DNA from: Desulfosudis oleivorans Hxd3
GTDB taxonomy: Bacteria; Desulfobacterota; Desulfobacteria; Desulfobacterales; Desulfosudaceae
Assembly (NCBI RefSeq): GCF_000018405.1
Contig: NC_009943.1
Location: 1,615,001 to 1,679,000 of the forward strand
Direction of reading: 5' to 3'
Length of the DNA stretch: 64,000 nt
In this document: piece by piece, positions 1 to 64,000 of the stretch
How the letters are laid out: each line of letters starts with the position of its first letter
Numbering within the stretch: position 1 is the first letter of the stretch
Made by a program: the position numbers and the translations under genes
The notes under the pieces: model-generated
What the model saw: the letters and a program-made list of their open reading frames with translations, nothing else
The model's database searches: none
What the model was told of the DNA's origin: nothing

Positions 1-9
1 GGGCCAACC

Positions 10-1785
10 TTGCGCAATGAAAGTGAGGCGGAAGTGGAACCAACAACAGACGTTGCCAGACGGGAGACAGGCGTTTCGGCGAGACCTGCCGGTAAACAGT
101 CCGATGCCTACTATTTTCAGTTGACCCGGCGACTGATACTGACGGTCATCGTGGTCTCCTTTACGCCCATGATCATGGTCATCGCCATTCTCCTGCACCA
201 GTTTCACGCCTCCTATCATGAAAAGACCTACGCCCACCTAAACGAGGTGGTGCTGAAACACAAGCAGAACATCGACACCTTCCTGAAGGAAAAGCTGGCC
301 AATATCCATGAATTGACCATCACCACCCCGGTGATGACCCTGTCGGACAAGATGCTGCTGGAGAGGGAGTTGCAGAACCTGAAGACCGCCTATGGCGATG
401 TGTTTGTTGACCTGGGCGTGGTGGACGCGGCCGGCCGGCAGGCCACCTATGCCGGTCCCTACCAGCTGGATAATGCCTTTTACGGAAATGCCGCGTGGTT
501 CCAGAAGGCGATCTCTCAATTTTACTACGTCAGTGACGTGTTCATGGGGCTTCGGGGAAGCCCCCATTTTATTATTACCGTGCGGCGATACATCAACGAC
601 GTTCCCTGGGTGGTCCGGGCCACCATTGATTTCAAGGCGTTTAACACCCTGGTGGAAAACCTGCGGCTGGGCCGTACCGGGTTTGCCTTTATCATCAACC
701 GCAACGGCGAATTCCAGACCCGTCCCCCCATGGGCGGACTGTCGGAAGACATTCGCTATGAGGAGATAACCTCCCGGCTGTCGCGGTCTCATGAAAAGGT
801 TTTGATATTTGAGCAAGAAGACACATCCGGGAGTGAAAATATTTACGCGGTGGCCGGCCTGAAGGACAACAACTGGCTTCTGGTGCTCAGGCAGGAAAAA
901 CAGGACGCTTTTGCCGAGTTCAACCGCATGGCACAGATCGCCGGACTGATTTTTGCCCTTGGCGGCATGGGCATCATCATCATGGCCGTGGTTCTGTCCC
1001 GGCGCATGGTGCGCCGGATTCAGAAGGCGGACAGTGAAACACAGACCTTAAACCAGCAGGTGATCGAAACCGGCAAGCTGGCCTCGGTGGGAGAACTGGC
1101 CGCCGGCATTGCCCATGAAATAAACAATCCCGTGGCCATCATGGTGGAGGAGGCGGGATGGATCGGGGACCTTCTGGACGAAGAAGAGTTTTCGGAAAAC
1201 GCCAATCTAGAGGAGATGCGCCGGGCCATTACACAGATCGGCACCCAGGGCAGGCGCTGCAAGGAGATCACCCATAAATTGCTGAGTTTTGCCCGCAAAA
1301 CCGACTCCACCATCAAGGATGTGCAGCTCAATGAGCTGATTTCCGAAATTGTTCAGCTCTCCGGCCAGATGGCCAAATCCAGCAAGATCACCATCACCAC
1401 GGATCTGACCCCGGACCTGCCCTATGTGACCCTGTCACCGTCGGAAATGCAGCAGGTGATGCTCAACCTGATCAACAATGCCATGGACGCCATGGAAAAG
1501 ACCGGGGGCGCGATTCATATCTCAACCAAGATGAGCAAACTGGAAAAAGACCATATTGTGATCATTGTGGAGGATACCGGCCCCGGCATTCCGGAGGCCA
1601 ACCTGCCGTTTATTTTCAACCCCTTTTTTACCACCAAGCCGGTGGGCAAGGGGACCGGGCTGGGGCTTTCCATCTGCTACGGGATTGTTGAAAAGATGGG
1701 GGGTAAGATTGATGTGACCAGCAAGGTAGGGGAGGGGACCCGGTTCCGGGTGTGGATTCCCTACCAGCAGCCGGAACCGAAGTAG
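10..1785 (+). CDS. Membrane sensor histidine kinase (dCache-like sensor)
   Basis: Transmembrane sensor kinase of 591 aa. A first membrane segment at about residues 40-62 and a second at about 305-330 enclose a roughly 240-residue extracytoplasmic domain that looks like a dCache/PDC ligand sensor. The cytoplasmic part has a HisKA box with IAHEINNP (phospho-acceptor His369), then an HATPase domain with the N box NLINNAMDAM, the G1 box DTGPGIP and the G2 box GKGTGLGLS. The start is TTG at base 10, so the true start could lie upstream of the window. No receiver or DNA-binding output is fused, so it probably signals to the receiver proteins that follow at once. The ligand is unknown; linkage to the DASS transporter suggests an organic or inorganic anion (inference). 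Confidence 0.9.
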   Translation: MRNESEAEVEPTTDVARRETGVSARPAGKQSDAYYFQLTRRLILTVIVVSFTPMIMVIAILLHQFHASYHEKTYAHLNEVVLKHKQNIDTFLKEKLANIHELTITTPVMTLSDKMLLERELQNLKTAYGDVFVDLGVVDAAGRQATYAGPYQLDNAFYGNAAWFQKAISQFYYVSDVFMGLRGSPHFIITVRRYINDVPWVVRATIDFKAFNTLVENLRLGRTGFAFIINRNGEFQTRPPMGGLSEDIRYEEITSRLSRSHEKVLIFEQEDTSGSENIYAVAGLKDNNWLLVLRQEKQDAFAEFNRMAQIAGLIFALGGMGIIIMAVVLSRRMVRRIQKADSETQTLNQQVIETGKLASVGELAAGIAHEINNPVAIMVEEAGWIGDLLDEEEFSENANLEEMRRAITQIGTQGRRCKEITHKLLSFARKTDSTIKDVQLNELISEIVQLSGQMAKSSKITITTDLTPDLPYVTLSPSEMQQVMLNLINNAMDAMEKTGGAIHISTKMSKLEKDHIVIIVEDTGPGIPEANLPFIFNPFFTTKPVGKGTGLGLSICYGIVEKMGGKIDVTSKVGEGTRFRVWIPYQQPEPK

Positions 1786-1867
1786 GCGGAGCCGTTCATG
1801 ACCGACCAGACACAGATGCATAACAGAAAATCAACATATTGTAAAAAACGAGATAAAGGAGAAGATC

Positions 1868-2302
1868 ATGCACAAACCATTTATTCTGCTGGTAGACGAC
1901 GAGACATCGTTTATCGAGACCATGAGCAAAAGACTTCAGAAGCGTGAGTTTACCGTTATGACCGCTGCCTCCGGACAGGAGGCCCTGGAGGTCTTGCGGG
2001 CCAACCGGCACCTGGATGTGGTGGTACTGGATGTAAAGATGCCGGGAATGGACGGCATTGAAACCCTGCAGGAAATCAAAAAGGCGTTCCCGCTGACCGA
2101 GGTGATCATGCTCACCGGGCATGCCACCATTGAATCGGCTATTGACGGCATGAAGACAGGGGCCTTTGATTATCTGATGAAGCCCTGCGATATCGATCAG
2201 CTGGTGGCAAAGGTGATGGAGGCGGGCCGGAAGAAACAGGAGCACGCCCAGCGCATGGAGCAGGCCCAGCTGGAAAAGCTCATGAGCACAAAGGGGATAT
2301 AA
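1868..2302 (+). CDS. Single-domain response regulator 1
   Basis: 144-aa CheY-like receiver. The acidic pair is in LLVDDE, the phospho-acceptor is Asp55 in VVVLDVKMPGMDG, the switch Thr lies in MLTGHAT and the conserved Lys in LMKPCD. A short charged C-terminal helix replaces an output domain. It is preceded by a good AAAGGAGA ribosome site. It is the first of four similar receivers in this operon, all with the same TGH and KP(C/A) signature, so they probably arose by duplication and act as phosphate carriers or sinks in a relay with the two kinases (inference). Confidence 0.9.
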   Translation: MHKPFILLVDDETSFIETMSKRLQKREFTVMTAASGQEALEVLRANRHLDVVVLDVKMPGMDGIETLQEIKKAFPLTEVIMLTGHATIESAIDGMKTGAFDYLMKPCDIDQLVAKVMEAGRKKQEHAQRMEQAQLEKLMSTKGI

Positions 2303-2323
2303 CCGTACCCCGGAGGACAGTCA

Positions 2324-2758
2324 ATGACAGGGGAAGAGATGCGCCGGCAATCTATTCATGTGCTGCTTGTGGATGACGAGGTAGGGTATGTCAATGTGCT
2401 GGCCAACCGCATGACCAAGCGCGGCCTTTTGGTGGAAAAGGCCACCAGCGGGGCCGAGGCCATTCAGGCGGTGCGGCGCAGGGACTTTGACGTGGCCATT
2501 CTCGACCTCAAGATGGAAGACATGGACGGTATTGAGGTGCTGCGCATTCTCAAGCAGATGGATCAGCGGATGGAGGTGATCATGCTCACCGGCCACGGTT
2601 CCCAGGCTGCGGCCCGGGACGGCATCAAGTACGGGGCCTTTGACTACCTGCTCAAGCCCTGTGAGCTGGAAGACCTGCTTGACAAGATCAACCAGGCCTA
2701 CCGGGCCCGGCTGTCCCGGCCCCCTTCTGCCGCTGCTTTGGAAAAGAAACAAGATTAA
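2324..2758 (+). CDS. Single-domain response regulator 2
   Basis: 144-aa receiver-only protein with LLVDDE, phospho-acceptor Asp61 in AILDLKMEDMDG, MLTGHGS and LLKPCE. There is no output domain. It starts 21 bases after the previous receiver and is followed 19 bases later by the DASS transporter, so it is co-transcribed. Paralogous to the receivers at 1868, 5623 and 6120. Confidence 0.9.
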   Translation: MTGEEMRRQSIHVLLVDDEVGYVNVLANRMTKRGLLVEKATSGAEAIQAVRRRDFDVAILDLKMEDMDGIEVLRILKQMDQRMEVIMLTGHGSQAAARDGIKYGAFDYLLKPCELEDLLDKINQAYRARLSRPPSAAALEKKQD

Positions 2759-2777
2759 GGGATATCAAGGAGTCGTC

Positions 2778-4382
2778 ATGTCGTTTTTCAAATCCAACAT
2801 ATTCAAGCTGTGTATTGCGCTGTCGATGGGCGTGATCGTCCTGGTTCTGCCCCGGCCCGAAGGGACCCGGTTTAAAATTTCCGGAGATCCGGATCAGCGG
2901 GTGTTGCAGTCAGTGGAGAGCGCTTTTACCCTTGTGGCGGAAAAGAGTTCCAAAACCGCTTATGTGGTGGAGGCCAGAAACCCCGGCACACCCGAGGCCA
3001 CGGCCGGTTTTCTGAGAGCCGCTGTTGACGGCCTCGCCGTTGCCGGCGTGGCTGATGCCGAAGCCCCGGCCATGACCGTGGACTATGTGGACGGGCTGTC
3101 ACCCAAGGCCAAGCGGTTTCTGGCCATGCTGGCGGTGCTGGTGTTTCTGTTTATCGTGGAGCCGGTGCCCCTGGAGATTACCGCCATCTGCATCGGCGTT
3201 TTTTTAGTGATCGCCGGGGTGTCGGATGTAAAGGACGCCTGGGCCCCCTACATGCACCCGGTGGTGCTGTTTATCATGTGCTGTCTGATTTTTGCCATTT
3301 CCCTGGACAAGGCCGGGATCACCCGGCGCATGGGATATTTTATCATCAAGCGGGCCGGCACCAGTGTGACCAAGTTTACCTTTATCATCGCCACGGGCCT
3401 GGGACTGGCCTCCGGGGTAATGCATGACGCCGCGGCCTGCGCCATCGGTATTGTCACCATGATTCCCATGATGAAGGCCGCCGGCATTGAACCCCATTCA
3501 AACACCGCCAAGTTCATGATGATCTCCCTTCCCTTTGCCTGTTCCGCGGGGGGCATGTCCACCCTGATCGGCGGGGGCCGCTGTATGGTGTCGGCCGCCT
3601 TTTTAAAGGAGTATACCGGTATTGAGATCACCTTTTTCGAGTGGATCAAGTACTGCCTGCCCGCCGGTATTATTACGGTCCCCATTGCCGTGTTGATCGT
3701 CTACTTCGTGTTCCGGCCCAACCCCAAGTACAAACTGCCTCAACTGGAAAAGGCAATCGGCCCCCTGACCCCGCTGGAAATCAAGACGCTGGTGATCATC
3801 GGACTGACTTTTGCCACCTGGTTGACCAAAGGCCTTCACGGCATCGACTACTCCATCACCGGCATGCTGGGAGTGTCGGCCCTGGTGGTGGCCGGCATTC
3901 TCAAGTGGGAGGACATTCACGAGAACCTGGAGTGGGGAACGGCTCTGTTTATTTTCGGCGGCGGCATCTCCCTGGGCCTTGCCATGGGCTATTCCGGAGC
4001 AGCCGACTATTTTGCCAACCTCTTCTTCCCTCTGGTGGAGGGAAAGGGCTGGTTTGTTCTGTTTGCCGGGGTGGCGGTGTTCGGGGCGCTGGTGACCAAT
4101 GTCATGGCCAATGTGGCGGCCGCGGCCCTGATCCTGCCCATCGTGATCCCCATGGCTCTCATGGAGGGCGTGGATCCCACGGTGCTGGCACTCTGCCTGG
4201 GCACGGCCACCTCCTTTGCCCTGCTGCTGGTGATCGGGTGCCCGCCCAATGCCATTGCTTACAGCTATCGCTATTTCAAATCATCCGATCTGACAAAGGT
4301 GGGCCTGGTGGCCACGCCGATACTGCTGGCCGCCCTGATTCTGGTGGCGGCCACATGGTGGAAAATATTGGGCCTGGTGTAG
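2778..4382 (+). CDS. DASS/SLC13-family anion transporter (sodium:sulfate or dicarboxylate symporter)
   Basis: Polytopic inner-membrane carrier of 534 aa. The first membrane helix (about residues 7-23) is followed by a non-membrane stretch of roughly 80-90 residues, unusual for the family, before the remaining helices. The first family SNT motif is present as SNTAKF, followed by GGMSTLIGG. The second motif position reads TNVMANVAAAALILP rather than the usual SNT form. I chose ATG 2778 because AAGGAG lies 5 bases upstream; the longer open frame from 2640 overlaps the preceding gene. The substrate could be sulfate or C4-dicarboxylates. The sulfate reducer context and the nearby APS kinase favour sulfate, but sequence alone does not decide. 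Confidence 0.88.
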   Translation: MSFFKSNIFKLCIALSMGVIVLVLPRPEGTRFKISGDPDQRVLQSVESAFTLVAEKSSKTAYVVEARNPGTPEATAGFLRAAVDGLAVAGVADAEAPAMTVDYVDGLSPKAKRFLAMLAVLVFLFIVEPVPLEITAICIGVFLVIAGVSDVKDAWAPYMHPVVLFIMCCLIFAISLDKAGITRRMGYFIIKRAGTSVTKFTFIIATGLGLASGVMHDAAACAIGIVTMIPMMKAAGIEPHSNTAKFMMISLPFACSAGGMSTLIGGGRCMVSAAFLKEYTGIEITFFEWIKYCLPAGIITVPIAVLIVYFVFRPNPKYKLPQLEKAIGPLTPLEIKTLVIIGLTFATWLTKGLHGIDYSITGMLGVSALVVAGILKWEDIHENLEWGTALFIFGGGISLGLAMGYSGAADYFANLFFPLVEGKGWFVLFAGVAVFGALVTNVMANVAAAALILPIVIPMALMEGVDPTVLALCLGTATSFALLLVIGCPPNAIAYSYRYFKSSDLTKVGLVATPILLAALILVAATWWKILGLV

Positions 4383-4385
4383 AAC

Positions 4386-5657
4386 ATGAGCGACAGTTCG
4401 AACACAACGGTGCCGGTGCCTGAGTCCCCGTTCCCGCGGGTCTTGATGGTGGACGATGAGGCCGATTTTTTAAACGCCGTTTCCCGGCGCCTGGAAAAGC
4501 GCGGTATTCCCCCCGTGCTGGCGGGTTCCGGCGAGGATGGGCTGGCCCTGCTCGCTGAAACACCCATGGACGTGGTGGTGCTGGACGTGAAGATGCCCGG
4601 CATGGGCGGCCTGGAGGCCTTGCGCCGCATTAAGGACTCCTGGCCGGATATGGAGGTGATCCTGCTCACCGGCAACGTGTCGGCCGCCGACGGGGTGGAG
4701 GGCATCAAACAGGGGGCCTTTGACTATATCACCAAGCCCATTGAGATTGATCACCTGGCCGGCAAGATTCGTCAGGCCTGGGATAAACGCCGTCGAAAGC
4801 AGGAGCAGGAGGAGCAGCGGCAGTTTCAGGAAAAGATGGAACAGCAGATGACCGCCATGGACCGCCTGGCCTCCCTCGGCACCCTTTCCACCGGCGTGGC
4901 CCACGAGATCAACAATCCCCTGGCCATGATGCGGGAAGCGGCCGGCTACATGCGGCTGGTGTTGGAAAAAGAGGATATGGTCCAATGGCCGGGCAAAACG
5001 GGCCTGGCCAAAGGGCTTGAAAAAATAGAAAAGGGAATCGAACGGATTCGGCGCATCACCCATCTGCTGCTGGGGTTTGTGCGGCCCGCCGATCATGCCT
5101 GCGCCCGCACCGATGTAAAGGAACTGGTCAGCGAGTCGATTGAGCTGGTGACAAAAGAGATGCAGGGCAAGCAGATTGCCGTTGACCGGAAGATGGACGA
5201 TACCGAAGGTGTCGCATGGACCGATCCCTATGCCCTGCGCCAGGTGATGATCAATCTGCTGACCAACGCCGTTCATGCTATTCAGCGGGAAGGGACCATC
5301 ACGGTCTCGCTTTCGGAGGCGGAAGGCTGCCTGGCAATAGCGGTGTCGGACACCGGGGTGGGCATTCCCGGTGAGAACCTGAACAAGATATTTGAGCCCT
5401 TTTTTTCCACCAAGCCTTCTGACAAAGGCACCGGGCTGGGCCTGTACGTGAGCCGGGGTATTGTGGAGCGGCTGGACGGCCGGATTGGGGTGAAAAGCGC
5501 CGTTGGCCGGGGCACCACCTTTACCGTTGAAATTCCCGTGTGCCGGCGCGGTGACGCGGTCGAATGCGTGGACGAAAATACGTGTGACGAGATTTTAACA
5601 AAAATAAAGGAGATTGGCGGTGATGATGAAGATACCCGCAAAAGTGCTGGTGGTTGA
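4386..5657 (+). CDS. Hybrid receiver-histidine kinase (soluble)
   Basis: 423-aa cytoplasmic protein. An N-terminal receiver (LMVDDE, Asp67 in VVVLDVKMPGMGG, KPIE) is joined by a charged coiled coil (about 130-160) to HisKA (VAHEINNP, His173) and HATPase (NLLTNAVHAI, DTGVGIPG, GKGTGLGLY-type boxes). No membrane segment is present. It begins 4 bases after the transporter stop, so it is translationally linked to it. A receiver placed before a kinase core suggests that phosphorylation of Asp67 tunes the kinase, making this a second layer of the relay (inference). Confidence 0.9.
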   Translation: MSDSSNTTVPVPESPFPRVLMVDDEADFLNAVSRRLEKRGIPPVLAGSGEDGLALLAETPMDVVVLDVKMPGMGGLEALRRIKDSWPDMEVILLTGNVSAADGVEGIKQGAFDYITKPIEIDHLAGKIRQAWDKRRRKQEQEEQRQFQEKMEQQMTAMDRLASLGTLSTGVAHEINNPLAMMREAAGYMRLVLEKEDMVQWPGKTGLAKGLEKIEKGIERIRRITHLLLGFVRPADHACARTDVKELVSESIELVTKEMQGKQIAVDRKMDDTEGVAWTDPYALRQVMINLLTNAVHAIQREGTITVSLSEAEGCLAIAVSDTGVGIPGENLNKIFEPFFSTKPSDKGTGLGLYVSRGIVERLDGRIGVKSAVGRGTTFTVEIPVCRRGDAVECVDENTCDEILTKIKEIGGDDEDTRKSAGG

Positions 5658-6066
5658 CGACGAAAAGGATTTTGTTGAAATGTTTTCCCTGCGGCTGGAG
5701 GCCTCCGGTGAAAAGGTGTTTACCGCCTTTGACGGCCGGGCCGGCCTTGCCGTTCTGGCCGAACAGGAGGACATCGACGTGGTGGTGCTGGACATCAAGA
5801 TGCCGGGAATGGACGGCATTGAAACCTTAAAGGAGATAAAAAAGCACCATCCCCTGGTGGAGGTGGTGCTGCTCACCGGGCACGGCACCATTGAGACCGC
5901 TGTCCAGGGCATGAAGCTGGGGGCCTTTGATTACCTGCTCAAGCCCGCGGATTTTGCCGAGATCGACGAGAAGATCCAGGGGGCCCGCCGGCGCAAGGAC
6001 GAGCAGGAGGAACGCATTCGAAAGGCTGAGCAGCGGGCCATGCTGCGACGCGGCGGCAATATCTGA
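5623..6066 (+). CDS. Single-domain response regulator 3
   Basis: 147-aa receiver-only protein: VLVVDDE, Asp57 in VVVLDIKMPGMDG, LLTGHGT, LLKPAD. The end of the upstream kinase gene overlaps its start by about 35 bases. Candidate starts are GTG 5620 and ATG 5623; an AAGGAG at 5607-5612 serves either. The C-terminus is a short Arg/Glu-rich helix with no output domain. Confidence 0.88.
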   Translation: MMKIPAKVLVVDDEKDFVEMFSLRLEASGEKVFTAFDGRAGLAVLAEQEDIDVVVLDIKMPGMDGIETLKEIKKHHPLVEVVLLTGHGTIETAVQGMKLGAFDYLLKPADFAEIDEKIQGARRRKDEQEERIRKAEQRAMLRRGGNI

Positions 6067-6119
6067 TCACGCGGCGGGCCGTTTAATATTTACTGCTCCG
6101 TAAAGCCGGGAGGTTTAAT

Positions 6120-6599
6120 ATGGAAAAGAAGATCAATTTACTGTTTGTAGATGATGAACAGCAGTTTCTCGACTCCATGAAGAAGCAGCTTGAGGTCAGG
6201 GGGTTTAACGTGGTGGCCGTGGACCGGGGGGAAAAGGCCCTGGAGGCGGCCCGGTCCTGTGCCGTCGACGTGGCCCTGGTGGACCTGAAGATGCCGGGTC
6301 TGGACGGCGAAGCCACGCTCAAGGCGTTGAAGGACGAGCACAAATGGATGGAGGTGGTGATTCTCACCGGCCACGGTTCCGTTGATTCGGCGGTGGGCAC
6401 CATGCAGAGCGGCGCTTACTCCTACCTTCAGAAACCCTGCAAGCTGGATCAGCTGATGGAAGTGCTCCAGGAGGCCTACAAGAAGAAGGTCATGAACAAA
6501 AAGCAGATCGAGGAAAAGCAGATGAACGAGATGCTCAAGCTGGCCCAGTCCTCTTCGCCCAGGGACATTTTAAAGCGTCTCAAGGAGATTGACGTGTAA
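6120..6599 (+). CDS. Single-domain response regulator 4
   Basis: 159-aa receiver with LLFVDDE, phospho-acceptor Asp55 in [19 protein letters not shown] and LQKPCK. A 40-residue Lys/Glu-rich C-terminal helix follows the receiver. It sits 53 bases after the third receiver. It differs from its paralogues in the YSYLQKP region, where the others have FDYL(L/M)KP. Confidence 0.88.
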
Positions 6600-6648
6600 C
6601 GGCATGTTCCATGAACGGCAGGGGCCGGGGACAGGCAGGGGGGCGGGC

Positions 6649-7263
6649 ATGACAAACCACGAAAAAGCCAATATTTACTGGCACCAGGGTCAGATTCGAA
6701 AGGCCGACCGGGAACGGTTGAGCGGTCATCGCGGCGCTGTCCTCTGGCTCACCGGGTTACCGGCTTCCGGCAAGTCGACGGTGGCCGTGGCACTGGAGAA
6801 AAAACTGTTTGACCGGGGGTGCCGCACCTACATTCTGGACGGTGACAACATACGCCACGGTCTCAACAGGGACCTGGGTTTTTCGCCGGAGGACCGGACG
6901 GAAAACATCCGCCGGATTGGAGAGGTGGCCCGCCTGTTCTGCGACTGTGGCGTCCTTACCATGGTGGCCTTTATCTCTCCGTACCAATCGGACCGTCAGG
7001 CGGCACGGGAGGCCGCAGAGGAACCCGGTACGTTCATAGAAGTGTTTGTCGATTGCCCCCTGGCCACCTGTGAACAACGGGATCCCAAGGGCATGTACCG
7101 GAGAGCCCGTGCTGGTGAGATACAGGGGTTTACGGGGATTTCCGCACCTTATGAGGTTCCTGAAAAACCTGAAATTTACTTGGATACCGGGATAAACGAC
7201 CTGAGCGCCTGCGTGGACACGGTGATTCGATATCTTGAGATGAACGGGTTCATCCCGGCCTGA
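6649..7263 (+). CDS. cysC: Adenylylsulfate (APS) kinase
   Basis: 204-aa P-loop kinase that phosphorylates APS to PAPS. The Walker A is GLPASGKST at residues 36-44. The family signatures [29 protein letters not shown] and [10 protein letters not shown] are all visible. ATG 6649 gives the standard length; the open frame reaches back to 6589 but overlaps the receiver gene. No fused ATP sulfurylase domain is present. In sulfate reducers APS is mostly reduced directly, so this enzyme probably feeds sulfation or PAPS-dependent reactions. It ends the plus-strand signalling/transporter cluster. Confidence 0.95.
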
Positions 7264-7298
7264 GGTGAAAAGCGCTTTTTCCTGTTTTCGGTATTGTT

Positions 7299-8756
7299 TT
7301 AGCTTTTTTGTCCTGTTTCATAATCGGTCTGGACCCGGGTTTCGATGCTCAGGTTGAGCTTGTCAATCTTGGACAGCAGGGTGGGCCGGGCCAGGCCCAG
7401 GAGCTTGGCCGCCTGGCTGCGGTTGCCCCTGGTCATCTGCAGGGCTTCCCGAATGATGATGGCGGTCAATCGGTCGGTGAGATAATCGAACCGGGCAGTG
7501 TCGCCACCGGCGGTCAGCATTTCCCTTGCCCATTCGCCTACCACCCGGTCCATGTCCGATCCGTCTGTCACAGACGGCCCTGCCTGGTCAGGGCCGGCAA
7601 TCACCTGGGAGATGTCTTCGGGCCGCACCGGATACCCCCGGCTGAAGATCAATGACTTTTTCAGGGCATTGGCCAGTTCCCGGACATTGCCGGGCCAGGG
7701 GTGGTGACGGATCATTTTCCGTGCCTCGTCGGTCAGACCGGGGTTGTCCATTTTCATCTCTTTTGAAAACAGGGTCATGAAGTAGTCGGCCAAAAGGTTC
7801 ACGTCATTGACTCGGTCCCGCAGGGGCGGCAGATTAACGGTGACCACCTTGAGCCGGTAGTAAAGGTCTTCCCGGAACACTTCATTCTCAATCGCTTTTT
7901 CAAGGTTCCGGTTGGTGGCCGCCAGGATGCGCACATCCACGTCAATGGAGGCATTGCCGCCCAGCGGTTCCAGGCTGCGTTCCTGGAGCAGGCGCAGGAT
8001 CTTGGCCTGAATGGACAGGGGCATGTCGCCGATCTCATCTAAGAACACGGTGCCGCCGTTGGCCTGCTCAATCTTGCCGATACGCCGGCTGGCCGCGCCG
8101 GTAAAGGCCCCTTTCTCATATCCGAACAGTTCGCTTTCCAGCAGGGTTTCCGGCAGGGCCACGCAGTTGATCACCAGAAAGGGCTTGCCGGCCCGCTTGC
8201 TGTGCTGGTAGATAGCCCTGGCCACCAGTTCCTTGCCGGTGCCCGACTCTCCCCGGATCAGAACGGTGGCGTCGGTCTGGGCCACCCGGCCGATGGCCTT
8301 GTACACCTCCTGCATGGGCGGGCTGCTGCCGATGATGGCGCCGGGCCGGGCGCTGTCCGGGGCTACGTTCATCTCCACCCGGGCCCGCATCATATGACCC
8401 GCTTCCAGGGCCTGGGTGATGAGGTCCAACACCCCGGCAATGTCAAAGGGCTTGAGGATGTAGTCAAAGGCTCCCAGCTTGGTGGCCTCGATGGCGGTTT
8501 CGGTGGTGCCGTAGGCGGTCATCACGACTACCGGCAGGGTGGCGTCTATCTCCCGTATGCGGGCAAACGCCTCCAGCCCGCTCATGCCCGGCATCTGAAC
8601 ATCCAGCACCACCAGGTCAAAGGCCTTGTCGCGCACCGCCTCCAGCCCCGCTTCACCGGAGGGCGCCATGTCCACACTGTACCCCTCCTCTTTTAAGAGC
8701 TTGGCAAAGCTTTGCCGAAGCTGGTCGTCATCATCTACAATCAATATGGAACTCAT
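7299..8756 (-). CDS. Sigma54-dependent response regulator (NtrC/AtoC family)
   Basis: 485 aa with the standard three-domain order. Receiver: Asp52 in VVLDVQMPGMSG and KPFD. AAA+ sigma54 activation domain at about 140-375: Walker A GESGTGKE, GAFTGA loop, Walker B VFLDEIGD, and PWPGNVREL. C-terminal Fis-type HTH: GNRSQAAKLLGLARPTL. It overlaps the upstream sensor kinase by ATGA (8753-8756), so the two form a cognate pair that is translationally coupled. Target sigma54 promoters could not be identified by eye. Confidence 0.96.
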   Translation of the reverse strand: MSSILIVDDDDQLRQSFAKLLKEEGYSVDMAPSGEAGLEAVRDKAFDLVVLDVQMPGMSGLEAFARIREIDATLPVVVMTAYGTTETAIEATKLGAFDYILKPFDIAGVLDLITQALEAGHMMRARVEMNVAPDSARPGAIIGSSPPMQEVYKAIGRVAQTDATVLIRGESGTGKELVARAIYQHSKRAGKPFLVINCVALPETLLESELFGYEKGAFTGAASRRIGKIEQANGGTVFLDEIGDMPLSIQAKILRLLQERSLEPLGGNASIDVDVRILAATNRNLEKAIENEVFREDLYYRLKVVTVNLPPLRDRVNDVNLLADYFMTLFSKEMKMDNPGLTDEARKMIRHHPWPGNVRELANALKKSLIFSRGYPVRPEDISQVIAGPDQAGPSVTDGSDMDRVVGEWAREMLTAGGDTARFDYLTDRLTAIIIREALQMTRGNRSQAAKLLGLARPTLLSKIDKLNLSIETRVQTDYETGQKS

Positions 8757-10243
8757 GTGCGTGCCTCTTGCTGATAAACAGGAAGGGTTATGGTAAAGGT
8801 GGTACCTTGGCCGACCGCGGAAGTAAACTCCAGGCTGCCGCCATGTTCCTCAATGGTCCGGGCCGCCACGAACAGACCCAGCCCGGTGCCGTCCGCCTTG
8901 GATGTCTCAAAGGGTTTGAGAATCCGCTCCTGCATTTCCTCGGGAATGCCCGGTCCGTTGTCAATCACGTTGATTACAACGGCCTTGCCCATCTTCCCGG
9001 TGACAATAATGGTTTCGGCGATCTTGATTCGGCCGCCTTCTTCCATGGCTTCGCAGGCATTGACGATCAGGTTGACAAACACCTCTTTGATCAGGCCGGG
9101 ATCGGCCTCCACGGAGATGCCGCCCGGCTGTTTTTCACGAACCACCGTGATGCCATAAAGATCAAGCTTGTAGGAGAGCAGGTCTATGCTGGTGTCGATG
9201 ACCTGGGAGATGTCCACCAGTTGTTTTTTTAATTTGTGGGGCCGGGAGAACTCTAAAAAGTTGCGGACAATATTGTCCAGCCGGCGCATCTCGTCCGCCA
9301 CCACGTCAAGGTCCTCCTTCTGGGAGGAAGAGAGGGAAAGGTTGCGCTGAAGGGAGAAAAGCCGCATGTTGATGGAAGTCATGGGATTACGGATGCTGTG
9401 GGCCACCACCGATGCCAGGCGGCCCACCAGGGCCATTTTTTCCGAAGAAAGTAGCATTTCCCGGCTCTGTCTGAGCTCGTCTTTTGCCCGTTTCACATTG
9501 TCCATGAGGCCGTGGACACTGTCGGCCAACGCCCGCACTTCGTTGCCGCCGGTGCCCGGCTCGGCCTGGTCCGACGCCGCTTGGGAGAGCACGCGAATGG
9601 GCAACAGCACCTGGCGCGTCAGGTTAAAGACAAACAGGGCGCCCAGAAAAAGCTCCAGGATGACCAGAATGACGGTGACGGCAAAAACCGCGTCAAGGGT
9701 TTCTTCGCTCTTTTTTCGAATGTCCCGAATGTAGAGATCGTTTAAGTGCCGGTAGTCGGCGCACAGTTTATTCAAGGTGAAAAACTGTTCCCGCACGTCC
9801 CAGTGAAGGGCCTCTCCCTTTTTTCGATCCCCGGCCTGGTAAAGCGCAATCACTCTGTTCTTGCCCTCGACATAACGGTCGTGATGCTGCTGAATGGCCT
9901 TCAGAAGCTGCCGGCGCTCCGGGTTCTGCTCGTGTTCAACGGCAGTGGCCATCCAGTCGGCAAACTCTTTTCTGTGGGTCTCCAGTTGAATGAGCCATTT
10001 GGGATCACCGTCGAGAAAGTAGTAGGTCACGTTGCCCTTCTGGTTGGCCAGGGCCGTCTCCATCTGCCGCGCCGCCTGCAACAGGTCCATGCTTTCACCG
10101 GTTACGTTGAACAGCAGGGCGTTGAACCGCTTGGCATACCACATTGTGGTGGCTCCCATGGCCACCACAATGACCATGAGCAGCACCAGGTTGATCATGA
10201 TGCGGGTAAAAAGAGTCAGTCGCCTGAATGGATTTTTTGTCAT
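8753..10243 (-). CDS. Sensor histidine kinase (four-helix-bundle sensor, HAMP)
   Basis: 496 aa. TM1 is at about 14-34. An extracytoplasmic segment of roughly 150 residues looks like a four-helix-bundle sensor. TM2 is at about 183-205, followed by a HAMP-like linker, HisKA with VVAHSIRNPMTS (phospho-acceptor His near residue 290), and HATPase with NLIVNACEAMEE, DNGPGIPEE and DGTGLGLFVA. The HSIRNP form of the H box is typical of kinases paired with NtrC-type regulators, consistent with the overlapping regulator gene downstream. Confidence 0.94.
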   Translation of the reverse strand: MTKNPFRRLTLFTRIMINLVLLMVIVVAMGATTMWYAKRFNALLFNVTGESMDLLQAARQMETALANQKGNVTYYFLDGDPKWLIQLETHRKEFADWMATAVEHEQNPERRQLLKAIQQHHDRYVEGKNRVIALYQAGDRKKGEALHWDVREQFFTLNKLCADYRHLNDLYIRDIRKKSEETLDAVFAVTVILVILELFLGALFVFNLTRQVLLPIRVLSQAASDQAEPGTGGNEVRALADSVHGLMDNVKRAKDELRQSREMLLSSEKMALVGRLASVVAHSIRNPMTSINMRLFSLQRNLSLSSSQKEDLDVVADEMRRLDNIVRNFLEFSRPHKLKKQLVDISQVIDTSIDLLSYKLDLYGITVVREKQPGGISVEADPGLIKEVFVNLIVNACEAMEEGGRIKIAETIIVTGKMGKAVVINVIDNGPGIPEEMQERILKPFETSKADGTGLGLFVAARTIEEHGGSLEFTSAVGQGTTFTITLPVYQQEART

Positions 10244-10295
10244 GGCAAAACCGGTCGATGCCTGGGGAAATGGATCAGATTAGTATTGCGTGCCG

Positions 10296-11138
10296 TTATC
10301 CCTGAGGATGCCGGATCACGGGTTTGGGCCGCAGATACCGGGACACCCGGCGAAGGATGGCCGTGATCCAGGGGCTGGTATAGATTTTTTTGATTCGAAT
10401 GACAATTACCGTGATGTTGTCTTCGCCGCCCCGCTCGTTGGCCAGGTCCACCAGTGCCCGGCAGGCGGCGTCCGGCGCCTTGCCGTCGGTAATCTCCTGA
10501 ATCTCCGGGGCGTTCACCTTGTCTGTCAGGCCGTCGGAGCTGATGACCAGAATGTCGCCCACCTGCATTTTTGTTTCGATCACATCCGCCGATACGCCGG
10601 GCTTGGTGCCCACGGCCCGGGTCAGCATGTGTTTGAATTCCGGGCCCAGCTTGGCGCCGTTTTCCTGTTTGCCCCCCAGCTCCGATTCTACGGTGTGCAG
10701 GGCGGAGATGCGTTCGGCAAGGCCGTTGCGGATCAGAAAGACCGGGCTGTCGCCCACGTTGGCCGTGATCGCGGAATTGTCCCGAAACATCACCGCCGAC
10801 ACGGTGGTGCCCATTCCCGCGTAGGTGGGCCGTGTCTGGGAGAGATCGTAAACGCTTTTGTTGGACAGGTGAATGGCGGCCAGCAGCTGGTTGGCCTCCC
10901 GGGAGAGGGCGCTGTTCGTGTCCGGCAGTTCTTCCGGGGTTTTTGCGTGCTGAACCTGGAGAAGATAGTTGTGAAGGGTCTGAACGGCGATTCGGCTGGC
11001 CACTTCACCCGCGGCGTGGCCGCCCATGCCGTCGGCCACCACGTAGAGACCGATGTTCCCGTCAATACAGAAGCTGTCTTCGTTGGCCTGCCGTCTTCGG
11101 CCGGTGTCGGTGAGGCCGGCGGAATCCGCAATGATCAT
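10296..11138 (-). CDS. PP2C-family protein Ser/Thr phosphatase
   Basis: 280 aa. Metal-binding PP2C motifs are visible: NEDSF, VVADGMGGHAAGE, ANVGDSP, SSDGLTD and GGEDNITVIV. It is soluble except for a short basic tail. It lies 19 bases downstream of the CHASE2 kinase gene on the same strand, the usual arrangement for a kinase/phosphatase pair acting on shared targets, and 52 bases upstream of the sensor kinase. Role inferred as the opposing phosphatase for that kinase. Confidence 0.93.
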   Translation of the reverse strand: MIIADSAGLTDTGRRRQANEDSFCIDGNIGLYVVADGMGGHAAGEVASRIAVQTLHNYLLQVQHAKTPEELPDTNSALSREANQLLAAIHLSNKSVYDLSQTRPTYAGMGTTVSAVMFRDNSAITANVGDSPVFLIRNGLAERISALHTVESELGGKQENGAKLGPEFKHMLTRAVGTKPGVSADVIETKMQVGDILVISSDGLTDKVNAPEIQEITDGKAPDAACRALVDLANERGGEDNITVIVIRIKKIYTSPWITAILRRVSRYLRPKPVIRHPQG

Positions 11139-11157
11139 GATGACCTTCCCGTTGCGT

Positions 11158-13767
11158 TTATGCCTGCGTTTTTTTCGCCATGGCCGCGTCCATTTTTTCT
11201 CCCAGGGTGCGCAGGTGGGCCGCCATCTGCCCGGCGGTCTGATACCGTTTGGCCGGGTCCTTTTCCAGGGCCTTGTTGAGAATGGCCGTCAGGGGCTTGG
11301 GAATCCTGGGGTTGATGGTTCTGGGGTCCGGATGGGGCGAATTGAGTATCTTGTGCATCAGGGCCGCCGGGCTGCTTCCCTTGAACGGCACCGTTCCCGT
11401 GAGCAGCTGGAAGGTCATCACGCCCAGAGAGAAGATGTCGCTGCGGCCGTCCACCTTCTTGCCGGAGATCTGTTCCGGCGACATGTAGTAGGGGGTACCC
11501 TTGACAATGCCGGTCTTGGTCTGGGACGAAGCAGTGATACGGGCGATGCCGAAGTCGGTGATCTTGACCTTGCCGTTTTTCAGCAGCATCACGTTGGCCG
11601 GTTTGATGTCCCGATGCACAATGCCCTGCCTGTGGGCATAATCCAGTCCCTCGGCGATGTCCGCGATATAGCCGATCAGCCGCCGCATGGGGATCAGGCT
11701 CTCTTTTTTCTGAAACTTTTCCAGGCTGTCGCCTTCCAGGTACTCCATGGCGATGTAGGCCAGGTCCTGTTCGTCGCCGGCGTCGTAGATGGTCACGATA
11801 TTGGGGTGGGAGAGGGTGCCCGCGCTTTCGGCTTCGCGAAAGAACTTCTTTTTCATCTCCGCGGCCTCTTCCTCGTCAAACTCGTCGGAGAACCGGACCG
11901 TTTTGATGGCCGTGGTGCGGTTGATACGGGGGTCCTGGCCCAGGTAGACCACGCCCATGGCGCCCTTGCCCAGCTGTTTGAGAATTTCGTAGCGCCCCAG
12001 GGTGGGCCGTATGGACGGGTCGGTGCTCACCATGCCGTCGCCGGCGCCGCCCCCGCCCAGAAACCCGGCGCCGAACACCATGGTTTCACTGGCCACCAGC
12101 AGTTTTTTCTTGCGCTCCACGATGTCCTTGAACTTGTTGTCGTACTCTTCAATGTACCCATAGACCGCCGCCGCCTTGTTGAGCTGTCGCTTGCGTTCAT
12201 AGTCCAGGGCCAGGTTGTAGAGCAGGTCCTTCATCTGGTCGTCCATCGGTACTTTGCGGAACTTGTCAAAGGCCATGTCCAGCATGCCCTGGGACTGGAA
12301 GGAGATGCCCAGCATGCGGTTGGTCTCCGCCGACTCGCCTTCCACCTTTTCCTTGCCCGCCTCGGTGAGAAAATAGCGGATCGACACGATGCCGGTGTAG
12401 CCGATGACCAGCAGCAGTACCGGGTAGATCACGTCCAGCCAGACCCCTCGGGAAAGAAAGGCCCAGGCAAATCCGCCCAGCAGCAGGGCCAGCAGCACGA
12501 AAAAAAGCCCGCCGGAGATGGCCGCCTTCAACCGGGGCAGCACCAGGGTGATCAACAGGCCAAGGAATAGCACTGCGGCCAGTTCTATCAGCCGGGTGCC
12601 GGGAAACTGCCGGATAAACTGCTGATTGAGCACCGACCACAGCACATGGGCGGTAAAGTCGCCAAAGGTGGTGGACGGTGCCACCGGTGTGCTCAGGGGC
12701 GTGGCGAGGCCCTTGGCCGACAGAGAGACCAGCACGATTTTGTTGGTAAAGACCCGCAGCGGGATTTTGTCGTTGAGCACGTCAAAAAAGGAGTAATGGC
12801 GAAAGGCGTCCGGTGCCGTGTGAAAACCGATGAGCAGTTCCGAATAGGGGGTAACCGGGATCTCGATCTTTTTGAATGAGACCGACATGCCGATATCCGC
12901 GCCAATGTTGTTCGGGGATACGCCGGCGTACCGGGCTGCCAGCACCAGTGCGTAGGAGGGGACAAACAGGCCCCTGTATTCGTAGAGCATCCGCTCTCTT
13001 CGATAGGTGCCGTCATGGTCCGGGGCCACGTTGATGTGGCCCATGCCGGCCGCGGCCCGGCGGAATACCGGAATGGGCAGAACGGCTTCGGTGGCCTGTG
13101 GGCAGGCCGCTCCCGGCGGAATGCGGACATTGCCGATGGCCTGGTCTTTAAGTGTCTCTTCCGCTTCCTCCGGCTGCCCGCTGTCCGGCACCAGGGTGTC
13201 TTTAAAAAAGATGGGCAGCACCACCCGGCCCGACCGGGTCAGGGAGGCGGCCAGAATCGAGTCCCGGTCCAGCCGTTTTCTGGCCAGGTCCAGTTCCTCC
13301 AGAAACCCGGACTGCACCTGGTCGAGGGTCTCCTGAAGGGGCGGCCCGGCGTTTCTTGCCGGTTGCGGGGCCGCTGTTGCCACCTCCTGCAGGGGCGGCA
13401 GAAAATTCTCGCGGAACCGGGTCTCCAGGAAATCGATTTCCATCAGCCCGGCATTCTCTTCGGGCTCGCTGTAGATAATGTTAAGCCCGATCACCGACGG
13501 GTCGCCCTCGTTGATCTTGTCGATGCCCCGGGCGATCAGGGACCGGGGCCAGGGCCACCGGCCCAGCTTTTCAATGGATTCATCGTCGATGTCGACGATC
13601 ACGATGGTATCGGAGGGGTCGGGCCGGCCCTTGACCTTCATCACGGTGTCGTAAAGCTTGAGCCCCAGGGTATCGAAGAATTCCACCCGGACAAGGGTGA
13701 TGAAAAGAAAGGCGAGTGTCAGCAGCAGGCCGAATATAAGCGTCGGATGTTTTTTTATAAAATTCAT
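11158..13767 (-). CDS. CHASE2-domain membrane Ser/Thr protein kinase
   Basis: 869 aa. An N-terminal membrane anchor (about 12-29) precedes a CHASE2-type extracytoplasmic sensor (about 35-390), then three close membrane helices (about 395-470), a helical linker with TPR-like character, and a C-terminal Hanks-type kinase domain (about 590-855). Kinase motifs: glycine loop LGKGAMGVVYLG, AIKTV lysine, catalytic loop HRDIKPANV, DFGIA, and activation segment GTPYYMSPEQ. The sensor sits outside and the kinase inside. It is the first gene of a four-gene minus-strand set (kinase, phosphatase, sensor kinase, regulator), linking eukaryotic-type and two-component signalling. Confidence 0.95.
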   Translation of the reverse strand: MNFIKKHPTLIFGLLLTLAFLFITLVRVEFFDTLGLKLYDTVMKVKGRPDPSDTIVIVDIDDESIEKLGRWPWPRSLIARGIDKINEGDPSVIGLNIIYSEPEENAGLMEIDFLETRFRENFLPPLQEVATAAPQPARNAGPPLQETLDQVQSGFLEELDLARKRLDRDSILAASLTRSGRVVLPIFFKDTLVPDSGQPEEAEETLKDQAIGNVRIPPGAACPQATEAVLPIPVFRRAAAGMGHINVAPDHDGTYRRERMLYEYRGLFVPSYALVLAARYAGVSPNNIGADIGMSVSFKKIEIPVTPYSELLIGFHTAPDAFRHYSFFDVLNDKIPLRVFTNKIVLVSLSAKGLATPLSTPVAPSTTFGDFTAHVLWSVLNQQFIRQFPGTRLIELAAVLFLGLLITLVLPRLKAAISGGLFFVLLALLLGGFAWAFLSRGVWLDVIYPVLLLVIGYTGIVSIRYFLTEAGKEKVEGESAETNRMLGISFQSQGMLDMAFDKFRKVPMDDQMKDLLYNLALDYERKRQLNKAAAVYGYIEEYDNKFKDIVERKKKLLVASETMVFGAGFLGGGGAGDGMVSTDPSIRPTLGRYEILKQLGKGAMGVVYLGQDPRINRTTAIKTVRFSDEFDEEEAAEMKKKFFREAESAGTLSHPNIVTIYDAGDEQDLAYIAMEYLEGDSLEKFQKKESLIPMRRLIGYIADIAEGLDYAHRQGIVHRDIKPANVMLLKNGKVKITDFGIARITASSQTKTGIVKGTPYYMSPEQISGKKVDGRSDIFSLGVMTFQLLTGTVPFKGSSPAALMHKILNSPHPDPRTINPRIPKPLTAILNKALEKDPAKRYQTAGQMAAHLRTLGEKMDAAMAKKTQA

Positions 13768-14066
13768 TCAGACCCGCGTTTGCATCCATGGTTAAAGTTG
13801 CCGAAGTATAAGCAAATTGCCCGGACAGTGTCAATGAAAAACACAGATCGCCGGGCACCGCTGGTTGTGGGGTTCCATTACGAAGGGACAGGGCTCTCAA
13901 GGACGGCTGCCCGCATCTGGCAAGGTTCTTTTTCCAAACGCAATCGGGCTGATGAAACCGCTGCTTTGATCCCCATGTCGATAACGATTGGGATTTTTCA
14001 GCGGATATGGCATATTCTACAGTGCGGCACCGGTGTGGGGCCAATGGTCATGAAGGAGACCAATTA
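13768..14066. other. Divergent intergenic region
   Basis: About 300 bases between the divergent CHASE2 kinase and the transglutaminase-like gene. No convincing gene, terminator or strong promoter match was seen by eye. It presumably holds both promoters. Confidence 0.5.
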
Positions 14067-15413
14067 ATGATAAGACGGAATGGGCGGACAGGGAGTGGGC
14101 GTTGCCGCATGGCGGCTGTGTATGCCGTGGCGGCGGTGCTGCTGTTTCTGGCCGGGCCGGTTTACGCCGGCGACATTCGGCCGGTCTGCCTGGCCATGGA
14201 TATCTTCACCCCGCTGGAGCGGACCTTTTTTGAAGACCTGGCCGACGGCGGATTGAGCGGGTATGACGATTACGACGCGTTTCTGATCGCTTCGGGCATC
14301 GTGGACCCCCGCGCGTTTTCCCGGTACCGGCCACGAATACGGGCCATTCGCAGCCGTGCCCTGGCCGGCGTGGACCGGAACGCGGCCCCCTACGACCGGG
14401 GAAAAACCCTGCTGTTCTGGCTCCATGATAATGTGCTGCGGACCTATTCAGAAACCTCCAATCTGGCCGGCGACCTGCTGGACAAGGGAGCGTTCAACTG
14501 CCTCTCGTCCACCATTCTGTATTGCCTGCTGGCAAAAGACCTGGGCCTGTCCGTGTCCGGCGTGCTGGCGCCGGGCCACACCTTCTGCCTTCTGGCCGAC
14601 GGGGACCGGCAAATCGTGGTGGAAACCACCAACCGGTACGGGTTTGAGCCGGGCCGGGTGGAAGAAGAAGCCATTGAGGGCGGGGTCCGCCAGGTGACGG
14701 TGCCGGAGACGGTCTACGAGACGACAAAGACTGTGCCGCTTTACGGCCTGATGGCCCTGCTTTATGTCAACACCCTGGATATGTCCACGCTGGCGGTGGG
14801 CCAGGGGGAGACCGGCTGCCTGCCCCGGTTTGCCAAGGTCTGTCTTTTTGACCCGGAAAACGGTCTGTTTGCCGACAATCTGGCCGCCTGCCTGAACAAC
14901 CTGGCGGTGTCGGCCCTGGGGCAGGAACGGCTGGAACCGGCCTATCTCCTTATTCAGCAGGGCAAGGCCCTGGGCAGAGCCCCTTTTGACGATCTTGAAG
15001 TGCAGTACTACAACCAGATGGCCGAACAGCAGGCAGGTTCCGGGGATTTTAACGGTGCTGTTCAGACCCTGTGGACTGCCTTGCAGCTTTATCCCGAAAA
15101 CCCCGTGCTGGACAACAATATCCTTTATTATTATGGGTTGTGGGCCGACACCTTTCGGACCCGGTCCGACACCGGCGGCGTTGTCCGGGTGTTTCTGGCG
15201 GCCCGGCAGATGCTGCCCGGCAGCGCCGCCGTTTCAGAGGGCCTGAAGGCCGCCTTTTACAACCACGCGGTGGACGCCTACAACCGGCAGGACTTTGACG
15301 CGGCCCGGTCCATCTGCCAGGAGGCCCTGGGGCTTTTCCCGGGAGAAGGGGCGTTTCTGGAGATTCTGAATGCCATTCCGCAAGACCCGCCGGCCTGGCA
15401 GTGGGGGCGGTAA
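14067..15413 (+). CDS. Exported transglutaminase-like protein with TPR-like tail
   Basis: 448 aa with a signal peptide (basic start, hydrophobic AAVLLFLAGPVYAG). Residues about 95-230 resemble a transglutaminase-like fold: a Cys in KGAFNCLSSTILY, a His in APGHTFCLL and an acidic residue in VVETTNRYG are positioned as a possible Cys-His-Glu triad. The C-terminal half is helical with TPR-like repeats. The start ATG 14067 has GGAG 9 bases upstream. It is probably periplasmic or outer-membrane associated. Substrate unknown. Confidence 0.7.
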   Translation: MIRRNGRTGSGRCRMAAVYAVAAVLLFLAGPVYAGDIRPVCLAMDIFTPLERTFFEDLADGGLSGYDDYDAFLIASGIVDPRAFSRYRPRIRAIRSRALAGVDRNAAPYDRGKTLLFWLHDNVLRTYSETSNLAGDLLDKGAFNCLSSTILYCLLAKDLGLSVSGVLAPGHTFCLLADGDRQIVVETTNRYGFEPGRVEEEAIEGGVRQVTVPETVYETTKTVPLYGLMALLYVNTLDMSTLAVGQGETGCLPRFAKVCLFDPENGLFADNLAACLNNLAVSALGQERLEPAYLLIQQGKALGRAPFDDLEVQYYNQMAEQQAGSGDFNGAVQTLWTALQLYPENPVLDNNILYYYGLWADTFRTRSDTGGVVRVFLAARQMLPGSAAVSEGLKAAFYNHAVDAYNRQDFDAARSICQEALGLFPGEGAFLEILNAIPQDPPAWQWGR

Positions 15414-15418
15414 CCGGC

Positions 15419-16858
15419 TCAGCGCCAGCGATGAATCGTGACAAAGAGGATCAGGCCGAATATCTCCAGCCGGCCCACCAGCATATCGGCCGTCAATATC
15501 CATTTTACCAGGTCGGGTAGATGGCTGTAGTTCCCCATGGATCCAACGGTTCCAAACCCCGGCCCCACGTTCCCCATGGCGGCGGCCGCGCCTGAGAATG
15601 CAGTCATGATATCCACTCCGAACCCGGTAATCGCAAGGGTGGAGACCAGCAGGACCCCCAGGTAGATCAGGATATAGGTCAGGGCGGTTTCCACCACCTC
15701 GTCATCTACGGCAGCCTGGTTGACCTTGACCACCACTACCGACTTGGGGTGACGCAGCCGCACCAGGCGGCGGGCCGCCGCCTTCCAGAGAAGAACGATC
15801 CGGTCCGCCTTGATGCCCCCGGATGTGGACCCGGAACAGGCACACTGCAAGGTGAAAAACAGGATGGCCAGCTGGGCGAACGGGGGCCACACGCTGCTGT
15901 CGGCATTGGCAAACCCGGTGGAGGTGCCGATGGAAACCACCTGGAAGGCGGCGTAGCGTAAGGCGTCGACCCACTGTCCATAGACGGGGCCGTGGATGTT
16001 GATGGTAACCAGCACCACACCCACCAGGATGGCGATCATGTAGTACCGGAAAACCGTGGATTGAAAAAGGTCTTTGGGGTTGCCGGTCACCGCCTGATAG
16101 AGCAGGCCGAAATGGACGCCGGACAGCACCATGAACAGAATGATCGTTGTCTCCATTCCCGGGCTGGCAAAATGGGCGATGCTGGCATTTTTTGTGGAAA
16201 ACCCGCCGGTGGCAATGGTGGAAAAGGCGTGGGTTACGGCGTCAAACAGGCTCATGCCTTCAATCATCAGCAGAAGGGTTTCCGCGGCGGTGAGCCCGAT
16301 ATAGACGTAGAGCAGTATGGTCAGGGTCTTTTTGGTACGGTAGTGAAAGCTCTCCTTGACCAGAGGCGACACTTCGCTGCGGTAAAGGACCATGGAGGCG
16401 GCCCCCATGGAGGGTATCACCGCCAGGACAAAGATGATGATGCCCACACCGCCCATCCAGTGGGTGGCGGCCCGCCAGAACAGCAGGCCCGGCGCCAGAC
16501 CCTCGACATTGGCAAGAATGGTGGCGCCGGTGGTGGTGAACCCGGACACGCTTTCAAACCATGCGTTGGTAAAGGTAAATCCGCCGCCCCACAGCAGGTA
16601 GGGCAATGTGCCTACCAGGCACGACGCCAGCCAGCTGCACACCACGATAAAAAGCCCTTCCCGGTTGGAGATGTCCGTGGTGGCGGGCACAAACAACAGG
16701 GGAAAGAGCCCGAAAAGGGCGCAGACAACGGTGGAAAACAGCAGCGGGGAAAGGGCGCTGTCGCCGCCGGCCAGGGAGAAAAGCGCCGATATCAGCAGAA
16801 AGGTGGCATTGAACAGCAGCACAAAACCGACATATCGCAGAATAACCTGGGCTCTCAT
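15419..16858 (-). CDS. TrkH/KtrB-type potassium uptake channel subunit
   Basis: 479 aa, polytopic. Four pore-loop repeats carry filter-like segments: SGFTTTGATI, ATGGFSTKNAS, GTSTGFANAD and VGPGFGTVGS, each with the filter glycine. These define the TrkH/KtrB/HKT superfamily, which moves K+ across the inner membrane. No TrkA/KtrA regulator is nearby. The gene starts inside the stop of a HAMP-domain protein (ATGA overlap at 16855-16858), so the two are translationally coupled. Confidence 0.93.
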   Translation of the reverse strand: MRAQVILRYVGFVLLFNATFLLISALFSLAGGDSALSPLLFSTVVCALFGLFPLLFVPATTDISNREGLFIVVCSWLASCLVGTLPYLLWGGGFTFTNAWFESVSGFTTTGATILANVEGLAPGLLFWRAATHWMGGVGIIIFVLAVIPSMGAASMVLYRSEVSPLVKESFHYRTKKTLTILLYVYIGLTAAETLLLMIEGMSLFDAVTHAFSTIATGGFSTKNASIAHFASPGMETTIILFMVLSGVHFGLLYQAVTGNPKDLFQSTVFRYYMIAILVGVVLVTINIHGPVYGQWVDALRYAAFQVVSIGTSTGFANADSSVWPPFAQLAILFFTLQCACSGSTSGGIKADRIVLLWKAAARRLVRLRHPKSVVVVKVNQAAVDDEVVETALTYILIYLGVLLVSTLAITGFGVDIMTAFSGAAAAMGNVGPGFGTVGSMGNYSHLPDLVKWILTADMLVGRLEIFGLILFVTIHRWR

Positions 16859-17619
16859 GATGCTGTGCCGTTTTTATGGGGGTGAATGGTCAATTCCCGG
16901 ATCGCCTCGGTGAGCTTGAACAATTCGTCCCGGCCTTCGGCCCGTACCGCCAGGGGCTCGCCGTGATACATGAAGGCCTTGACCGAGTCGGTGAGCCGGC
17001 GAATGGGGGCGATGACATACAGGTTGATGAAAAAATTAAAAATCAGGGCAAAGGCCAGGGCCGATGCAATGGCGATGATGCCGGGCATGATGGCCCGACG
17101 CGCCCGGTCCTGAAGAGCGGACGCGGTTTCGTACAGGGTGGTGTCATTCAGCGTCATCAACTGGTTGGCCGCCGTCTTGGTTTTCAGAAAGGCGGGGTGG
17201 GCCCGGTCGAAATACCAGGTGATATTGCCCTGGCGGTGGGTGTCCACAATAGGCCGGCGCCACAGGGTTTGAAATTCCGCGTATGCTGTTTCAATGGCAT
17301 CCACCACCTCGGCTTCACCGGTGATGGTGATGTTGCTTTTTGCCGTGCCAAAGGCCTGCGCAAAGGCCCTGTCCCCTTCCTCCAGGGTGGCGCGGCCGGC
17401 CTCCCAGTTGCCCGACATCAGCATCAGCACGCCGCTGTCCTGCCGTTCCAGGGCCTCGATCATCTCTTTTGCCGCGACAATGCTCCTGTAGTTTTCTTCC
17501 AGCAGGCCCTTGACCGAATGGCCGATCCGGTTGAGTTCGTAGATGGATGCGGCTCCGGCGGCGGACAACATCACCGCCAGGATCAGGAACCCGGAAAGGA
17601 TCTTGAATCGAAGGTTCAT
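16855..17619 (-). CDS. Membrane four-helix-bundle/HAMP protein without effector domain
   Basis: 254 aa. TM1 at about 8-27, a helical extracytoplasmic domain of about 150 residues similar to the 4HB sensor of chemoreceptors, TM2 at about 178-200, then a HAMP segment (APIRRLTDSVKAF) and a 20-residue tail. It stops where a kinase, cyclase or methyl-accepting domain would be expected. Because it is coupled to the K+ channel gene it may act as a sensory partner of the channel (inference). Alternatively it is the remnant of a larger receptor. Confidence 0.8.
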   Translation of the reverse strand: MNLRFKILSGFLILAVMLSAAGAASIYELNRIGHSVKGLLEENYRSIVAAKEMIEALERQDSGVLMLMSGNWEAGRATLEEGDRAFAQAFGTAKSNITITGEAEVVDAIETAYAEFQTLWRRPIVDTHRQGNITWYFDRAHPAFLKTKTAANQLMTLNDTTLYETASALQDRARRAIMPGIIAIASALAFALIFNFFINLYVIAPIRRLTDSVKAFMYHGEPLAVRAEGRDELFKLTEAIRELTIHPHKNGTAS

Positions 17620-17818
17620 GGCATGCTCCTGGTGTTGGTTTCATGGTTTGGGAAAAGGGGCAAAGAGAGGAACGGGCCGGCGCCCCGCTGTTAAAACTGG
17701 CAGACTATAAACTTCGGTACTCGGGATGTCAAGCTAACGCTTTCTTTCCAGTTCAGCCTGGTTCAGCGGCCGGAAATTCTCAGTTTCCCGGCCCTGACAT
17801 TGCATGAAATATTCGGCC

Positions 17819-18253
17819 CTACATGGACTCATAATTGACAATCTCGGCGTATTCGTTTGTATCCGGATCAAAGGTGATCAGAACAAACCAGTCAACCTCG
17901 TCCCGGTGGTCCGGATCATCCGGGTAAAGCCAGCAGGCGATCACCTGAAACAGCTCCCGGCCGGTCTTTGAAATCCATTTATTGAATTGTCCTCTTTCCG
18001 GCTCATAGCCGGTTGCCGCCGGGTAACAGGAAACATCATAAACCAGGTATGCTTCGCCGCACAACGGGCAGACACACGTTACTTCCGGGTATGCTGACAG
18101 AAAAATCTCAAACAGGCTGTTGTCGCAGTGGCACACGATCTGTGAAAACGTGCTGTCCAGCATGTAGGGGCGGTACTTGCCCTCTATGGTCACAAAATCC
18201 TTGACCGGCCTGATCTTACCGTCATAATGACTGGGGTGTCTGTTCATGATCAT
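17819..18253 (-). CDS. Hypothetical Cys-rich (zinc-ribbon-like) protein
   Basis: 144-aa soluble protein. Two cysteine groups, IVCHCDN and TCVCPLCGEAY, could bind a metal as a zinc ribbon. The rest is acidic and aromatic-rich with no recognised family. It diverges from the small membrane protein gene to its right. Function unknown. Confidence 0.65.
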   Translation of the reverse strand: MIMNRHPSHYDGKIRPVKDFVTIEGKYRPYMLDSTFSQIVCHCDNSLFEIFLSAYPEVTCVCPLCGEAYLVYDVSCYPAATGYEPERGQFNKWISKTGRELFQVIACWLYPDDPDHRDEVDWFVLITFDPDTNEYAEIVNYESM

Positions 18254-18382
18254 CCGTTATTGACAAGTCGTTGCATTCTTCACCCGGAATTCTGGTTTCT
18301 GATGGGTATAGAAAGCATAATATTCAAAAAAGAGCAATTATTTTTGAGTGTTGACCATTGTGGGGTAAACAGGGAGCCTGTC

Positions 18383-18847
18383 ATGAAAGAAAAAATCGCC
18401 TTTGTTATTTATCTGGGAAACGCACTGGCATGGATCGGGTTCGGCCTCGTTTACATGGCCTGTCCCACCATTATGCCGTATCACCGGCAGGCCATCGGCA
18501 TGGACTTTGAAGAACTGAGCGCCGGTGTCCAGGTGCTGCTGCAGGCGCTGATCAAGATGACGGCAGCCGGCTTTTTTGTGGCCGGTGTTGCCTGCCTGAT
18601 CCTTCTGCTGATCCCGTTTCGAAACGGGGCACAATGGGCCCACCGGTCTGTTCCACTGCTCGGTATTATCTGGAACGGCATCTCTCTCTGGGTGACCACC
18701 ACAGTGGCCATCAAGGCCCATGCCGCCACCCCCTGGCCGGCAGCCGCCGCAGGCATCATCCTGCTGGCCATCGCATATTGTCTTTCTCCCGGCACGGCGC
18801 AAATCGACGGGTTAAAGAAGGCCTCGTTTTGGAAAACAGAAAAATAA
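18383..18847 (+). CDS. Small four-helix membrane protein, unknown
   Basis: 154 aa with about four hydrophobic helices (residues 5-25, 58-78, 88-112, 118-135). ATG 18383 is chosen because GGAG lies 7 bases upstream; the open frame extends back to 18227 but that part is poorly protein-like. Its last 19 bases overlap the YcaO gene, suggesting co-expression. No family recognised. Confidence 0.7.
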   Translation: MKEKIAFVIYLGNALAWIGFGLVYMACPTIMPYHRQAIGMDFEELSAGVQVLLQALIKMTAAGFFVAGVACLILLLIPFRNGAQWAHRSVPLLGIIWNGISLWVTTTVAIKAHAATPWPAAAAGIILLAIAYCLSPGTAQIDGLKKASFWKTEK

Positions 18848-20541
18848 CCTATACCTTAACCAGGGAATCGACCCGGCTGCAGACCGGCTTTTTTGTGACC
18901 CGGCCGAATGAGGCGCTGGCCCTGGAAGAGTGCCTCGCCCTGCTCAGGTTGCGTCCCATGGATGATTTTTTGCACCAGCACGTGTTGACCCTGGTCGGCA
19001 GACTGCCAAAGGACAGGCTGCGGCAGTTCCTCAACCGATGTAAGGCAGGCAGTGATCCGGTATGCCGGGCCCTTGCGGCGGAATATCTTTTTTTAACCAG
19101 AGGGCGGGAGCATCTGGAAAAACGGTTTACCGCGGAAGATATTCGCGAACTGTGCCGGCATACGCCCTTGATCTATCTGCGCTCTTTTTTGGAGCCGGAC
19201 CAGGCGCTTCATGGCCGGTGGATCGCTTTTTTTCGAAATAACATGCAGGCGCATCAGCCGCTGGCATCACCGGATCAAACAGACCTGCCCCTGTTGACGT
19301 TCGACAAGGCCCCGGCGCGGACAGCGGCCACTCTTGCCGGACTGGCGCAAGCCATGACCGGAAAAGGGGTGGCAGCCACACCGGCGGTCTCTCCCGAACA
19401 GACAGCCGACACGGCCGAAGACCGCCTGAAAAAGGCCGGGGTTGAACTGGGCCGGCTCATGCGCCACGAGTCCAGCCTGAGCCCCATCGGCCTGTTGCGG
19501 AGCTGGCGATTTGCCACCCATATTGAAAACAGGCGCAACCAATTGTCTCTTTCCGGTGAGCAGACCAGCTACGGACGGGGGCTGACCCTGAACGCGGCCC
19601 GGGCCTCGCTGATGATGGAGATCGTGGAGCGCTGCTCGGCCTTTGCCTCGGTCTCGGCCAACGGGCTGGAAAATTTTCGGTATTCATATCCCTTGCGTTA
19701 CGCGCCCTTCAGTGAACTGGCGGCCGGCGAGGCGGCGGTCATGAATCCGGCGGACCTGGCCCTGGAGGTGTCATACCCGGACCAGGGCCTGCACTGGGTG
19801 CAGGGTGAAACCCCGGCACCGGGGGGCGACGGCGACCCCCGCCGGTCCATATGGATACCGGCCCAATGTCTGTTTCTGTTCTGCAACCTGGATGAGCCGT
19901 CCCTGTTTTCCGGGCTTGGCTCCACCGGCCTGGCATCGGGCAACACCCTGGCCCAGGCAAAAGTCTCGGCCCTGTTGGAGATTGTCGAACGCCACCAGGC
20001 CGCCACCGTGCCCTATGACCGGTCCACCTGTTTTCATCTGGTATCCCGGGAGCCCCGGATGGCCGGGCTTCTTGAGGCTTACCACCAGGCCGGCGTGAAC
20101 CTCTGGTTTCAGGACATTACCCCGAAAAACGGGATTCCCTGCTGCCGCTGCTTTGTGAAGGAAAAAGGCGGGCAAATCCATACCGGCGCGGCGGCCCACT
20201 TGGATGCCCGGCGAGCCATTGTCTCCGCCATCACGGAGACCACCTGCCCGTTTCCCAAATCACCGCCCACGCAACCCGTGCCGCCCGGCCTGACCCTGGT
20301 GGGGTATGAGAACCTGCCCGACTATTCCACGGGTGACGCAGCCTCGGACCTGGCGCTGCTGGAGACGCTGTTTTTACAAAACAGCTTTCAACCCTGCTAC
20401 GTTGACCTGACCCGCGCGGACATCGGCCTGCCGGTGGTCAAGGCCGTTGTGCCGGGCATGGAGGTGCTGGGGGACTTTGATGACTACTCTCGGGTTCATC
20501 CGGAGCTGTATCAGAATTACCTGTCCGTGTATGATTCTTAA
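18829..20541 (+). CDS. Stand-alone YcaO-domain protein
   Basis: 570 aa. The C-terminal two thirds match the YcaO ATP-dependent cyclodehydratase fold: GRGLTLNAARASLMMEIVER, GSTGLASGNTLAQA and SALLEIVERHQA hold the ATP and Mg2+ binding Glu/Arg residues. The N-terminal 170 residues are a helical extension not typical of RiPP YcaOs. TTG 18829 is taken as start (AAGAAGG 7 bases upstream, overlapping the preceding gene by 19 bases). No TfuA, E1-like partner, or precursor peptide is adjacent. YcaOs activate backbone amides; the target here is unknown. Confidence 0.85.
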   Translation: MENRKITYTLTRESTRLQTGFFVTRPNEALALEECLALLRLRPMDDFLHQHVLTLVGRLPKDRLRQFLNRCKAGSDPVCRALAAEYLFLTRGREHLEKRFTAEDIRELCRHTPLIYLRSFLEPDQALHGRWIAFFRNNMQAHQPLASPDQTDLPLLTFDKAPARTAATLAGLAQAMTGKGVAATPAVSPEQTADTAEDRLKKAGVELGRLMRHESSLSPIGLLRSWRFATHIENRRNQLSLSGEQTSYGRGLTLNAARASLMMEIVERCSAFASVSANGLENFRYSYPLRYAPFSELAAGEAAVMNPADLALEVSYPDQGLHWVQGETPAPGGDGDPRRSIWIPAQCLFLFCNLDEPSLFSGLGSTGLASGNTLAQAKVSALLEIVERHQAATVPYDRSTCFHLVSREPRMAGLLEAYHQAGVNLWFQDITPKNGIPCCRCFVKEKGGQIHTGAAAHLDARRAIVSAITETTCPFPKSPPTQPVPPGLTLVGYENLPDYSTGDAASDLALLETLFLQNSFQPCYVDLTRADIGLPVVKAVVPGMEVLGDFDDYSRVHPELYQNYLSVYDS

Positions 20542-20551
20542 AACAGACCGT

Positions 20552-20569
20552 CTCCCTGTTGGCAGGGAG
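20552..20569. terminator. Hairpin between convergent genes
   Basis: Perfect 7-bp stem CTCCCTG/CAGGGAG with a 4-base loop in the 29-base gap between the convergent YcaO and ABC-F genes. There is no long T-run, so a bidirectional terminator is only likely, not certain. Confidence 0.45.
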
Positions 20570-20570
20570 T

Positions 20571-22403
20571 TCAGGCATCCTGAATGCCGAGTTCCCGGCT
20601 CTTTTTCTCCAGGTCGGTGGTCAGGGCTTCCAGCTCCTCGTAGAGCCGGCTCACCTTTTCCGAGGTGTCGTGATAGGCCTTGGAGAGCCGGGCAATGGCT
20701 TCCCGGTCCCCGGTATGGGAGGCGGCCACCATATCGGCGTTCAGACGTCCAATGGCGGCCTCGTCTTTTTCAATTGTTTTTTCCACGGCGGCCATGCGTT
20801 TTCTGATGGGGGTGATGACGGCGGCTCGCTGTGCCAGGAGATCAGCCTTCTTTTTGCGAAGATCTTTTTTGGACAGGCCCTCTTCATTTGGCCGTTCCGG
20901 TTTTCGTCCCCCGGATCGTGGTGTCTCCTCCTTCCATCCCACCCGGTCTAGAAAATCCTGGTAGGTGCCTTCAAACAGCTCGGCCCCGCCGGCCTGGAAG
21001 ACGATGAGCCGGTTGGCCAGGGAGTGGAGAAACATCTCGTTGTGGGTGACGATGATCACCGCGCCGGGAAATTCTTCAACCGCTTCCAGAAAGGCCTCGC
21101 ACGACTCCATGTCCAGGTGGTTGGTGGGCTCGTCCAGCAGCAGCAGGTTGGAGGGGGCCGCCAGGATTCTGCCCAAAAGGACCCGGCTTTTTTCACCACC
21201 GGAAAGCACGCCGATGGGCTTTAGGGCATGGTCGCCTTCGAACATCATCAGGCCGCAGATGTTTCTGGCCTGCTGCCGCTTGCATCCCGCGTTCATGATC
21301 TCCTCTTCCACGGTGAGCGCGTCGTTGAGGTCCATCTTGTTGGTCTGGGCAAAATACCCGGTTTTTGTGGACGGGTGAGCGGTGATTCGGCCCCGGGCGG
21401 ATGCCAGCTCCCCGGCGATCAGCCGCAGCAGCGTGGTCTTGCCCCGTCCGTTTTTGCCGATCACGCAGATGCGATCGGTTTTATTGACGGCAAAACTCAG
21501 GCCGTCGACCAGGGGCTGCCCCCCGGCATAGGCAAAAGAAAGGCTTTCCGCCTGAAGCAGGACCTTTGCGGGCGTGGGCGCGTGGTTGAAGGAAAAGTCC
21601 AGGTTCTTGAGCTTTTCTAACGGATCCTTGACCTCCTGTTTTTCCAGTGCCTTAATACGGGACTGAACCAGTCCGGCAAGCCTTGCCTTGGCCCGGAACC
21701 GGGAGATGAACAGCTCAGCCTCCTTGCGTTTTTTGGCCTCATTGACCCGGGTCTTTTCGTGAATCTCCTCTTCTTTGAAAATCTGGTCGTAGTATTTGTC
21801 CGTGGCGCCGGACATTTTGCGAACGCGCTTGCGGTGAATGCCCAGGGTGTGGGTGATCACGCCGTCCATGAAGGACCGGTCATGGGTGATCAGCAGGACC
21901 TCGCCGGACCACTGGCGCAGGAAACCCGAGAGCCAGCGGATGGAGACGATGTCAAGGTAGTTGGTGGGCTCGTCGAGCAGCAGCAGGTCCGGCTCGGAGC
22001 AGATCACCTTGGCCAGGTTGAGCCGCACCTGAAAGCCGCCGGAAAAGTCGGCCGGATGCCGGTCCATGTCGGTTTTGGAAAATCCCAGGCCGGACAGGAT
22101 TTTTTCGGCCCGCCAGGTGTCGTGGATAAACTGGCGGGGCAGGCCGGTACAGGCCTCTTCGATGATCGTGGGTTTTGAAAAATGGATATGCTGAGTCACA
22201 TAGCCGACGCGATATCCCTTGGGCGCGGCCACGGCGCCGCTGTCCGGCGCCTCACTGCCGGCGATGATGCGCAGCAGGGTGGTTTTGCCGTGGCCGTTTC
22301 TGCCCACCAGCCCCACCCGTTCTCCTTTGTTGATATCAAAGCTGATATCGTCGAAAAGGATTTCGGCACCGAATGATTTTGAAATATTGACCGCTTTTAT
22401 CAT
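20571..22403 (-). CDS. ABC-F family ATPase (ribosome-associated type)
   Basis: 610 aa with two ABC nucleotide-binding domains and no membrane segments. Walker A motifs are GRNGHGKTT and GKNGRGKTT; the LSGGEKSRVLLGR signature is in domain 2 and DFSGGFQVRLNLAK is the equivalent in domain 1. A charged inter-domain linker (about 225-280) and a coiled-coil C-terminal tail (about 510-600) match the ABC-F/Uup/YheS class that acts on ribosomes or branched DNA. The frame extends to 22472, but ATG 22403 begins at the normal first strand of the domain (MIKAVNISKSFG). Confidence 0.93.
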   Translation of the reverse strand: MIKAVNISKSFGAEILFDDISFDINKGERVGLVGRNGHGKTTLLRIIAGSEAPDSGAVAAPKGYRVGYVTQHIHFSKPTIIEEACTGLPRQFIHDTWRAEKILSGLGFSKTDMDRHPADFSGGFQVRLNLAKVICSEPDLLLLDEPTNYLDIVSIRWLSGFLRQWSGEVLLITHDRSFMDGVITHTLGIHRKRVRKMSGATDKYYDQIFKEEEIHEKTRVNEAKKRKEAELFISRFRAKARLAGLVQSRIKALEKQEVKDPLEKLKNLDFSFNHAPTPAKVLLQAESLSFAYAGGQPLVDGLSFAVNKTDRICVIGKNGRGKTTLLRLIAGELASARGRITAHPSTKTGYFAQTNKMDLNDALTVEEEIMNAGCKRQQARNICGLMMFEGDHALKPIGVLSGGEKSRVLLGRILAAPSNLLLLDEPTNHLDMESCEAFLEAVEEFPGAVIIVTHNEMFLHSLANRLIVFQAGGAELFEGTYQDFLDRVGWKEETPRSGGRKPERPNEEGLSKKDLRKKKADLLAQRAAVITPIRKRMAAVEKTIEKDEAAIGRLNADMVAASHTGDREAIARLSKAYHDTSEKVSRLYEELEALTTDLEKKSRELGIQDA

Positions 22404-22581
22404 GATGTCCGGTTGTTTGCGCGTGTTGTCGTGACCTGGCCGTATCGGGCCAAACGACCATACCACCGTCACCGGTTAATGTAAATATGGCGCGGAAGGC
22501 TTGCCAAATGGCGCCGTTGTGCTACCATGGGCCAAAACGCAGGGCACATCCGGCGTGTAACATCGATCCTGCCGAGGGCGC

Positions 22582-24546
22582 ATGACCGATTCGAACGACA
22601 AAAAGACGGCCGGCACCACAGTTGAGAGCCTGACCGCCTATTTTTTGAAGCTTTACAAGATTCACCTGGGCCTTTCCCAGGACTCCCCGTCGGAAATTGT
22701 TCCCGTGGGCCCCTATCCACCCAACCCCAAACTCTTCACCTATGACCTGCGGGTAGAGCAGCGCGGGGAGTGGGTCTCCCGCCGCCTCACCCTGGGTCGT
22801 ATCGCCGAAGACACCGGCAGCAAGAGCAGCTGTTTTTTCGCGATCTTCGACAAGCAGCTGGTGATCAAGGTGCCGCCTTCGCCGATCAAGGATTTTGAGA
22901 CCTACCTTGCTCATATCGAACGGGACAAGCGGATCGCCCGTATCCTTGCGCCCCGGCCCTGCCTGATTCCCGGCGTATCGGCCATCCTCTCCCGGGTGCA
23001 CAAGTTTCCCAGGGACCACGAAATCCAGGGGGAACAGCGGGAAAACATTTATTATGAGTGGCTGCGTTACAGCACCGAAAACCAGGTGTTTTTGAAGATT
23101 GACGGTAAGTTCGCCTTTTTTATGGATCTGGCCCAGCACATGTTTCTGCCCGAGGTGGTGGCCCTGTTCCACGGCCAGGACAAGAAGATGCAACAGGAGA
23201 TCACCGCTGACGTATCGATTTTAGACGCCATGGACCGGTTTGAGGGCCGGTACGGTATGGACCAGATGGGCCTGGGAATTGAGTTAAAGGAGGTGCTGGA
23301 CGGATTTGAGAGCCGGGTCCGCCGCGCTTTGGGCCAGTCCGCGGCCGCGTTGTCGGGCCGGCATGACTTGCCCCGGCACTGGTTCTTCCGCCATATCGCC
23401 GGCATGCCGCCGGTCAAAACCACGGAAGAGTTGGCCACCCCGGAGCAGGAGAAACTGACGGCGCTGCTGGCCGCGACAGTGGAAGAGAACCGGCAGGTGA
23501 TCAATGATTACCTTGAGATGGTCCGCAACCACCTGCGGCGGTCATCCGCCTCCAAGCTGCTCCTTTACATGGCCGCTGTCACGGCAAACCTTCTGGAAGC
23601 CTTGGCATGGCTGAAGGAAAAAGGCGTGGCCATTCGGGACATCAAGCCGGACAACCTGCTGGTGGCCGGTGACCAGGCCCGGTTTCCCGTGTTTCTGGCC
23701 GACCCGGCCCAGTTTGCCATCGGGCTGATCGATTTTGAGACTGCCGTGGTTTTTAAACCCGAAGCCGGGGAGCCGGTGGCCCAGCCCATGCTGGGCGGAA
23801 CCCCGCCCTATGCCACACCCCTTAACCTTTTTGCCAACAAGCTGATTGCGGTTGTTTATAAGGACCTGGACCGCGCCCTGTACCTTCAGGACTGGTATGC
23901 CATGGCAGGCCTGATATACGGCATTCTCACCGGCTCCCAGCTGTTTGCGAAAACCGCCCGGGTGTTTCTGGCCCTGCCGAAGAAGATCGCCGAGGCAAGC
24001 AAGGCCGGCCGGTCCGGCGCCCATATCGTGGCCCAGGTAAGCCGGTTTTTTTGGGAAAGCGCCCTGGCCGAGTTTGAAGCCGGCATCGTGGCCCGCCGGG
24101 CGGACCTGAGTGCCATCGGCGTGCCCCTGTCAGAGTCGGTGGCAGCGATGTTTGTTCACGAGCTTGAAATGGAAAACAAGCGGGCCGATGCTATGATCGA
24201 CGACCTGATTCAGCGGCAGGTATTGTTTAAAAACAGCACCAACCAGGAGGTGCTTTACAGCAGCAGCGCGGCCCAGGTGGAGCGTTTCGCGGCCAAAGCC
24301 GGCGCCGTGCCGGGTGTGGATCAGGCATCTTTGGGCATGCTGGAATCGATTTGCCGGCTCAAGGGAAGAATGGAGGCAAACCAGGCGCTTCAGGAGCGGT
24401 TGAAACAGATCAATCCGGTTCTTTCAGTACTTGAGGTGCTGCACCTGCTTTTTTATCGGGCCGCCGTCTTCATGTACCCGGAAACGATTATACGGGACCG
24501 GGCCGCGGGAACATCCGGGGCCCCGGCAGCGGAGAAGACGTCATGA
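22582..24546 (+). CDS. Atypical Ser/Thr protein kinase-like protein
   Basis: 654 aa, soluble. Kinase hallmarks are spread widely: a possible VAIK-type lysine in LVIKVPPSP (about 95), a catalytic loop AIRDIKPDNLLVAGD (about 350), and GGTPPYATPLNLF as activation-segment end. The metal-binding DFG reads DFE (LIDFETAVVF). A long helical insert separates the N-lobe lysine from the catalytic loop. The C-terminal 200 residues are helical and unknown. It overlaps the following reductase by ATGA. It may be active with altered metal binding, or a pseudokinase scaffold. Confidence 0.75.
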   Translation: MTDSNDKKTAGTTVESLTAYFLKLYKIHLGLSQDSPSEIVPVGPYPPNPKLFTYDLRVEQRGEWVSRRLTLGRIAEDTGSKSSCFFAIFDKQLVIKVPPSPIKDFETYLAHIERDKRIARILAPRPCLIPGVSAILSRVHKFPRDHEIQGEQRENIYYEWLRYSTENQVFLKIDGKFAFFMDLAQHMFLPEVVALFHGQDKKMQQEITADVSILDAMDRFEGRYGMDQMGLGIELKEVLDGFESRVRRALGQSAAALSGRHDLPRHWFFRHIAGMPPVKTTEELATPEQEKLTALLAATVEENRQVINDYLEMVRNHLRRSSASKLLLYMAAVTANLLEALAWLKEKGVAIRDIKPDNLLVAGDQARFPVFLADPAQFAIGLIDFETAVVFKPEAGEPVAQPMLGGTPPYATPLNLFANKLIAVVYKDLDRALYLQDWYAMAGLIYGILTGSQLFAKTARVFLALPKKIAEASKAGRSGAHIVAQVSRFFWESALAEFEAGIVARRADLSAIGVPLSESVAAMFVHELEMENKRADAMIDDLIQRQVLFKNSTNQEVLYSSSAAQVERFAAKAGAVPGVDQASLGMLESICRLKGRMEANQALQERLKQINPVLSVLEVLHLLFYRAAVFMYPETIIRDRAAGTSGAPAAEKTS

Positions 24547-25331
24547 CCGCTTCTGCTTATTCAAAACCCGTTGTGATCGTGGGCATCGGCCAGATGGGCG
24601 GTGTGTTTGCCAGGGCTTTTCTGGGCGCCGGCCGCCCGGTCTACCCGGTGACGGCGCAAATGGCCATGGCCGACGCGGCCGCAGCCTGCCCCAACCCTGA
24701 TTTTGTACTGCTGGCCGTACCCGAAAACGTGCTTTCCCAAACCCTGGCCCGGGTGCCGGAACCGTGGCAAAACCGGCTGGGCCTGCTGCAGAACGAGCTG
24801 CTGCCCGGTGTGTGGGAAACGGCGGGCATCGCCAATCCCACGTCCATGGCCGTGTGGTTTGAAAAGAAAAAGGGCAGGGGGGTGCATGTTTTTCAGCCCA
24901 CCCGGGTCTACGGCCCGCACGCCGGGCTTGTAAAAACAGCGCTGAATACCGTTGATATTCCCTGCGACGTGCTGCCGGATAGCGCGGCCCTGACCACCGA
25001 ACTGATCAAAAAGAACCTCTACGTGCTCACCATCAATATCGCCGGGCTTGTCACAGGCGGCACCACAGGTGAGTTATGGGCCAGGCACAGAGATGTTGCT
25101 CTGGCCGTGGCAGACGATGTGCTGACGGTGCTGGCCCATGTTTCAGGCCGGGCCGTGGACCGGAACGCCATGAAAACTTTTCTGGGGGATATTCTGACAC
25201 GGGTGCCGGACCACACCTGCCGGGGCCGGGTGGCCGAAGACCGGCTGGACCGGGTCTTGGCCATGGCCCGCCAAAACAGCCTTGAAACCCCGGCCCTGGT
25301 TGAGGTGTCAGAGCAGATTGTACGGTCCTGA
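24543..25331 (+). CDS. NAD(P)-dependent oxidoreductase, 6-phosphogluconate dehydrogenase/ketopantoate reductase-like
   Basis: 262 aa. The N-terminal Rossmann fold shows VVIVGIGQMGGVFARAFL (GxGxxG class) followed by LLAVPEN at the cofactor edge. The C-terminal half is helical, as in beta-hydroxyacid or F420:NADP type reductases. It is coupled to the kinase-like gene by an ATGA overlap. The substrate cannot be read from the sequence. Confidence 0.65.
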   Translation: MTASAYSKPVVIVGIGQMGGVFARAFLGAGRPVYPVTAQMAMADAAAACPNPDFVLLAVPENVLSQTLARVPEPWQNRLGLLQNELLPGVWETAGIANPTSMAVWFEKKKGRGVHVFQPTRVYGPHAGLVKTALNTVDIPCDVLPDSAALTTELIKKNLYVLTINIAGLVTGGTTGELWARHRDVALAVADDVLTVLAHVSGRAVDRNAMKTFLGDILTRVPDHTCRGRVAEDRLDRVLAMARQNSLETPALVEVSEQIVRS

Positions 25332-25361
25332 TCAGTTTTTCATGCCGGGCACGAACCAGCG

Positions 25362-26468
25362 TCAGTCGGCAACTACTACCCTGTTCTTCCCCTGGTGCTT
25401 GCCGTCATAAAGGGCCTGGTCGGCCCGCTTGATGCATTTTTCAACCGTATCGTCCCCGCCGTTGAACACGCTCAGGCCAAAGGTCATGGTAACGGCCATC
25501 TTCTCTTTTTTGAAGGTGAAATCCGTGTTTTGGATCTTTTCGCGAATGCGCCCGGCAACCGTGTAAGCTCCTTCCCGGTCGCTCTCCACCAGCAGGATGA
25601 GAAACTCCTCACCGCCCCACCGGGAGGGACAGTCTATGCCACGGACCTGGTTTTTCATCAGTCCTGCCACCCGTTTGAGCACATCATCGCCGCAGTCATG
25701 GCCATGGGTGTCGTTTAACTGTTTGAAGTTGTCGATGTCGCCGAGAATCAGGGCAAAGGGTCTGCCGGACCGGGCCTGCCGCTCTCGCTCGTTTTCCATC
25801 CGTTCGGAGATGTCCCTGCGGTTGGCCAGGCCGGTGAGGGGATCGCGCTTGGACGCGCTTTCAAACCGGTCCTTTTCCCGCTGAATATACCGGATCAGCA
25901 TTTGATGGGAGGTTTCGTAATAGTAAACGGAGAGGGTGAGGACCACGTAGATGACGCTGTAGCGGGCCACGATATGGGTGGAGTAGGGCGGTGAAGGAAG
26001 AACGGTTTCGGGCAGGGTCATCAGGATCAGGCTCAGGCAGAAAAAAAAGAGGCTCGCAATCATCCCCCTCCGGTCTCCCAGAATGGAAAAGAGAACGGGC
26101 GGCAGCATGAAGGACCAGAAGAAATAGGATATTTCGGTTCGGCCGATAATGGTCGTGGTGCTGCACAGCACGAAAACGCCGAAGCCGATCCCCAGGTAGA
26201 TGGAATCGCCGTTTTCGTGTCGTCGAAGATACCGCAGTCCGTACAGGGCCACGACAAAACCCAGGCTGTCCATGGCTACCACCTGGTAGTGGCCGGAGAA
26301 AAGATGGTAAACGGAGAAGGTGGAGGTGATCAGGATACTCACCAGCACCACAAAAACGGCTGACACCCGCTTGCGTCGCTCGTCCGGCGCCAGCAGCGAC
26401 GGGCTGCCGATTCGCAGAAGGGTACGGATGAAAAACGAGTCGGTGAGGTTGTAGTCTTTTCCCGTCAT
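25362..26468 (-). CDS. Membrane diguanylate cyclase (GGDEF)
   Basis: 368 aa. About six membrane helices in residues 35-190 form an MHYT/7TM-like sensor region, then a coiled coil and a GGDEF domain (about 205-368). The active site is GGEEF, so it should make c-di-GMP. An inhibitory I-site RxxD (RGID) sits five residues before GGEEF, indicating product feedback. The DPLTGLANRR motif is present. No EAL domain. Confidence 0.93.
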   Translation of the reverse strand: MTGKDYNLTDSFFIRTLLRIGSPSLLAPDERRKRVSAVFVVLVSILITSTFSVYHLFSGHYQVVAMDSLGFVVALYGLRYLRRHENGDSIYLGIGFGVFVLCSTTTIIGRTEISYFFWSFMLPPVLFSILGDRRGMIASLFFFCLSLILMTLPETVLPSPPYSTHIVARYSVIYVVLTLSVYYYETSHQMLIRYIQREKDRFESASKRDPLTGLANRRDISERMENERERQARSGRPFALILGDIDNFKQLNDTHGHDCGDDVLKRVAGLMKNQVRGIDCPSRWGGEEFLILLVESDREGAYTVAGRIREKIQNTDFTFKKEKMAVTMTFGLSVFNGGDDTVEKCIKRADQALYDGKHQGKNRVVVAD

Positions 26469-26603
26469 CAGGCATGCCGCTTGGGTGTTGGCCCGTTCCG
26501 CTCATGAAATATCCGGGTAAGTTATTACAGCATAGCCCATCTGGCGGGTTTTTGCAATCAGTAAACTTGAAAACGCAACATTTTTAAACAGTTAGCCCCC
26601 ACA

Positions 26604-26969
26604 CTATTTTTTAAAAAACATGTAGACGGCCAGCCCCACAAGAATCACGGCAAAGATTTTTCGAAACATATCAGTGGAGACATGTTCCACCAGCCGGGCC
26701 CCTATCTGGGCGCCGAGAACGCCGCCGATGCCCAGCAGAATGCCGGCCCGGTAGTCCACGTTGGCAAGCTTGTTGTGGGCAAAGAGGGCGGAGATGGAGA
26801 TCACCATGATGGCCACAAACGAAGTGCCCACCGCCTTCTGGGCCGCGTAGCCCGCAAACAGCAGGAACGGTATCATCAGAAACCCGCCGCCCAGGCCGGA
26901 AAAAGAGGCGCCGATGCCCACCAGAACGCCGAACAGGGCCATGCCGGCCATGCCGAGATAAGCAGTCAT
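26604..26969 (-). CDS. Half-size TauE/SafE (TSUP) family membrane protein
   Basis: 121 aa with about four helices. The motif GLGGGFLMIPFLLFAGYAAQKAVGTS is the classic start of a TSUP sulfite/sulfonate exporter, but usual members are about 250 aa with two such repeats. Only the first repeat is present and it ends normally with no visible second-half remnant, so it may function as a homodimer. Adjacent to another small membrane protein on the same strand. Confidence 0.8.
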   Translation of the reverse strand: MTAYLGMAGMALFGVLVGIGASFSGLGGGFLMIPFLLFAGYAAQKAVGTSFVAIMVISISALFAHNKLANVDYRAGILLGIGGVLGAQIGARLVEHVSTDMFRKIFAVILVGLAVYMFFKK

Positions 26970-27014
26970 ATAATCGTGCCCTTTCTTTTAATCGGGAGAT
27001 GAACCAATTCAGGA

Positions 27015-27218
27015 TTAGATCCTGACAAAAAACGCAGCAGCCACCAGCACGATGCCGATGACCACCAGCGCCAGCGTGTTTGAGACAAAATAGGGAAACA
27101 CCATCAGGGCCACGCCGCAGACGATGGGAACAATGGCCTGTTTCCGCTTTCCATAGAGAAAGAGGCCAAGCCCGATGGAACTGAAAAGCAGCCCCCAGAG
27201 CAGTGTCGCTGTATTCAA
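27015..27218 (-). CDS. Small two-helix membrane protein
   Basis: 67 aa consisting almost wholly of two to three hydrophobic helices, with a basic GKRKQ loop between them. It lies 45 bases upstream of the TSUP gene on the same strand, so the two may form an operon. Resembles small proteins annotated as amino-acid-transport-like, but no function can be assigned. Confidence 0.65.
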   Translation of the reverse strand: MNTATLLWGLLFSSIGLGLFLYGKRKQAIVPIVCGVALMVFPYFVSNTLALVVIGIVLVAAAFFVRI

Positions 27219-27233
27219 TATGAACCCGCTTTC

Positions 27234-27938
27234 TTATCGCTCGAGAAGAAAATTTTTGTATATTTTGTAATGCTCGGTTTCCCGGTATGCGATGATGCTT
27301 ACCGGGCTGCGGTCAAAACTGTAGATCGACGCATTTTCACAGGCCAGCAGAATCGGGGAGTGTGTGGCTATGATAAACTGGGCATGGCCCGCTTTGCCGT
27401 TTTTGCGAAGAATGTTCAGCAGTGCGAGCTGACTTTTAGGCGACAGGGCGGTTTCCGGTTCATCCAGAAAGTGGACGCCCTTTCTTTTATAGCAGGCGTC
27501 AAAATAGGCCATCATGGACTGGCCGTGGGATTGTGTAATCAACGATTTGCCGCCAAAATATTTCAGTTGCCCGGGGTCTGCGGCCGCCCAGTTGTCTACG
27601 GTTCTTCTAAAGTCGTTAAAAATTTCTGAACCGAAATACGATCCCGGCACTTTTCCATTTGCCCACTCCAGGGAGATATATCTGTGTAATTGCGTTTCAT
27701 AGGGGTTGACTTGGTAGCGCGCGCCTTCACAGTTGCGCCAGATATGAATGCCCCCCGCAAGGGCCAGTGCCTCCAGCAGGGTGGACTTTCCCGTGCCGTT
27801 CTCGCCCACGAAAAACGTTACCGGGGATTCGAACCGGATTTGCCGGGTCTGCCGGAAGATCGGCAGTGAGAAGGGGTAGTGACAATCAGACGGGTACGTT
27901 TCATGGTGCAGTGTAACACGGGTGATGTGATGGTTCAT
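27234..27938 (-). CDS. AAA ATPase of the ABC/SMC-like class
   Basis: 234 aa. Walker A GENGTGKSTLLEALA (residues about 45-58), a signature region ending in QSMMAYFDACYK, Walker B VHFLDEPETALSPKSQ and the H-loop in IATHSPILLA. This is the compact AAA_21/AAA_23-type ATPase found alone or with nucleases. No nuclease or TOPRIM partner is adjacent. Role unknown. Confidence 0.85.
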   Translation of the reverse strand: MNHHITRVTLHHETYPSDCHYPFSLPIFRQTRQIRFESPVTFFVGENGTGKSTLLEALALAGGIHIWRNCEGARYQVNPYETQLHRYISLEWANGKVPGSYFGSEIFNDFRRTVDNWAAADPGQLKYFGGKSLITQSHGQSMMAYFDACYKRKGVHFLDEPETALSPKSQLALLNILRKNGKAGHAQFIIATHSPILLACENASIYSFDRSPVSIIAYRETEHYKIYKNFLLER

Positions 27939-28021
27939 GGTGGTTCTTGACTCTCTTCAGGCCGTCTGCAATATGCGGCTCAGCGGTTGGCTGCCTTTGC
28001 CCTGTTAAGCGGTGGGTCAGC

Positions 28022-28462
28022 TCAATAGACGTTCAGTACCATATAGCTGATTACGACATACCGAAAAAACTTACCCGCGGCAACCAAAATAAGAAACCAT
28101 CGCAGGCGAACCCGTAAAACCCCCGCCATAACGGTTAATGGATCACCAATGATGGGAACCCAGGCAAAACATAAGGAAAACATGCCGTATTTGATAAAGC
28201 GTTGCTCTGCCCGCACGAAATCATCTTCTGACATCCGCAACCATTTTTTTATCACAACCAGGCTGACCCAATACCCCAGCGCATAGTTCGTAAGGGAACC
28301 CAGCACGTTCCCTGTTGTGGCGGTGATTACGAGTGCAGGGGGAGATAAACCGGTCAGCAGTAAAGCGCTTAAAACAATTTCTGAGCTTAATGGCAGAACT
28401 GTCGCTGCCAGGAATGCAGCGATGAAAAGACCCATATATCCCAGTTCTGAGAAGTATTCCAT
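28022..28462 (-). CDS. YqaA/DedA-like membrane protein
   Basis: 146 aa with four to five membrane segments. The pattern FLAATVLPLSSEIVLSALL, GNVLGSLTNYALGYW and VPIIGDPLTVMAGVLR matches the YqaA branch of the VTT/SNARE-associated (DedA-like) superfamily, thought to move lipids across the inner membrane. Length is normal for YqaA. Confidence 0.85.
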   Translation of the reverse strand: MEYFSELGYMGLFIAAFLAATVLPLSSEIVLSALLLTGLSPPALVITATTGNVLGSLTNYALGYWVSLVVIKKWLRMSEDDFVRAEQRFIKYGMFSLCFAWVPIIGDPLTVMAGVLRVRLRWFLILVAAGKFFRYVVISYMVLNVY

Positions 28463-28547
28463 TTATGCTTACTGCCCGAGATGAGCGGTTCAACACATAA
28501 GGCGGGGGAGAAGCTGTCTGTTCTGAACGGGTGCTATACAGCTCCGG

Positions 28548-29321
28548 TTATTGACTTCCCGGTTTTTTCCCTGCCGGGCATACAAACTCACACTTTCTAC
28601 AATATTTTATCGCAGGCTGTTTGCCGTAGTCGTTTTCAGCGCTTTCGGCAACATCCTTTTCCATTCTCACATTACACAGATCTCTATTGTAAGTACCATC
28701 TCTTCCCGGTAAAGGATCAGAAAATTCAAGTGACTCGAAAACGGCAGCTTTCTCACCCATGGCATTTTCAGGGCAAACGCTTCTGCAATAAACTTTGCAG
28801 CCGGCACAGGGATCAAAGGCGATGGGGCCGGTGGGGTGTATTTCAGCATCCAGGAATAACGCCCTGAGTCGGATTCTGGGACCATCTGAAGGCGTTATAA
28901 GCATATTATTCTTTCCGATACATCCAAACCCGGCAAGCACCGCCGCATCTTTGAGAAAAATTCCCCCTTTTTCAACATAATAATGAAGCTTACGGGTTTT
29001 TACTTTCAGCCTGTTTTCAATCTGCTGGCTTGTCCGTTGTATGATATCAATCAGCATCCGGTTTCCCGGTGTACCCCTTCCATCCCACCAATCAAGCTCC
29101 GGCTTGTCTTCCGGATGTGAAAGGCCGACAACGAGTACAGATTTTACAGAATCCGGCCAGGTGAACAATTGGTTATCCGGAAGCGCGTCCTCTTTAACCG
29201 TACCGACTCCCGCATAATCTCCCATTTTAGTATATATCGTATGCGACGCCGATATTTTAAGCGCTTCCATGCTTGCTATGCCGGCAAGCGTTGCCCCGTT
29301 TTCCAGGGCGGTTTCAATCAT
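28548..29321 (-). CDS. QueG-like (epoxyqueuosine reductase-related) 4Fe-4S protein
   Basis: 257 aa from ATG 29321. GCIGKNNMLITPSDGPRIRL is the characteristic QueG-family core. A ferredoxin-like cluster follows (CAGCKVYCRSVCP, then CRKCEFVCP). It is shorter than true QueG (about 350 aa) and lacks its HEAT-repeat tail, so it is probably one of the QueG-related reductases common in anaerobes. Its N-terminus lies 17 bases from the last gene of the cassette array and may mark the chromosomal side of that array. Confidence 0.75.
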   Translation of the reverse strand: MIETALENGATLAGIASMEALKISASHTIYTKMGDYAGVGTVKEDALPDNQLFTWPDSVKSVLVVGLSHPEDKPELDWWDGRGTPGNRMLIDIIQRTSQQIENRLKVKTRKLHYYVEKGGIFLKDAAVLAGFGCIGKNNMLITPSDGPRIRLRALFLDAEIHPTGPIAFDPCAGCKVYCRSVCPENAMGEKAAVFESLEFSDPLPGRDGTYNRDLCNVRMEKDVAESAENDYGKQPAIKYCRKCEFVCPAGKKPGSQ

Positions 29322-29337
29322 ACGGTTGCCAGGCGGG

Positions 29338-29838
29338 CTAGGCGGCATCTTCCCGAAGCTTCCTGATTGCATTGAGAATCCCTTCTCTATGTTTTGCCTG
29401 CTTTATCCATTTTGGTAGCCTGCTGGCTAAACTCTGATTGCGCCAACCACTTTCGTCATCTTTTGTGCGTTCCCGCAGTCTTGCGCCAACATACTTTTCC
29501 AGCCATTCCAGATGCGCATCGTTGTATGCCCATAACTCATGGCCACAACACTGAATTCTTAACCAAAGGGGTAAATGAAAACACCAGTCAACAGAGGAGC
29601 CAATTGAGATTACGCCTTTTTCGTAAAGCTCAGGATTTTGAGCCCACATTCTTGTTCCGGGTTGAGTGCACTTCCATTCCTGCAAGTTGCCACAATTGTT
29701 GCACGTAAGCCTGATGACCCATTCTTTTTCAGGGGCCGCAGCCACTCGTGCTTTCTGCCGGCATTTTGGACAGCAGACTAAAAATTCTGTAGCAAAGGCA
29801 TCCAAAAGAACCATGTTGTCATTGAATCTGGACATCAT
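29338..29838 (-). CDS. Cassette gene: zinc-ribbon hypothetical protein
   Basis: 166 aa. Four cysteines in CCPKCRQKA and CNNCGN form a zinc ribbon (residues about 22-50); another Cys-rich stretch is IQCCGHELW. The C-terminus is basic and helical. The start codon lies only 5 bases after a GTTAGGC core site, a typical cassette layout. No attC is evident between its stop and the QueG-like gene, so it is taken as the distal end of the array. Unknown function. Confidence 0.7.
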   Translation of the reverse strand: MMSRFNDNMVLLDAFATEFLVCCPKCRQKARVAAAPEKEWVIRLTCNNCGNLQEWKCTQPGTRMWAQNPELYEKGVISIGSSVDWCFHLPLWLRIQCCGHELWAYNDAHLEWLEKYVGARLRERTKDDESGWRNQSLASRLPKWIKQAKHREGILNAIRKLREDAA

Positions 29839-29843
29839 GTATT

Positions 29844-30068
29844 GCCTAACCCGGATATTTCACGAGTTGATTTGACTGCAGATGCAAGGCGCGGGACATG
29901 AAGCTGTAGTCAATCTACCGCGAATGTCCCGCAACACATCAGCTGCGGCCAAGGGGACTCGCCCGAAGGGTGAAATTTTTCGACATAAAATTGGCACAAA
30001 ATGCGTCAAATCGTTCATGACAGTTTGTGTTTTCAAAAAAAGTCTGAGATCTATTACAACATTAGGCG
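29844..30068 (-). other. Possible long or interrupted attC site
   Basis: Read on the minus strand, a GCCTAAT (R''-like) at 30068-30062 follows the upstream gene and a perfect GTTAGGC (R') at 29850-29844 precedes the next gene. The 225-base span is long for attC and the arms pair poorly. It includes a hairpin region (29881-29930) that may be an inserted repeat. Confidence 0.4.
29881..30015. repeat. Intergenic palindromic sequence inside the array
   Basis: GCGGGACAT and ATGTCCCGC face each other across about 24 bases (roughly 29891-29935). The hairpin is followed by a segment with no good gene. The surrounding sequence looks like a dispersed intergenic repeat of Desulfobacteria, but no second copy is present in the window, so this is weakly supported. 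Confidence 0.35.
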
Positions 30069-30088
30069 GAGCCTGGATGAAAAAACGA

Positions 30089-30442
30089 TCAAGTGGCTTT
30101 CATTGGTGCTTTGAAAACATCCGTTGAGAACCACTCGATAAAGATCCCATACAGAACACCGGCAATAGTGTACAGGAAAAATCCTAACAGGTTGCTTGGC
30201 AAGAAGCCAATGGAGACCGAGAGAGAGAAGATCAATCCGAGTATACCCCCATGAAGCAGATGGTGAATCCTCCAACCACTGAATCCTATCGCAAAACCAA
30301 GGAGCAAGCGGTTCGCAACCGTTGCAGCAACACTCTCCAGGGTTACCTGTGGAAAGCCGAAGATAACTTGACGGCCGACCAGGCAGACGACAGCGGAAAT
30401 CACACCTCCGAGTACACACACCCAAAGCCTCTTCTTGTACAT
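30089..30442 (-). CDS. Cassette gene: small membrane protein
   Basis: 117 aa with three membrane helices (about 7-27, 35-53 and 62-100). A strong ribosome site (GGTTGGAGGGG) lies 6 bases before ATG 30442. An IS element is inserted just upstream of that site, separating the gene from the cassette start at 32172, so its native expression may be disrupted or taken over by the IS. No family recognised. Confidence 0.7.
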   Translation of the reverse strand: MYKKRLWVCVLGGVISAVVCLVGRQVIFGFPQVTLESVAATVANRLLLGFAIGFSGWRIHHLLHGGILGLIFSLSVSIGFLPSNLLGFFLYTIAGVLYGIFIEWFSTDVFKAPMKAT

Positions 30443-30464
30443 AGATTCCCCTCCAACCTAGCTA

Positions 30465-32135
30465 GTGTCCATCCACAGATATAACTACTTGTAAAGAATA
30501 AAAAAAGCGCATTTTGTACTGGTATTTTTTGTCTTGCTGTAGTATATAAAAGTTATCCAAGCTTTCAATATAACTACAGAAAACAAAAAGGAGCCCAATA
30601 CAAAATGCGCAAAAAATGGCAAAAACAAATGACCTTCATGCCTCAAGAAATTGATCATCCGCAAGCCAGAGAACTCGAAGCCATCAGTCAGTTGCTTGAC
30701 AGCAAATCTACCATTTACGAAATCGTCTTGCAAGACCTTCCCAGTCAAGCGACATCCGGCTCGCCAGGTGGCGCCCAGGGCATGACTGCCGAGCAGGTGA
30801 TACGAGCCGCCATTGTAAAGGTCCTGTTCGGCTTTACATACGAAGAACTGGCCTTTCATTTGGTCGATTCCATGAGCATCCGGCGCTTCTGTCGAATCGG
30901 CATTACCGACGAAGGGTTTAAAAAATCCACGCTTCATAAAAACATCAAAGCCCTGTCCGCCGAGACCTGGCAGTTGATCAACAAGGAGGTGCTGGCGCAT
31001 GCCGAAGAAGCCGGGATTGAAAAAGGCCGTCAGGTGCGTATTGATTGCACGGTTGTTGAAAGCAATATCCATAAGCCGAGTGATTCTGTCCTTCTGTGGG
31101 ACGCCGTCCGGGCTATTACCCGGTTATTGGAACGCGCCCAACAAGAGACCGGGAAGCAAAGGCTTTTGTTCCATGACCACCGGCGGATCGCAAAAAAACG
31201 AATGCTGGCGATTCAATACACCCGTGACGCAAAAGCCCGAAAGCCCCTTTACAAAGACCTTGTCAAAAAAACCCGCCAGTGCGTCTCCTATGCCAGGTCA
31301 GCCGTAAAAGCGCTGGAGCAATCCGTGGCCCATCCTTCCAGAACGGCATTGGCCATTGAACTGCAGAGCTTTGTGCGCCTGACCGATCAGGTGATCCGTC
31401 AGACCGAGCTGCGCGTCTTCCAGGACCAGCAGGTTCCGTCGTCAGAAAAAATCGTCTCTTTGTTTGAACCGCATACGGACATCATTGTCAAAGACCGCCG
31501 GGACACCTATTACGGACATAAAGTCTGTCTGACCGGCGGCAAATCAAATCTGATCCTTGATTGCCTTATTGTTGAAGGCAACCCGGCCGATACCACACTG
31601 ACAGAGACCATGCTGGATCGCCAGCATCAGATTTATAATCGTTACCCGCTGAAAGCCGCCCTTGATGGCGGATTTGCCTCCAAAGACAACCTGGCCAAAG
31701 CCAAAGAGAAAAAGATCAAAGACGTATGCTTTGCCAAAAAACGCGGGTTGTCTGAATTGGATATGTGTCGCAGCCATTATGTTTATAAACAGTTACGCCG
31801 CTTCCGTGCGGGCATCGAGGCCGGGATATCCTGGCTCAAACGGACCTTCGGCTTCAACCGCTGCATGTGGAAAGGCCTGCCGTCCTTTAAAAGCTATGTC
31901 TGGGCAACGATCGTGTCGGCAAATTTGCTGACCGTTGCCAGAAAACAACTGGCATAACCGGACCCCGACATAACGATTTTGATAAGTCATGGGGATAGCT
32001 GTTCCCCAAAACTGATATTTTGTGGTATTTTGTTTGCTCAATAATTTTTTATCCCCAAAAAATAAGGGGTGATAAAATTTTGCTCATAAATGTGCCAGAT
32101 TAAAGACCCAAAATCGACAATTTATGGATGGACAC
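30465..32135 (+). mobile_element. Complete insertion sequence (ISNCY-like), 1671 bp
   Basis: Terminal inverted repeats GTGTCCATCCACAGAT (30465-30480) and, inverted, GTGTCCATCCATAAAT (32135-32120) match at 14 of 16 bases. A 6-base TAGCTA duplication flanks both ends (30459-30464 and 32136-32141); because it is palindromic, 4-base alternatives are also possible. One intact transposase gene occupies the middle. It looks recent: ends, duplication and open frame are intact. Confidence 0.9.
30605..31957 (+). CDS. DDE transposase of the insertion sequence
   Basis: 450 aa, intact. Candidate catalytic residues are the Asp in RIDCTVVESNIHKPSDS, the Asp in LKAALDGGFASKDN and the Glu in RFRAGIEAGISWLKRTFG. 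The layout (N-terminal helical domain, TVVESNIH block, YxG/HKV segment) resembles ISNCY-group transposases of the IS5-like superfamily. It is transcribed opposite to the cassette genes. Confidence 0.9.
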   Translation: MRKKWQKQMTFMPQEIDHPQARELEAISQLLDSKSTIYEIVLQDLPSQATSGSPGGAQGMTAEQVIRAAIVKVLFGFTYEELAFHLVDSMSIRRFCRIGITDEGFKKSTLHKNIKALSAETWQLINKEVLAHAEEAGIEKGRQVRIDCTVVESNIHKPSDSVLLWDAVRAITRLLERAQQETGKQRLLFHDHRRIAKKRMLAIQYTRDAKARKPLYKDLVKKTRQCVSYARSAVKALEQSVAHPSRTALAIELQSFVRLTDQVIRQTELRVFQDQQVPSSEKIVSLFEPHTDIIVKDRRDTYYGHKVCLTGGKSNLILDCLIVEGNPADTTLTETMLDRQHQIYNRYPLKAALDGGFASKDNLAKAKEKKIKDVCFAKKRGLSELDMCRSHYVYKQLRRFRAGIEAGISWLKRTFGFNRCMWKGLPSFKSYVWATIVSANLLTVARKQLA

Positions 32136-32165
32136 TAGCTAAGAAACAAGTGCAACAGCGGCTCC

Positions 32166-32224
32166 GCCTAACGAGCCGGCATAAGGCGCGGCGGCTTTTT
32201 GCCGTCGTCTTAATGCCGTTGCTG
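32166..32224 (-). other. attC recombination site (after higA)
   Basis: On the minus strand the site ends in a perfect GTTAGGC (R', 32172-32166). The arms GGCATTAAGACGACGGC and GCCGCCGCGCCTTATGCC pair imperfectly around an AAAAA loop. The R'' side (CAGCAAC region) is degenerate. It closely resembles the site at 33811-33872. HigA ends inside it. Confidence 0.75.
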
Positions 32225-32521
32225 GGCTACAGATTCAGCCCACGGTTTGATTTTATTAAGCAATGGACCAAGAGTTCGTTCAGCGACTTCCGTATCATAT
32301 GCAACTTGGGCACGTAACCAATAACCGTTCGACAGACCGAAGAATCGACACAACCGCAAATCGGTATCAGCTGAGACCGAACGTTTATTGGAAACGATCT
32401 CACTTATACGTTGGGGGGGAACATCAATTTCTTTGGCCAGGCGATACTGGCTAAGCCCCATAGGTTTAAGAAATTCTTCCAATAAAAGTTCGCCCGGTGT
32501 GATGGGATCGAGTTTTTTCAT
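32210..32521 (-). CDS. higA: HigA-family antitoxin
   Basis: 103 aa XRE-type helix-turn-helix protein: GELLLEEFLKPMGLSQYRLAKEIDVPPQRISEIV is the typical HigA N-terminus. It follows the HigB toxin by 12 bases on the same strand and should neutralise it and repress the shared promoter. Its last codons and stop lie within the attC arm, so the C-terminal residues AQQRH are encoded by the recombination site. Confidence 0.93.
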   Translation of the reverse strand: MKKLDPITPGELLLEEFLKPMGLSQYRLAKEIDVPPQRISEIVSNKRSVSADTDLRLCRFFGLSNGYWLRAQVAYDTEVAERTLGPLLNKIKPWAESVAQQRH

Positions 32522-32533
32522 AATAGGTTCTCC

Positions 32534-32812
32534 TTAGTGGTAATCTACGATTTCCACATTTTCTGCCCCCGCATTTGTCCAATTAAAGCATATTCGAAAC
32601 TTATCGTTTATGCGGATGCTGTATTGACCGGCACGATCACCCTTTAGTGCTTCGAGACGATTTCCGGGTGGTGCCTTCAAATCATCGAGTTGATTCGCGA
32701 TTTCGAGCTGGCGAATTTTGCGTCGGGCAACTTTAGCGATGTTTGCGAACCTTTTGACTCGGTAGCCTTGTGATAGCGCCTCAGTATATTCGCATTTGAA
32801 TGATATAATCAT
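32534..32812 (-). CDS. higB: HigB-family toxin (RelE superfamily mRNA interferase)
   Basis: 92 aa, the normal length. The family core is visible in LEALKGDRAGQYSIRINDKFRICFNW, ending in VEIVDYH. HigB-type toxins cleave mRNA on the ribosome. Toxin-first order with HigA downstream is standard for HigBA. It is a typical stabilising cassette in integron arrays. Confidence 0.93.
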   Translation of the reverse strand: MIISFKCEYTEALSQGYRVKRFANIAKVARRKIRQLEIANQLDDLKAPPGNRLEALKGDRAGQYSIRINDKFRICFNWTNAGAENVEIVDYH

Positions 32813-32819
32813 GTATCAC

Positions 32820-32848
32820 ATAATAACGCGTGGCGTGATTAACGTCAA
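32820..32848 (-). promoter_or_regulatory. Sigma70-type promoter of higBA
   Basis: On the minus strand TTGACG and TATTAT are 17 bases apart, and the toxin start follows 7 bases after the -10. A palindromic ATGTGATACATGATTATATCAT-like stretch overlaps the start and could be the HigA operator. The cassette therefore carries its own promoter. Confidence 0.7.
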
Positions 32849-32867
32849 GCATAATTTATTGTAGCCC

Positions 32868-33069
32868 AATTGCCGCAGTTGAGCGGCGCTTTCCCGGCAT
32901 GAAATTGCCGTATGCATGCAGTTTCGTGACGGGAAAGGGTCCGCTCCAACGTCTTGTTCGCTGAGCGCGCAGCGGGAAGCGACAAGGCGGTGGAGCGATT
33001 TTATCGTCGCTTAACTGCGGCAATTCGCCGAGGGCGCAAGGACGAAGTCCGCTGCGCGCTCGGCGAACG
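32868..33069 (-). repeat. 202-bp structured cassette leader, copy A
   Basis: First of five near-identical 202-bp elements. Terminal inverted repeats AATTGCCGCAGTTGAGCG and CGCTtAACTGCGGCAATT (one mismatch in this copy) close a branched fold with two inner hairpins; a third hairpin (33030-33065) lies outside. The left end abuts the higBA promoter region, the right end is the CG|TT core of the attC of the preceding cassette. Confidence 0.9.
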
Positions 33070-33116
33070 TCTGCAATGATGCGCAAGAAATAGCCGTGCG
33101 AAGCGCGGCTATTTCT
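33062..33116 (-). other. Degenerate attC-like end with strong hairpin
   Basis: A stem AAGAAATAGCCG/CGGCTATTTCTT (33085-33116) overlaps the stop of the upstream gene and is followed by the GTTCGCC core. No RYYYAAC (R'') is found, so this is either a replaced or worn attC. It could also stop transcription. Confidence 0.45.
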
Positions 33117-33603
33117 TATCGCTGTCGATTGCTTGGTTCGAAAGTTCCTTCTTCACCACGACATCGGCCAAGAGTGTTTTGAAATCCTGGTTTGGATTGC
33201 AGACATCCACGTCCCCCGAGAAGTGTCCTTCCGTCACTGGTTTCAGGCGAAACGTGACGGGAAGGGATTCGTTCGGCTGGATCACAGTTCCAAAATCCCA
33301 GCTACGCTGATTGATGATGGGTATGTGCGTGGTGTCCGTTGGCTTCGGGTTGATACTGATGACCTGAAATCCGGCTAGAAAGGAATCGTCGATATCAATA
33401 CTGTCGAGGGTAATGGACTTGCTGTGCCTGTTGGTTGCTGTGACTACCATGGATATGGCCGAGTCCACTTGGGCCTCGTTGGGCAATGATAGCGTAGCGT
33501 CGAGAACCGGCAGTTCGCGGAACAGCCAGAACCAAATCATTGCGCCACCGACAGCCAGGATCACTAACGCTGCACCGAGGCAACCGAGCAAGGTTTTCTT
33601 CAT
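33109..33603 (-). CDS. Cassette gene: single-pass membrane protein
   Basis: 164 aa from ATG 33603, which has AAAGGAAAGAG directly upstream. One N-terminal membrane helix (about 4-28) and a beta-rich external domain, DUF-like, with no recognised motif. The start is 13 bases after leader copy B. Unknown function. Confidence 0.7.
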   Translation of the reverse strand: MKKTLLGCLGAALVILAVGGAMIWFWLFRELPVLDATLSLPNEAQVDSAISMVVTATNRHSKSITLDSIDIDDSFLAGFQVISINPKPTDTTHIPIINQRSWDFGTVIQPNESLPVTFRLKPVTEGHFSGDVDVCNPNQDFKTLLADVVVKKELSNQAIDSDKK

Positions 33604-33616
33604 CTCTTTCCTTTCG

Positions 33617-33818
33617 AATTGCCGCAGTTGAGCGGTGCTTTCCCGGCATGAAATTGCCGTATGCATGCAGTTTCGTGACGGGAAAGGGTCCGCTCCAACG
33701 TCTTGTTCTCTGAGCGCGCAGCGGGAAGCGACAAGGCGGTGGAGCGATTTTATCGTCGCTCAACTGCGGCAATTCGCCGAGGGCGCAAGGACGAAGTCCG
33801 CTGCGCGCTCGGCGAACG
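33617..33818 (-). repeat. 202-bp structured cassette leader, copy B
   Basis: Same element as copy A with few substitutions (for example TTCTCTGAG instead of TTCGCTGAG in an inner hairpin loop). Perfect 18-bp terminal inverted repeat. Lies between the attC at 33811 and the membrane protein gene at 33603. Confidence 0.9.
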
Positions 33819-33872
33819 TTTGGCATAAGGCGCGGCGGCTTTTTGCCGTCGCTCTTAATGCCGTTGTTAGCG
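33811..33872 (-). other. attC recombination site
   Basis: Minus-strand order CGCTAAC (R''-like) ... GTTCGCC (R'-like core). The arms GGCATTAAGAGCGACGGC and GCCGCCGCGCCTTATGCC pair around AAAAA. It is 62 bases, the usual attC length, and starts one base past the stop of the 33874 gene. Nearly the same as the higBA attC. Confidence 0.75.
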
Positions 33873-33873
33873 A

Positions 33874-35028
33874 CTATTCAATATCTTTTTTGTCAAGATA
33901 TCCATATAGGTGCAAATCATCTTCAAGGTGGCTAATATGCCAAAATATATCATTGCCATTTAAGGAAGGTGTTTTTGAATCAACAAACAGTTTTGTAATA
34001 CCTTCTGGCACTGTCCCTATTACCTTGCTGTTTTTGTCAGCTTTCTCGTATATTTGAGCCTTTTCATTTTTTAAATTGACATAATATTGTCTGTAATTTG
34101 GCGTTTTTGAGCGCTTTAAATCTAAGTGTTTCGTTAAAATCAAATTGATTGTAGAATCCAAAACATATTCAGCTCTATCTTTTATGCCTTCATCATCAAG
34201 TTTTCGAAAATCATCTTTAACAATCCAATTTGATTCTTTATCCTTACGATAAACTGCGGGAGTAAGTCTCCAGACATTCCAATAATCTAATCGGCTCATT
34301 CCTGATCTCAAAAGATCCATATCCAACTTATCATGGTCATATACTATATAATCAGTTGGTTCTTTAACGTGTTCATCTATATATTTTTTATTCTGAGCAA
34401 AAAAAGGTGCCTTATGCCCCATGAGCATCAAGCCAAATCCTTTCCTTTCAGTTTTATCCTCGTAAGGACTTACATCATAGTAGGTTTCAATTTCTACATA
34501 TATGGCTTTCCTGCAATTAATAAGGACATTTGCATATTCGTTACTCAAAAAATTATTTTCTGCGGTTTTTAAATATTCTTTAGTCTCCCCGTCATTGATT
34601 AAATCTGTCAGACTAATAGATACGAATTCTTTTTTAAAAACTTGAACAGAAACTTCTTCGAAAAATTCTTTAACAGTTTCTGTAAGCCCAATTGTTTCAG
34701 ACTTAGATGGAGATAAACCATAATGCTTAGCGTTAACTCTAAGCTTATTTAATGAGTTTAGTCGGAACCGAAAAGGAAGTTCTTTGGGATGAATCTTTTT
34801 GTTTATTAAATCGAAATATTTATTAAAATTAGTATTGTTGCCAACATCGGCATTCAAATATTCAGCGACGGCAAGAAGGAAATTTTCAACAGAATCCTGC
34901 AACAGAATAACCCCTATAGAAAGCGAAAGCTCATTGTCTGAGCTCAAGTTTTCAAGTGAAATTTGATATAACCGTCTAGCAAGAAGAGTTTTTGCTATTA
35001 TACTTCTGCGCATAATCAAATGCCCCAT
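33874..35028 (-). CDS. Cassette gene: possible HEPN-domain protein with SH3-like tail
   Basis: 384 aa, AT-rich against the GC-rich neighbours. The N-terminal 130 residues are helical and contain LNKLRVNAKHYG, an R-x4-H motif in the setting seen in HEPN RNase-fold proteins. The C-terminal 70 residues look like a bacterial SH3 domain (AQIYEKADKNSKVIGTV). ATG 35028 or 35013 is the likely start; the longer frame only runs back through leader copy C. A defence or toxin role is inference. Confidence 0.6.
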   Translation of the reverse strand: MGHLIMRRSIIAKTLLARRLYQISLENLSSDNELSLSIGVILLQDSVENFLLAVAEYLNADVGNNTNFNKYFDLINKKIHPKELPFRFRLNSLNKLRVNAKHYGLSPSKSETIGLTETVKEFFEEVSVQVFKKEFVSISLTDLINDGETKEYLKTAENNFLSNEYANVLINCRKAIYVEIETYYDVSPYEDKTERKGFGLMLMGHKAPFFAQNKKYIDEHVKEPTDYIVYDHDKLDMDLLRSGMSRLDYWNVWRLTPAVYRKDKESNWIVKDDFRKLDDEGIKDRAEYVLDSTINLILTKHLDLKRSKTPNYRQYYVNLKNEKAQIYEKADKNSKVIGTVPEGITKLFVDSKTPSLNGNDIFWHISHLEDDLHLYGYLDKKDIE

Positions 35029-35055
35029 CTGTGTTTTACAGAATTCATGCTCGCT

Positions 35056-35257
35056 AATTGCCGCAGGTGAGCGGTGCTTTCCCGGCATAAAATTGCCGTA
35101 TGCATGCAGTTTCGTGACGGGAAAGGGTCCGCTCCAACGTCTTGTTCGCTGAGCGCGTAGCGGGAAGCGACAAGGCGGTGGAGCGATTTTATCGTCGCTC
35201 AACTGCGGCAATTCGCCGAGGGCGCAAGGACGAAGTCCGCTGCGCGCTCGGCGAACG
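35056..35257 (-). repeat. 202-bp structured cassette leader, copy C
   Basis: Same element with several substitutions: GCAGGTGAGCG in one terminal arm, GCATAAAATT in an inner stem and GCGCGTAGCG in a loop. It is the most diverged copy but still exactly 202 bp. Confidence 0.88.
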
Positions 35258-35314
35258 TTCGAGCTTAGACGTGCGCGGTTTTTGGCGCGTCGTTTCTAGA
35301 GCGACTTGTTAGAT
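35250..35314 (-). other. attC recombination site
   Basis: Minus strand: consensus R'' ATCTAAC (35314-35308) overlapping the stop of the upstream gene, an imperfect palindrome (GCTCTAGAAACGACGCGCC against CCGCGCACGTCTAAGC around AAAAA), and core GTTCGCC (35256-35250). 65 bases. This is the best-formed site of the array. Confidence 0.82.
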
Positions 35315-35695
35315 ATATTTTTTTATATCATTTTCAGCTTCGAATGAGGACTTCCCCACCTTTCTTGTTAAGAACCCTGCTACGATCATTCCAATTCCCA
35401 TTGCAAATAAGAAAATTGATACCTGCCACACCCCATCAAGGTACGCTAACGGTGTAAAGAGTATAAAAAGGCCCCCAAGAATAAAATATGCGACACTTGC
35501 AACTTTATTTTGTTTTAATATTTTCATTCGGATTAGATCGATAGCCATGTCCGAATTGGTGACGGATTTTTTACAGTTTTCAGAACATACAATTTTTCCG
35601 TTTTCCAACTGGTCGCTGCAATCATTACATAAAGCAATTCCGCAATTAACACATATCGCATTTGCTTGACGTTCATTATGATTTCTACATCTCAT
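35309..35695 (-). CDS. Cassette gene: B-box-like zinc protein with two membrane helices
   Basis: 128 aa. The N-terminus MRCRNHNERQANAICVNCG then ALCNDCSDQL and VCSENCKK forms a B-box/zinc-finger-like set of Cys and His. Two membrane helices follow (about 65-85 and 92-112). This zinc-head plus membrane-tail design is common in small bacterial hypotheticals. Its TAA stop lies inside R'' of its attC. Confidence 0.75.
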   Translation of the reverse strand: MRCRNHNERQANAICVNCGIALCNDCSDQLENGKIVCSENCKKSVTNSDMAIDLIRMKILKQNKVASVAYFILGGLFILFTPLAYLDGVWQVSIFLFAMGIGMIVAGFLTRKVGKSSFEAENDIKKYI

Positions 35696-35714
35696 TATTT
35701 TTGTCCTTATATCT

Positions 35715-35916
35715 AATTGCCGCAGTTGAGCGGCGCTTTCCCGGCATGAAATTGCCGTATGCATGCAGTTTCGTGACGGGAAAGGGTCCGCTCCAACGTC
35801 TTGTTCGCTGAGCGCGCAGCGGGAAGCGACAAGGCGGTGGAGCGATTTTATCGTCGCTCAACTGCGGCAATTCGCCGAGGGCGCAAGGACGAAGTCCGCT
35901 GCACGCTCGGCGAACG
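35715..35916 (-). repeat. 202-bp structured cassette leader, copy D
   Basis: Near-identical to copies A and E, with perfect terminal inverted repeats. It shares with E the GCTGCACGCTCGG variant in the outer hairpin. The start codon of the next gene is 19 bases downstream. Confidence 0.9.
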
Positions 35917-35970
35917 ATGAGTTCTGTTGCGCCGGGCAGTATCGGCGTCAACTGAAACGACGGGTTGGGC
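35909..35970 (-). other. attC recombination site
   Basis: Minus strand: perfect R'' GCCCAAC (35970-35964), inner arms GTTGACGCCG/CGGCGCAAC, core GTTCGCC (35915-35909). 62 bases, standard attC length. Confidence 0.8.
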
Positions 35971-35986
35971 TCTTAATTAAGATGTT

Positions 35987-36160
35987 CTACTCATCGCTTA
36001 TTTTTGCCAATTTTTCTTCCCATTTCTTAATGGCAACGTTCATCTGTGCAACAAATTTTTCCCTTCTTATTTCCTCTTCGGGGATCACATCGATGCTCTC
36101 AAGCCATGCTTTCCAATCTTTCGTATATGCTAACATCTGTTTCCATTCCTCTATGTTCAC
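35987..36160 (-). CDS. Cassette gene: 57-aa acidic/basic helical peptide
   Basis: GTG start at 36160 with GGAGG 8 bases upstream, ending TAG at 35987. The predicted product is charged and helical with five tryptophans (EEWKQM, KDWKAWLE, KKWEEKL). It starts 16 bases after the stop of the coiled-coil gene, so they are a two-gene cassette. Unknown function. Confidence 0.65.
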   Translation of the reverse strand: MNIEEWKQMLAYTKDWKAWLESIDVIPEEEIRREKFVAQMNVAIKKWEEKLAKISDE

Positions 36161-36176
36161 GTGGAAAACCTCCTTC

Positions 36177-36392
36177 TCATTCTTCTTCTCTCCTCTGATC
36201 TTCTTCCCATCTTAATTGGGCCTCCTCTTCATCACGTCTTCGCTCTTCCTCCTCTATTTCCTGAGCATATTTTTCTTCATATTCGATGCGTTGTCTTTCC
36301 GCCTCCTCTTCTAGCGCTATGCGATCCCTTTCCTCTTCTCTTTCTCTTTCTTCTCTTGCTTCCTCTAAATAATCAAAATAATCTTTATCCAT
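36177..36392 (-). CDS. Cassette gene: Glu/Arg-rich coiled-coil peptide
   Basis: 71 aa made of about half Glu and Arg (REEREREEERDRIALEEE), forming a long charged single helix or coiled coil. AAGGAGG lies 7 bases before ATG 36392. Low complexity, so homology searches would be uninformative. Co-cistronic with the 57-aa peptide. Confidence 0.65.
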   Translation of the reverse strand: MDKDYFDYLEEAREEREREEERDRIALEEEAERQRIEYEEKYAQEIEEEERRRDEEEAQLRWEEDQRREEE

Positions 36393-36425
36393 ACCGTCCT
36401 CCTTATTTGCAATAGAAGGTTCATC

Positions 36426-36478
36426 TTAGCCCGTCGCCTGCACCCTTTGGTTCGGCTCCATCGTCGTTCTGTGAGTTA
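36426..36478 (-). other. Degenerate attC-like junction
   Basis: After the TAA of the glycine-rich gene the minus strand reads AGTTAAC, then GAGCCGAACCAAAGGG TGCAGGCGACGGGC. The NQRVQATG reading of such sequence recurs at array junctions from memory, but no clean GTT core is present here. Marks a probable boundary between two cassettes lacking a leader. Confidence 0.4.
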
Positions 36479-36745
36479 ACTCTTGAGCCATTTTGTAAGC
36501 TTGTATCCACCCCACGCACCAAGCCCAGCGAGCGCAACTGACCCAACCGCAATCACCGCTACTCCGCCGAGTGCCGTTCCTCCAACCGCTGCGAGACCGG
36601 AGATTATTCCAGGTCCGGACAGACCTGCAGTCGTGCCCGCTGCTGATACAGCTGCAATGCCTCCTCCGACTCCCGCCCCAGTGCCAGCGACTGCTCCAAC
36701 GCCTGTCCCTACTTTCTCTGCGGTCCCTATTTTTTCTGATGACAT
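36476..36745 (-). CDS. Cassette gene: Gly/Ala-rich hydrophobic peptide
   Basis: 89 aa from ATG 36745 (AAAGGAGCGAAAG upstream). It is rich in GxxxG and small residues (GVGAVAGTGAGVGGG, GLAAVGGTALGGVAV) and ends with a helix and a basic KLTKWLKS. Looks like a glycine-zipper membrane peptide, reminiscent of bacteriocin or holin-like peptides. No signal or immunity gene seen. Confidence 0.65.
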   Translation of the reverse strand: MSSEKIGTAEKVGTGVGAVAGTGAGVGGGIAAVSAAGTTAGLSGPGIISGLAAVGGTALGGVAVIAVGSVALAGLGAWGGYKLTKWLKS

Positions 36746-36773
36746 GGTCTTTCGCTCCTTTCTTGTGTTGCCG

Positions 36774-36975
36774 AATTGCCGCAGTTGAGCGGCGCTTTCC
36801 CGGCATGAAATTGCCGTATGCATGCAGTTTCGTGACGGGAAAGGGTCCGCTCCAACGTCTTGTTCGCTGAGCGCGCAGCGGGAAGCGACAAGGCGGTGGA
36901 GCGATTTTATCGTCGCTCAACTGCGGCAATTCGCCGAGGGCGCAAGGACGAAGTCCGCTGCACGCTCGGCGAACG
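36774..36975 (-). repeat. 202-bp structured cassette leader, copy E
   Basis: Near-identical to copy D. Perfect 18-bp terminal inverted repeats, two inner hairpins (stems such as CTTTCCCG/CGGGAAAG and GCTCCA/TGGAGC with CTTGT/ACAAG) and the outer hairpin. Next start codon 28 bases downstream. Confidence 0.9.
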
Positions 36976-37096
36976 TCGGCAGCCAAAAGCAGCCAGGGCT
37001 TCCACCGCCTTCCTTGAAGTTGTTTACTGTTCAATAATCCCCGGTTGTTCAAAAACGCCTTAGCCCTGGATGTCTTCTTGGGCTGCCTTGTTATGC
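36968..37096 (-). other. Long (VCR-like) attC site
   Basis: Minus strand: R'' GCATAAC (37096-37090) overlapping the upstream stop, outer arms GGCAGCC/GGCTGCC, inner arms CCAGGGCT/AGCCCTGG, core GTTCGCC (36974-36968). At 129 bases it is similar in length to Vibrio VCR sites. Confidence 0.75.
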
Positions 37097-37513
37097 ATTT
37101 ATAAATACAGAGAATAATTTCAATATAATACTTATCAGTATCCCTATCTTCCAGATTTTTAATATCGCAAAAGTACTTTTAATGGATGAATCGTTAATAG
37201 AAGGTGCAATGCCTTTTAATTCTGATTCAAAATTTTTCCAATAATATAATACATAACTTTCTGTAAAAGTTCTTTTCCCATATTTTTTGAGTAACCAAGG
37301 GCCAAGGAACAAATAGATAAAGAAACCAGTCCACAGAAATCCAAAAAGGCATAAGCCGGAAATATGATCGAAATATTCCCAAAAATTTTCAGATAAGCTT
37401 ATCGCCGGCAGGGCTTTGAAGAGTATGATGGCAGGAGTAGGTATCAATATTATTGATGAGATAATAATAAAAATTCTCTTTGAAGCAGTGTCAGTCATAA
37501 ATTGATTCTGCAT
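37091..37513 (-). CDS. Cassette gene: three-helix membrane protein
   Basis: 140 aa, AT-rich, three membrane helices (about 13-33, 52-72, 118-138). ATG 37513 overlaps a GTTATGC core; ATG 37498 (MTDTASKR) is an alternative start. First cassette on the tRNA side. Unknown function. Confidence 0.65.
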   Translation of the reverse strand: MQNQFMTDTASKRIFIIISSIILIPTPAIILFKALPAISLSENFWEYFDHISGLCLFGFLWTGFFIYLFLGPWLLKKYGKRTFTESYVLYYWKNFESELKGIAPSINDSSIKSTFAILKIWKIGILISIILKLFSVFINA

Positions 37514-37616
37514 AACATAGGTTATATTGATTCTATTTTTTCCTTAAGGCCCTTCGATTCTCGTGAAAGGGTGTTTTTTGCCTCATTCTGGATTTTGCAA
37601 TAATACCTGGTTGTTG
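37510..37616 (-). other. Possible attC or attI-like start of the array
   Basis: On the minus strand TCCCAAC (37616-37610) and GTTATGC (37516-37510) bracket about 100 bases with partial arm pairing (CAATA..ACCT..GTT). It could be the attC of a lost upstream cassette. No integrase gene or attI signature follows. Confidence 0.35.
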
Positions 37617-37877
37617 GGAAAAAGGCCGCTGGCGCAGAAGTTACTTTTTGCTTTAATATGCAATATTATATAGAAGTTATATAAGTACGGGGAAAAATTA
37701 TCTGTGCTGTTTTTTATGCCGAAATTACGCATCCGCTCCCCCGGGGCGAAATTGTTTTGCCCCTGCATCACAAAGCCCTGTTCCCTGCATGTGCGGATGG
37801 ATCAATTGCACATGCCGTCTGGGTAGGACCTTTAGAAAATCCGGGGTTTTACCCTCCAGCCAACCCCGGTCGAGCAT
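37617..37877. other. Non-coding gap between array and tRNA
   Basis: About 260 bases without a supported gene. Two hairpins are visible: GGGGC/GCCCC near 37743-37763 and GCATGTGC (37787-37794) against GCACATGC (37808-37815). No integrase or second tRNA fragment was seen. Confidence 0.5.
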
Positions 37878-37896
37878 AAAAACGCGAAAATTCGCG
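37878..37896 (-). terminator. Rho-independent terminator of tRNA-Arg
   Basis: Stem CGCGAA/TTCGCG (37883-37896) followed on the minus strand by TTTTT (37882-37878), 16 bases past the tRNA end. Confidence 0.7.
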
Positions 37897-37911
37897 AACT
37901 GCAGATAAAAA

Positions 37912-37988
37912 TGGCGCGCCCGGAGGGATTCGAACCCCCGACCTACGGATTCGTAGTCCGGCACTCTATCCAGCTGAGCTACGGGCGC
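37912..37988 (-). tRNA. tRNA-Arg (anticodon ACG), CCA encoded
   Basis: 77-nt cloverleaf on the minus strand. Acceptor GCGCCCG/CGGGCGC, D arm with AGCTCAGCTGGATAGAG, anticodon loop CTACGAA (anticodon ACG), T arm GGTTCGAATCC, discriminator G and encoded CCA. Lies at the edge of the accessory block, a common place for integration events. Confidence 0.96.
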
Positions 37989-38022
37989 GTGTTGGTTTAA
38001 TTAAAAGATTGCAAGGGGAATG

Positions 38023-38916
38023 TCAATGATTTTCCCGTTTGGCCCATCTCTGGTCGATTTCCAGTTGCACGGCTTTGATCTGGCGGTCGGGCATGGTTTT
38101 GAACCGGGACTGGGCCTTGAAGTAGAGATCCACGGGTTTGCGCTGTTTGCCGGCCAGTTTTGCGGTGGCGCCGGTAAGGGTTGTTTTTCCGTTTTCGTAC
38201 TCGTAGAGCTCGAACAGGCCGGTTTCCACGGCCAGCTTTCCCACCTTGACCGTGTACCGGGGATCAAATCCCCAGCCCGGCGGGCAGGCGGTGTGAACGT
38301 GGAAATAGCGGGTGCCGGTCATGGATTTGGCCTTGACAAGCTTGGTGTAGAAGTCCAGGGGATAAGCCGAGGAGCAGGAGGCCACGTAGGCAATGTCGTG
38401 GGCCGCCACAATGGAGGCTACGTCCTTGCGCTGCTGGCGCTTGCCGTGAATGGGTGTGGTGGTGGTTACGGCGCCGGCCGGGGTGGTGCCGGAGCGCTGA
38501 ATGCCGGTGTTCATGTAGGCTTCGTTGTCGTAGCAGATATAGATCAGGTTTTCGCCCCGTTCGCAGGCGCCGGACAGGGCCTGAATGCCGATGTCGCTGG
38601 TGCCGCCGTCGCCGGCCCAGGCCACCACCGTGGTTTTGTCCCGGTCCAGAGCGCGCAGCGCGGCCCGGACCCCGGTGGCTGCCGCGGCGGTTGAGGCAAA
38701 GGTGACGTTGAGGCAGGGAAGCTGGGTGGCGGCAATGGGGTAGAGCCCCTGCATAACGGTAAGGCAGCTGGGGGGTACCACCAAGATGGTGTCCCGGCCC
38801 AGGGCCTTGAGACCGATGCGGTATATCTGGGAGAGGCCGCAACCGGCGCAGGCCCGGTTGCCCGGGTGCATCAGTTCCTCTTCCGGGAGGTCCAGTAAGT
38901 TGACTGTGCTGGTCAT
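38023..38916 (-). CDS. porB: Pyruvate/2-oxoacid:ferredoxin oxidoreductase, beta subunit
   Basis: 297 aa. Binds thiamine diphosphate: [13 protein letters not shown] and the downstream NEAYMNTG Mg2+ site. [12 protein letters not shown] holds cluster-binding cysteines. ATG 38916 is used; the frame runs to 38955 but the internal ATG fits the family start. Last gene of porC-D-A-B, separated from porA by about 400 bases of repeat DNA. Confidence 0.95.
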
Positions 38917-39040
38917 ATATTTATTATTCCTTTCATTTGAATAGGGTAGCGACACGTTTGTTTATCGCTATCGGGATCGGTATCGAAATCCATGTACCGT
39001 CGTACTCCTAAAAATCGTTTTTTTATCTTTGTTTATCCGT

Positions 39041-39260
39041 GTACTTTTCTTTGGCGCAAAGAAAAGTACCAAAAGAAACATGCCCGTGCAGCTTGGCCTC
39101 TGGCTTGCCACGCCTGCGGCGTGGCTTCCCTCGCGCAAACGCTTTTTTCGGCGCGGGCAGGAACTCGCCGCCTGCGGCGGGCTCAGACAGCCTGCCCGCT
39201 GTTTCCGAAAAAAGCATTTGCGCTCGGCGGCGCTGCAATGGGCGGGGCCTGCCGTTGATG
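39041..39260. repeat. Palindrome-rich repeat between porB and porA
   Basis: GTACTTTTCTTT (39041-39052) and AAAGAAAAGTAC (39058-39069) are a perfect inverted repeat. It is followed by GCCACGCC/GGCGTGGC and CGCCGCC/GGCGGGC stems. This type of sequence is a dispersed intergenic repeat in many proteobacteria (from memory). It contains only spurious frames. Confidence 0.65.
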
Positions 39261-39314
39261 TCCCTGCGTCGTGTCTGGAAGCTATTGTTTCAACGGCGAA
39301 ACCATATTGTTATC

Positions 39315-40505
39315 TTACATTTTAATATCTATCCATGTGGGCTGCGCGTCGGCTTTGGGTGTCTGGCAGAAGTCCTTGAAGGCCGTGTGCAGGTCTTCGG
39401 TTTTAATGGTTCTGCCGCCCAGGCCCAGGACAAAGTTGCCCACCTTCGGCCGGGTGGGCGCGTTGTACAAGGCTGCTTTGAGTTCACTGGCCAGCGGGCC
39501 TTCATACCCGTAGCTGATCGCCTTTTCAAACACGGCAATGCCTTTGAGGTTGCCCAGGGCCTGTGCCAGCTGTTCGGCGGGAAAGGGCCGGAAAAGCCGC
39601 AGGCCCATGACGCCGGCGCGAATGTTTTCATCGCGCAGCAGGTCCACCACTTTGCGCATCTGAAGGGAAAGCGAACCCATGCACAGGGCCACGTAATCGG
39701 CATCGTCGCACCGGTAGCCTTCAAAAAGGGGATGGCCCCCCCGGCCGAACCGGTCCAGGTAGGCCTTGTCCGTCTCTTCCACCACGGTGATGGCCCGGCG
39801 CATGTCCTGGTGCAGGTCGTGGCGGATCTCCATGTAGGAAGGGGCCATATCGCCGCGCACGTCGGGCCGCACGTCGGGCAGGGTGACGGTGTTCAGGTTC
39901 ATGGGCCTGGCCGGGTTCAGCAGGGCCGAGGGCGAGCTTCCGGCCAGAAAGGCGTCTGCCTGGTCCGGATCGGGCACGTCGAACGGCATGTGGGTGTGGG
40001 AGAGCAGGTAGCCGTCGTAACAGACCATCACCGGGACGCGCACGGTTTCGGCAATGCGGAAGGCCTGGATCACGGTGTCGATGATCTGCTGGTGGTTGGC
40101 CGCGTGCAGGTGGATCCAGCCGGTGTCCCGCTGGGACATGGTGTCCTGGTGGTCGTTCCAGATGGACCAGGGCGCGCCCACGCCCCGGTTGGCCACGCAC
40201 ATGACCAGGGGCAGCCGGGCGCCGGCGGCCCAGTGAACCTGCTCGTGCATGTAGAGCAGGCCGTTGGCGCTGGTGGCGGTAAAGGCCCGGGCCCCGGTGC
40301 TGGAGGCGGCAATGCACACGGCCAGGGCGCTGTGTTCGCTTTCCACGGGAATGTACTCGGCCTTCATCTCGCCGGACTCCACGAACTCGGAGAGCTTTTC
40401 CGTCAGCGGGGTCTGGGGGGTGATGGGATAGGCGGCGATGACCTGTACCCGGGCCAGTTTGACGCCTGTGGCGGCGGCGGTGTTGCCGGAATCAATGATG
40501 TGCAT
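39315..40505 (-). CDS. porA: Pyruvate/2-oxoacid:ferredoxin oxidoreductase, alpha subunit
   Basis: 396 aa with the domain I/II order of POR alpha chains: AAYPITPQTPLTE near the start, EHSALAVCIAASSTGARAFTATSANGLLYM, and a C-terminal transketolase-like domain with GRTIKTEDL. It binds the substrate with the TPP subunit. POR is favoured over VOR/KOR by the CDAB order, but substrate choice is not certain. Confidence 0.95.
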   Translation of the reverse strand: MHIIDSGNTAAATGVKLARVQVIAAYPITPQTPLTEKLSEFVESGEMKAEYIPVESEHSALAVCIAASSTGARAFTATSANGLLYMHEQVHWAAGARLPLVMCVANRGVGAPWSIWNDHQDTMSQRDTGWIHLHAANHQQIIDTVIQAFRIAETVRVPVMVCYDGYLLSHTHMPFDVPDPDQADAFLAGSSPSALLNPARPMNLNTVTLPDVRPDVRGDMAPSYMEIRHDLHQDMRRAITVVEETDKAYLDRFGRGGHPLFEGYRCDDADYVALCMGSLSLQMRKVVDLLRDENIRAGVMGLRLFRPFPAEQLAQALGNLKGIAVFEKAISYGYEGPLASELKAALYNAPTRPKVGNFVLGLGGRTIKTEDLHTAFKDFCQTPKADAQPTWIDIKM

Positions 40506-40518
40506 TTACAGTTCCTCG

Positions 40519-40640
40519 ATGGCTTCGTAAAAAGCCCAATCTCTGTGTTGCGCAAATCCCTTGTCACTGCGGCGTACAATCAGTACGCCTCATTCCTCGG
40601 GATTCGCGGCGCCTTGATCTTGAACTTTTTACAAAGCCAT
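40519..40640. repeat. MITE-like inverted repeat inside the por operon
   Basis: ATGGCTTCGTAAAAAG and its near-perfect inverse CTTTTTACAAAGCCAT (15 of 16) bound 122 bases with an inner GGCGTAC/GTACGCC hairpin. A partial copy (GGCTTCGTAAAAA) recurs at about 46287, directly before the MBL hydrolase start. Confidence 0.7.
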
Positions 40641-40698
40641 TCCAAGGCGACGGGGTTGTCTTTATTCTCTTTTAAGCGTCATTGCGAGCCGGTCAAAC

Positions 40699-40775
40699 GT
40701 CATTGCGAGCGAAGCAAAGCAATCTTGAACGTTTGCGAAGGAGATTGCTTCGTCGCTTCGCTCCTCGCAATGACG
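40699..40775. repeat. REP-like palindrome (GTCATTGCGAGC family)
   Basis: CGTCATTGCGAGCGAAGCAA and its inverse ending GCGAGGAGCGAAGCGACG bound 77 bases. A second copy lies at 44478-44555. A widespread bacterial intergenic repeat family. Confidence 0.75.
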
Positions 40776-40785
40776 GGTATATGTC

Positions 40786-41085
40786 TTACTCCTCTTTTCT
40801 TTCGGTTTCCGCCACCATGGTGATGGCGCCGGCCGGGCACTCTTCGGCGCAGATGCCGCACCCCTTGCAGTATTGCAGGTCAATGGCGGGCGGAATGGTC
40901 TGGGAAATCACGCCGTCCGGGCAGTGCAGCCAGCACAGAAAGCAGCCCCGGGTTTTCTTTTTGGCCGGAATGCAACGACTTTCGTCGATGACCGGATATT
41001 CCACCCGCCAGGAACCGGTGTTGCCGCCGTCTCCGGGGCCGGGTTCACTGTGGGACGTGTGGGCCGCGTATTTCTTTTTTCCCAT
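40786..41085 (-). CDS. porD: Pyruvate/2-oxoacid:ferredoxin oxidoreductase, delta (ferredoxin) subunit
   Basis: 99 aa with two 4Fe-4S sites: GCFLCWLHCPDGVI and YCKGCGICAEECPAGAI. Carries electrons from the TPP site to external ferredoxin. Starts 4 bases after porC. Confidence 0.95.
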   Translation of the reverse strand: MGKKKYAAHTSHSEPGPGDGGNTGSWRVEYPVIDESRCIPAKKKTRGCFLCWLHCPDGVISQTIPPAIDLQYCKGCGICAEECPAGAITMVAETERKEE

Positions 41086-41089
41086 ATTA

Positions 41090-41650
41090 TCATACTCCGA
41101 TTATTGTACGTTCATAGGCCAGCCGGGCCGCCTCTGCATTGCGCCGGGCCCGCTTGCCGTCAAACTCTTTTTCAATGGCCGCAAGCAGGGGCTCGATTTC
41201 CACCAGGCCGGTGGCCCTGGCAAAGGCGCCGATAATGCCGGTGTTGACAATGGCCCTTGGCATCCCCACTTCCACGGCGATTTCAGAAACATCGGCCACG
41301 GCCGTTGTGACATTGTCGAACACGTAGGCGCTGACCGGTTTGTGGGTGTTGATGATAATGGTCCCGCCGGGCTTGATGCCCCCGGTGACATTGGCCTCGG
41401 CGATCAGGTGTTCGTCAAGGATCACGATCACGTCGGGCTGCTCAAGGGGGGACAGGTCGTAAATGTCTTTTGTGGAAAGCTTTAACGAGGTGAAGACCGG
41501 CGCCCCCCGCCGTTCGGTGCCGAAGGTGGGGATCATGGCCACACCCCTGTACCCCGAGGCAAAGGCCACGTTGGCCACGATCTTGGCCGCGGTGATGGCA
41601 CCCTGGCCGCCCCGGCCGTGCCACCGGATATCCATGTCCGAAGGTTTCAT
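41090..41650 (-). CDS. porC: Pyruvate/2-oxoacid:ferredoxin oxidoreductase, gamma subunit
   Basis: 186 aa. The HGRGGQGAITAAKIVA motif near the N-terminus and the VNTGIIGAFARATGLV block are the family signatures. First gene of the por operon; a promoter should lie in the repeat-rich region at 41651-42002. Confidence 0.95.
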   Translation of the reverse strand: MKPSDMDIRWHGRGGQGAITAAKIVANVAFASGYRGVAMIPTFGTERRGAPVFTSLKLSTKDIYDLSPLEQPDVIVILDEHLIAEANVTGGIKPGGTIIINTHKPVSAYVFDNVTTAVADVSEIAVEVGMPRAIVNTGIIGAFARATGLVEIEPLLAAIEKEFDGKRARRNAEAARLAYERTIIGV

Positions 41651-41813
41651 GCATGTGTCCTTAATGTATCGCGTATATCTTTGTATCGAGGTGTACCGTA
41701 TACGAAAAAACGATTTTCCGCGCCTGCGGCATTAGATATGTCAAACCGGGCCAATAAAATCAAGCCGGAAGTTAACGATTTAATAAAAGTTACGATCTGT
41801 CCGCATCCCCTGT

Positions 41814-41904
41814 TATCGCTATCGGGATCGGTATCGCTATCGGTATCGAAACAGCAGGGATGATTAATTTCGATCCCGACCCCGATCCCGATAGCGATCC
41901 CGAT
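41814..41904. repeat. Inverted arrays of ATCGGT/ATCGGG hexamers
   Basis: 41814-41848 is a run of ATCGCT, ATCGGG and ATCGGT units; 41871-41904 is the same type of run inverted (CGATCC, CGATAG units). Together they form a long imperfect hairpin between porC and glpK. Similar runs occur at about 38960-38985 and 44441-44466. Confidence 0.8.
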
Positions 41905-41947
41905 TTGGATTTTGATGGCAGGAACTCATAGTTCGTGTTCATCTGTT

Positions 41948-41977
41948 TCTTATGAGGACACGTCTTATGAGGACATG
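41948..41977. repeat. Tandem 15-bp direct repeat
   Basis: TCTTATGAGGACACG (41948-41962) is followed directly by TCTTATGAGGACATG (41963-41977). Together with the hexamer runs it fills the 350-base gap, which has no gene. Confidence 0.75.
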
Positions 41978-42002
41978 AAAAAGGTTTCCAAACGGTCGGT
42001 CT

Positions 42003-43520
42003 TCATCCTTCCTCCTTCCAGCCGGCGGCCCGTTTTATCGCCTTGTCCCACTGGGCGCACATTTTATCCCGAAGGGCGGCCGCCATTTCCGGCTGCCATT
42101 GGCCGTTTTCCTTCCAGTGGCGTCGCAGGTCCTCCTTTTTGCTCCAGAAGCCAACGGCCAGGCCGGCGGCATAGGCCGCGCCCAGCACTGTGGATTCCAG
42201 GACCGCGGACCGGATCACCGGAACGCGCACCAGGTCGGCCTGGAACTGCATCAGCAGGTCGTTGGCCGCCATGCCGCCATCCACCTTCAGGGATTTGAAG
42301 GGAATGCCGGAATCCTTTTCCATGGCGCTGAAAATCTCGTTGACCTGAAAGGCCGTGGACTCCAGGGCCGCCCGGGCGATGTGGCCTTTGTTGATGTAGT
42401 GGGTCATGCCGATGATCAGGCCCCGGGCTGAGCTGTCCCAGTGTGGGGCAAACAGGCCGGAAAAGGCCGGCACAAAATAGACGCCGCCGTTGTCGGCAAC
42501 GGTTTTGGCCAGGTCTTCAACCTCGGGGGAGGTGCGGATCAGGTTCAGGTTGTCCCGCAGCCACTGCACCAGGGACCCGGCAACGGCCACTGATCCCTCA
42601 AGGGCGTAGACCGGGGGCTCGTTCCCAATTTTGTAGCCCAGGGTGGTCAGCAGGCCGTGGTTTGAGTGAATAATTTTCTGGCCGGTGTTGGACAGCAGAA
42701 AACAGCCGGTGCCGTATGTGTTTTTGGCTTCCCCCGGCTCAAAGCAGACCTGGCCGAACAGGGCCGCCTGCTGGTCCCCCAGGTCCCCGGAAACCGGGGT
42801 GCCCGGTGCTAGGCCCCAGTTTTGGGCGGCATGGCCGTAAACCTCGCTGGAGGCCATGATGCGGGGCAGCATCTTTTCCGGAATGTCGAGGATCTTTAAA
42901 AGCTCGCTGTCCCAGGCCAGGGTTTCAAGGTTCATCAGCATGGTGCGGCTGGCATTGGTCACGTCCGTGACATGCACCCCCTTGCCCGGCCCGCCGGTGA
43001 GCCACCAGATCAGCCAGGTGTCCATGTTGCCGAACAGGGCATCCCCTTTTTCGGCCGCTGCCCGGGCCCCTTCCACATTATCAAGAATCCACCTGATCTT
43101 GGGGCCGGAAAAATAGGAGGCTGCCGGCAGCCCGGTTTTTTCCTTAAACAGCGGTTCGTGGCCCTCCTGTTTTAGCGCGGTGCACATGTCCGCGGTGCGG
43201 GTGTCCTGCCACACTATGGCGTTATAAAGGGGCCTGCCGGTGTGCCGGTTCCACACCACCGTGGTTTCCCGCTGGTTGGTGATGCCCACGGCAGCGATCT
43301 GGTCCGGTTCAATCAGCCCTTTTTTCAGGGCTTCGGCAATGATGCCGGCTGTGTTGGCCCGAATCTCCATGGGGTCATGCTCCACGAACCCCGGTTCCGG
43401 GTAAATCTGCCGGTGTTCCACCTGGTGGCTGGCCACCATGGCGCCGGTTGTGTCAAACACCACGAAACGGGTGCTGGTGGTGCCCTGGTCAATGGCGCCC
43501 ACGTACTGTTTATCGGTCAT
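42003..43520 (-). CDS. glpK: Glycerol kinase
   Basis: 505 aa FGGY-family kinase. The family N-terminus [16 protein letters not shown] and the [13 protein letters not shown] and [16 protein letters not shown] blocks identify GlpK. It phosphorylates glycerol to sn-glycerol-3-phosphate. ATG 43520 is preferred: GGAGG lies 6 bases before it. The start overlaps the stop of the dapB-like gene (ATGA at 43517-43520). Confidence 0.96.
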
Positions 43521-44353
43521 GAGCAACCTCCTGTTAAGACGTCGATCATGGAAAAGACGGTGCCTTTTTCCCCTCTGGCCACCTTTTGGTGCAGAAACAC
43601 CACCGCGTCCAGGGTGCCGTCGGCATAGATGTCCCGGCCGTTGATGTTGTGTTTGAACTCAAAGGTGACGGTGCGGTCCGGCGATGTCAGGGTGTAGGTG
43701 TGCCAGCCGTGGCCCCCCAGATGTTCTTCCGGAATGCCCCACTCACGTTTCTGTACCTCGGGGTCGCGGATCATCTCGATTTGATCCTCTGAAAAGTGCA
43801 CGCCCAGCCTGTTAAAGGAATGGACCACGGCCCTGGCCGTGCCGCTGGTGTCGGCCTTGCCCTTCTGGTGGCTCTCCCTGACCGTCATGGTGTAGCCGGC
43901 AAACAGGCCGGGAAAGGTGTCGGCGGCATGGGCCAGCATGGCCTGGAACCCCACCACCTGTTTGGCCATATTCGGGGCGATCACCGCGCAGATGGAAGAC
44001 GCCCGAACCGCCGGATCCAGGCGGTCCCGGTCTCCGCCGGTGGTGCCCATGACAAAGGGCAGACCGTGGGCGCAGTAGAATTCGCAATTGCCGTTTACAG
44101 CCGTGGGGTGGGTGTAGTCCACGCTGATCAGGCCGGGACACTGTTTTTTGATATCACCGATCCGTGCCGCCCGGACATCGGGCCGGACCAGTTGAATCGA
44201 CGTGCCGGCCACCTCAACGGCCGCCTCCTGAATCTCCGGGCCGGTAAGGGAGAAAGGGACCAGGGCAAACCGGGAGTCCCGCAATACGTGGGAGACGATC
44301 ATCTTTGCCACGTTGCCGGGCAGGCCGTTGATCATGATGGGAATAAGCTGCAT
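43517..44353 (-). CDS. Dihydrodipicolinate reductase-like protein
   Basis: 278 aa from ATG 44353 (GAGGAG 8 bases upstream). [13 protein letters not shown] replaces the usual Rossmann start, then [12 protein letters not shown], the [14 protein letters not shown] catalytic block (His/Lys) and [16 protein letters not shown] match DapB, closest to the longer plant/deltaproteobacterial form. Reduces dihydrodipicolinate in lysine/diaminopimelate synthesis. Coupled to glpK, an unexpected partner. Confidence 0.82.
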
Positions 44354-44440
44354 TTTTTTGCTCCTCAATTTTTTTAATCGAAAAATTATAACAGAAAGCC
44401 GGTGTGCTTTCCATCATTGATAATGTTCCGGCCTCACAAC

Positions 44441-44712
44441 CCAAATCGGTATCGGTATCGGTATCGAAGTGCTTCCCCGTCATTGCGAGGAGTGAAACGA
44501 CGAAGCAATCTCCTTCACATATGGACAAGATTGCTTCGCTTCGCTCGCAATGACGTTTTGTATTTTCTTCGTGCGCTTCGTTTCCTTCGTGATCTTCGTG
44601 TTGAGACGCCATGCCGATTGAGTCGGCCGGCCGAATTTAAACACGAAGGCCACGAAGATTACGGGCAAGATCACGGGCAAGAGTAAGAGCAAGAGTAAGA
44701 GTAAGGGTAAGA
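44441..44712. repeat. Repeat-rich intergenic region before metE-like gene
   Basis: Contains GGTATC hexamers (44443-44466), a REP palindrome (44478-44555), CTTCGTGATCTTCGTG-type units with CACGAAGGCCACGAAG (44570-44660) and AAGAGTAAGAGC hexamers (44660-44712). No gene is supported; the open frames here only translate the repeats. Confidence 0.75.
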
Positions 44713-44807
44713 TTTAGAGGCAGGGGCAGGGTGGTTTGAAAATTGACATACTCCGGCTGTACTGGTATGGTTTTTCGCTCCCAGTCACCAAATAAAGGAC
44801 AATGCGC

Positions 44808-45833
44808 ATGAAGACCGTTATTCCGGGAAACCTGCTCACCACCGCCATGGCGGTGATGCCCCACACCGACGTGGACCGGGCACTGGAAACAGCCCTCTCC
44901 CTGGACGTGCCGTTCTGGCCCCAGCTGCCCAACTACAATTATTATGAAGACATGTATGTGCAGGCGGCCGAACACTTTCCCGGCATTGTGCTGGACCTGG
45001 AAGATCGGACCCTGCGGTTTTCCATGGACAAATTCGCGGCCGAGTTTGAAGAGACCCTGGCCCGCTTTGATGACCCGGCCACCTTTGACATCAGCGAGAC
45101 CTATTCCGTGGTGTATCACCGGTTCCTGGCCATGGATCTTTCTGACCGGCCCGCCATCCGGGGCCAGCTGGAGGGCCCCATCAGCTTCGGGTTCAATGTG
45201 TTGGACCAGGACGAGCGGCCCATTCTGTTTGACGACACGGTGCGGCCCTTTATGCTGGAGTTCATGGCCAAACGGCTCAACGTGCAGCTGGCCCGGTTAA
45301 AAGAGAAAAATGCCAATGCCTTCATGTTCGTTGACGAGCCGGGCCTTCAGTTTCTTTTTTCCGCCATGGCCGGTTACAGCGACCTGAAGGCCAAAGGCGA
45401 GCTGGACGAATTCTTTGCCCGGGTGGACCGGCCCCGGGGCATTCACCTGTGCGGCAACCCGGACTGGGACTTTCTGCTCCGTATGGACCTGGATGTCCTG
45501 TCCATGGACCTTTACACCAATGCCGAGGTGTTTGCCTCCTATGCCGGGGCCATCGGCCGGTTTCTGGACCGGGGCGGAGCCATTGTGTGGGGCATCGTGC
45601 CCACGGGTTTCGAGGTTTTTGCCGGAGAAGAGATTCCTTCCCTGATCGCGCGCCTGGAAATGGTGTGGAAGGTGCTCTGGTCCAAAGGCGTTGACCGGGA
45701 ACTGCTGGTCTCACGGTCCATGCTGTCGCCGGCCACCTGCTGCCTGGTCAACCCGGACAAGGAGAAGACCGTGGAGCGGGCCTTTGCCACGGTAAAGCAG
45801 ATGTCCGCCATGCTGCGGGATTCTTACCTGTAG
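44808..45833 (+). CDS. MetE/UroD-superfamily zinc methyltransferase-like protein
   Basis: 341 aa. Has the TIM-barrel features of the C-terminal domain of cobalamin-independent methionine synthase: NLLTTAMAVMPHTD, EGPISFGFN, VDEPGLQFLF, zinc ligands in IHLCGNPDW, and a late Cys in SPATCCLVNPDKE. Such short proteins move methyl groups between corrinoid or thiol acceptors. Substrate unknown. ATG 44808 is preferred over 44802 by the ribosome site spacing (AAGGA, 8 bases). Confidence 0.8.
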   Translation: MKTVIPGNLLTTAMAVMPHTDVDRALETALSLDVPFWPQLPNYNYYEDMYVQAAEHFPGIVLDLEDRTLRFSMDKFAAEFEETLARFDDPATFDISETYSVVYHRFLAMDLSDRPAIRGQLEGPISFGFNVLDQDERPILFDDTVRPFMLEFMAKRLNVQLARLKEKNANAFMFVDEPGLQFLFSAMAGYSDLKAKGELDEFFARVDRPRGIHLCGNPDWDFLLRMDLDVLSMDLYTNAEVFASYAGAIGRFLDRGGAIVWGIVPTGFEVFAGEEIPSLIARLEMVWKVLWSKGVDRELLVSRSMLSPATCCLVNPDKEKTVERAFATVKQMSAMLRDSYL

Positions 45834-45991
45834 ACCACGCAGAATTAACATGATTCGTCTTATGATGTTGCCCGGGGCAGTCCTCTTCAGGGGCGATCAA
45901 AATCAAAACCGGTTTATTTTCGTGGGCCGATGGCCTATGATAAAGGCCTGTGAAATATTGAACAGCAACCGGTAGCAGAAAGGAGCGGATC

Positions 45992-46282
45992 ATGGTCGTT
46001 GTGGCAAAACTGAAAGCAAAGGCGGAAAGCCAGGCAGCAGTGGAATCGATTTTAAAGGGGCTGGTTGCCGAGGTCAGCCAGGAGGAGGGCACCCTTGTCT
46101 ATACCCTGCACCGCAGCCAGACCGACCCTTCGGTCTTTCTTTTCTATGAGCAGTACAAGGACATGGACGCCCTGGTGGCCCACAGTTCCACCGATCATTT
46201 CAAAAAGGCGTTTGCCGGTCTCAAAGACCTGCTGGCGGAGAAACCGGTGATCGAGATGTATGATGAGCTGGACGCCATTTGA
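45992..46282 (+). CDS. Antibiotic biosynthesis monooxygenase (ABM)-domain protein
   Basis: 96 aa ferredoxin-like ABM fold (VVVAKLKAKAESQAAVESIL, EEGTLVYTLHRS, FLFYEQYKDMDALVAH, ending KPVIEMYDEL). Usually dimeric quinol or small-molecule oxygenase/isomerase. The AAGGAG site is 6 bases upstream. Role here unknown. Confidence 0.88.
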   Translation: MVVVAKLKAKAESQAAVESILKGLVAEVSQEEGTLVYTLHRSQTDPSVFLFYEQYKDMDALVAHSSTDHFKKAFAGLKDLLAEKPVIEMYDELDAI

Positions 46283-46302
46283 GGGTGGCTTCGTAAAAAT
46301 TT

Positions 46303-47367
46303 ATGAACAATTTTTTCCGGCTGGGTATTATCATCGTGGCGCTTGCGTCGGGCTTCGAGTGCCGGGCTGAAGAGCGGCTGCCCTCAGCGGTTGAAGGCCG
46401 TGGCGTTTATGACAGCCGGTACAGGGAGACAATGACCGGACGACAGTTTTACAATATCGAGCCCACCAAGAAGCACAATGCCTGGGATATGATTAAATGG
46501 GGCCTGACCCGTAAAAAGGCCCAATGGCCCGATTCCGTGCCGGCCACTGCCGGCGGCATTACTTCCGAGCGGGTGGAAAAGGGTATTCGTTACACGGTAG
46601 TGGGCCATGCCACGGTGCTGATCCAGACCGACGGCATCAACATCCTGACCGATCCCATCTGGTCAAAACGGGCCAGCATGGTCTCCTGGGCCGGGCCAAA
46701 GCGCGTGGCGGCACCGGGCATCGCTTTTTCAAAGCTTCCCCCCATTGACGTTGTGCTGATCTCCCACAACCATTACGACCACATGGACATTCCCACCCTT
46801 CGGCGGCTGGCGGCCCGGGACAATCCCCTGGTGATCGCGGGCCTGGGCAGCAGTCGCACCCTGGGGCGCCACGGCATTGACCATGTTCGCGAACTGGACT
46901 GGTGGCAGGAAACAGCGGTGGGCGGTATCACCGTTCTGTTTACCCCGGCCCGTCATTTTTCCCGCCGGGGCGTGACCGATTACAATCAAAGCCTGTGGGG
47001 CGGGTTCGGCATCACGGCGCCGTCAGGCACTGTCTGTTTTATCGGAGATTCCGGGTACGGCGGTTTTTTTAAAGAGATCGGCAGGCGGCTGGGCACCGTG
47101 GACCTGGCCTTTATTCCCATCGGGGCCTATGAGCCGCACTGGATGATGGAGACCGTGCACCTGACCCCGGAGCAGGCCTTTCAGGTCCACCTGGACCTGG
47201 GGGCCCGCCGGTCCGCTGCCATTCACTTTGGCACGTTTCAGCTTACCGACGAGCCCATGGACGAACCGGCCGAACGTCTTGGCCGGCTGGTTCGTGAGCA
47301 TGGTCTTGCGGATAAAACTTTTGTGGTGCCCGTTTTCGGGCAGGCCGCAAGCCTGGAGGATTTATGA
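46303..47367 (+). CDS. Exported metallo-beta-lactamase-fold hydrolase (NAPE-PLD/UlaG-like)
   Basis: 354 aa. N-terminal hydrophobic signal (about 4-20). Metal motif HNHYDHMD near 155-162 and further ligands in FTPARHFSRRG, FIGDSGYGG and AIHFGTFQL. Family members hydrolyse phosphodiester or lactone bonds in lipids and related molecules. Stop overlaps the next gene by ATGA, so it is coupled to the M16 protease. Confidence 0.88.
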   Translation: MNNFFRLGIIIVALASGFECRAEERLPSAVEGRGVYDSRYRETMTGRQFYNIEPTKKHNAWDMIKWGLTRKKAQWPDSVPATAGGITSERVEKGIRYTVVGHATVLIQTDGINILTDPIWSKRASMVSWAGPKRVAAPGIAFSKLPPIDVVLISHNHYDHMDIPTLRRLAARDNPLVIAGLGSSRTLGRHGIDHVRELDWWQETAVGGITVLFTPARHFSRRGVTDYNQSLWGGFGITAPSGTVCFIGDSGYGGFFKEIGRRLGTVDLAFIPIGAYEPHWMMETVHLTPEQAFQVHLDLGARRSAAIHFGTFQLTDEPMDEPAERLGRLVREHGLADKTFVVPVFGQAASLEDL

Positions 47368-50240
47368 GACGACGTTTGACAGTCCAACTGGCAGCCGTTT
47401 TGATGTCAGTGCTTTTGTTCAGCGGCTGCGCGGCCTTGTCCGGCCTGCTGCCGGATTTTGCCTGCCCCTGCCGGGCGGACCGGTTCCCCCACCAGGCCAG
47501 CGACCTTGCGCCGGACCCGGCCCTGGTGTTCGGCACCCTTGACAACGGGTTTTCCTATGTGCTGATGGAAAACCGGCGGCCCGAAGACCGGGTTTACATG
47601 CACCTGGTGACGGACGCCGGCTCTTTTCATGAAACCGACGACCAGCAGGGGCTGGCCCATTTTCTGGAGCACATGCTCTTCTGCGGCTCCACCCACTTTC
47701 CTCCGGGAGAGCTGATCCGCTATTTTCAGGAGATCGGCATGCGGTTCGGCAACGACGCCAATGCCCGGACCGGGTTTTTCCGCACCATCTACGATCTGCA
47801 CCTGCCTGCCGGGGATGAACAGACCCTGCGCGAGGGGCTGGTCGTGATGACCGATTATGCCGAAGGGGCCCTGCTGCTGCCCGAGGAGATAGACCGGGAG
47901 CGGGAGGTGATCCTGGCGGAAAAGCGGACCCGCGATTCAGTGGCCTACCGGACCTTTACCGCCACCTTGGCCTTTGAGATGGAGGGTGCCCGGATCGTTG
48001 ACCGCCTGCCCATCGGCATTGAACCGGTGATCCAGGCCGCGGACCGGGAGACGCTGAAAAACTTTTACGATGCCTGGTATCGGCCCGAGCGGCTGGTGCT
48101 GGTGGTGGCCGGCGACATGGATACCGCTGCTGCCGAAGCCCTGGTGCGGGAGGCTTTTGGTGCAATGGAATCCAGGACCCCGGCGATGCCGGTGCCCGAT
48201 TACGGCCGGGTGGCCCACCAGGGTGAAAAAGCCTTTTACCATTTTGAAAAAGAGGCGGGCGGCACCGAGGTGACCATTGAAACCATGGTGCAGGCCGAAG
48301 AGCCGCCGGATTCAAAGGCGCGAGTCAGGGAGCGCTTTATCCGGGACACGGCCTTCTGGATACTGGACAACCGGCTGGACGACCTGGCCGAAACCGCGTC
48401 CCCGCCCTTTACGTCGGCCTCCACCGCCGCGGGCCGGGCCTTTGAACAGATCGACTATGCTCATGTTTCCGCCACCTGCCCGCCGGAGACATGGCAGACC
48501 GCCCTGACCGCCATTGAGCAGGAGCTGCGCCGGGCCCTGGCCTACGGGTTTACCGCGGCCGAGGTGGAGCAGGCCCGAAGGGAAATGCTCAAGGCTTTGG
48601 AGATAGAGGTGCGGCAGTCCCCCACCCGGGAGAGTGGCGGTCTGGCCGGACGGATCATTCACAGCCTGGCCGCAGGAAGGGTGCTTCAGTCGCCGGAGCA
48701 GGTTCAGGACCTGCTGGCGCCGGTGGCTCAACGCTTTACCCCGGCCATGCTGCACAAGGCACTCAAAGCGGCCTGGGCCCCGAATAACCGGCTGGTGCTG
48801 GTCACGGGCAACGCGGACCTGACGCAGGTGGGGGCACCCCCGGAAGACCATATCCTGTCGATAATGGCCCAAAGCCGGACACAGAAGGTGGCCCGGCCCG
48901 ATGAAAGGGAAATCCCTGTTTTCCCCTACCTGCCGGTACCTGAAGCGCAGGGCAGGGAGGTCCGGCAGGTTTATATCGACGACCTTGACATTCACCAGGT
49001 CGATTTTGAAAACGGGGTAAGGCTGAACATTCGAAAAACCGACTTTGAGAAAGACCAGGTAATGGCGCGGGTCGGTTTTGGTGATGGCGAGTCGTCGGAA
49101 CCTGTTGACAAACCGGCCCTGGCCGAGTTTTCCGCCGCTGTGATCAACGAGAGCGGTTTTGAGAAAATGACCAACGATGAGCTGCGCCGGGCACTGGCCG
49201 GCGCCACCGCCGACTTTTCCTTTGCCGTGACCCAGGAGCGGTTTGAGCTTCGGGGGGGCTGCGCGTCGGACGAGGTGGAACTGCTTTTTCAGCTGTTTTA
49301 CACATTTTTCAAAGATTTCGGGTGCGGCTCCGATGCCCGGCAACGCAGCCTGGAACAGCTGGCCCTCCACTATAAACAGATGGGGCACACCATTGACGGC
49401 GCCATGGCCCGCTTCGGGTATCGCTTTTTCGCCGGGGGTGACTCCCGGTTCGGCATGCCGCCCGACTATGAATCCTTTGTTGCGGTATCGGTTGAAGACA
49501 TGCGCGCGTGGGTGGACGACGCCCTGGCCGGGTCCCCGCCGGAGATCTCGGTTGTGGGAGACCTGGATGTGGACCAGGTGGTTGCTGTTGCGGCCCGCTA
49601 TTTCGGCGCCATGGTATTTGAGGCCGATTCTTCGGGCCCGGAAGGCCGCCAGGGGATGCCGCTCTTTCCCGTGGGAGAATCGCTGACGCTTCAGGTGCCC
49701 ACGGCCATTGAAAAGGCCCGGGTCCAGGTGGCCTGGCCCACGGACGACTGCTGGAATATTTACGCCAACCGGCGGCTTTCGGTGCTGGCCGACATTCTTA
49801 CCGACCGCATGCGCACCACCATCCGGGAAGAAACCGGCCAGTCCTACTCCCAGTATGCCTATCACGAGGCCTATTGCGCCTATCCCGGTTACGGGGCACT
49901 GCACGCGGTGGTAAACGTGGCACCGGGCGAGGCCGAAACAGTGGTGGACCAGGTGCGGGCCATTGCCGCGGATATTCTGGAAAACGGGGTGTCCGAAGAC
50001 GAGGTGACCCGGGCCGTGGACCCCACGCTGACCCACATTCGGGAGATGGTCAAACAGAACCGGTACTGGATGGGCAGCGTGCTGGTGGGCTCCAGGGAAC
50101 ACCCGGAACGGCTGGCCTGGGCCCGGACCCTGACCGATGATTACGCGTCCATCGCGCCGGAGGAGGTGACCGCCCTGGCCCGTCAGTACCTGTTGGACGA
50201 CAGGGGCGCTGCCGTGGTCATTATTCCGGAATCCTTTTGA
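47364..50240 (+). CDS. Lipoprotein M16 (pitrilysin/PqqL-like) zinc peptidase
   Basis: 958 aa with the inverted zinc motif HFLEH at about 95-99 and a distal Glu in DREREVILAEK. Two M16 repeats plus a C-terminal inactive half. The signal ends in a lipobox (LLFSGC), so it is likely a periplasmic lipoprotein. It probably degrades peptides at the envelope. Coupled to the upstream MBL hydrolase. Confidence 0.92.
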   Translation: MRRRLTVQLAAVLMSVLLFSGCAALSGLLPDFACPCRADRFPHQASDLAPDPALVFGTLDNGFSYVLMENRRPEDRVYMHLVTDAGSFHETDDQQGLAHFLEHMLFCGSTHFPPGELIRYFQEIGMRFGNDANARTGFFRTIYDLHLPAGDEQTLREGLVVMTDYAEGALLLPEEIDREREVILAEKRTRDSVAYRTFTATLAFEMEGARIVDRLPIGIEPVIQAADRETLKNFYDAWYRPERLVLVVAGDMDTAAAEALVREAFGAMESRTPAMPVPDYGRVAHQGEKAFYHFEKEAGGTEVTIETMVQAEEPPDSKARVRERFIRDTAFWILDNRLDDLAETASPPFTSASTAAGRAFEQIDYAHVSATCPPETWQTALTAIEQELRRALAYGFTAAEVEQARREMLKALEIEVRQSPTRESGGLAGRIIHSLAAGRVLQSPEQVQDLLAPVAQRFTPAMLHKALKAAWAPNNRLVLVTGNADLTQVGAPPEDHILSIMAQSRTQKVARPDEREIPVFPYLPVPEAQGREVRQVYIDDLDIHQVDFENGVRLNIRKTDFEKDQVMARVGFGDGESSEPVDKPALAEFSAAVINESGFEKMTNDELRRALAGATADFSFAVTQERFELRGGCASDEVELLFQLFYTFFKDFGCGSDARQRSLEQLALHYKQMGHTIDGAMARFGYRFFAGGDSRFGMPPDYESFVAVSVEDMRAWVDDALAGSPPEISVVGDLDVDQVVAVAARYFGAMVFEADSSGPEGRQGMPLFPVGESLTLQVPTAIEKARVQVAWPTDDCWNIYANRRLSVLADILTDRMRTTIREETGQSYSQYAYHEAYCAYPGYGALHAVVNVAPGEAETVVDQVRAIAADILENGVSEDEVTRAVDPTLTHIREMVKQNRYWMGSVLVGSREHPERLAWARTLTDDYASIAPEEVTALARQYLLDDRGAAVVIIPESF

Positions 50241-50250
50241 AAACATGACG

Positions 50251-50279
50251 TTGCATTGTCTGTTGTGTTGCGGTATAGT
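50251..50279 (+). promoter_or_regulatory. Sigma70-type promoter before PLP enzyme
   Basis: TTGCAT (50251-50256) and TATAGT (50274-50279) are 17 bases apart, 132 bases before the start of the PLP enzyme. The 130-base leader shows no convincing riboswitch. Confidence 0.55.
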
Positions 50280-50410
50280 GGGCGCGTTTTTATTCGCTGC
50301 CGAAGCAGATGATGAACAGACTGAGCGCTAACCATTGACTGGAGGCGCGCCTCAGGTACTTGATACAGTTTATGCCAGGCATTCATTCTAAGGACTAAGG
50401 AGTGTGTTCA

Positions 50411-51589
50411 ATGAAAGGGGACAAAGACTGGGGAATCTCAACCAAGGCGGTGCATGCCGGTGAGATCCGGTATAACGAATACGGGTCGGTGACCACGCCC
50501 ATTGTGCAGACATCCACGTTTATCTTCAAGAATATCGACGAGATAAAGAAGCTGGCCGTGGGAGCGGTGGAACGGTTTGAATACGGCCGGTACGGCCATC
50601 CCACCCAGATCGCCGCGGAACACAAGCTGGCCTTTCTGGAAGGGGCAGAGGACGCGGTGCTGTTTTCTTCGGGCATGAGCGCCATCACCACCACCCTGTT
50701 CGGCCTGCTCAAGTCCGGGGACCACATCATCATCACCGACGACGCCTACCGCCGCACCCTGGAGTTCTGCAAGGCCTGCCTGGTCAAGTTCGACATCGAG
50801 TGCACGGTGGTGAAAATGTGCGATTACGAGGCCATGGAAAAGGCGATCAAACCCAACACCCGGCTCTTTTTCTCCGAGTCACCCACCAACCCCTACCTCA
50901 ATATCATGGACCTGGAACGGTTGATCGGTATTTTTAAAGACAAGGGCATTCTGGTGGTGTCGGACAGCACCTTTGCCACGCCGTATAACCAGAAACCCCT
51001 GGAGTACGGGGTGGATATCGTGATTCACAGCGCCACCAAGTACCTGGCCGGTCACAACGACCTGCTCAGCGGCGTGGTGCTGGGCAGCAAGAAGCTGGTG
51101 GAGCCGGTTCGGGAATTCCTCAAAATCACCGGCGGGGTGATTGATCCCAATTCGGCCTACCTGCTGATCCGGGGCCTGAAGACCTTTGGCCTGCGCATGG
51201 AGCGGCTCAATGAAAACGGCCAAATCGTTGCCGAAGGACTGGAACGGCATCCCAAGATCAGCCGGGTTTACTATCCCGGCCTGCCCAGCCATCCCCACCA
51301 TGACGTGGCAAAGGCCCAGATGAAGGGGTTTGGGGCTGTGGTGACCTTTGAGGTGGAAGGCGACTGCGAGTATGTGCTCAATTTTTTGAGCCGGCTCAAG
51401 ATCATCAACATCGGCCCCAGCCTGGGCGGAGTGGAGTCGCTGATCACCCACCCGGCCACCATCAGTTACTACGATAAAACCCGGAAGGAACGTCTGGCCC
51501 TGGGCATCAAGGACGGCCTGATCCGCCTGGCCGTGGGCGTGGAAAACGCCGAGGATATTATTGCCGATATCGAGCAGGCACTGGCGTAA
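50411..51589 (+). CDS. Cystathionine gamma-synthase/lyase-type PLP enzyme
   Basis: 392 aa Cys/Met-metabolism PLP family. TKAVHAGE near the start, TPYNQKPLEYG, the PLP lysine in SATKYLAGHNDLLSG, and SLGGVESLI. The family covers cystathionine synthase, lyase and methionine gamma-lyase; sequence alone does not separate them. ATG 50411 has AAGGAG 8 bases upstream. Confidence 0.9.
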   Translation: MKGDKDWGISTKAVHAGEIRYNEYGSVTTPIVQTSTFIFKNIDEIKKLAVGAVERFEYGRYGHPTQIAAEHKLAFLEGAEDAVLFSSGMSAITTTLFGLLKSGDHIIITDDAYRRTLEFCKACLVKFDIECTVVKMCDYEAMEKAIKPNTRLFFSESPTNPYLNIMDLERLIGIFKDKGILVVSDSTFATPYNQKPLEYGVDIVIHSATKYLAGHNDLLSGVVLGSKKLVEPVREFLKITGGVIDPNSAYLLIRGLKTFGLRMERLNENGQIVAEGLERHPKISRVYYPGLPSHPHHDVAKAQMKGFGAVVTFEVEGDCEYVLNFLSRLKIINIGPSLGGVESLITHPATISYYDKTRKERLALGIKDGLIRLAVGVENAEDIIADIEQALA

Positions 51590-51635
51590 GAGACGTCTTA
51601 CAGTCTCCTGCTAACATTGACGAAAAGGACTTGAA

Positions 51636-53213
51636 ATGAAGTTGACCTGTTACGGCGCCACACAAGAGGTGACCGGTTCCATGCACCGGCTGTGTTCGGA
51701 GCACGACTGTATTTTACTGGACTGCGGCCTGTTCCAGGGCCGGCGGGACGAGACAGCTGAAAAAAACAGAAAGATGCCCATCGATCCGGCAACAATCACC
51801 AACATCATTCTTTCCCATGCTCACATCGACCATTCGGGACGGCTGCCCCTGGTGGTGAAAGATGGTTTTGCCGGCCGGATTGTTTCCACCCGCGCCACCC
51901 GGGATGTGTGTGAATACATGCTGCCTGACGCGGCCCATATTCAGGAGTCGGACGCCGATTACCTGAACTACAAGGCGGTGCGGAACGCGCTTTACAAGCA
52001 GTCGGAAGACAAACATTCCGGCAGGATATCCAACCGGGACAAGGAGCGGGCGAAAAAGCTGCTCAAGCAGGGCCGCCACCGGCTGGACCGGGAAAAGATC
52101 GCCTCCCTGGCCGACGCTTTCAAATTGGCGCCGGTGGAACCGCTTTACCGGATGGCCGATGCCCGGGCCGCGCTGTCCAGCTTTGAGGGGATCCCCTATC
52201 AGTCCCCGGTGATGGTGGGAAAAGAGATGACGGTGTCGCTTTATCCGGCCGGCCATATCCTGGGATCAGCCATTACCATTATCACCTGTAAGGACAGGGA
52301 CGGGGTAAAACGGATCTGTTACACAGGGGACCTGGGCCGGTTTGACAAGGCCATCATTCGAGACCCCACCCTGGATTTTGCCCCGGAAGACCGGAACATC
52401 GACCTGCTGATCATTGAGAGCACCTACGGCGACCGGGAGCACGAACCCGTGGCCGACCTGACCCGGCGACTGGGCGTTGCGTTAAACGAGACCCTGGATA
52501 AAGGCGGATCGGTGCTGATTCCCGCCTTTGCCTACGGCCGCACCCAGGAGATTCTCTATTCGATTCATGAGCTTTATATCTCCGGGCAGGTGCCCCGGGT
52601 GCCGGTTTACGTGGACAGCCCACTGGCCAGCAACCTCACCAGAGTCTTTTCCGAGCATCCGGAAGCCTATGACCGGGAAGCCCATAAAACGTTTCTGGAG
52701 AAGGGATATAACCCCTTTGTGTTTCAGGACGTGTTGTTCACTGAATCCGTGGAGGAGTCCATTGAAATAATGAAGGACCAGCGGCCTCATATTGTTGTGA
52801 CCGCCTCAGGCATGTGCGAGTTCGGCCGCATCCTGCACCACCTGCGGTACAAGATCCACAACGAGAAAAACGCCATTCTGATTGTGGGCTATATGGCGGA
52901 AAACACCCTGGGCCGCCGCATTCTGGAGCAGGGCACCGAATACCAGCTGTCGGGCAGAAAAGGGGAACCGCCCATGATGCGGGTTTTCGGCAAAGAGTAT
53001 CCGCTTAAGGCCCGGGTGGAGAACATCGGCGGGTTTTCCGCCCATGCGGACAAACACGAGCTGATGCGTTTTGTAAAGAAGTCCAACCTTGACATTCGAA
53101 GAGCCGTTGTGGTCCACGGTGAAAAGGAACAGTCCGCCTGTTTTGCAAAGAGCCTGAAAGCAGAGGGGATTGATGCCGTGGTGCCCCGGCGGGGAGAGAC
53201 GATTGCCGTCTGA
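51636..53213 (+). CDS. MBL/beta-CASP RNA-processing exonuclease (CPSF-like)
   Basis: 525 aa. MBL motif SHAHIDHSGRLP, YTGDLGRFD, ESTYGDREH, then the beta-CASP insert with VTASGMCEFGRILHHL and GFSAHADKHEL. These match the bacterial CPSF-like/Ysh1 RNase-nuclease class. Probably acts in RNA processing or decay. Confidence 0.93.
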   Translation: MKLTCYGATQEVTGSMHRLCSEHDCILLDCGLFQGRRDETAEKNRKMPIDPATITNIILSHAHIDHSGRLPLVVKDGFAGRIVSTRATRDVCEYMLPDAAHIQESDADYLNYKAVRNALYKQSEDKHSGRISNRDKERAKKLLKQGRHRLDREKIASLADAFKLAPVEPLYRMADARAALSSFEGIPYQSPVMVGKEMTVSLYPAGHILGSAITIITCKDRDGVKRICYTGDLGRFDKAIIRDPTLDFAPEDRNIDLLIIESTYGDREHEPVADLTRRLGVALNETLDKGGSVLIPAFAYGRTQEILYSIHELYISGQVPRVPVYVDSPLASNLTRVFSEHPEAYDREAHKTFLEKGYNPFVFQDVLFTESVEESIEIMKDQRPHIVVTASGMCEFGRILHHLRYKIHNEKNAILIVGYMAENTLGRRILEQGTEYQLSGRKGEPPMMRVFGKEYPLKARVENIGGFSAHADKHELMRFVKKSNLDIRRAVVVHGEKEQSACFAKSLKAEGIDAVVPRRGETIAV

Positions 53214-53266
53214 CCGGCGCAGGCGGCAAAACGGAATACGGTTTTTTCTGATGACGGTTATTGGTG

Positions 53267-53296
53267 TTGACAATGTTTACGGTATAACATTATAAT
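53267..53296 (+). promoter_or_regulatory. Strong sigma70-type promoter of the pilus operon
   Basis: TTGACA (53267-53272) and TATAAT (53291-53296) with an 18-base spacer, 56 bases before the PilM-PilN start. Consensus at both boxes. Confidence 0.75.
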
Positions 53297-53352
53297 CCTT
53301 GAAAATTACTGTTTAAAAGATATTTCAACCGATCACTGGACCGGGACCGGGC

Positions 53353-55149
53353 ATGAAAAAAGAACAGGAGTTGACCTCCACAGAGCGTCTTTTAAATAAA
53401 ATCAAAACCAGTGCGCCCGAATCTTCGGCCGCGCCGGCCTCCCGGCCGGATGCGATTCCTTCGGGCCCGGCCGCCACCTTCCGGCCCCGGCGGACCCCGG
53501 CGTTGTCCGCTACTCTTTTTCCCCGAGCGGCCAGGAGCGCACCCACCGGCATTATCTTCGGCAAGGAAGCCTTTTCCATCGTGACGCCCGGTACCGGCGT
53601 CGATGGCGGCGCCTATGTGGCCGATATTCTTAACATATCCTATCCGGACGGCGTCGATATTTTTTCCGAAGGATTTGGCGATATCATTTCCAAGGCCCTG
53701 GCCGGTCTGGATCCGGCCCGTCGTTCCCGTGTCTGGTGCGTACTGCCGGACAACCTGGTGGACATCCGCTACCTCAAGCTGCCCAGAACCACGGGTGACA
53801 ACCTGGCCAATGCCGCCTTCTGGAGTTACAAAAAAGAGGTGGTGGCCGATGAAAAAGACATTGTGTTTGATTACGAGGTGCTTGATGAAATAACCGAGCG
53901 GGGGGTTGCCAAGCTGGGGGTCTGCGCCTACAGCGTTCATAAGGACGTGGTGGCGCGAACCCGGGAAGTGCTGGAGGGGGCCGGCTGCGTTGTTGAGGGA
54001 ATTACGTCCGGGGCCTTTGCCCTTCAGACCCTGATCAAGAGCCGTGCCCTTCGGCCGGACATTGAAAACATCTGCTGCGTTCACGTGGGCCGGGAGGCGT
54101 CGGCCATTCATATCTTTTCCGGGGCCAGCCTGATGCTGGTGAGGCAGATCCGGGCCGGGCTGGCCAGCCTGGCCGAGGCCATGATGAGCGCCGGGGAAGG
54201 GGAGGAAGTGCTCCATCTTGAGAACGAGGGGCCGGGGGATACGGCAGTGGACCACCTGGTGCGGTACATGCGGGAGATGGGGGACGCGGCGGGAACGGAC
54301 GCGGACACACTTTTCCCGGCCCTTGGTCCGGCCGTGGAGCGGATCGGCCGGCAGGTCGAGCGCACCATCGCGTTTTTTCGCCAGAACATTCAGCCGGACC
54401 GCGTATCGGCCGTGCTGATTCACGGCGAGGTGGCCGGATACCGGCCCTTTGTCAGCGCCATTGCTGATCTGCTGGGCATTCCCGTCTACACGCCCGACGA
54501 TGTTCTGAGCTCGGACGTCCGGCTGCTCCATGCAAACCATCTCAAGCAGGAGGCCCAGTTCCTGTTTGGCCTGGGTCTTGTGCGGGCCTCCCTGGCCGTC
54601 ACGCCCAATATTCTTTTTACCGCCACGGACAAGCGGGCCTATCAGAAGGCCGCCATTGTCAACAAGGGTGCATGGGCCGTTTTTCTTCTGGCCCTGGCGG
54701 CCTGTATCGGCATGGTCTCCTGGCAGGGTCTGACCCTGGCGGGCCTGCACAACGAAAGAGGCCGGCTGGTTCAAGGAACGGATGCCGGGGCCGGTGGTCT
54801 GGACCAGGGGGTTTTAACCAGTATCTCGGCAAAGGTGGAGAGCCAGCAGAAAGTGCTGCGGGCCAAAACCGCCAAACTGGCCCCCAGGGTGCTGATTCAC
54901 GAAATGGTGGCGCTCACGCCGGAAAAGATCAAACTGTCGGGCATGACGCTGAGCCTGGCCGAGTCCCGGCAGATCGATTTTTCAGGTTATGTGCTGGGCA
55001 GCGCGTATGCCCAGGAGTCGGCCCTGGCGGCCTATGTCATGGACCTGAGCGCGTCCCCCCTGTTCGAACAGGTCCGGGTGAACCGCCGCGGCAAGGCCCA
55101 GCTGGACGGACAGGACGTTTTGGAATTTTCGGCGACCATCACACTGTAA
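53353..55149 (+). CDS. PilM-PilN fusion (MshI-like) pilus assembly protein
   Basis: 598 aa. Residues about 60-430 form a cytoplasmic PilM/GspL-like actin-fold domain. A single membrane helix (WAVFLLALAACIGMVSW, about 438-458) and a periplasmic PilN-type domain (about 460-598) follow. In most type IV pili PilM and PilN are separate genes; here they are one protein, as in MshI-like systems. First gene of the operon. Confidence 0.88.
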   Translation: MKKEQELTSTERLLNKIKTSAPESSAAPASRPDAIPSGPAATFRPRRTPALSATLFPRAARSAPTGIIFGKEAFSIVTPGTGVDGGAYVADILNISYPDGVDIFSEGFGDIISKALAGLDPARRSRVWCVLPDNLVDIRYLKLPRTTGDNLANAAFWSYKKEVVADEKDIVFDYEVLDEITERGVAKLGVCAYSVHKDVVARTREVLEGAGCVVEGITSGAFALQTLIKSRALRPDIENICCVHVGREASAIHIFSGASLMLVRQIRAGLASLAEAMMSAGEGEEVLHLENEGPGDTAVDHLVRYMREMGDAAGTDADTLFPALGPAVERIGRQVERTIAFFRQNIQPDRVSAVLIHGEVAGYRPFVSAIADLLGIPVYTPDDVLSSDVRLLHANHLKQEAQFLFGLGLVRASLAVTPNILFTATDKRAYQKAAIVNKGAWAVFLLALAACIGMVSWQGLTLAGLHNERGRLVQGTDAGAGGLDQGVLTSISAKVESQQKVLRAKTAKLAPRVLIHEMVALTPEKIKLSGMTLSLAESRQIDFSGYVLGSAYAQESALAAYVMDLSASPLFEQVRVNRRGKAQLDGQDVLEFSATITL

Positions 55150-55161
55150 GGACAAATGCGG

Positions 55162-55707
55162 ATGAACGGTCATGCAGTCCGGCAGAAATATAAACAGGCG
55201 CTGATTGTGGCGATCGTGGGGATGCTGGTGCTTTTCCTGGCGGCGTTCCTGCTGATCCGGCCCCTGGCAGGTAAAATTGATTTTGCCCGGCAGGAGATCG
55301 CCATGATTGAAGGCCAGTTTAAAGAACAGGAGATCCTTCACCCCGCCTACCAGGAACTGGTCAGGCAGCACGAGGATATGGCCGCGATCCTTGCCGATAT
55401 CGATGCCGGCACGGCCACACCGTTTCTGATCGATGCCGATATTACCCTGTTGCCCGAGGCCTTCCGGAATGCCCTTGGAAAGACAGGACTGACCCTGGAG
55501 ACCTGCGTGCCGGACCTGGCTTCCATTACGCAGGGGGAGTCTTCCTTTCTGCTGGATATCGGCTTTACCGGAAATTTTATACAGCTGCCGAAATGGTTTG
55601 ACATGCTGGAGATGGAACAGCGGGTCGTGGATGTTCGTCGCATGACCATCAGGCAGGACGGAAAAAAACAGTACGGCATGACCCTGTGGGTCAACATGGA
55701 CCGGTGA
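55162..55707 (+). CDS. PilO/MshJ-like pilus alignment protein
   Basis: 181 aa. An N-terminal membrane anchor (about 13-35), a coiled coil (about 40-80) and a ferredoxin-like domain ending MTIRQDGKKQYGMTLWVNM are typical of PilO. ATG 55162 is chosen since AAGGA is 9 bases upstream. Confidence 0.85.
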   Translation: MNGHAVRQKYKQALIVAIVGMLVLFLAAFLLIRPLAGKIDFARQEIAMIEGQFKEQEILHPAYQELVRQHEDMAAILADIDAGTATPFLIDADITLLPEAFRNALGKTGLTLETCVPDLASITQGESSFLLDIGFTGNFIQLPKWFDMLEMEQRVVDVRRMTIRQDGKKQYGMTLWVNMDR

Positions 55708-55708
55708 T

Positions 55709-56233
55709 ATGACGCTTCGGGAAAAAATTATTGTGGTGCTGGCGGGAATCGCCCTTTTATATGGCGCCTATGAGCTGGGCTTGAAAAACCTGTTTTCCGG
55801 CGCCGGCGATAAAATAGCGCAAACGGCCGCTCCCCGGACGGATGCGGGCCTTTCGGGTTTTACAATGGAACTGGCGGCACGGACCGGCCATTCAGGGCTG
55901 TCGGACAGGGAACAGTATATTCTTGATCATCGGCACAGCCGGTGGGACACGGATCCCTTTGTGGCGCCGGAGACCCTGGCCGCCATGCGAAATCCCGAGA
56001 GCGGCGGAACAACCAGCGACAGCGGCCAGACCCGTTTTGTCTATTCCGGGTATATTGCCATCGGGAATGTGAGACTGGCCGTGATCAACGGCCGGGAATA
56101 CGAGGAGGGGGAGCGGCTGGTTGACGGCGGCTACGTGTTGCGCCGCATTCAGCCGACCCGGGTGGTGCTGTCGGGTGACGGCGGCGGAGAGGTGACCGTA
56201 AAGCTGAAGGAAATCGACGTAAAGGTGGAATAA
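55709..56233 (+). CDS. PilP/MshK-like pilus lipo- or anchor protein
   Basis: 174 aa with an N-terminal membrane segment (about 7-23). The C-terminal beta-rich domain (FVYSGYIAIGNVRLAVING, GYVLRRIQPTRVVLS) resembles PilP/GspC homology regions that link the inner platform to the secretin. Begins right after the previous stop. Confidence 0.8.
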   Translation: MTLREKIIVVLAGIALLYGAYELGLKNLFSGAGDKIAQTAAPRTDAGLSGFTMELAARTGHSGLSDREQYILDHRHSRWDTDPFVAPETLAAMRNPESGGTTSDSGQTRFVYSGYIAIGNVRLAVINGREYEEGERLVDGGYVLRRIQPTRVVLSGDGGGEVTVKLKEIDVKVE

Positions 56234-57879
56234 TGATGATGGAAAATCAGTGGGGGGCAAGAATGGGCCGGCGTGTCCTGTGGATTTGCCTGGTGGCTCT
56301 GTGTGTGTCGTGGGGATGCGCAAAAGACCGGTCGGCGGTGCAGCAGCAGGACTTCCTGGAAAAATGGCAGGCCCGGGCCGAGGCCTCAAAGGGGTATTCG
56401 CCGGGTCCGTCGCCGGACATGGAAAGCCTGGCTGTGGTGGAAGCCGCTGAAGAAAAAGGCAATGCCATCGAGACCATTGACGTCAAGCCCGGTTACAAGC
56501 TGGGCGCGGAAGACGGCAACGCCCTGATCGGCCTCGAGGAGCTGCCCGACACGCCGGTGACCATTCACATGACAGACACCGATATCGCCGTTATCCTTCG
56601 GGCGCTGACCAAGGCCGCCGGCAAAAACATCATCATCGGCGCCGGTGTGAGCGGCCGGGCCAACATCAATGCCGAGGGCGTGCCGTGGAAGGAAGCCTTT
56701 GCCGGCCTGCTGCGGACCCACGGGCTGACCTACAACCGCATCGGCGACACCCTGCGCATCAAGACCCTGGCCGATATTCAGCAGGATTTTGCCATTGAAA
56801 ACGCATACCGCAAGCAGCAGGGCGAGCGCAGTGTCACCCAGGTGTTTTTTCTGAAGTATTCTGAGGCCGCTGACGTGGCCAACCTGCTCAAGCCGGTCAC
56901 GGCCCGGGCGGCATCGGCGGAAGGTGTAAAAGAGGCACAGCAGAGCGTTGTGGTGGACAAGCGGAACAACGCGGTGATCGTGCATACACCCCTGCCCGGT
57001 ATCGAACAGTGCGCGGCCCTGATTCGGCAGATCGACCGGCCCACCCGGCAGGTGCTGATCGAGGCCCATATCGTGGAGACCTCCAAGGATACGGCCCGTC
57101 AGCTGGGCATCCAGTGGGGCGGCGTGGCCAAGGACAAGCAGCACAGCTGGTTTACCGGGGCCACAGAAGGGCCCGCGGGCCAAACCCTGTTTGACGCCAA
57201 CGGTGTCCCGGTGGCGGCCAACCCCACCGGTAACTGGGCCGCCAATTTCCCGGCCAGCCTGGGCAACACAGGACTTTCCCTTGGTTATATTTACCAGGAC
57301 CTGGGCCAGAGCCTGATCGCGGCCCAGCTTACGGCCCTTGAGGAGGATGGGAAGCTGAACATTCTCTCCTCGCCCTCCATCACTACTTTAGACAACAGCG
57401 CGGCGGTGATCGAAAGCGGCCGGGATGTCCCCTTCCAGACCGTGGAAGACAACGAGGTAAACATCGAGTGGAAAAAAGCGGTGTTAAGCCTTGCGGTGAC
57501 GCCCCACATCATCGACGCTTCAACCCTGCGCGTTAAAATCAAAACCCACAAGGACGAGCTGGATTGGTCCAACGCGGTCCTGACCGACGGCAACCCCACC
57601 ATTATCACCAAGAACGCGGAAACCGAGATGATCCTGTTTGACGGCCAGACCACGGTGATCGGCGGTCTTAACAAACAGTCGTCGTCCCAGAGCCAGTTCG
57701 GGGTTCCGCTGCTGGGCCGCATACCGATCCTGGGTTTTTTCTTCCGGTCCACGAGCCGGTCCAATGACATGGAAGAGGTGCTGATTTTTATCACGCCGCA
57801 CATTCTGGAACCCTATACCGCCGCCACTGGCGCGGGAGCCGACAAGGAGAAAACGGTTGCGCCGGGCGGGGATTCCTGA
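56233..57879 (+). CDS. Secretin (PilQ/MshL-type outer membrane channel)
   Basis: 548 aa. Lipoprotein-like signal (SWGC), N-terminal STN domain (about 90-180), N-domain repeats, and the secretin homology domain with VLIEAHIVETSKDTARQLGIQWG and VPLLGRIPILGFFFRS. Forms the outer-membrane ring for the pilus. ATG 56263 (MGRRVLW) is a possible shorter start. Confidence 0.93.
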   Translation: MMMENQWGARMGRRVLWICLVALCVSWGCAKDRSAVQQQDFLEKWQARAEASKGYSPGPSPDMESLAVVEAAEEKGNAIETIDVKPGYKLGAEDGNALIGLEELPDTPVTIHMTDTDIAVILRALTKAAGKNIIIGAGVSGRANINAEGVPWKEAFAGLLRTHGLTYNRIGDTLRIKTLADIQQDFAIENAYRKQQGERSVTQVFFLKYSEAADVANLLKPVTARAASAEGVKEAQQSVVVDKRNNAVIVHTPLPGIEQCAALIRQIDRPTRQVLIEAHIVETSKDTARQLGIQWGGVAKDKQHSWFTGATEGPAGQTLFDANGVPVAANPTGNWAANFPASLGNTGLSLGYIYQDLGQSLIAAQLTALEEDGKLNILSSPSITTLDNSAAVIESGRDVPFQTVEDNEVNIEWKKAVLSLAVTPHIIDASTLRVKIKTHKDELDWSNAVLTDGNPTIITKNAETEMILFDGQTTVIGGLNKQSSSQSQFGVPLLGRIPILGFFFRSTSRSNDMEEVLIFITPHILEPYTAATGAGADKEKTVAPGGDS

Positions 57880-57882
57880 TCC

Positions 57883-59175
57883 ATGGACTATTTCAACCTG
57901 TTGCAGTTAAAACGGGAGCCCTTTTCCAACGCGCCTGATCCTGACCTGTTTTTTCCCTCTTTTGCCCATCATGACTGCATGCAGAAGGTGGAACTGGCCG
58001 TTCGCCTGCGGCGGGGCCTTAACGTGGTTGTCGGCGATGTGGGTACGGGCAAAACCACCCTGTGCCGGACCCTGATACGCCGCCTTGCTGAAGATAAAAA
58101 AATTCATTCCCATCTTTTTCTGGACCCGGCCTTTTCTTCACCAGGAGAGTTTTTATCGGCTTTGCTGTTTGCCTTTACCGGCACGGCCCAGGACGCGCGG
58201 TCCGACGAAAATATGCTCAAGGAACGGGTTAAAAATTTTCTGTTTTTGGCCTGCGCGGAAAATGAAGAGATTCACCTGGTGATTTTAGACGAAGGCCAGA
58301 AGCTTCCCGGCTTTGCCTTAGAGATTCTGCGGGAGCTGCTCAATTATGAGACCAACGAGCACAAGCTGCTGCAGATTGTTATTTTTGCCCAGCCGGAACT
58401 GGAACAGGTGATGGAGGCGCGGGAAAATTTCAAGGACCGGGTCAACCTGTTTTACCGGCTGGGGCCGTTGAGTTTCAGGGAGACGGTGGGGTTTATCCGG
58501 TTTCGTATCACCCGGGCGTCGGACGGCCGGGCGGCGGTCTCCTTTACGCCCCTGGCCCTGTGGCGTATTTACAGGCTTTCCAGGGGATATCCCCGGAAGA
58601 TCATTCACCTGTGTCACCAGGTGCTGCTGGCATTGATCATTCAGAACAAGACCCGGGTGACATCCGGCCTGGTCAACGTGTCGGCCCATCGCACCACGCG
58701 TGAGGTACTGGTGCGGCGGCCCCCGGCGGCGCCCCTGGTGGCCGGTATTCTTGTGGGGTTTGTGCTGATTGCCGGCGGACTTTTCCTGCTTCCACAGGGA
58801 AGGGCTGACAAAGAGACGGTCTCTTTTACTGCCGTCGAACCGTCCGGCAACAGTCAACAGGAAACGACCCCGGCTCAGGAAACCGCTGTTTCGGCAACAG
58901 CATCTTTAACGGTTGACCCGACACCGGAAACCGGGCCGGCGCCAACGTCGCCGTTGGTGGTGGAGGAGACGGCTCCGGTCCTGTCCGAGAAAACGGCGCC
59001 GGTTTTGGAAGCAGTGACTGTCGAGTTGCCACGAAAGGTCAAAAGGCCACGGCTTTCAAAGATTATGGTAATAAAACCCCAGGCGGAAAAGCCGGCAGAC
59101 GGCGTGCCCGCCGTTATTTCGGCCACGGACCGGCCGGATGACGGGGCCCTGCCCGGTGACGGATCCGCAGAGTAA
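57883..59175 (+). CDS. ExeA/MshM-like AAA ATPase
   Basis: 430 aa. NLLQLKREPFSNAPDPDLFF starts the ExeA fold, Walker A GDVGTGKTT (47-55), Walker B LVILDEGQKL. A membrane helix near 285-303 precedes a Pro/Thr-rich periplasmic tail. In MSHA and type II systems such proteins help secretin assembly. Confidence 0.9.
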   Translation: MDYFNLLQLKREPFSNAPDPDLFFPSFAHHDCMQKVELAVRLRRGLNVVVGDVGTGKTTLCRTLIRRLAEDKKIHSHLFLDPAFSSPGEFLSALLFAFTGTAQDARSDENMLKERVKNFLFLACAENEEIHLVILDEGQKLPGFALEILRELLNYETNEHKLLQIVIFAQPELEQVMEARENFKDRVNLFYRLGPLSFRETVGFIRFRITRASDGRAAVSFTPLALWRIYRLSRGYPRKIIHLCHQVLLALIIQNKTRVTSGLVNVSAHRTTREVLVRRPPAAPLVAGILVGFVLIAGGLFLLPQGRADKETVSFTAVEPSGNSQQETTPAQETAVSATASLTVDPTPETGPAPTSPLVVEETAPVLSEKTAPVLEAVTVELPRKVKRPRLSKIMVIKPQAEKPADGVPAVISATDRPDDGALPGDGSAE

Positions 59176-59200
59176 TCAACAGAGGAGAGGCTTGACAATC

Positions 59201-60934
59201 ATGCCTGAAGCAGGAGAACTGAGCGGCAAACGCACGCGGAAAAAACTCGGCGAAATGCTGGTGGACGCCGGCTATCTGACCGAGGAGCGACTGACCGGCT
59301 ATGTGGCGGCCCAGAAGCGCTCCGGTTTGAAGTTGGGCCAGTTCCTCATTCGGGAGGGAGTGGTCAGCGAATCCATGATCGTGGACCTGGTCTCCCGGCA
59401 GGCCGGTATTCAGCGGTTTGACCCGGCCGAGTTTCCCGTGACCATGGAACTGGCGAAGAGCCTGGCAGAAACCGTGTCCCGCAAATACGGCGCGGTGCCT
59501 TTGCGGCGGGGCAACCACCTCCTGCTGGTGGCCATGACCGACCCCCTGGACATTCGCTCCCTGGATGCCATTGAGGACGAGTGCGACCTGGAGGTGGAAC
59601 CCGTGATCTGCACGGAACAGGAGTTCTCCCACCTGTTTACCCAGGTTTACGGAACCCGCATCGACGGTTTTGCCGGAGAGGGATACGACCTGACCGAGAC
59701 CATGGACTACGGAGAAGACGAGGAACCGGCAGACGCCGGGGCCACGGAAATATCCTCTTTGCAGCACATGGCCGAGGAGGCCCCGGTGGTGCGGCTGGTC
59801 AACGCCCTGCTGGCCCAGGCGGTGCGGCAGGGTGCCAGTGATATTCACATCAGCCCGGAAAAGCGCTACGTCCAGGTGCGGCTGCGTGTCGATGGTGTTC
59901 TGCACGAGGTGCCGGCCCCGCCCAAGACCTTGTTTCTCTCGATTGTCTCCCGGCTCAAGATTCTGGCCAACCTGGACATCTCGGTCTCCAGAATTCCCCA
60001 GGACGGCCGCTTTACCGTGAAGATCGAGAACAAGGAGATCAACATCCGGGTTTCCACCATTCCCACCATTTACGGGGAAAATGTGGTGCTGCGGCTGCTG
60101 GACACCTCCGGCGGCGTCTACACCCTGGACCAGCTGGGCATGGCTTCTGAAGACCAGGAAAAGCTCAAGCGCAACATTCAGAAACCCTACGGCATGATCC
60201 TGGCCACCGGGCCCACGGGCAGCGGCAAAAGCACCTCCCTGTTTGCCATGATCAACCGGATCAACAAGCCGGACATCAACATCATCACCCTGGAAGACCC
60301 GGTGGAGTATCGTATCGAAAAGATCCGCCAGGCCCAGTTGAACCGGCGGGCCGGCATGACCTTTGCCAGCGGCCTGCGCTCCATTTTGCGCCAGGACCCG
60401 GACGTGATTATGGTGGGCGAAATTCGCGACGGCGAAACCGCCCAGGTGGCCACCCAGGCGGCCCTCACCGGCCACATGGTTTTCAGCACCGTTCACACCA
60501 ACGACGCGGCCGGCGCCATCACCCGGTTTATCGACATGGGGGTGGAGCCCTTTTTGGTCTCGTCGGTGATGCTGGTCTCCATGGCCCAGCGGCTGGTTCG
60601 CAAAGTGTGTGAAGACTGCGCCGAACCCTACCAGCCGCCTCATGAAGCGCTGGTCTTCATGGGCCTGGAAAACGCGAAAAAAGCCACGTTCAAGCGGGGA
60701 AAAGGATGCGCCTACTGCATGAACACCGGATACAGAGGCCGCACCGGCATCTACGAGATTCTGGAAATTGATGACGATGTGCGGGAGATGATCGTGTCTC
60801 GGGCCACTTCCCACCAGATCACAAGGGCCGCGGTTACTGCCGGCAAGCTTCAGACCCTGAAGCAGGACGCGGCCCGCAAGGCGGCCCTGGGCATTACCAC
60901 TGTTGAGGAGGCGGCCAAGGGTGTTATGGGATAG
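59201..60934 (+). CDS. Type IV pilus extension ATPase (PilB/GspE/MshE)
   Basis: 577 aa. N-terminal MshEN/GspE-N domain, then the C-terminal ATPase with Walker A GPTGSGKSTS, Asp box EDPVEYR, Walker B VIMVGEIRDGETA, His box and a four-Cys zinc motif (CEDC ... CAYC). Powers pilus extension. ATG 59201 leaves a 25-base gap to the preceding gene. Confidence 0.95.
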   Translation: MPEAGELSGKRTRKKLGEMLVDAGYLTEERLTGYVAAQKRSGLKLGQFLIREGVVSESMIVDLVSRQAGIQRFDPAEFPVTMELAKSLAETVSRKYGAVPLRRGNHLLLVAMTDPLDIRSLDAIEDECDLEVEPVICTEQEFSHLFTQVYGTRIDGFAGEGYDLTETMDYGEDEEPADAGATEISSLQHMAEEAPVVRLVNALLAQAVRQGASDIHISPEKRYVQVRLRVDGVLHEVPAPPKTLFLSIVSRLKILANLDISVSRIPQDGRFTVKIENKEINIRVSTIPTIYGENVVLRLLDTSGGVYTLDQLGMASEDQEKLKRNIQKPYGMILATGPTGSGKSTSLFAMINRINKPDINIITLEDPVEYRIEKIRQAQLNRRAGMTFASGLRSILRQDPDVIMVGEIRDGETAQVATQAALTGHMVFSTVHTNDAAGAITRFIDMGVEPFLVSSVMLVSMAQRLVRKVCEDCAEPYQPPHEALVFMGLENAKKATFKRGKGCAYCMNTGYRGRTGIYEILEIDDDVREMIVSRATSHQITRAAVTAGKLQTLKQDAARKAALGITTVEEAAKGVMG

Positions 60935-60940
60935 GTTGAT

Positions 60941-62158
60941 ATGACGCTTTACAGCTACAGCGCGCTTACCGAAAGCGGCAACAAGATCACCGGGCAGATG
61001 GAGGCCGACAACGTGGAGGGCGTCTCCCAGTCTCTGGCCCTGAAGGGATACATTCCCCTGGATGTCCGGCGGAGCACCCGGCAGCGGGGAGACCGGCTGA
61101 ACGCCGTTATGGCGGGGCTTCTCTCTCCGGTGGGGTCCAGGGACGTGGTGCTTTTTACCAAGCAGTTCAAGACCATGCTGGTGGCCGGGGTCCCTATTAT
61201 CAATATATTCCAGACCCTGGAAAACCAGACCGAAAACCGGCAGCTGCGCAACGCCATCATTGAAATGAGCCGGGACATCAAGGAGGGGGCCAGCCTTTAC
61301 GACGCCTTTAAAAAACACCCGGCCATCTTTTCGCCGCTTTACTGCAGCATGCTCAAGGCCGGCGAGTCTTCCGGCTCCTTGGTGGACGTGGTGACCCGGC
61401 TGATCTACATCATCGAGCATGAGGCCAAGGTGAAGGCCGACATCCGGTCCGCCATGTTCTACCCGGCCATCGTGGTCTCGTTTTTGGGTGTCGCCTTTGT
61501 GGTGCTGCTGATGTTCGTGATTCCCAAATTTGTTACCATCTTCCAGCGGGCCGGCATTGATCTGCCCCTGCCCACAAGAATCTGCCTGGTCCTTTACACC
61601 TTTCTTTCTTCGGCCTGGCCCTATCTCCTGGTGATGGCTGTGGCCGGCGGGGTCCTGCTGGTTCGATATCTAAAAACCGAACAGGGCCGGTTTGTAAGAG
61701 ACACGGTGCTGCTGAAAATTCCCCTGATCGGGGACCTGGTGCTAAAAGGGGCCATGTCCCGGTTTGCCAGCATCTTTTCCATTCTGCAGTACAGCGGCGT
61801 GGCCGTGCTGGAGTCCATGTCCATCCTGGGAGATACCCTGGGAAACGCCGTGATCCGTCGCCAGCTGGCCAACATCAGCGACCGGATTCGGGAGGGCCGG
61901 GGCATTTCCGAGCCTCTGCGCCGGGCAAAATATTTTCCCCCCATGGTGATCAACATGATCGCCATTGGAGAAGAATCCGGCAACCTGGAGGACATGCTCT
62001 CCCAGATTTCGGTCCATTACGACTCCGAGGTGGAGTATGCCACCAAACAGCTGGCCGATGCCCTGGGCCCGTTTCTTACCGTTGCCCTGGCCGTGGTGGT
62101 GGGGTTTTTTGCCCTGGCCATCTTTCTGCCCATGTGGGATTTGACCAAGATGGTGTGA
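60941..62158 (+). CDS. Inner-membrane platform protein (PilC/GspF/MshG)
   Basis: 405 aa with two GspF domains and three membrane segments (about 168-190, 220-242, 373-397). KQFKTMLVAGVPI and the matching IGEESGNLEDML motifs are typical. Starts 6 bases after the ATPase. Confidence 0.95.
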   Translation: MTLYSYSALTESGNKITGQMEADNVEGVSQSLALKGYIPLDVRRSTRQRGDRLNAVMAGLLSPVGSRDVVLFTKQFKTMLVAGVPIINIFQTLENQTENRQLRNAIIEMSRDIKEGASLYDAFKKHPAIFSPLYCSMLKAGESSGSLVDVVTRLIYIIEHEAKVKADIRSAMFYPAIVVSFLGVAFVVLLMFVIPKFVTIFQRAGIDLPLPTRICLVLYTFLSSAWPYLLVMAVAGGVLLVRYLKTEQGRFVRDTVLLKIPLIGDLVLKGAMSRFASIFSILQYSGVAVLESMSILGDTLGNAVIRRQLANISDRIREGRGISEPLRRAKYFPPMVINMIAIGEESGNLEDMLSQISVHYDSEVEYATKQLADALGPFLTVALAVVVGFFALAIFLPMWDLTKMV

Positions 62159-62200
62159 TGATTCTTGACGGATTTTAACTTTTTGCGACTTCATCCTTAC

Positions 62201-62228
62201 TTGTTAATTTAAAAATATCTGTTATAAT
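62201..62228 (+). promoter_or_regulatory. Sigma70-type promoter of the pilin gene
   Basis: TTGTTA (62201-62206) and TATAAT (62223-62228), 16-base spacer, 63 bases before the pilin start. Allows separate high pilin expression. Confidence 0.65.
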
Positions 62229-62291
62229 CAGATATCTTTGTAAAACAAACAATCGTTACCGGAAGACAACCAACCATAAAAGGAGTGCGCC

Positions 62292-62705
62292 ATGAAAAAA
62301 TTTGAAAAAAAACTTTTGGGCAACCAGGGCGGGTTTACCCTGATTGAAATCATTGCCGTGCTCGTGATCCTGGGTATTCTGGCTGCTGTGGCCGTGCCCA
62401 AGTTCATGGACCTGACCGATGATGCCAATGAAAAGGCCTTTGAGGGCGCTGCGGCCGCGGCCTTTTCCAACGCCACGCTTTCTTATTCTCGCTTTGTGCT
62501 GAGAAACGACGCGGCACCGAACAATATTAATAACACACCGGCATGGACTGACGGAACCAACAGCGTTACCATTGAGGACGAGCTTGGGGATTATACGATT
62601 GACAGTATAAGTTATAACGGCTCAGCCACCCCTCCCGTGCTGAGAATAACTGTAGAGAAGACGGAAACTTCTGTAACCTTCACCAAATCCTTCAACCTGC
62701 CATAA
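62292..62705 (+). CDS. Type IV prepilin (major pilin-like, MshA class)
   Basis: 137 aa. Leader MKKFEKKLLGNQGG ends at the prepilin peptidase site G|FTLIE, with Glu5 of the mature protein and the long hydrophobic helix IIAVLVILGILAAVAVPKF. The rest is a short beta-rich head with no cysteines. Own promoter and terminator. Confidence 0.95.
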   Translation: MKKFEKKLLGNQGGFTLIEIIAVLVILGILAAVAVPKFMDLTDDANEKAFEGAAAAAFSNATLSYSRFVLRNDAAPNNINNTPAWTDGTNSVTIEDELGDYTIDSISYNGSATPPVLRITVEKTETSVTFTKSFNLP

Positions 62706-62743
62706 CCTGGCTGTCTTATTCTGTCCGTTTTCTGAACTTTCCT

Positions 62744-62787
62744 GGCGATGGCGTTGAACCTAGGCGGTTTGGCGCCATCGCCTTTTT
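62744..62787 (+). terminator. Rho-independent terminator of the pilin gene
   Basis: Perfect 10-bp stem GGCGATGGCG (62744-62753) and CGCCATCGCC (62773-62782) followed by TTTTT. Confidence 0.85.
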
Positions 62788-62886
62788 GTTTGCCTTGGCC
62801 GGGCTGCTGGCATACTATGCTGGCAGACGTCATGCGGGGTTCCCCCACAAACATGCTGTAAAACCGACCCAACAGGACCGGCGGTC

Positions 62887-64000
62887 ATGACTCATCTACC
62901 GGACAATTCATCTAAAACAATCTTTACCATCAGCGGCATTCTTGTTTTTGTCCTGATCCTCTATGGCAATACCTTTCACGGCGACTTTGTGTTTGACGAT
63001 GTGCCCAACATTGTTGACCGGGCCGACCTGCACATGGAGGGCCTGTCCCTGCCGGCCGTTCTCGACGCCTGTACTATGGGAAAAGACGGCGCGTCCTATG
63101 TTCACCGGCCGGTGAGCAACCTCTCTTTTGCCCTGAACCACTGGGTCGGCGGGCTGCGACCGGCCGGCTATCATGTGGTCAACCTGCTGATTCACCTGGT
63201 GGCCACGCTGTTTGTTTTCAAGGCCATTCTGCTGCTGCTGGAAATTGGAAAGGTCCCTCGACCTTGGGCAGACCGCCTGCTGATCGCGGGGGTGGCCACC
63301 CTGCTGTGGGCCGCCCACCCCATGCAGATCCAGGCTGTAACCTATATCGTTCAGCGCATGGCCTCTCTTGCCGCCATGTTTTACGTTGTCGGGATCTGGG
63401 CCTGGCTGAAATTTCGTATTGCTTCGGCCGGCGCTGACAGCCGGCGGCCCTGGGGATTTGCGTTTCTGGCCCTGGTGACGGTGGCCCTGGCCCTGGGGTC
63501 CAAGGAGAATGCGGCCCTGTTTCCGGCAGCTCTCCTGCTGGTGGAGGCCTGCTTTTTTGACGCGGCCTGGCTGCGCCGTCTTTTTGTCCGCCCTGTGGTC
63601 CCGGTTGCCATTGTTCTGGCAGCCGTCGTTGGCATTGGCATCTGGCTCTTCTCCACCTCCCTGCTGAATGGATACGTGGACCGGCCCTTTGGACTAAAGG
63701 AGCGGCTGCTCACTGAGCCTCGAATTCTTTTTTTCTATCTCTACCAGTTTTTAGCGCCGGTGCCGGAAAATTTTTCCATTGATCACGATTTTACCCTTTC
63801 CACGTCTTTTGTTCACCCGGTCACCACGCTGCTGTCTGTGGCCGGGATTCTCGGCATGCTGGCGGCGGCCCTTGTCTACAGAAAAAAATATCCCCTGGCC
63901 TGTTTTGCCGTGCTGTTTTATTTTGTCCACCACCTGATAGAGTCCACGGTCCTGCCTCTTGAGCTGGTATTTGAACACAGAAACTACCTGCCTTCCATGT
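62887..64000 (+). CDS. TMTC-like polytopic membrane protein (partial at window end)
   Basis: 371 codons seen, no stop before the window end. Many membrane helices. Motifs FVFDDVPNI, HRPVSNLSFALNHW, AAHPMQIQAVTYIVQR and FEHRNYLPSM match the N-terminal half of TMTC/TPR-type membrane proteins related to GT-C glycosyltransferases; a TPR region probably follows outside. Next to a pilin, so a role in pilin glycosylation is possible (inference). Confidence 0.8.
   Translation, partial: MTHLPDNSSKTIFTISGILVFVLILYGNTFHGDFVFDDVPNIVDRADLHMEGLSLPAVLDACTMGKDGASYVHRPVSNLSFALNHWVGGLRPAGYHVVNLLIHLVATLFVFKAILLLLEIGKVPRPWADRLLIAGVATLLWAAHPMQIQAVTYIVQRMASLAAMFYVVGIWAWLKFRIASAGADSRRPWGFAFLALVTVALALGSKENAALFPAALLLVEACFFDAAWLRRLFVRPVVPVAIVLAAVVGIGIWLFSTSLLNGYVDRPFGLKERLLTEPRILFFYLYQFLAPVPENFSIDHDFTLSTSFVHPVTTLLSVAGILGMLAAALVYRKKYPLACFAVLFYFVHHLIESTVLPLELVFEHRNYLPSM

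Follow-up and report, generated by a model that had tools for sequence, protein, structure and literature searches.

Gene content of the ycaO locus

The window, meaning the whole 64,000-nucleotide stretch analysed here, covers positions 1,615,001-1,679,000 of a genome that consists of a single contig of 3,944,167 bases. The open reading frame at 18634-20541 (+), read as 635 aa, carries the YcaO domain that the first-pass annotation had claimed for this locus: it matches PF02624 at 154.3 bits against a Pfam cut-off of 25.7, and the NCBIfam model TIGR00702 at 78.1 bits (cut-off 75.65). The gene probably starts further downstream, at TTG 18829 rather than at ATG 18634, since agreement with orthologues begins at residue 8 (numbered from the TTG, as are all residues below) and AAAGAAGG lies upstream, at 18814-18821, 7 nt 5' of the TTG. 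Across an alignment of 41 proteins, the window protein included, Y8 is the first conserved residue (Y in 40/41), and the placement also rests on the conservation of T15 and G20. Judged from its sequence, the product is apparently intact. The predicted features are collected in Table 1.

Table 1. Coordinates of the predicted features at the ycaO locus, in window positions
Feature	Residues	Position (strand)	Basis and remarks
ycaO gene	570 aa	18829..20541 (+)	Likely TTG start, ATG 18634 reading possible; Pfam, conservation and AAAGAAGG
Helical N-terminal domain	1-180	18829..19368 (+)	Putative substrate dock; predicted fold
YcaO fold	182-568	19372..20532 (+)	AF2 model and VIA match to 6peu_A
First conserved acidic motif, SYGRGL..MEIVER	247-268	19567..19632 (+)	Aligns with MJ1094 HYGKG..MEAIER
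ATP-binding motif, STGLASGNT..LLEIVER	365-388	19921..19992 (+)	Corresponds to the PMC7774982 motif, with S for its Q
Cys401	401	20029..20031 (+)	Family-conserved, 39/41
Cys438..Cys441, CxxC-like (window CCRC)	438-441	20140..20151 (+)	C438 39/41, C441 31/41
Shortened Pro-rich segment	471-490	20239..20298 (+)	Longer in other YcaOs
Four-span membrane ORF		18383..18847 (+)	Overlaps ycaO start; not counted in the system

The small membrane gene said to partner ycaO does overlap it, by 19 nt given the TTG start, and has four predicted membrane spans; the partnership itself did not hold up. The ORF has no Pfam or NCBIfam match, and its homologues are absent from all other ycaO loci compared, among which it is peculiar to the window's genome. 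Elsewhere in the order, homologues occur in 4/95 genomes (G001, G004, G048, G176), all of which lack the window's YcaO subfamily. We therefore rejected this ORF as a conserved ycaO partner.

Predicted fold and conserved residues

The AF2 model of the protein is confident (pLDDT 92.5, pTM 0.93). Its best fold match is the M. jannaschii YcaO (6peu_A; VIA Z 25.2, 3.1 A over 337 residues), followed by LynD (Z 24.9, 3.4 A, 350 residues), the M. kandleri YcaO (Z 23.7, 3.2 A, 325 residues) and the E. coli YcaO (Z 22.5, 3.6 A, 312 residues). Structural rows less than 1 Z apart were treated as tied; M. jannaschii YcaO and LynD are thus tied, and the fold alone cannot separate thioamide from azoline formers. 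A profile search of PDB sequences placed MJ1094 first (5.8e-30) and TruD next (9.6e-18), then LynD, MusD and the M. kandleri YcaO, with the E. coli YcaO absent from the matches at 0.001.

The long N-terminal extension noted earlier is present, at ~180 aa rather than ~310 aa, given TTG 18829 and the starts of the YcaO structural alignments. Nine of the 14 YcaO structural rows begin at residue 180-187 and two at 201-204. In the other three (LynD twice, MusD) the first aligned residue lies at 10-27, inside the N-terminal domain, and for this reason a remote link of the modelled domain to an E1-like part may be considered. Neither an RRE-like nor an E1-like family match was found in the N-terminal part, and the domain has no Pfam or NCBIfam match. 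Folded alone it reached pLDDT 83.1, with no confident PDB match (best VIA Z 5.9; none below E 0.001 in Foldseek), and we rejected assignment to a known fold; the lack of a match does not show that the fold is new. Four residues of this domain, G20, P26, P43 and D45, are invariant across the 41-protein alignment.

Within the YcaO domain, both ExxER pairs of the ATP site are retained (E264/E267/R268 and E384/E387/R388), and these six residues, together with E470 and with G249 and G251 of the first acidic motif, are identical in 41/41 proteins. Three cysteines are also widely kept, and Cys401, Cys438 and Cys441 occur together in 29/41.

Relation to known YcaO types

Curated models do not place the protein in an established class. 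It scores 96.2 bits with the McrA-glycine model TIGR03266 (cut-off 365), 16.5 bits with the E. coli-type model NF040716 (cut-off 700) and 95.1 bits with the TOMM model TIGR03604 (cut-off 219.25), so that the TOMM and McrA models score alike and both fall far below cut-off. By these models the window YcaO is neither McrA-type nor E. coli-type.

With the McrA-thioamidating YcaOs (TIGR03266; MJ1094, 6PE3/6PEU), the protein shares the YcaO fold and both acidic motifs, and MJ1094 ranks first among its matches by profile and shares first place by fold. It differs from them in the added N-terminal helical domain, the conserved cysteines and the shortened segment after E470, and its carriers are dsrA-type bacteria whereas the McrA-type enzymes belong to methanogens. 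The E. coli YcaO (uL16 thioamidation; NF040716; 4Q84-4Q86) is likewise partnerless and shares the fold. Its structural match covers residues 5-395 of 582, which places its extra part after the YcaO domain, not before. A low pI has been reported for the uL16 group (EcYcaO 4.4), whereas the window protein is not acidic (pI 6.23; range of the 41 aligned proteins 5.0-8.7, median 5.92). LynD and TruD, the azoline-forming TOMM cyclodehydratases, have the YcaO fold in common with the window protein, which differs from them in having no E1-like or RRE family match and no PxPxP.

DVU2210 of D. vulgaris, as described in PMC7774982, is a YcaO-TPR protein; like the window protein and its genome's second YcaO, it is a sulfate-reducer YcaO without a known substrate. 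It is described as having a TPR domain. In the window protein, Pfam finds no TPR repeats after the YcaO domain, and the N-terminal domain is a different one. The genome's second YcaO, encoded elsewhere, is a 602-aa frame with C-terminal TPRs.

From sequence comparison, the window YcaO belongs to a coherent, so far unnamed YcaO subfamily. In the open literature on YcaOs in sulfate reducers, sulfite reductase and thioamidation, a search that covered few subscription papers, we found no description of it; PMC7774982 and PMC10128000 deal with the YcaO-TPR protein DVU2210 or with YcaO-like domains generally.

Search for RiPP partners and precursors

The first-pass annotation had reported no TfuA, E1-like or precursor neighbour, and this agrees with what we found: Pfam scans of 18 neighbouring ORFs (eight also with NCBIfam) returned no TfuA, E1-like protein or RiPP domain. 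Among 62 carrier genomes, TfuA occurred in one (G047, on another contig) and not in the window's genome. The genome-wide search for E1-like partners used TIGR03603, the SagC-type family, which exceeded its cut-off in 0/62 carriers (weak matches in G195 and G260).

A conserved precursor was sought by clustering ORFs of at least 30 aa within 6 kb of ycaO in 62 loci, a short-ORF cluster being one with a median of up to 110 aa that was present in at least 4 of the 62 loci. We rejected a nearby RiPP precursor because in 86 of the 87 clusters at least half of the members fell within longer ORFs and the remaining cluster lay opposite to ycaO, in the uS9 stretch of nine related loci; at this length and range the clustering yielded no conserved small ORF standing on its own. 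A six-frame comparison of window positions 12000-27000 with seven loci (L035, L039-L044) gave 29 matches outside ycaO, which were short and scattered (9-56 codons) except for three to L039 at 25371-25847, inside a GGDEF gene. A C-terminal PxP motif has been described for azoline-forming YcaOs (PMC7136475). PxPxP is found in the last 25 residues of 0/41 proteins, and the shorter PxP in the last 12 residues of 2/41.

Together, the near-absence of TfuA and the lack of an E1-like match over cut-off, of PxPxP and of a conserved short ORF nearby fit the pattern of partnerless YcaOs with protein substrates. According to PMC5589413, M. jannaschii and M. kandleri have a thioglycine McrA but lack TfuA. 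PMC13063428 establishes that a folded ribosomal protein can be thioamidated by a YcaO without partners; EcYcaO is described there as thioamidating uL16 in vitro only with Na2S, MgCl2 and ATP.

Distribution of the subfamily

Of 192 genomes sampled from the class, 138 had any match and 48 carried the subfamily (47 at E < 1e-70 plus G024, as a fragment); matches in the remaining genomes were weak and mostly to other YcaOs. The subfamily was present in 20/297 genomes of a phylum sample and in 42/61 genomes of one genus. Class and phylum samples together gave 65 carriers, namely the 47, the G024 fragment and 17 more from the phylum sample, with two genomes with weak or split matches (G128, G180) left out. 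The TfuA and E1-like counts refer to 62 carriers (without G024, G087 and G152) and the dsrK linkage count below to 64 (without G087).

Beyond the phylum, relatives were sought by a peptide-pattern scan of contigs and a plasmid search. The scan yielded five loci: three from Desulfovibrio or Desulfovibrionaceae, one from Desulfobacterales and one from a "Proteobacteria bacterium". Plasmid-borne relatives were rejected, as the nine records retrieved were generic YcaO matches covering no more than 56% of the protein at 26-29% identity.

Protein thioamidation as the proposed function

Sulfide-dependent protein thioamidation is the candidate function that fits these observations best. We give roughly even odds to the full reading, in which the gene encodes a YcaO that is probably active, needs no partner, belongs to a distinct subfamily of sulfate-reducing-type Desulfobacterota and thioamidates a folded cellular protein. 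Its grounds are the predicted fold, the conservation of the ATP-site motifs, the absent partner types, the distribution and the gene neighbourhoods, and from these we infer thioamidation, a protein substrate, a docking role and a sulfur relay. The YcaO domain would bind ATP and phosphorylate a backbone amide oxygen of the folded protein, and sulfide would then attack the activated amide to give the thioamide, without TfuA. Sulfide is abundant in sulfate-reducing-type cells. The N-terminal helical domain would probably take the role of a leader-binding domain and dock the substrate, and Cys401, Cys438 and Cys441 may hand over sulfur, a guess from their conservation.

The suggestion that the enzyme modifies a protein instead of a RiPP, in the manner of McrA or ribosomal protein thioamidation, is favoured in its first half: no small ORF, TfuA in 1/62 carriers and E1-like partners in none, no PxPxP, a single conserved subfamily and MJ1094 as the nearest profile match all argue for a protein target. 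The analogy to either specific type is weakened by the curated models, which reject both, and by LynD, which is equally close by fold. That tie, and a TOMM score as high as the McrA score, also count against thioamidation as the chemistry.

A different activation of the amide, leading to an amidine or azoline in a protein or to phosphoryl transfer, or else a degenerate, binding YcaO, strikes us as unlikely, and the arguments for it lie in the active site. The ATP motif is published as Sx6-7Ex3Qx3ExxER (PMC7774982), and the window protein has S at the Gln position, residue 380. In the 41 proteins this position is S in 18, A in 8, N in 6 and Q in only 3; MJ1094 has H there, so Gln is not universal. 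Downstream, the Pfam match is interrupted between profile positions 227 and 278 (the region of residues 471-490), the alignment with MJ1094 has an insertion of ~24 residues at the same segment, and the Q that follows in other YcaOs is missing after E470. The shortened, Pro-rich segment and the missing Q suggest that the active site may differ, which also tells against protein thioamidation; the motif glutamates and arginines, kept throughout the alignment, argue against decay.

Candidate substrates and gene neighbourhoods

The first substrate candidates for protein thioamidation are sulfite-reduction proteins and the ribosome. We regard it as possible, if improbable, that the enzyme acts on a dissimilatory sulfite reduction component (DsrAB, DsrC or DsrMKJOP) and would thereby parallel, in bacteria, the YcaO that modifies McrA. 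Gene order points this way in some lineages. The description of ycaO as stand-alone is accurate for the window, but its relatives have recurring neighbours, above all tatC and dsr genes. The commonest family within 6 kb, ABC-type ATPases in general, was present in 18/62 loci at most, and tatC lies 5-60 nt upstream of ycaO on the same strand in 11/62 loci from six families; a class III cytochrome, cbiA and dsrB/dsrA often lie further out. TatC and the cytochrome were named by Pfam in one locus and dsrA by TIGR02064; the genes that we take to be dsrB, dsrD, dsrM, dsrK, cbiA and tatB were named by recognition of their sequences and similarity between loci.

In four genomes (G006, G025, G136 and, as a fragment, G024) ycaO adjoins RsbRD_N-dsrM-dsrK, to which it is divergent (L117, L118, L068; L121 as the fragment), and in G028 it lies at a contig end 2.6 kb from dsrK. 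Altogether ycaO is linked to dsr in 15/64 carriers: in 11 it lies no more than 20 kb from dsrA, in 3 more it shares a contig with dsrB, and in 1 more it lies within 3 kb of dsrK. The linkage is enriched in this subfamily: 11/46 members lie within 20 kb of dsrA compared with 2/~85 other YcaO paralogues (p 1.8e-4, hand-read).

Against a Dsr substrate, ycaO may be a passenger, since the dsr-cbiA-cytochrome-tatBC block exists without it in 3/10 ycaO-less dsr loci (L127, L132, L134), and there is no linkage in the window's genome, where ycaO is at 1.63 Mb, dsrA at 3.21 Mb and dsrK at 0.52 Mb. The history of the linkage reads equally well as a single ancestral association followed by losses or as several gains. 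In a tree of 61 proteins, in which 18/58 inner branches have support below 80, the tat/dsr-linked rows are spread over several groups, and at least 9 changes are needed for any tat/dsr linkage, or 6 without the tat-only rows.

At the level of whole genomes, dsrA was present in all 20 carriers of the phylum sample and in 124/277 others (144/297 overall), or, counted by genus, in 14/14 carrier genera against 94/199, giving Fisher values, uncorrected for phylogeny, of 2.5e-7 by genome and 1.6e-5 by genus. At close range there is no such signal, as dsrA was found in 46/48 carriers and 127/144 non-carriers of the class and in 39/42 carriers and 18/19 non-carriers of one genus. Since the signal disappears within the class and the genus and the carriers are related, we rejected the co-occurrence as functional proof; the lack of a close-range signal also weighs on the thioamidation reading as a whole. 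The subfamily is missing from 124/144 dsrA-bearing genomes of the phylum sample, a further point against a Dsr substrate. A genome can have dsrA without this ycaO. The gene is a marker of lineages whose metabolism is of the sulfite-reducing type, which would supply sulfide.

A ribosomal protein as the substrate, as uL16 is for the E. coli YcaO, appears slightly less probable still. Partnerless modification of this kind has its precedent in uL16, and nine loci have ycaO downstream of the uS9 gene in the same orientation, three from Desulfovibrio or Desulfovibrionaceae (L036-L038) and six from one genus (L106-L111), at distances of 85-343 nt in eight of the nine. We identified uS9 by Pfam in L107, and a 144-aa ORF upstream in eight of these loci is presumably rplM. 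The arrangement is confined to related genomes and may reflect shared ancestry, and both the E. coli-type model score and the pI count against this substrate. A PrmA-like methyltransferase adjoins ycaO in G005, G122 and G184; we rejected it as a second modifier specific to ycaO, as relatives occur in 188/192 class genomes, a count at E up to 1e-12 that will include ordinary PrmA.

RiPP synthesis is very unlikely, whether the precursor is encoded at a distant locus or was too short or divergent for detection: RiPP pathways are where YcaOs are most familiar and the fold ties with LynD, but no free-standing short-ORF cluster, RRE-like or E1-like match or PxPxP was found in the searches above, and a single family extends across many genera with changing neighbourhoods.

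For protein thioamidation, a partnerless subfamily in sulfate-reducing-type bacteria, located beside dsr genes in some lineages, suggests that organisms central to anaerobic sulfur cycling have another protein target. The most specific form of this idea is a long shot: in some Desulfobacterota, a backbone thioamide installed by YcaO in a Dsr protein would tune dissimilatory sulfite reduction, the enzyme being self-sufficient, with its own dock and a putative Cys401/Cys438/Cys441 relay. If true, a Dsr thioamide would be a bacterial parallel to the thioglycine in methyl-coenzyme M reductase, which PMC13063428 names, to its authors' knowledge, as the only characterised thioamidated protein besides uL16. 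The expected thioamide signature of +15.977 Da makes the search for a target concrete. Genetics in Desulfovibrio is established for D. vulgaris, as described in PMC7774982, and some carriers of the subfamily are Desulfovibrio.

Further YcaO proteins and the dsr neighborhood

The genome of D. oleivorans Hxd3 encodes a second YcaO with TPR repeats at its C-terminal end, the same architecture that is given for D. vulgaris DVU2210, for which PMC7774982 reports a molybdate phenotype. Weak matches in our search of 192 genomes suggest that many members of the class have further YcaO paralogues. A further YcaO type lies ~3.5 kb upstream of dsrA in locus L123, whose genome also has the window's YcaO subfamily nearby, and in another sampled genome (G134) a YcaO paralogue is ~3.6 kb away from dsrA. 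We also found a PrmA-family methyltransferase close to dsr genes in several genomes, adjoining ycaO in three; by eye, its N-terminal stretch is DsrD-like.

At least two dsrA matches occur in 11/61 genomes of the genus of G265; in some of these the matches are fragments of one gene. All but one of the 11 (10/11) carry the window's YcaO subfamily, the single non-carrier being G525.

Features discussed in this section (L, loci analyzed; G000:C1, contig of the window's genome)
Feature	Location	Strand	Detail
Second YcaO of D. oleivorans Hxd3	match G000:C1:1481362-1482279; frame L079:7778-9583	- (in L079)	602 aa frame
Further YcaO type, 436 aa	L123:8533-9843	-	PF02624 177 bits
PrmA-family methyltransferase	L123:7707-8516; also L055, L046, L063		
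TauE/SafE-like ORF	window:26610-26969	-	profile match 2-109 of 237
Two small neighboring ORFs	window:32216-32812	-	
Direct repeat, 232 nt, five copies	window:32868-37005		copies 89-93% identical to reference copy
tRNA-Arg	window:37912-37988		adjoins 232-nt repeat stretch

Other features of the window

The repeat stretch looks like a genomic island or cassette-like array. Its copies are spaced 659-1439 nt apart, and G+C is low around them (0.45 at window 32001-36000). The two small ORFs are a probable toxin-antitoxin pair: one is an HTH_3 regulator, and the other, by eye alone, resembles a HigB-type toxin. The TauE/SafE-like ORF spans just about half of its profile and is a truncated or split gene.
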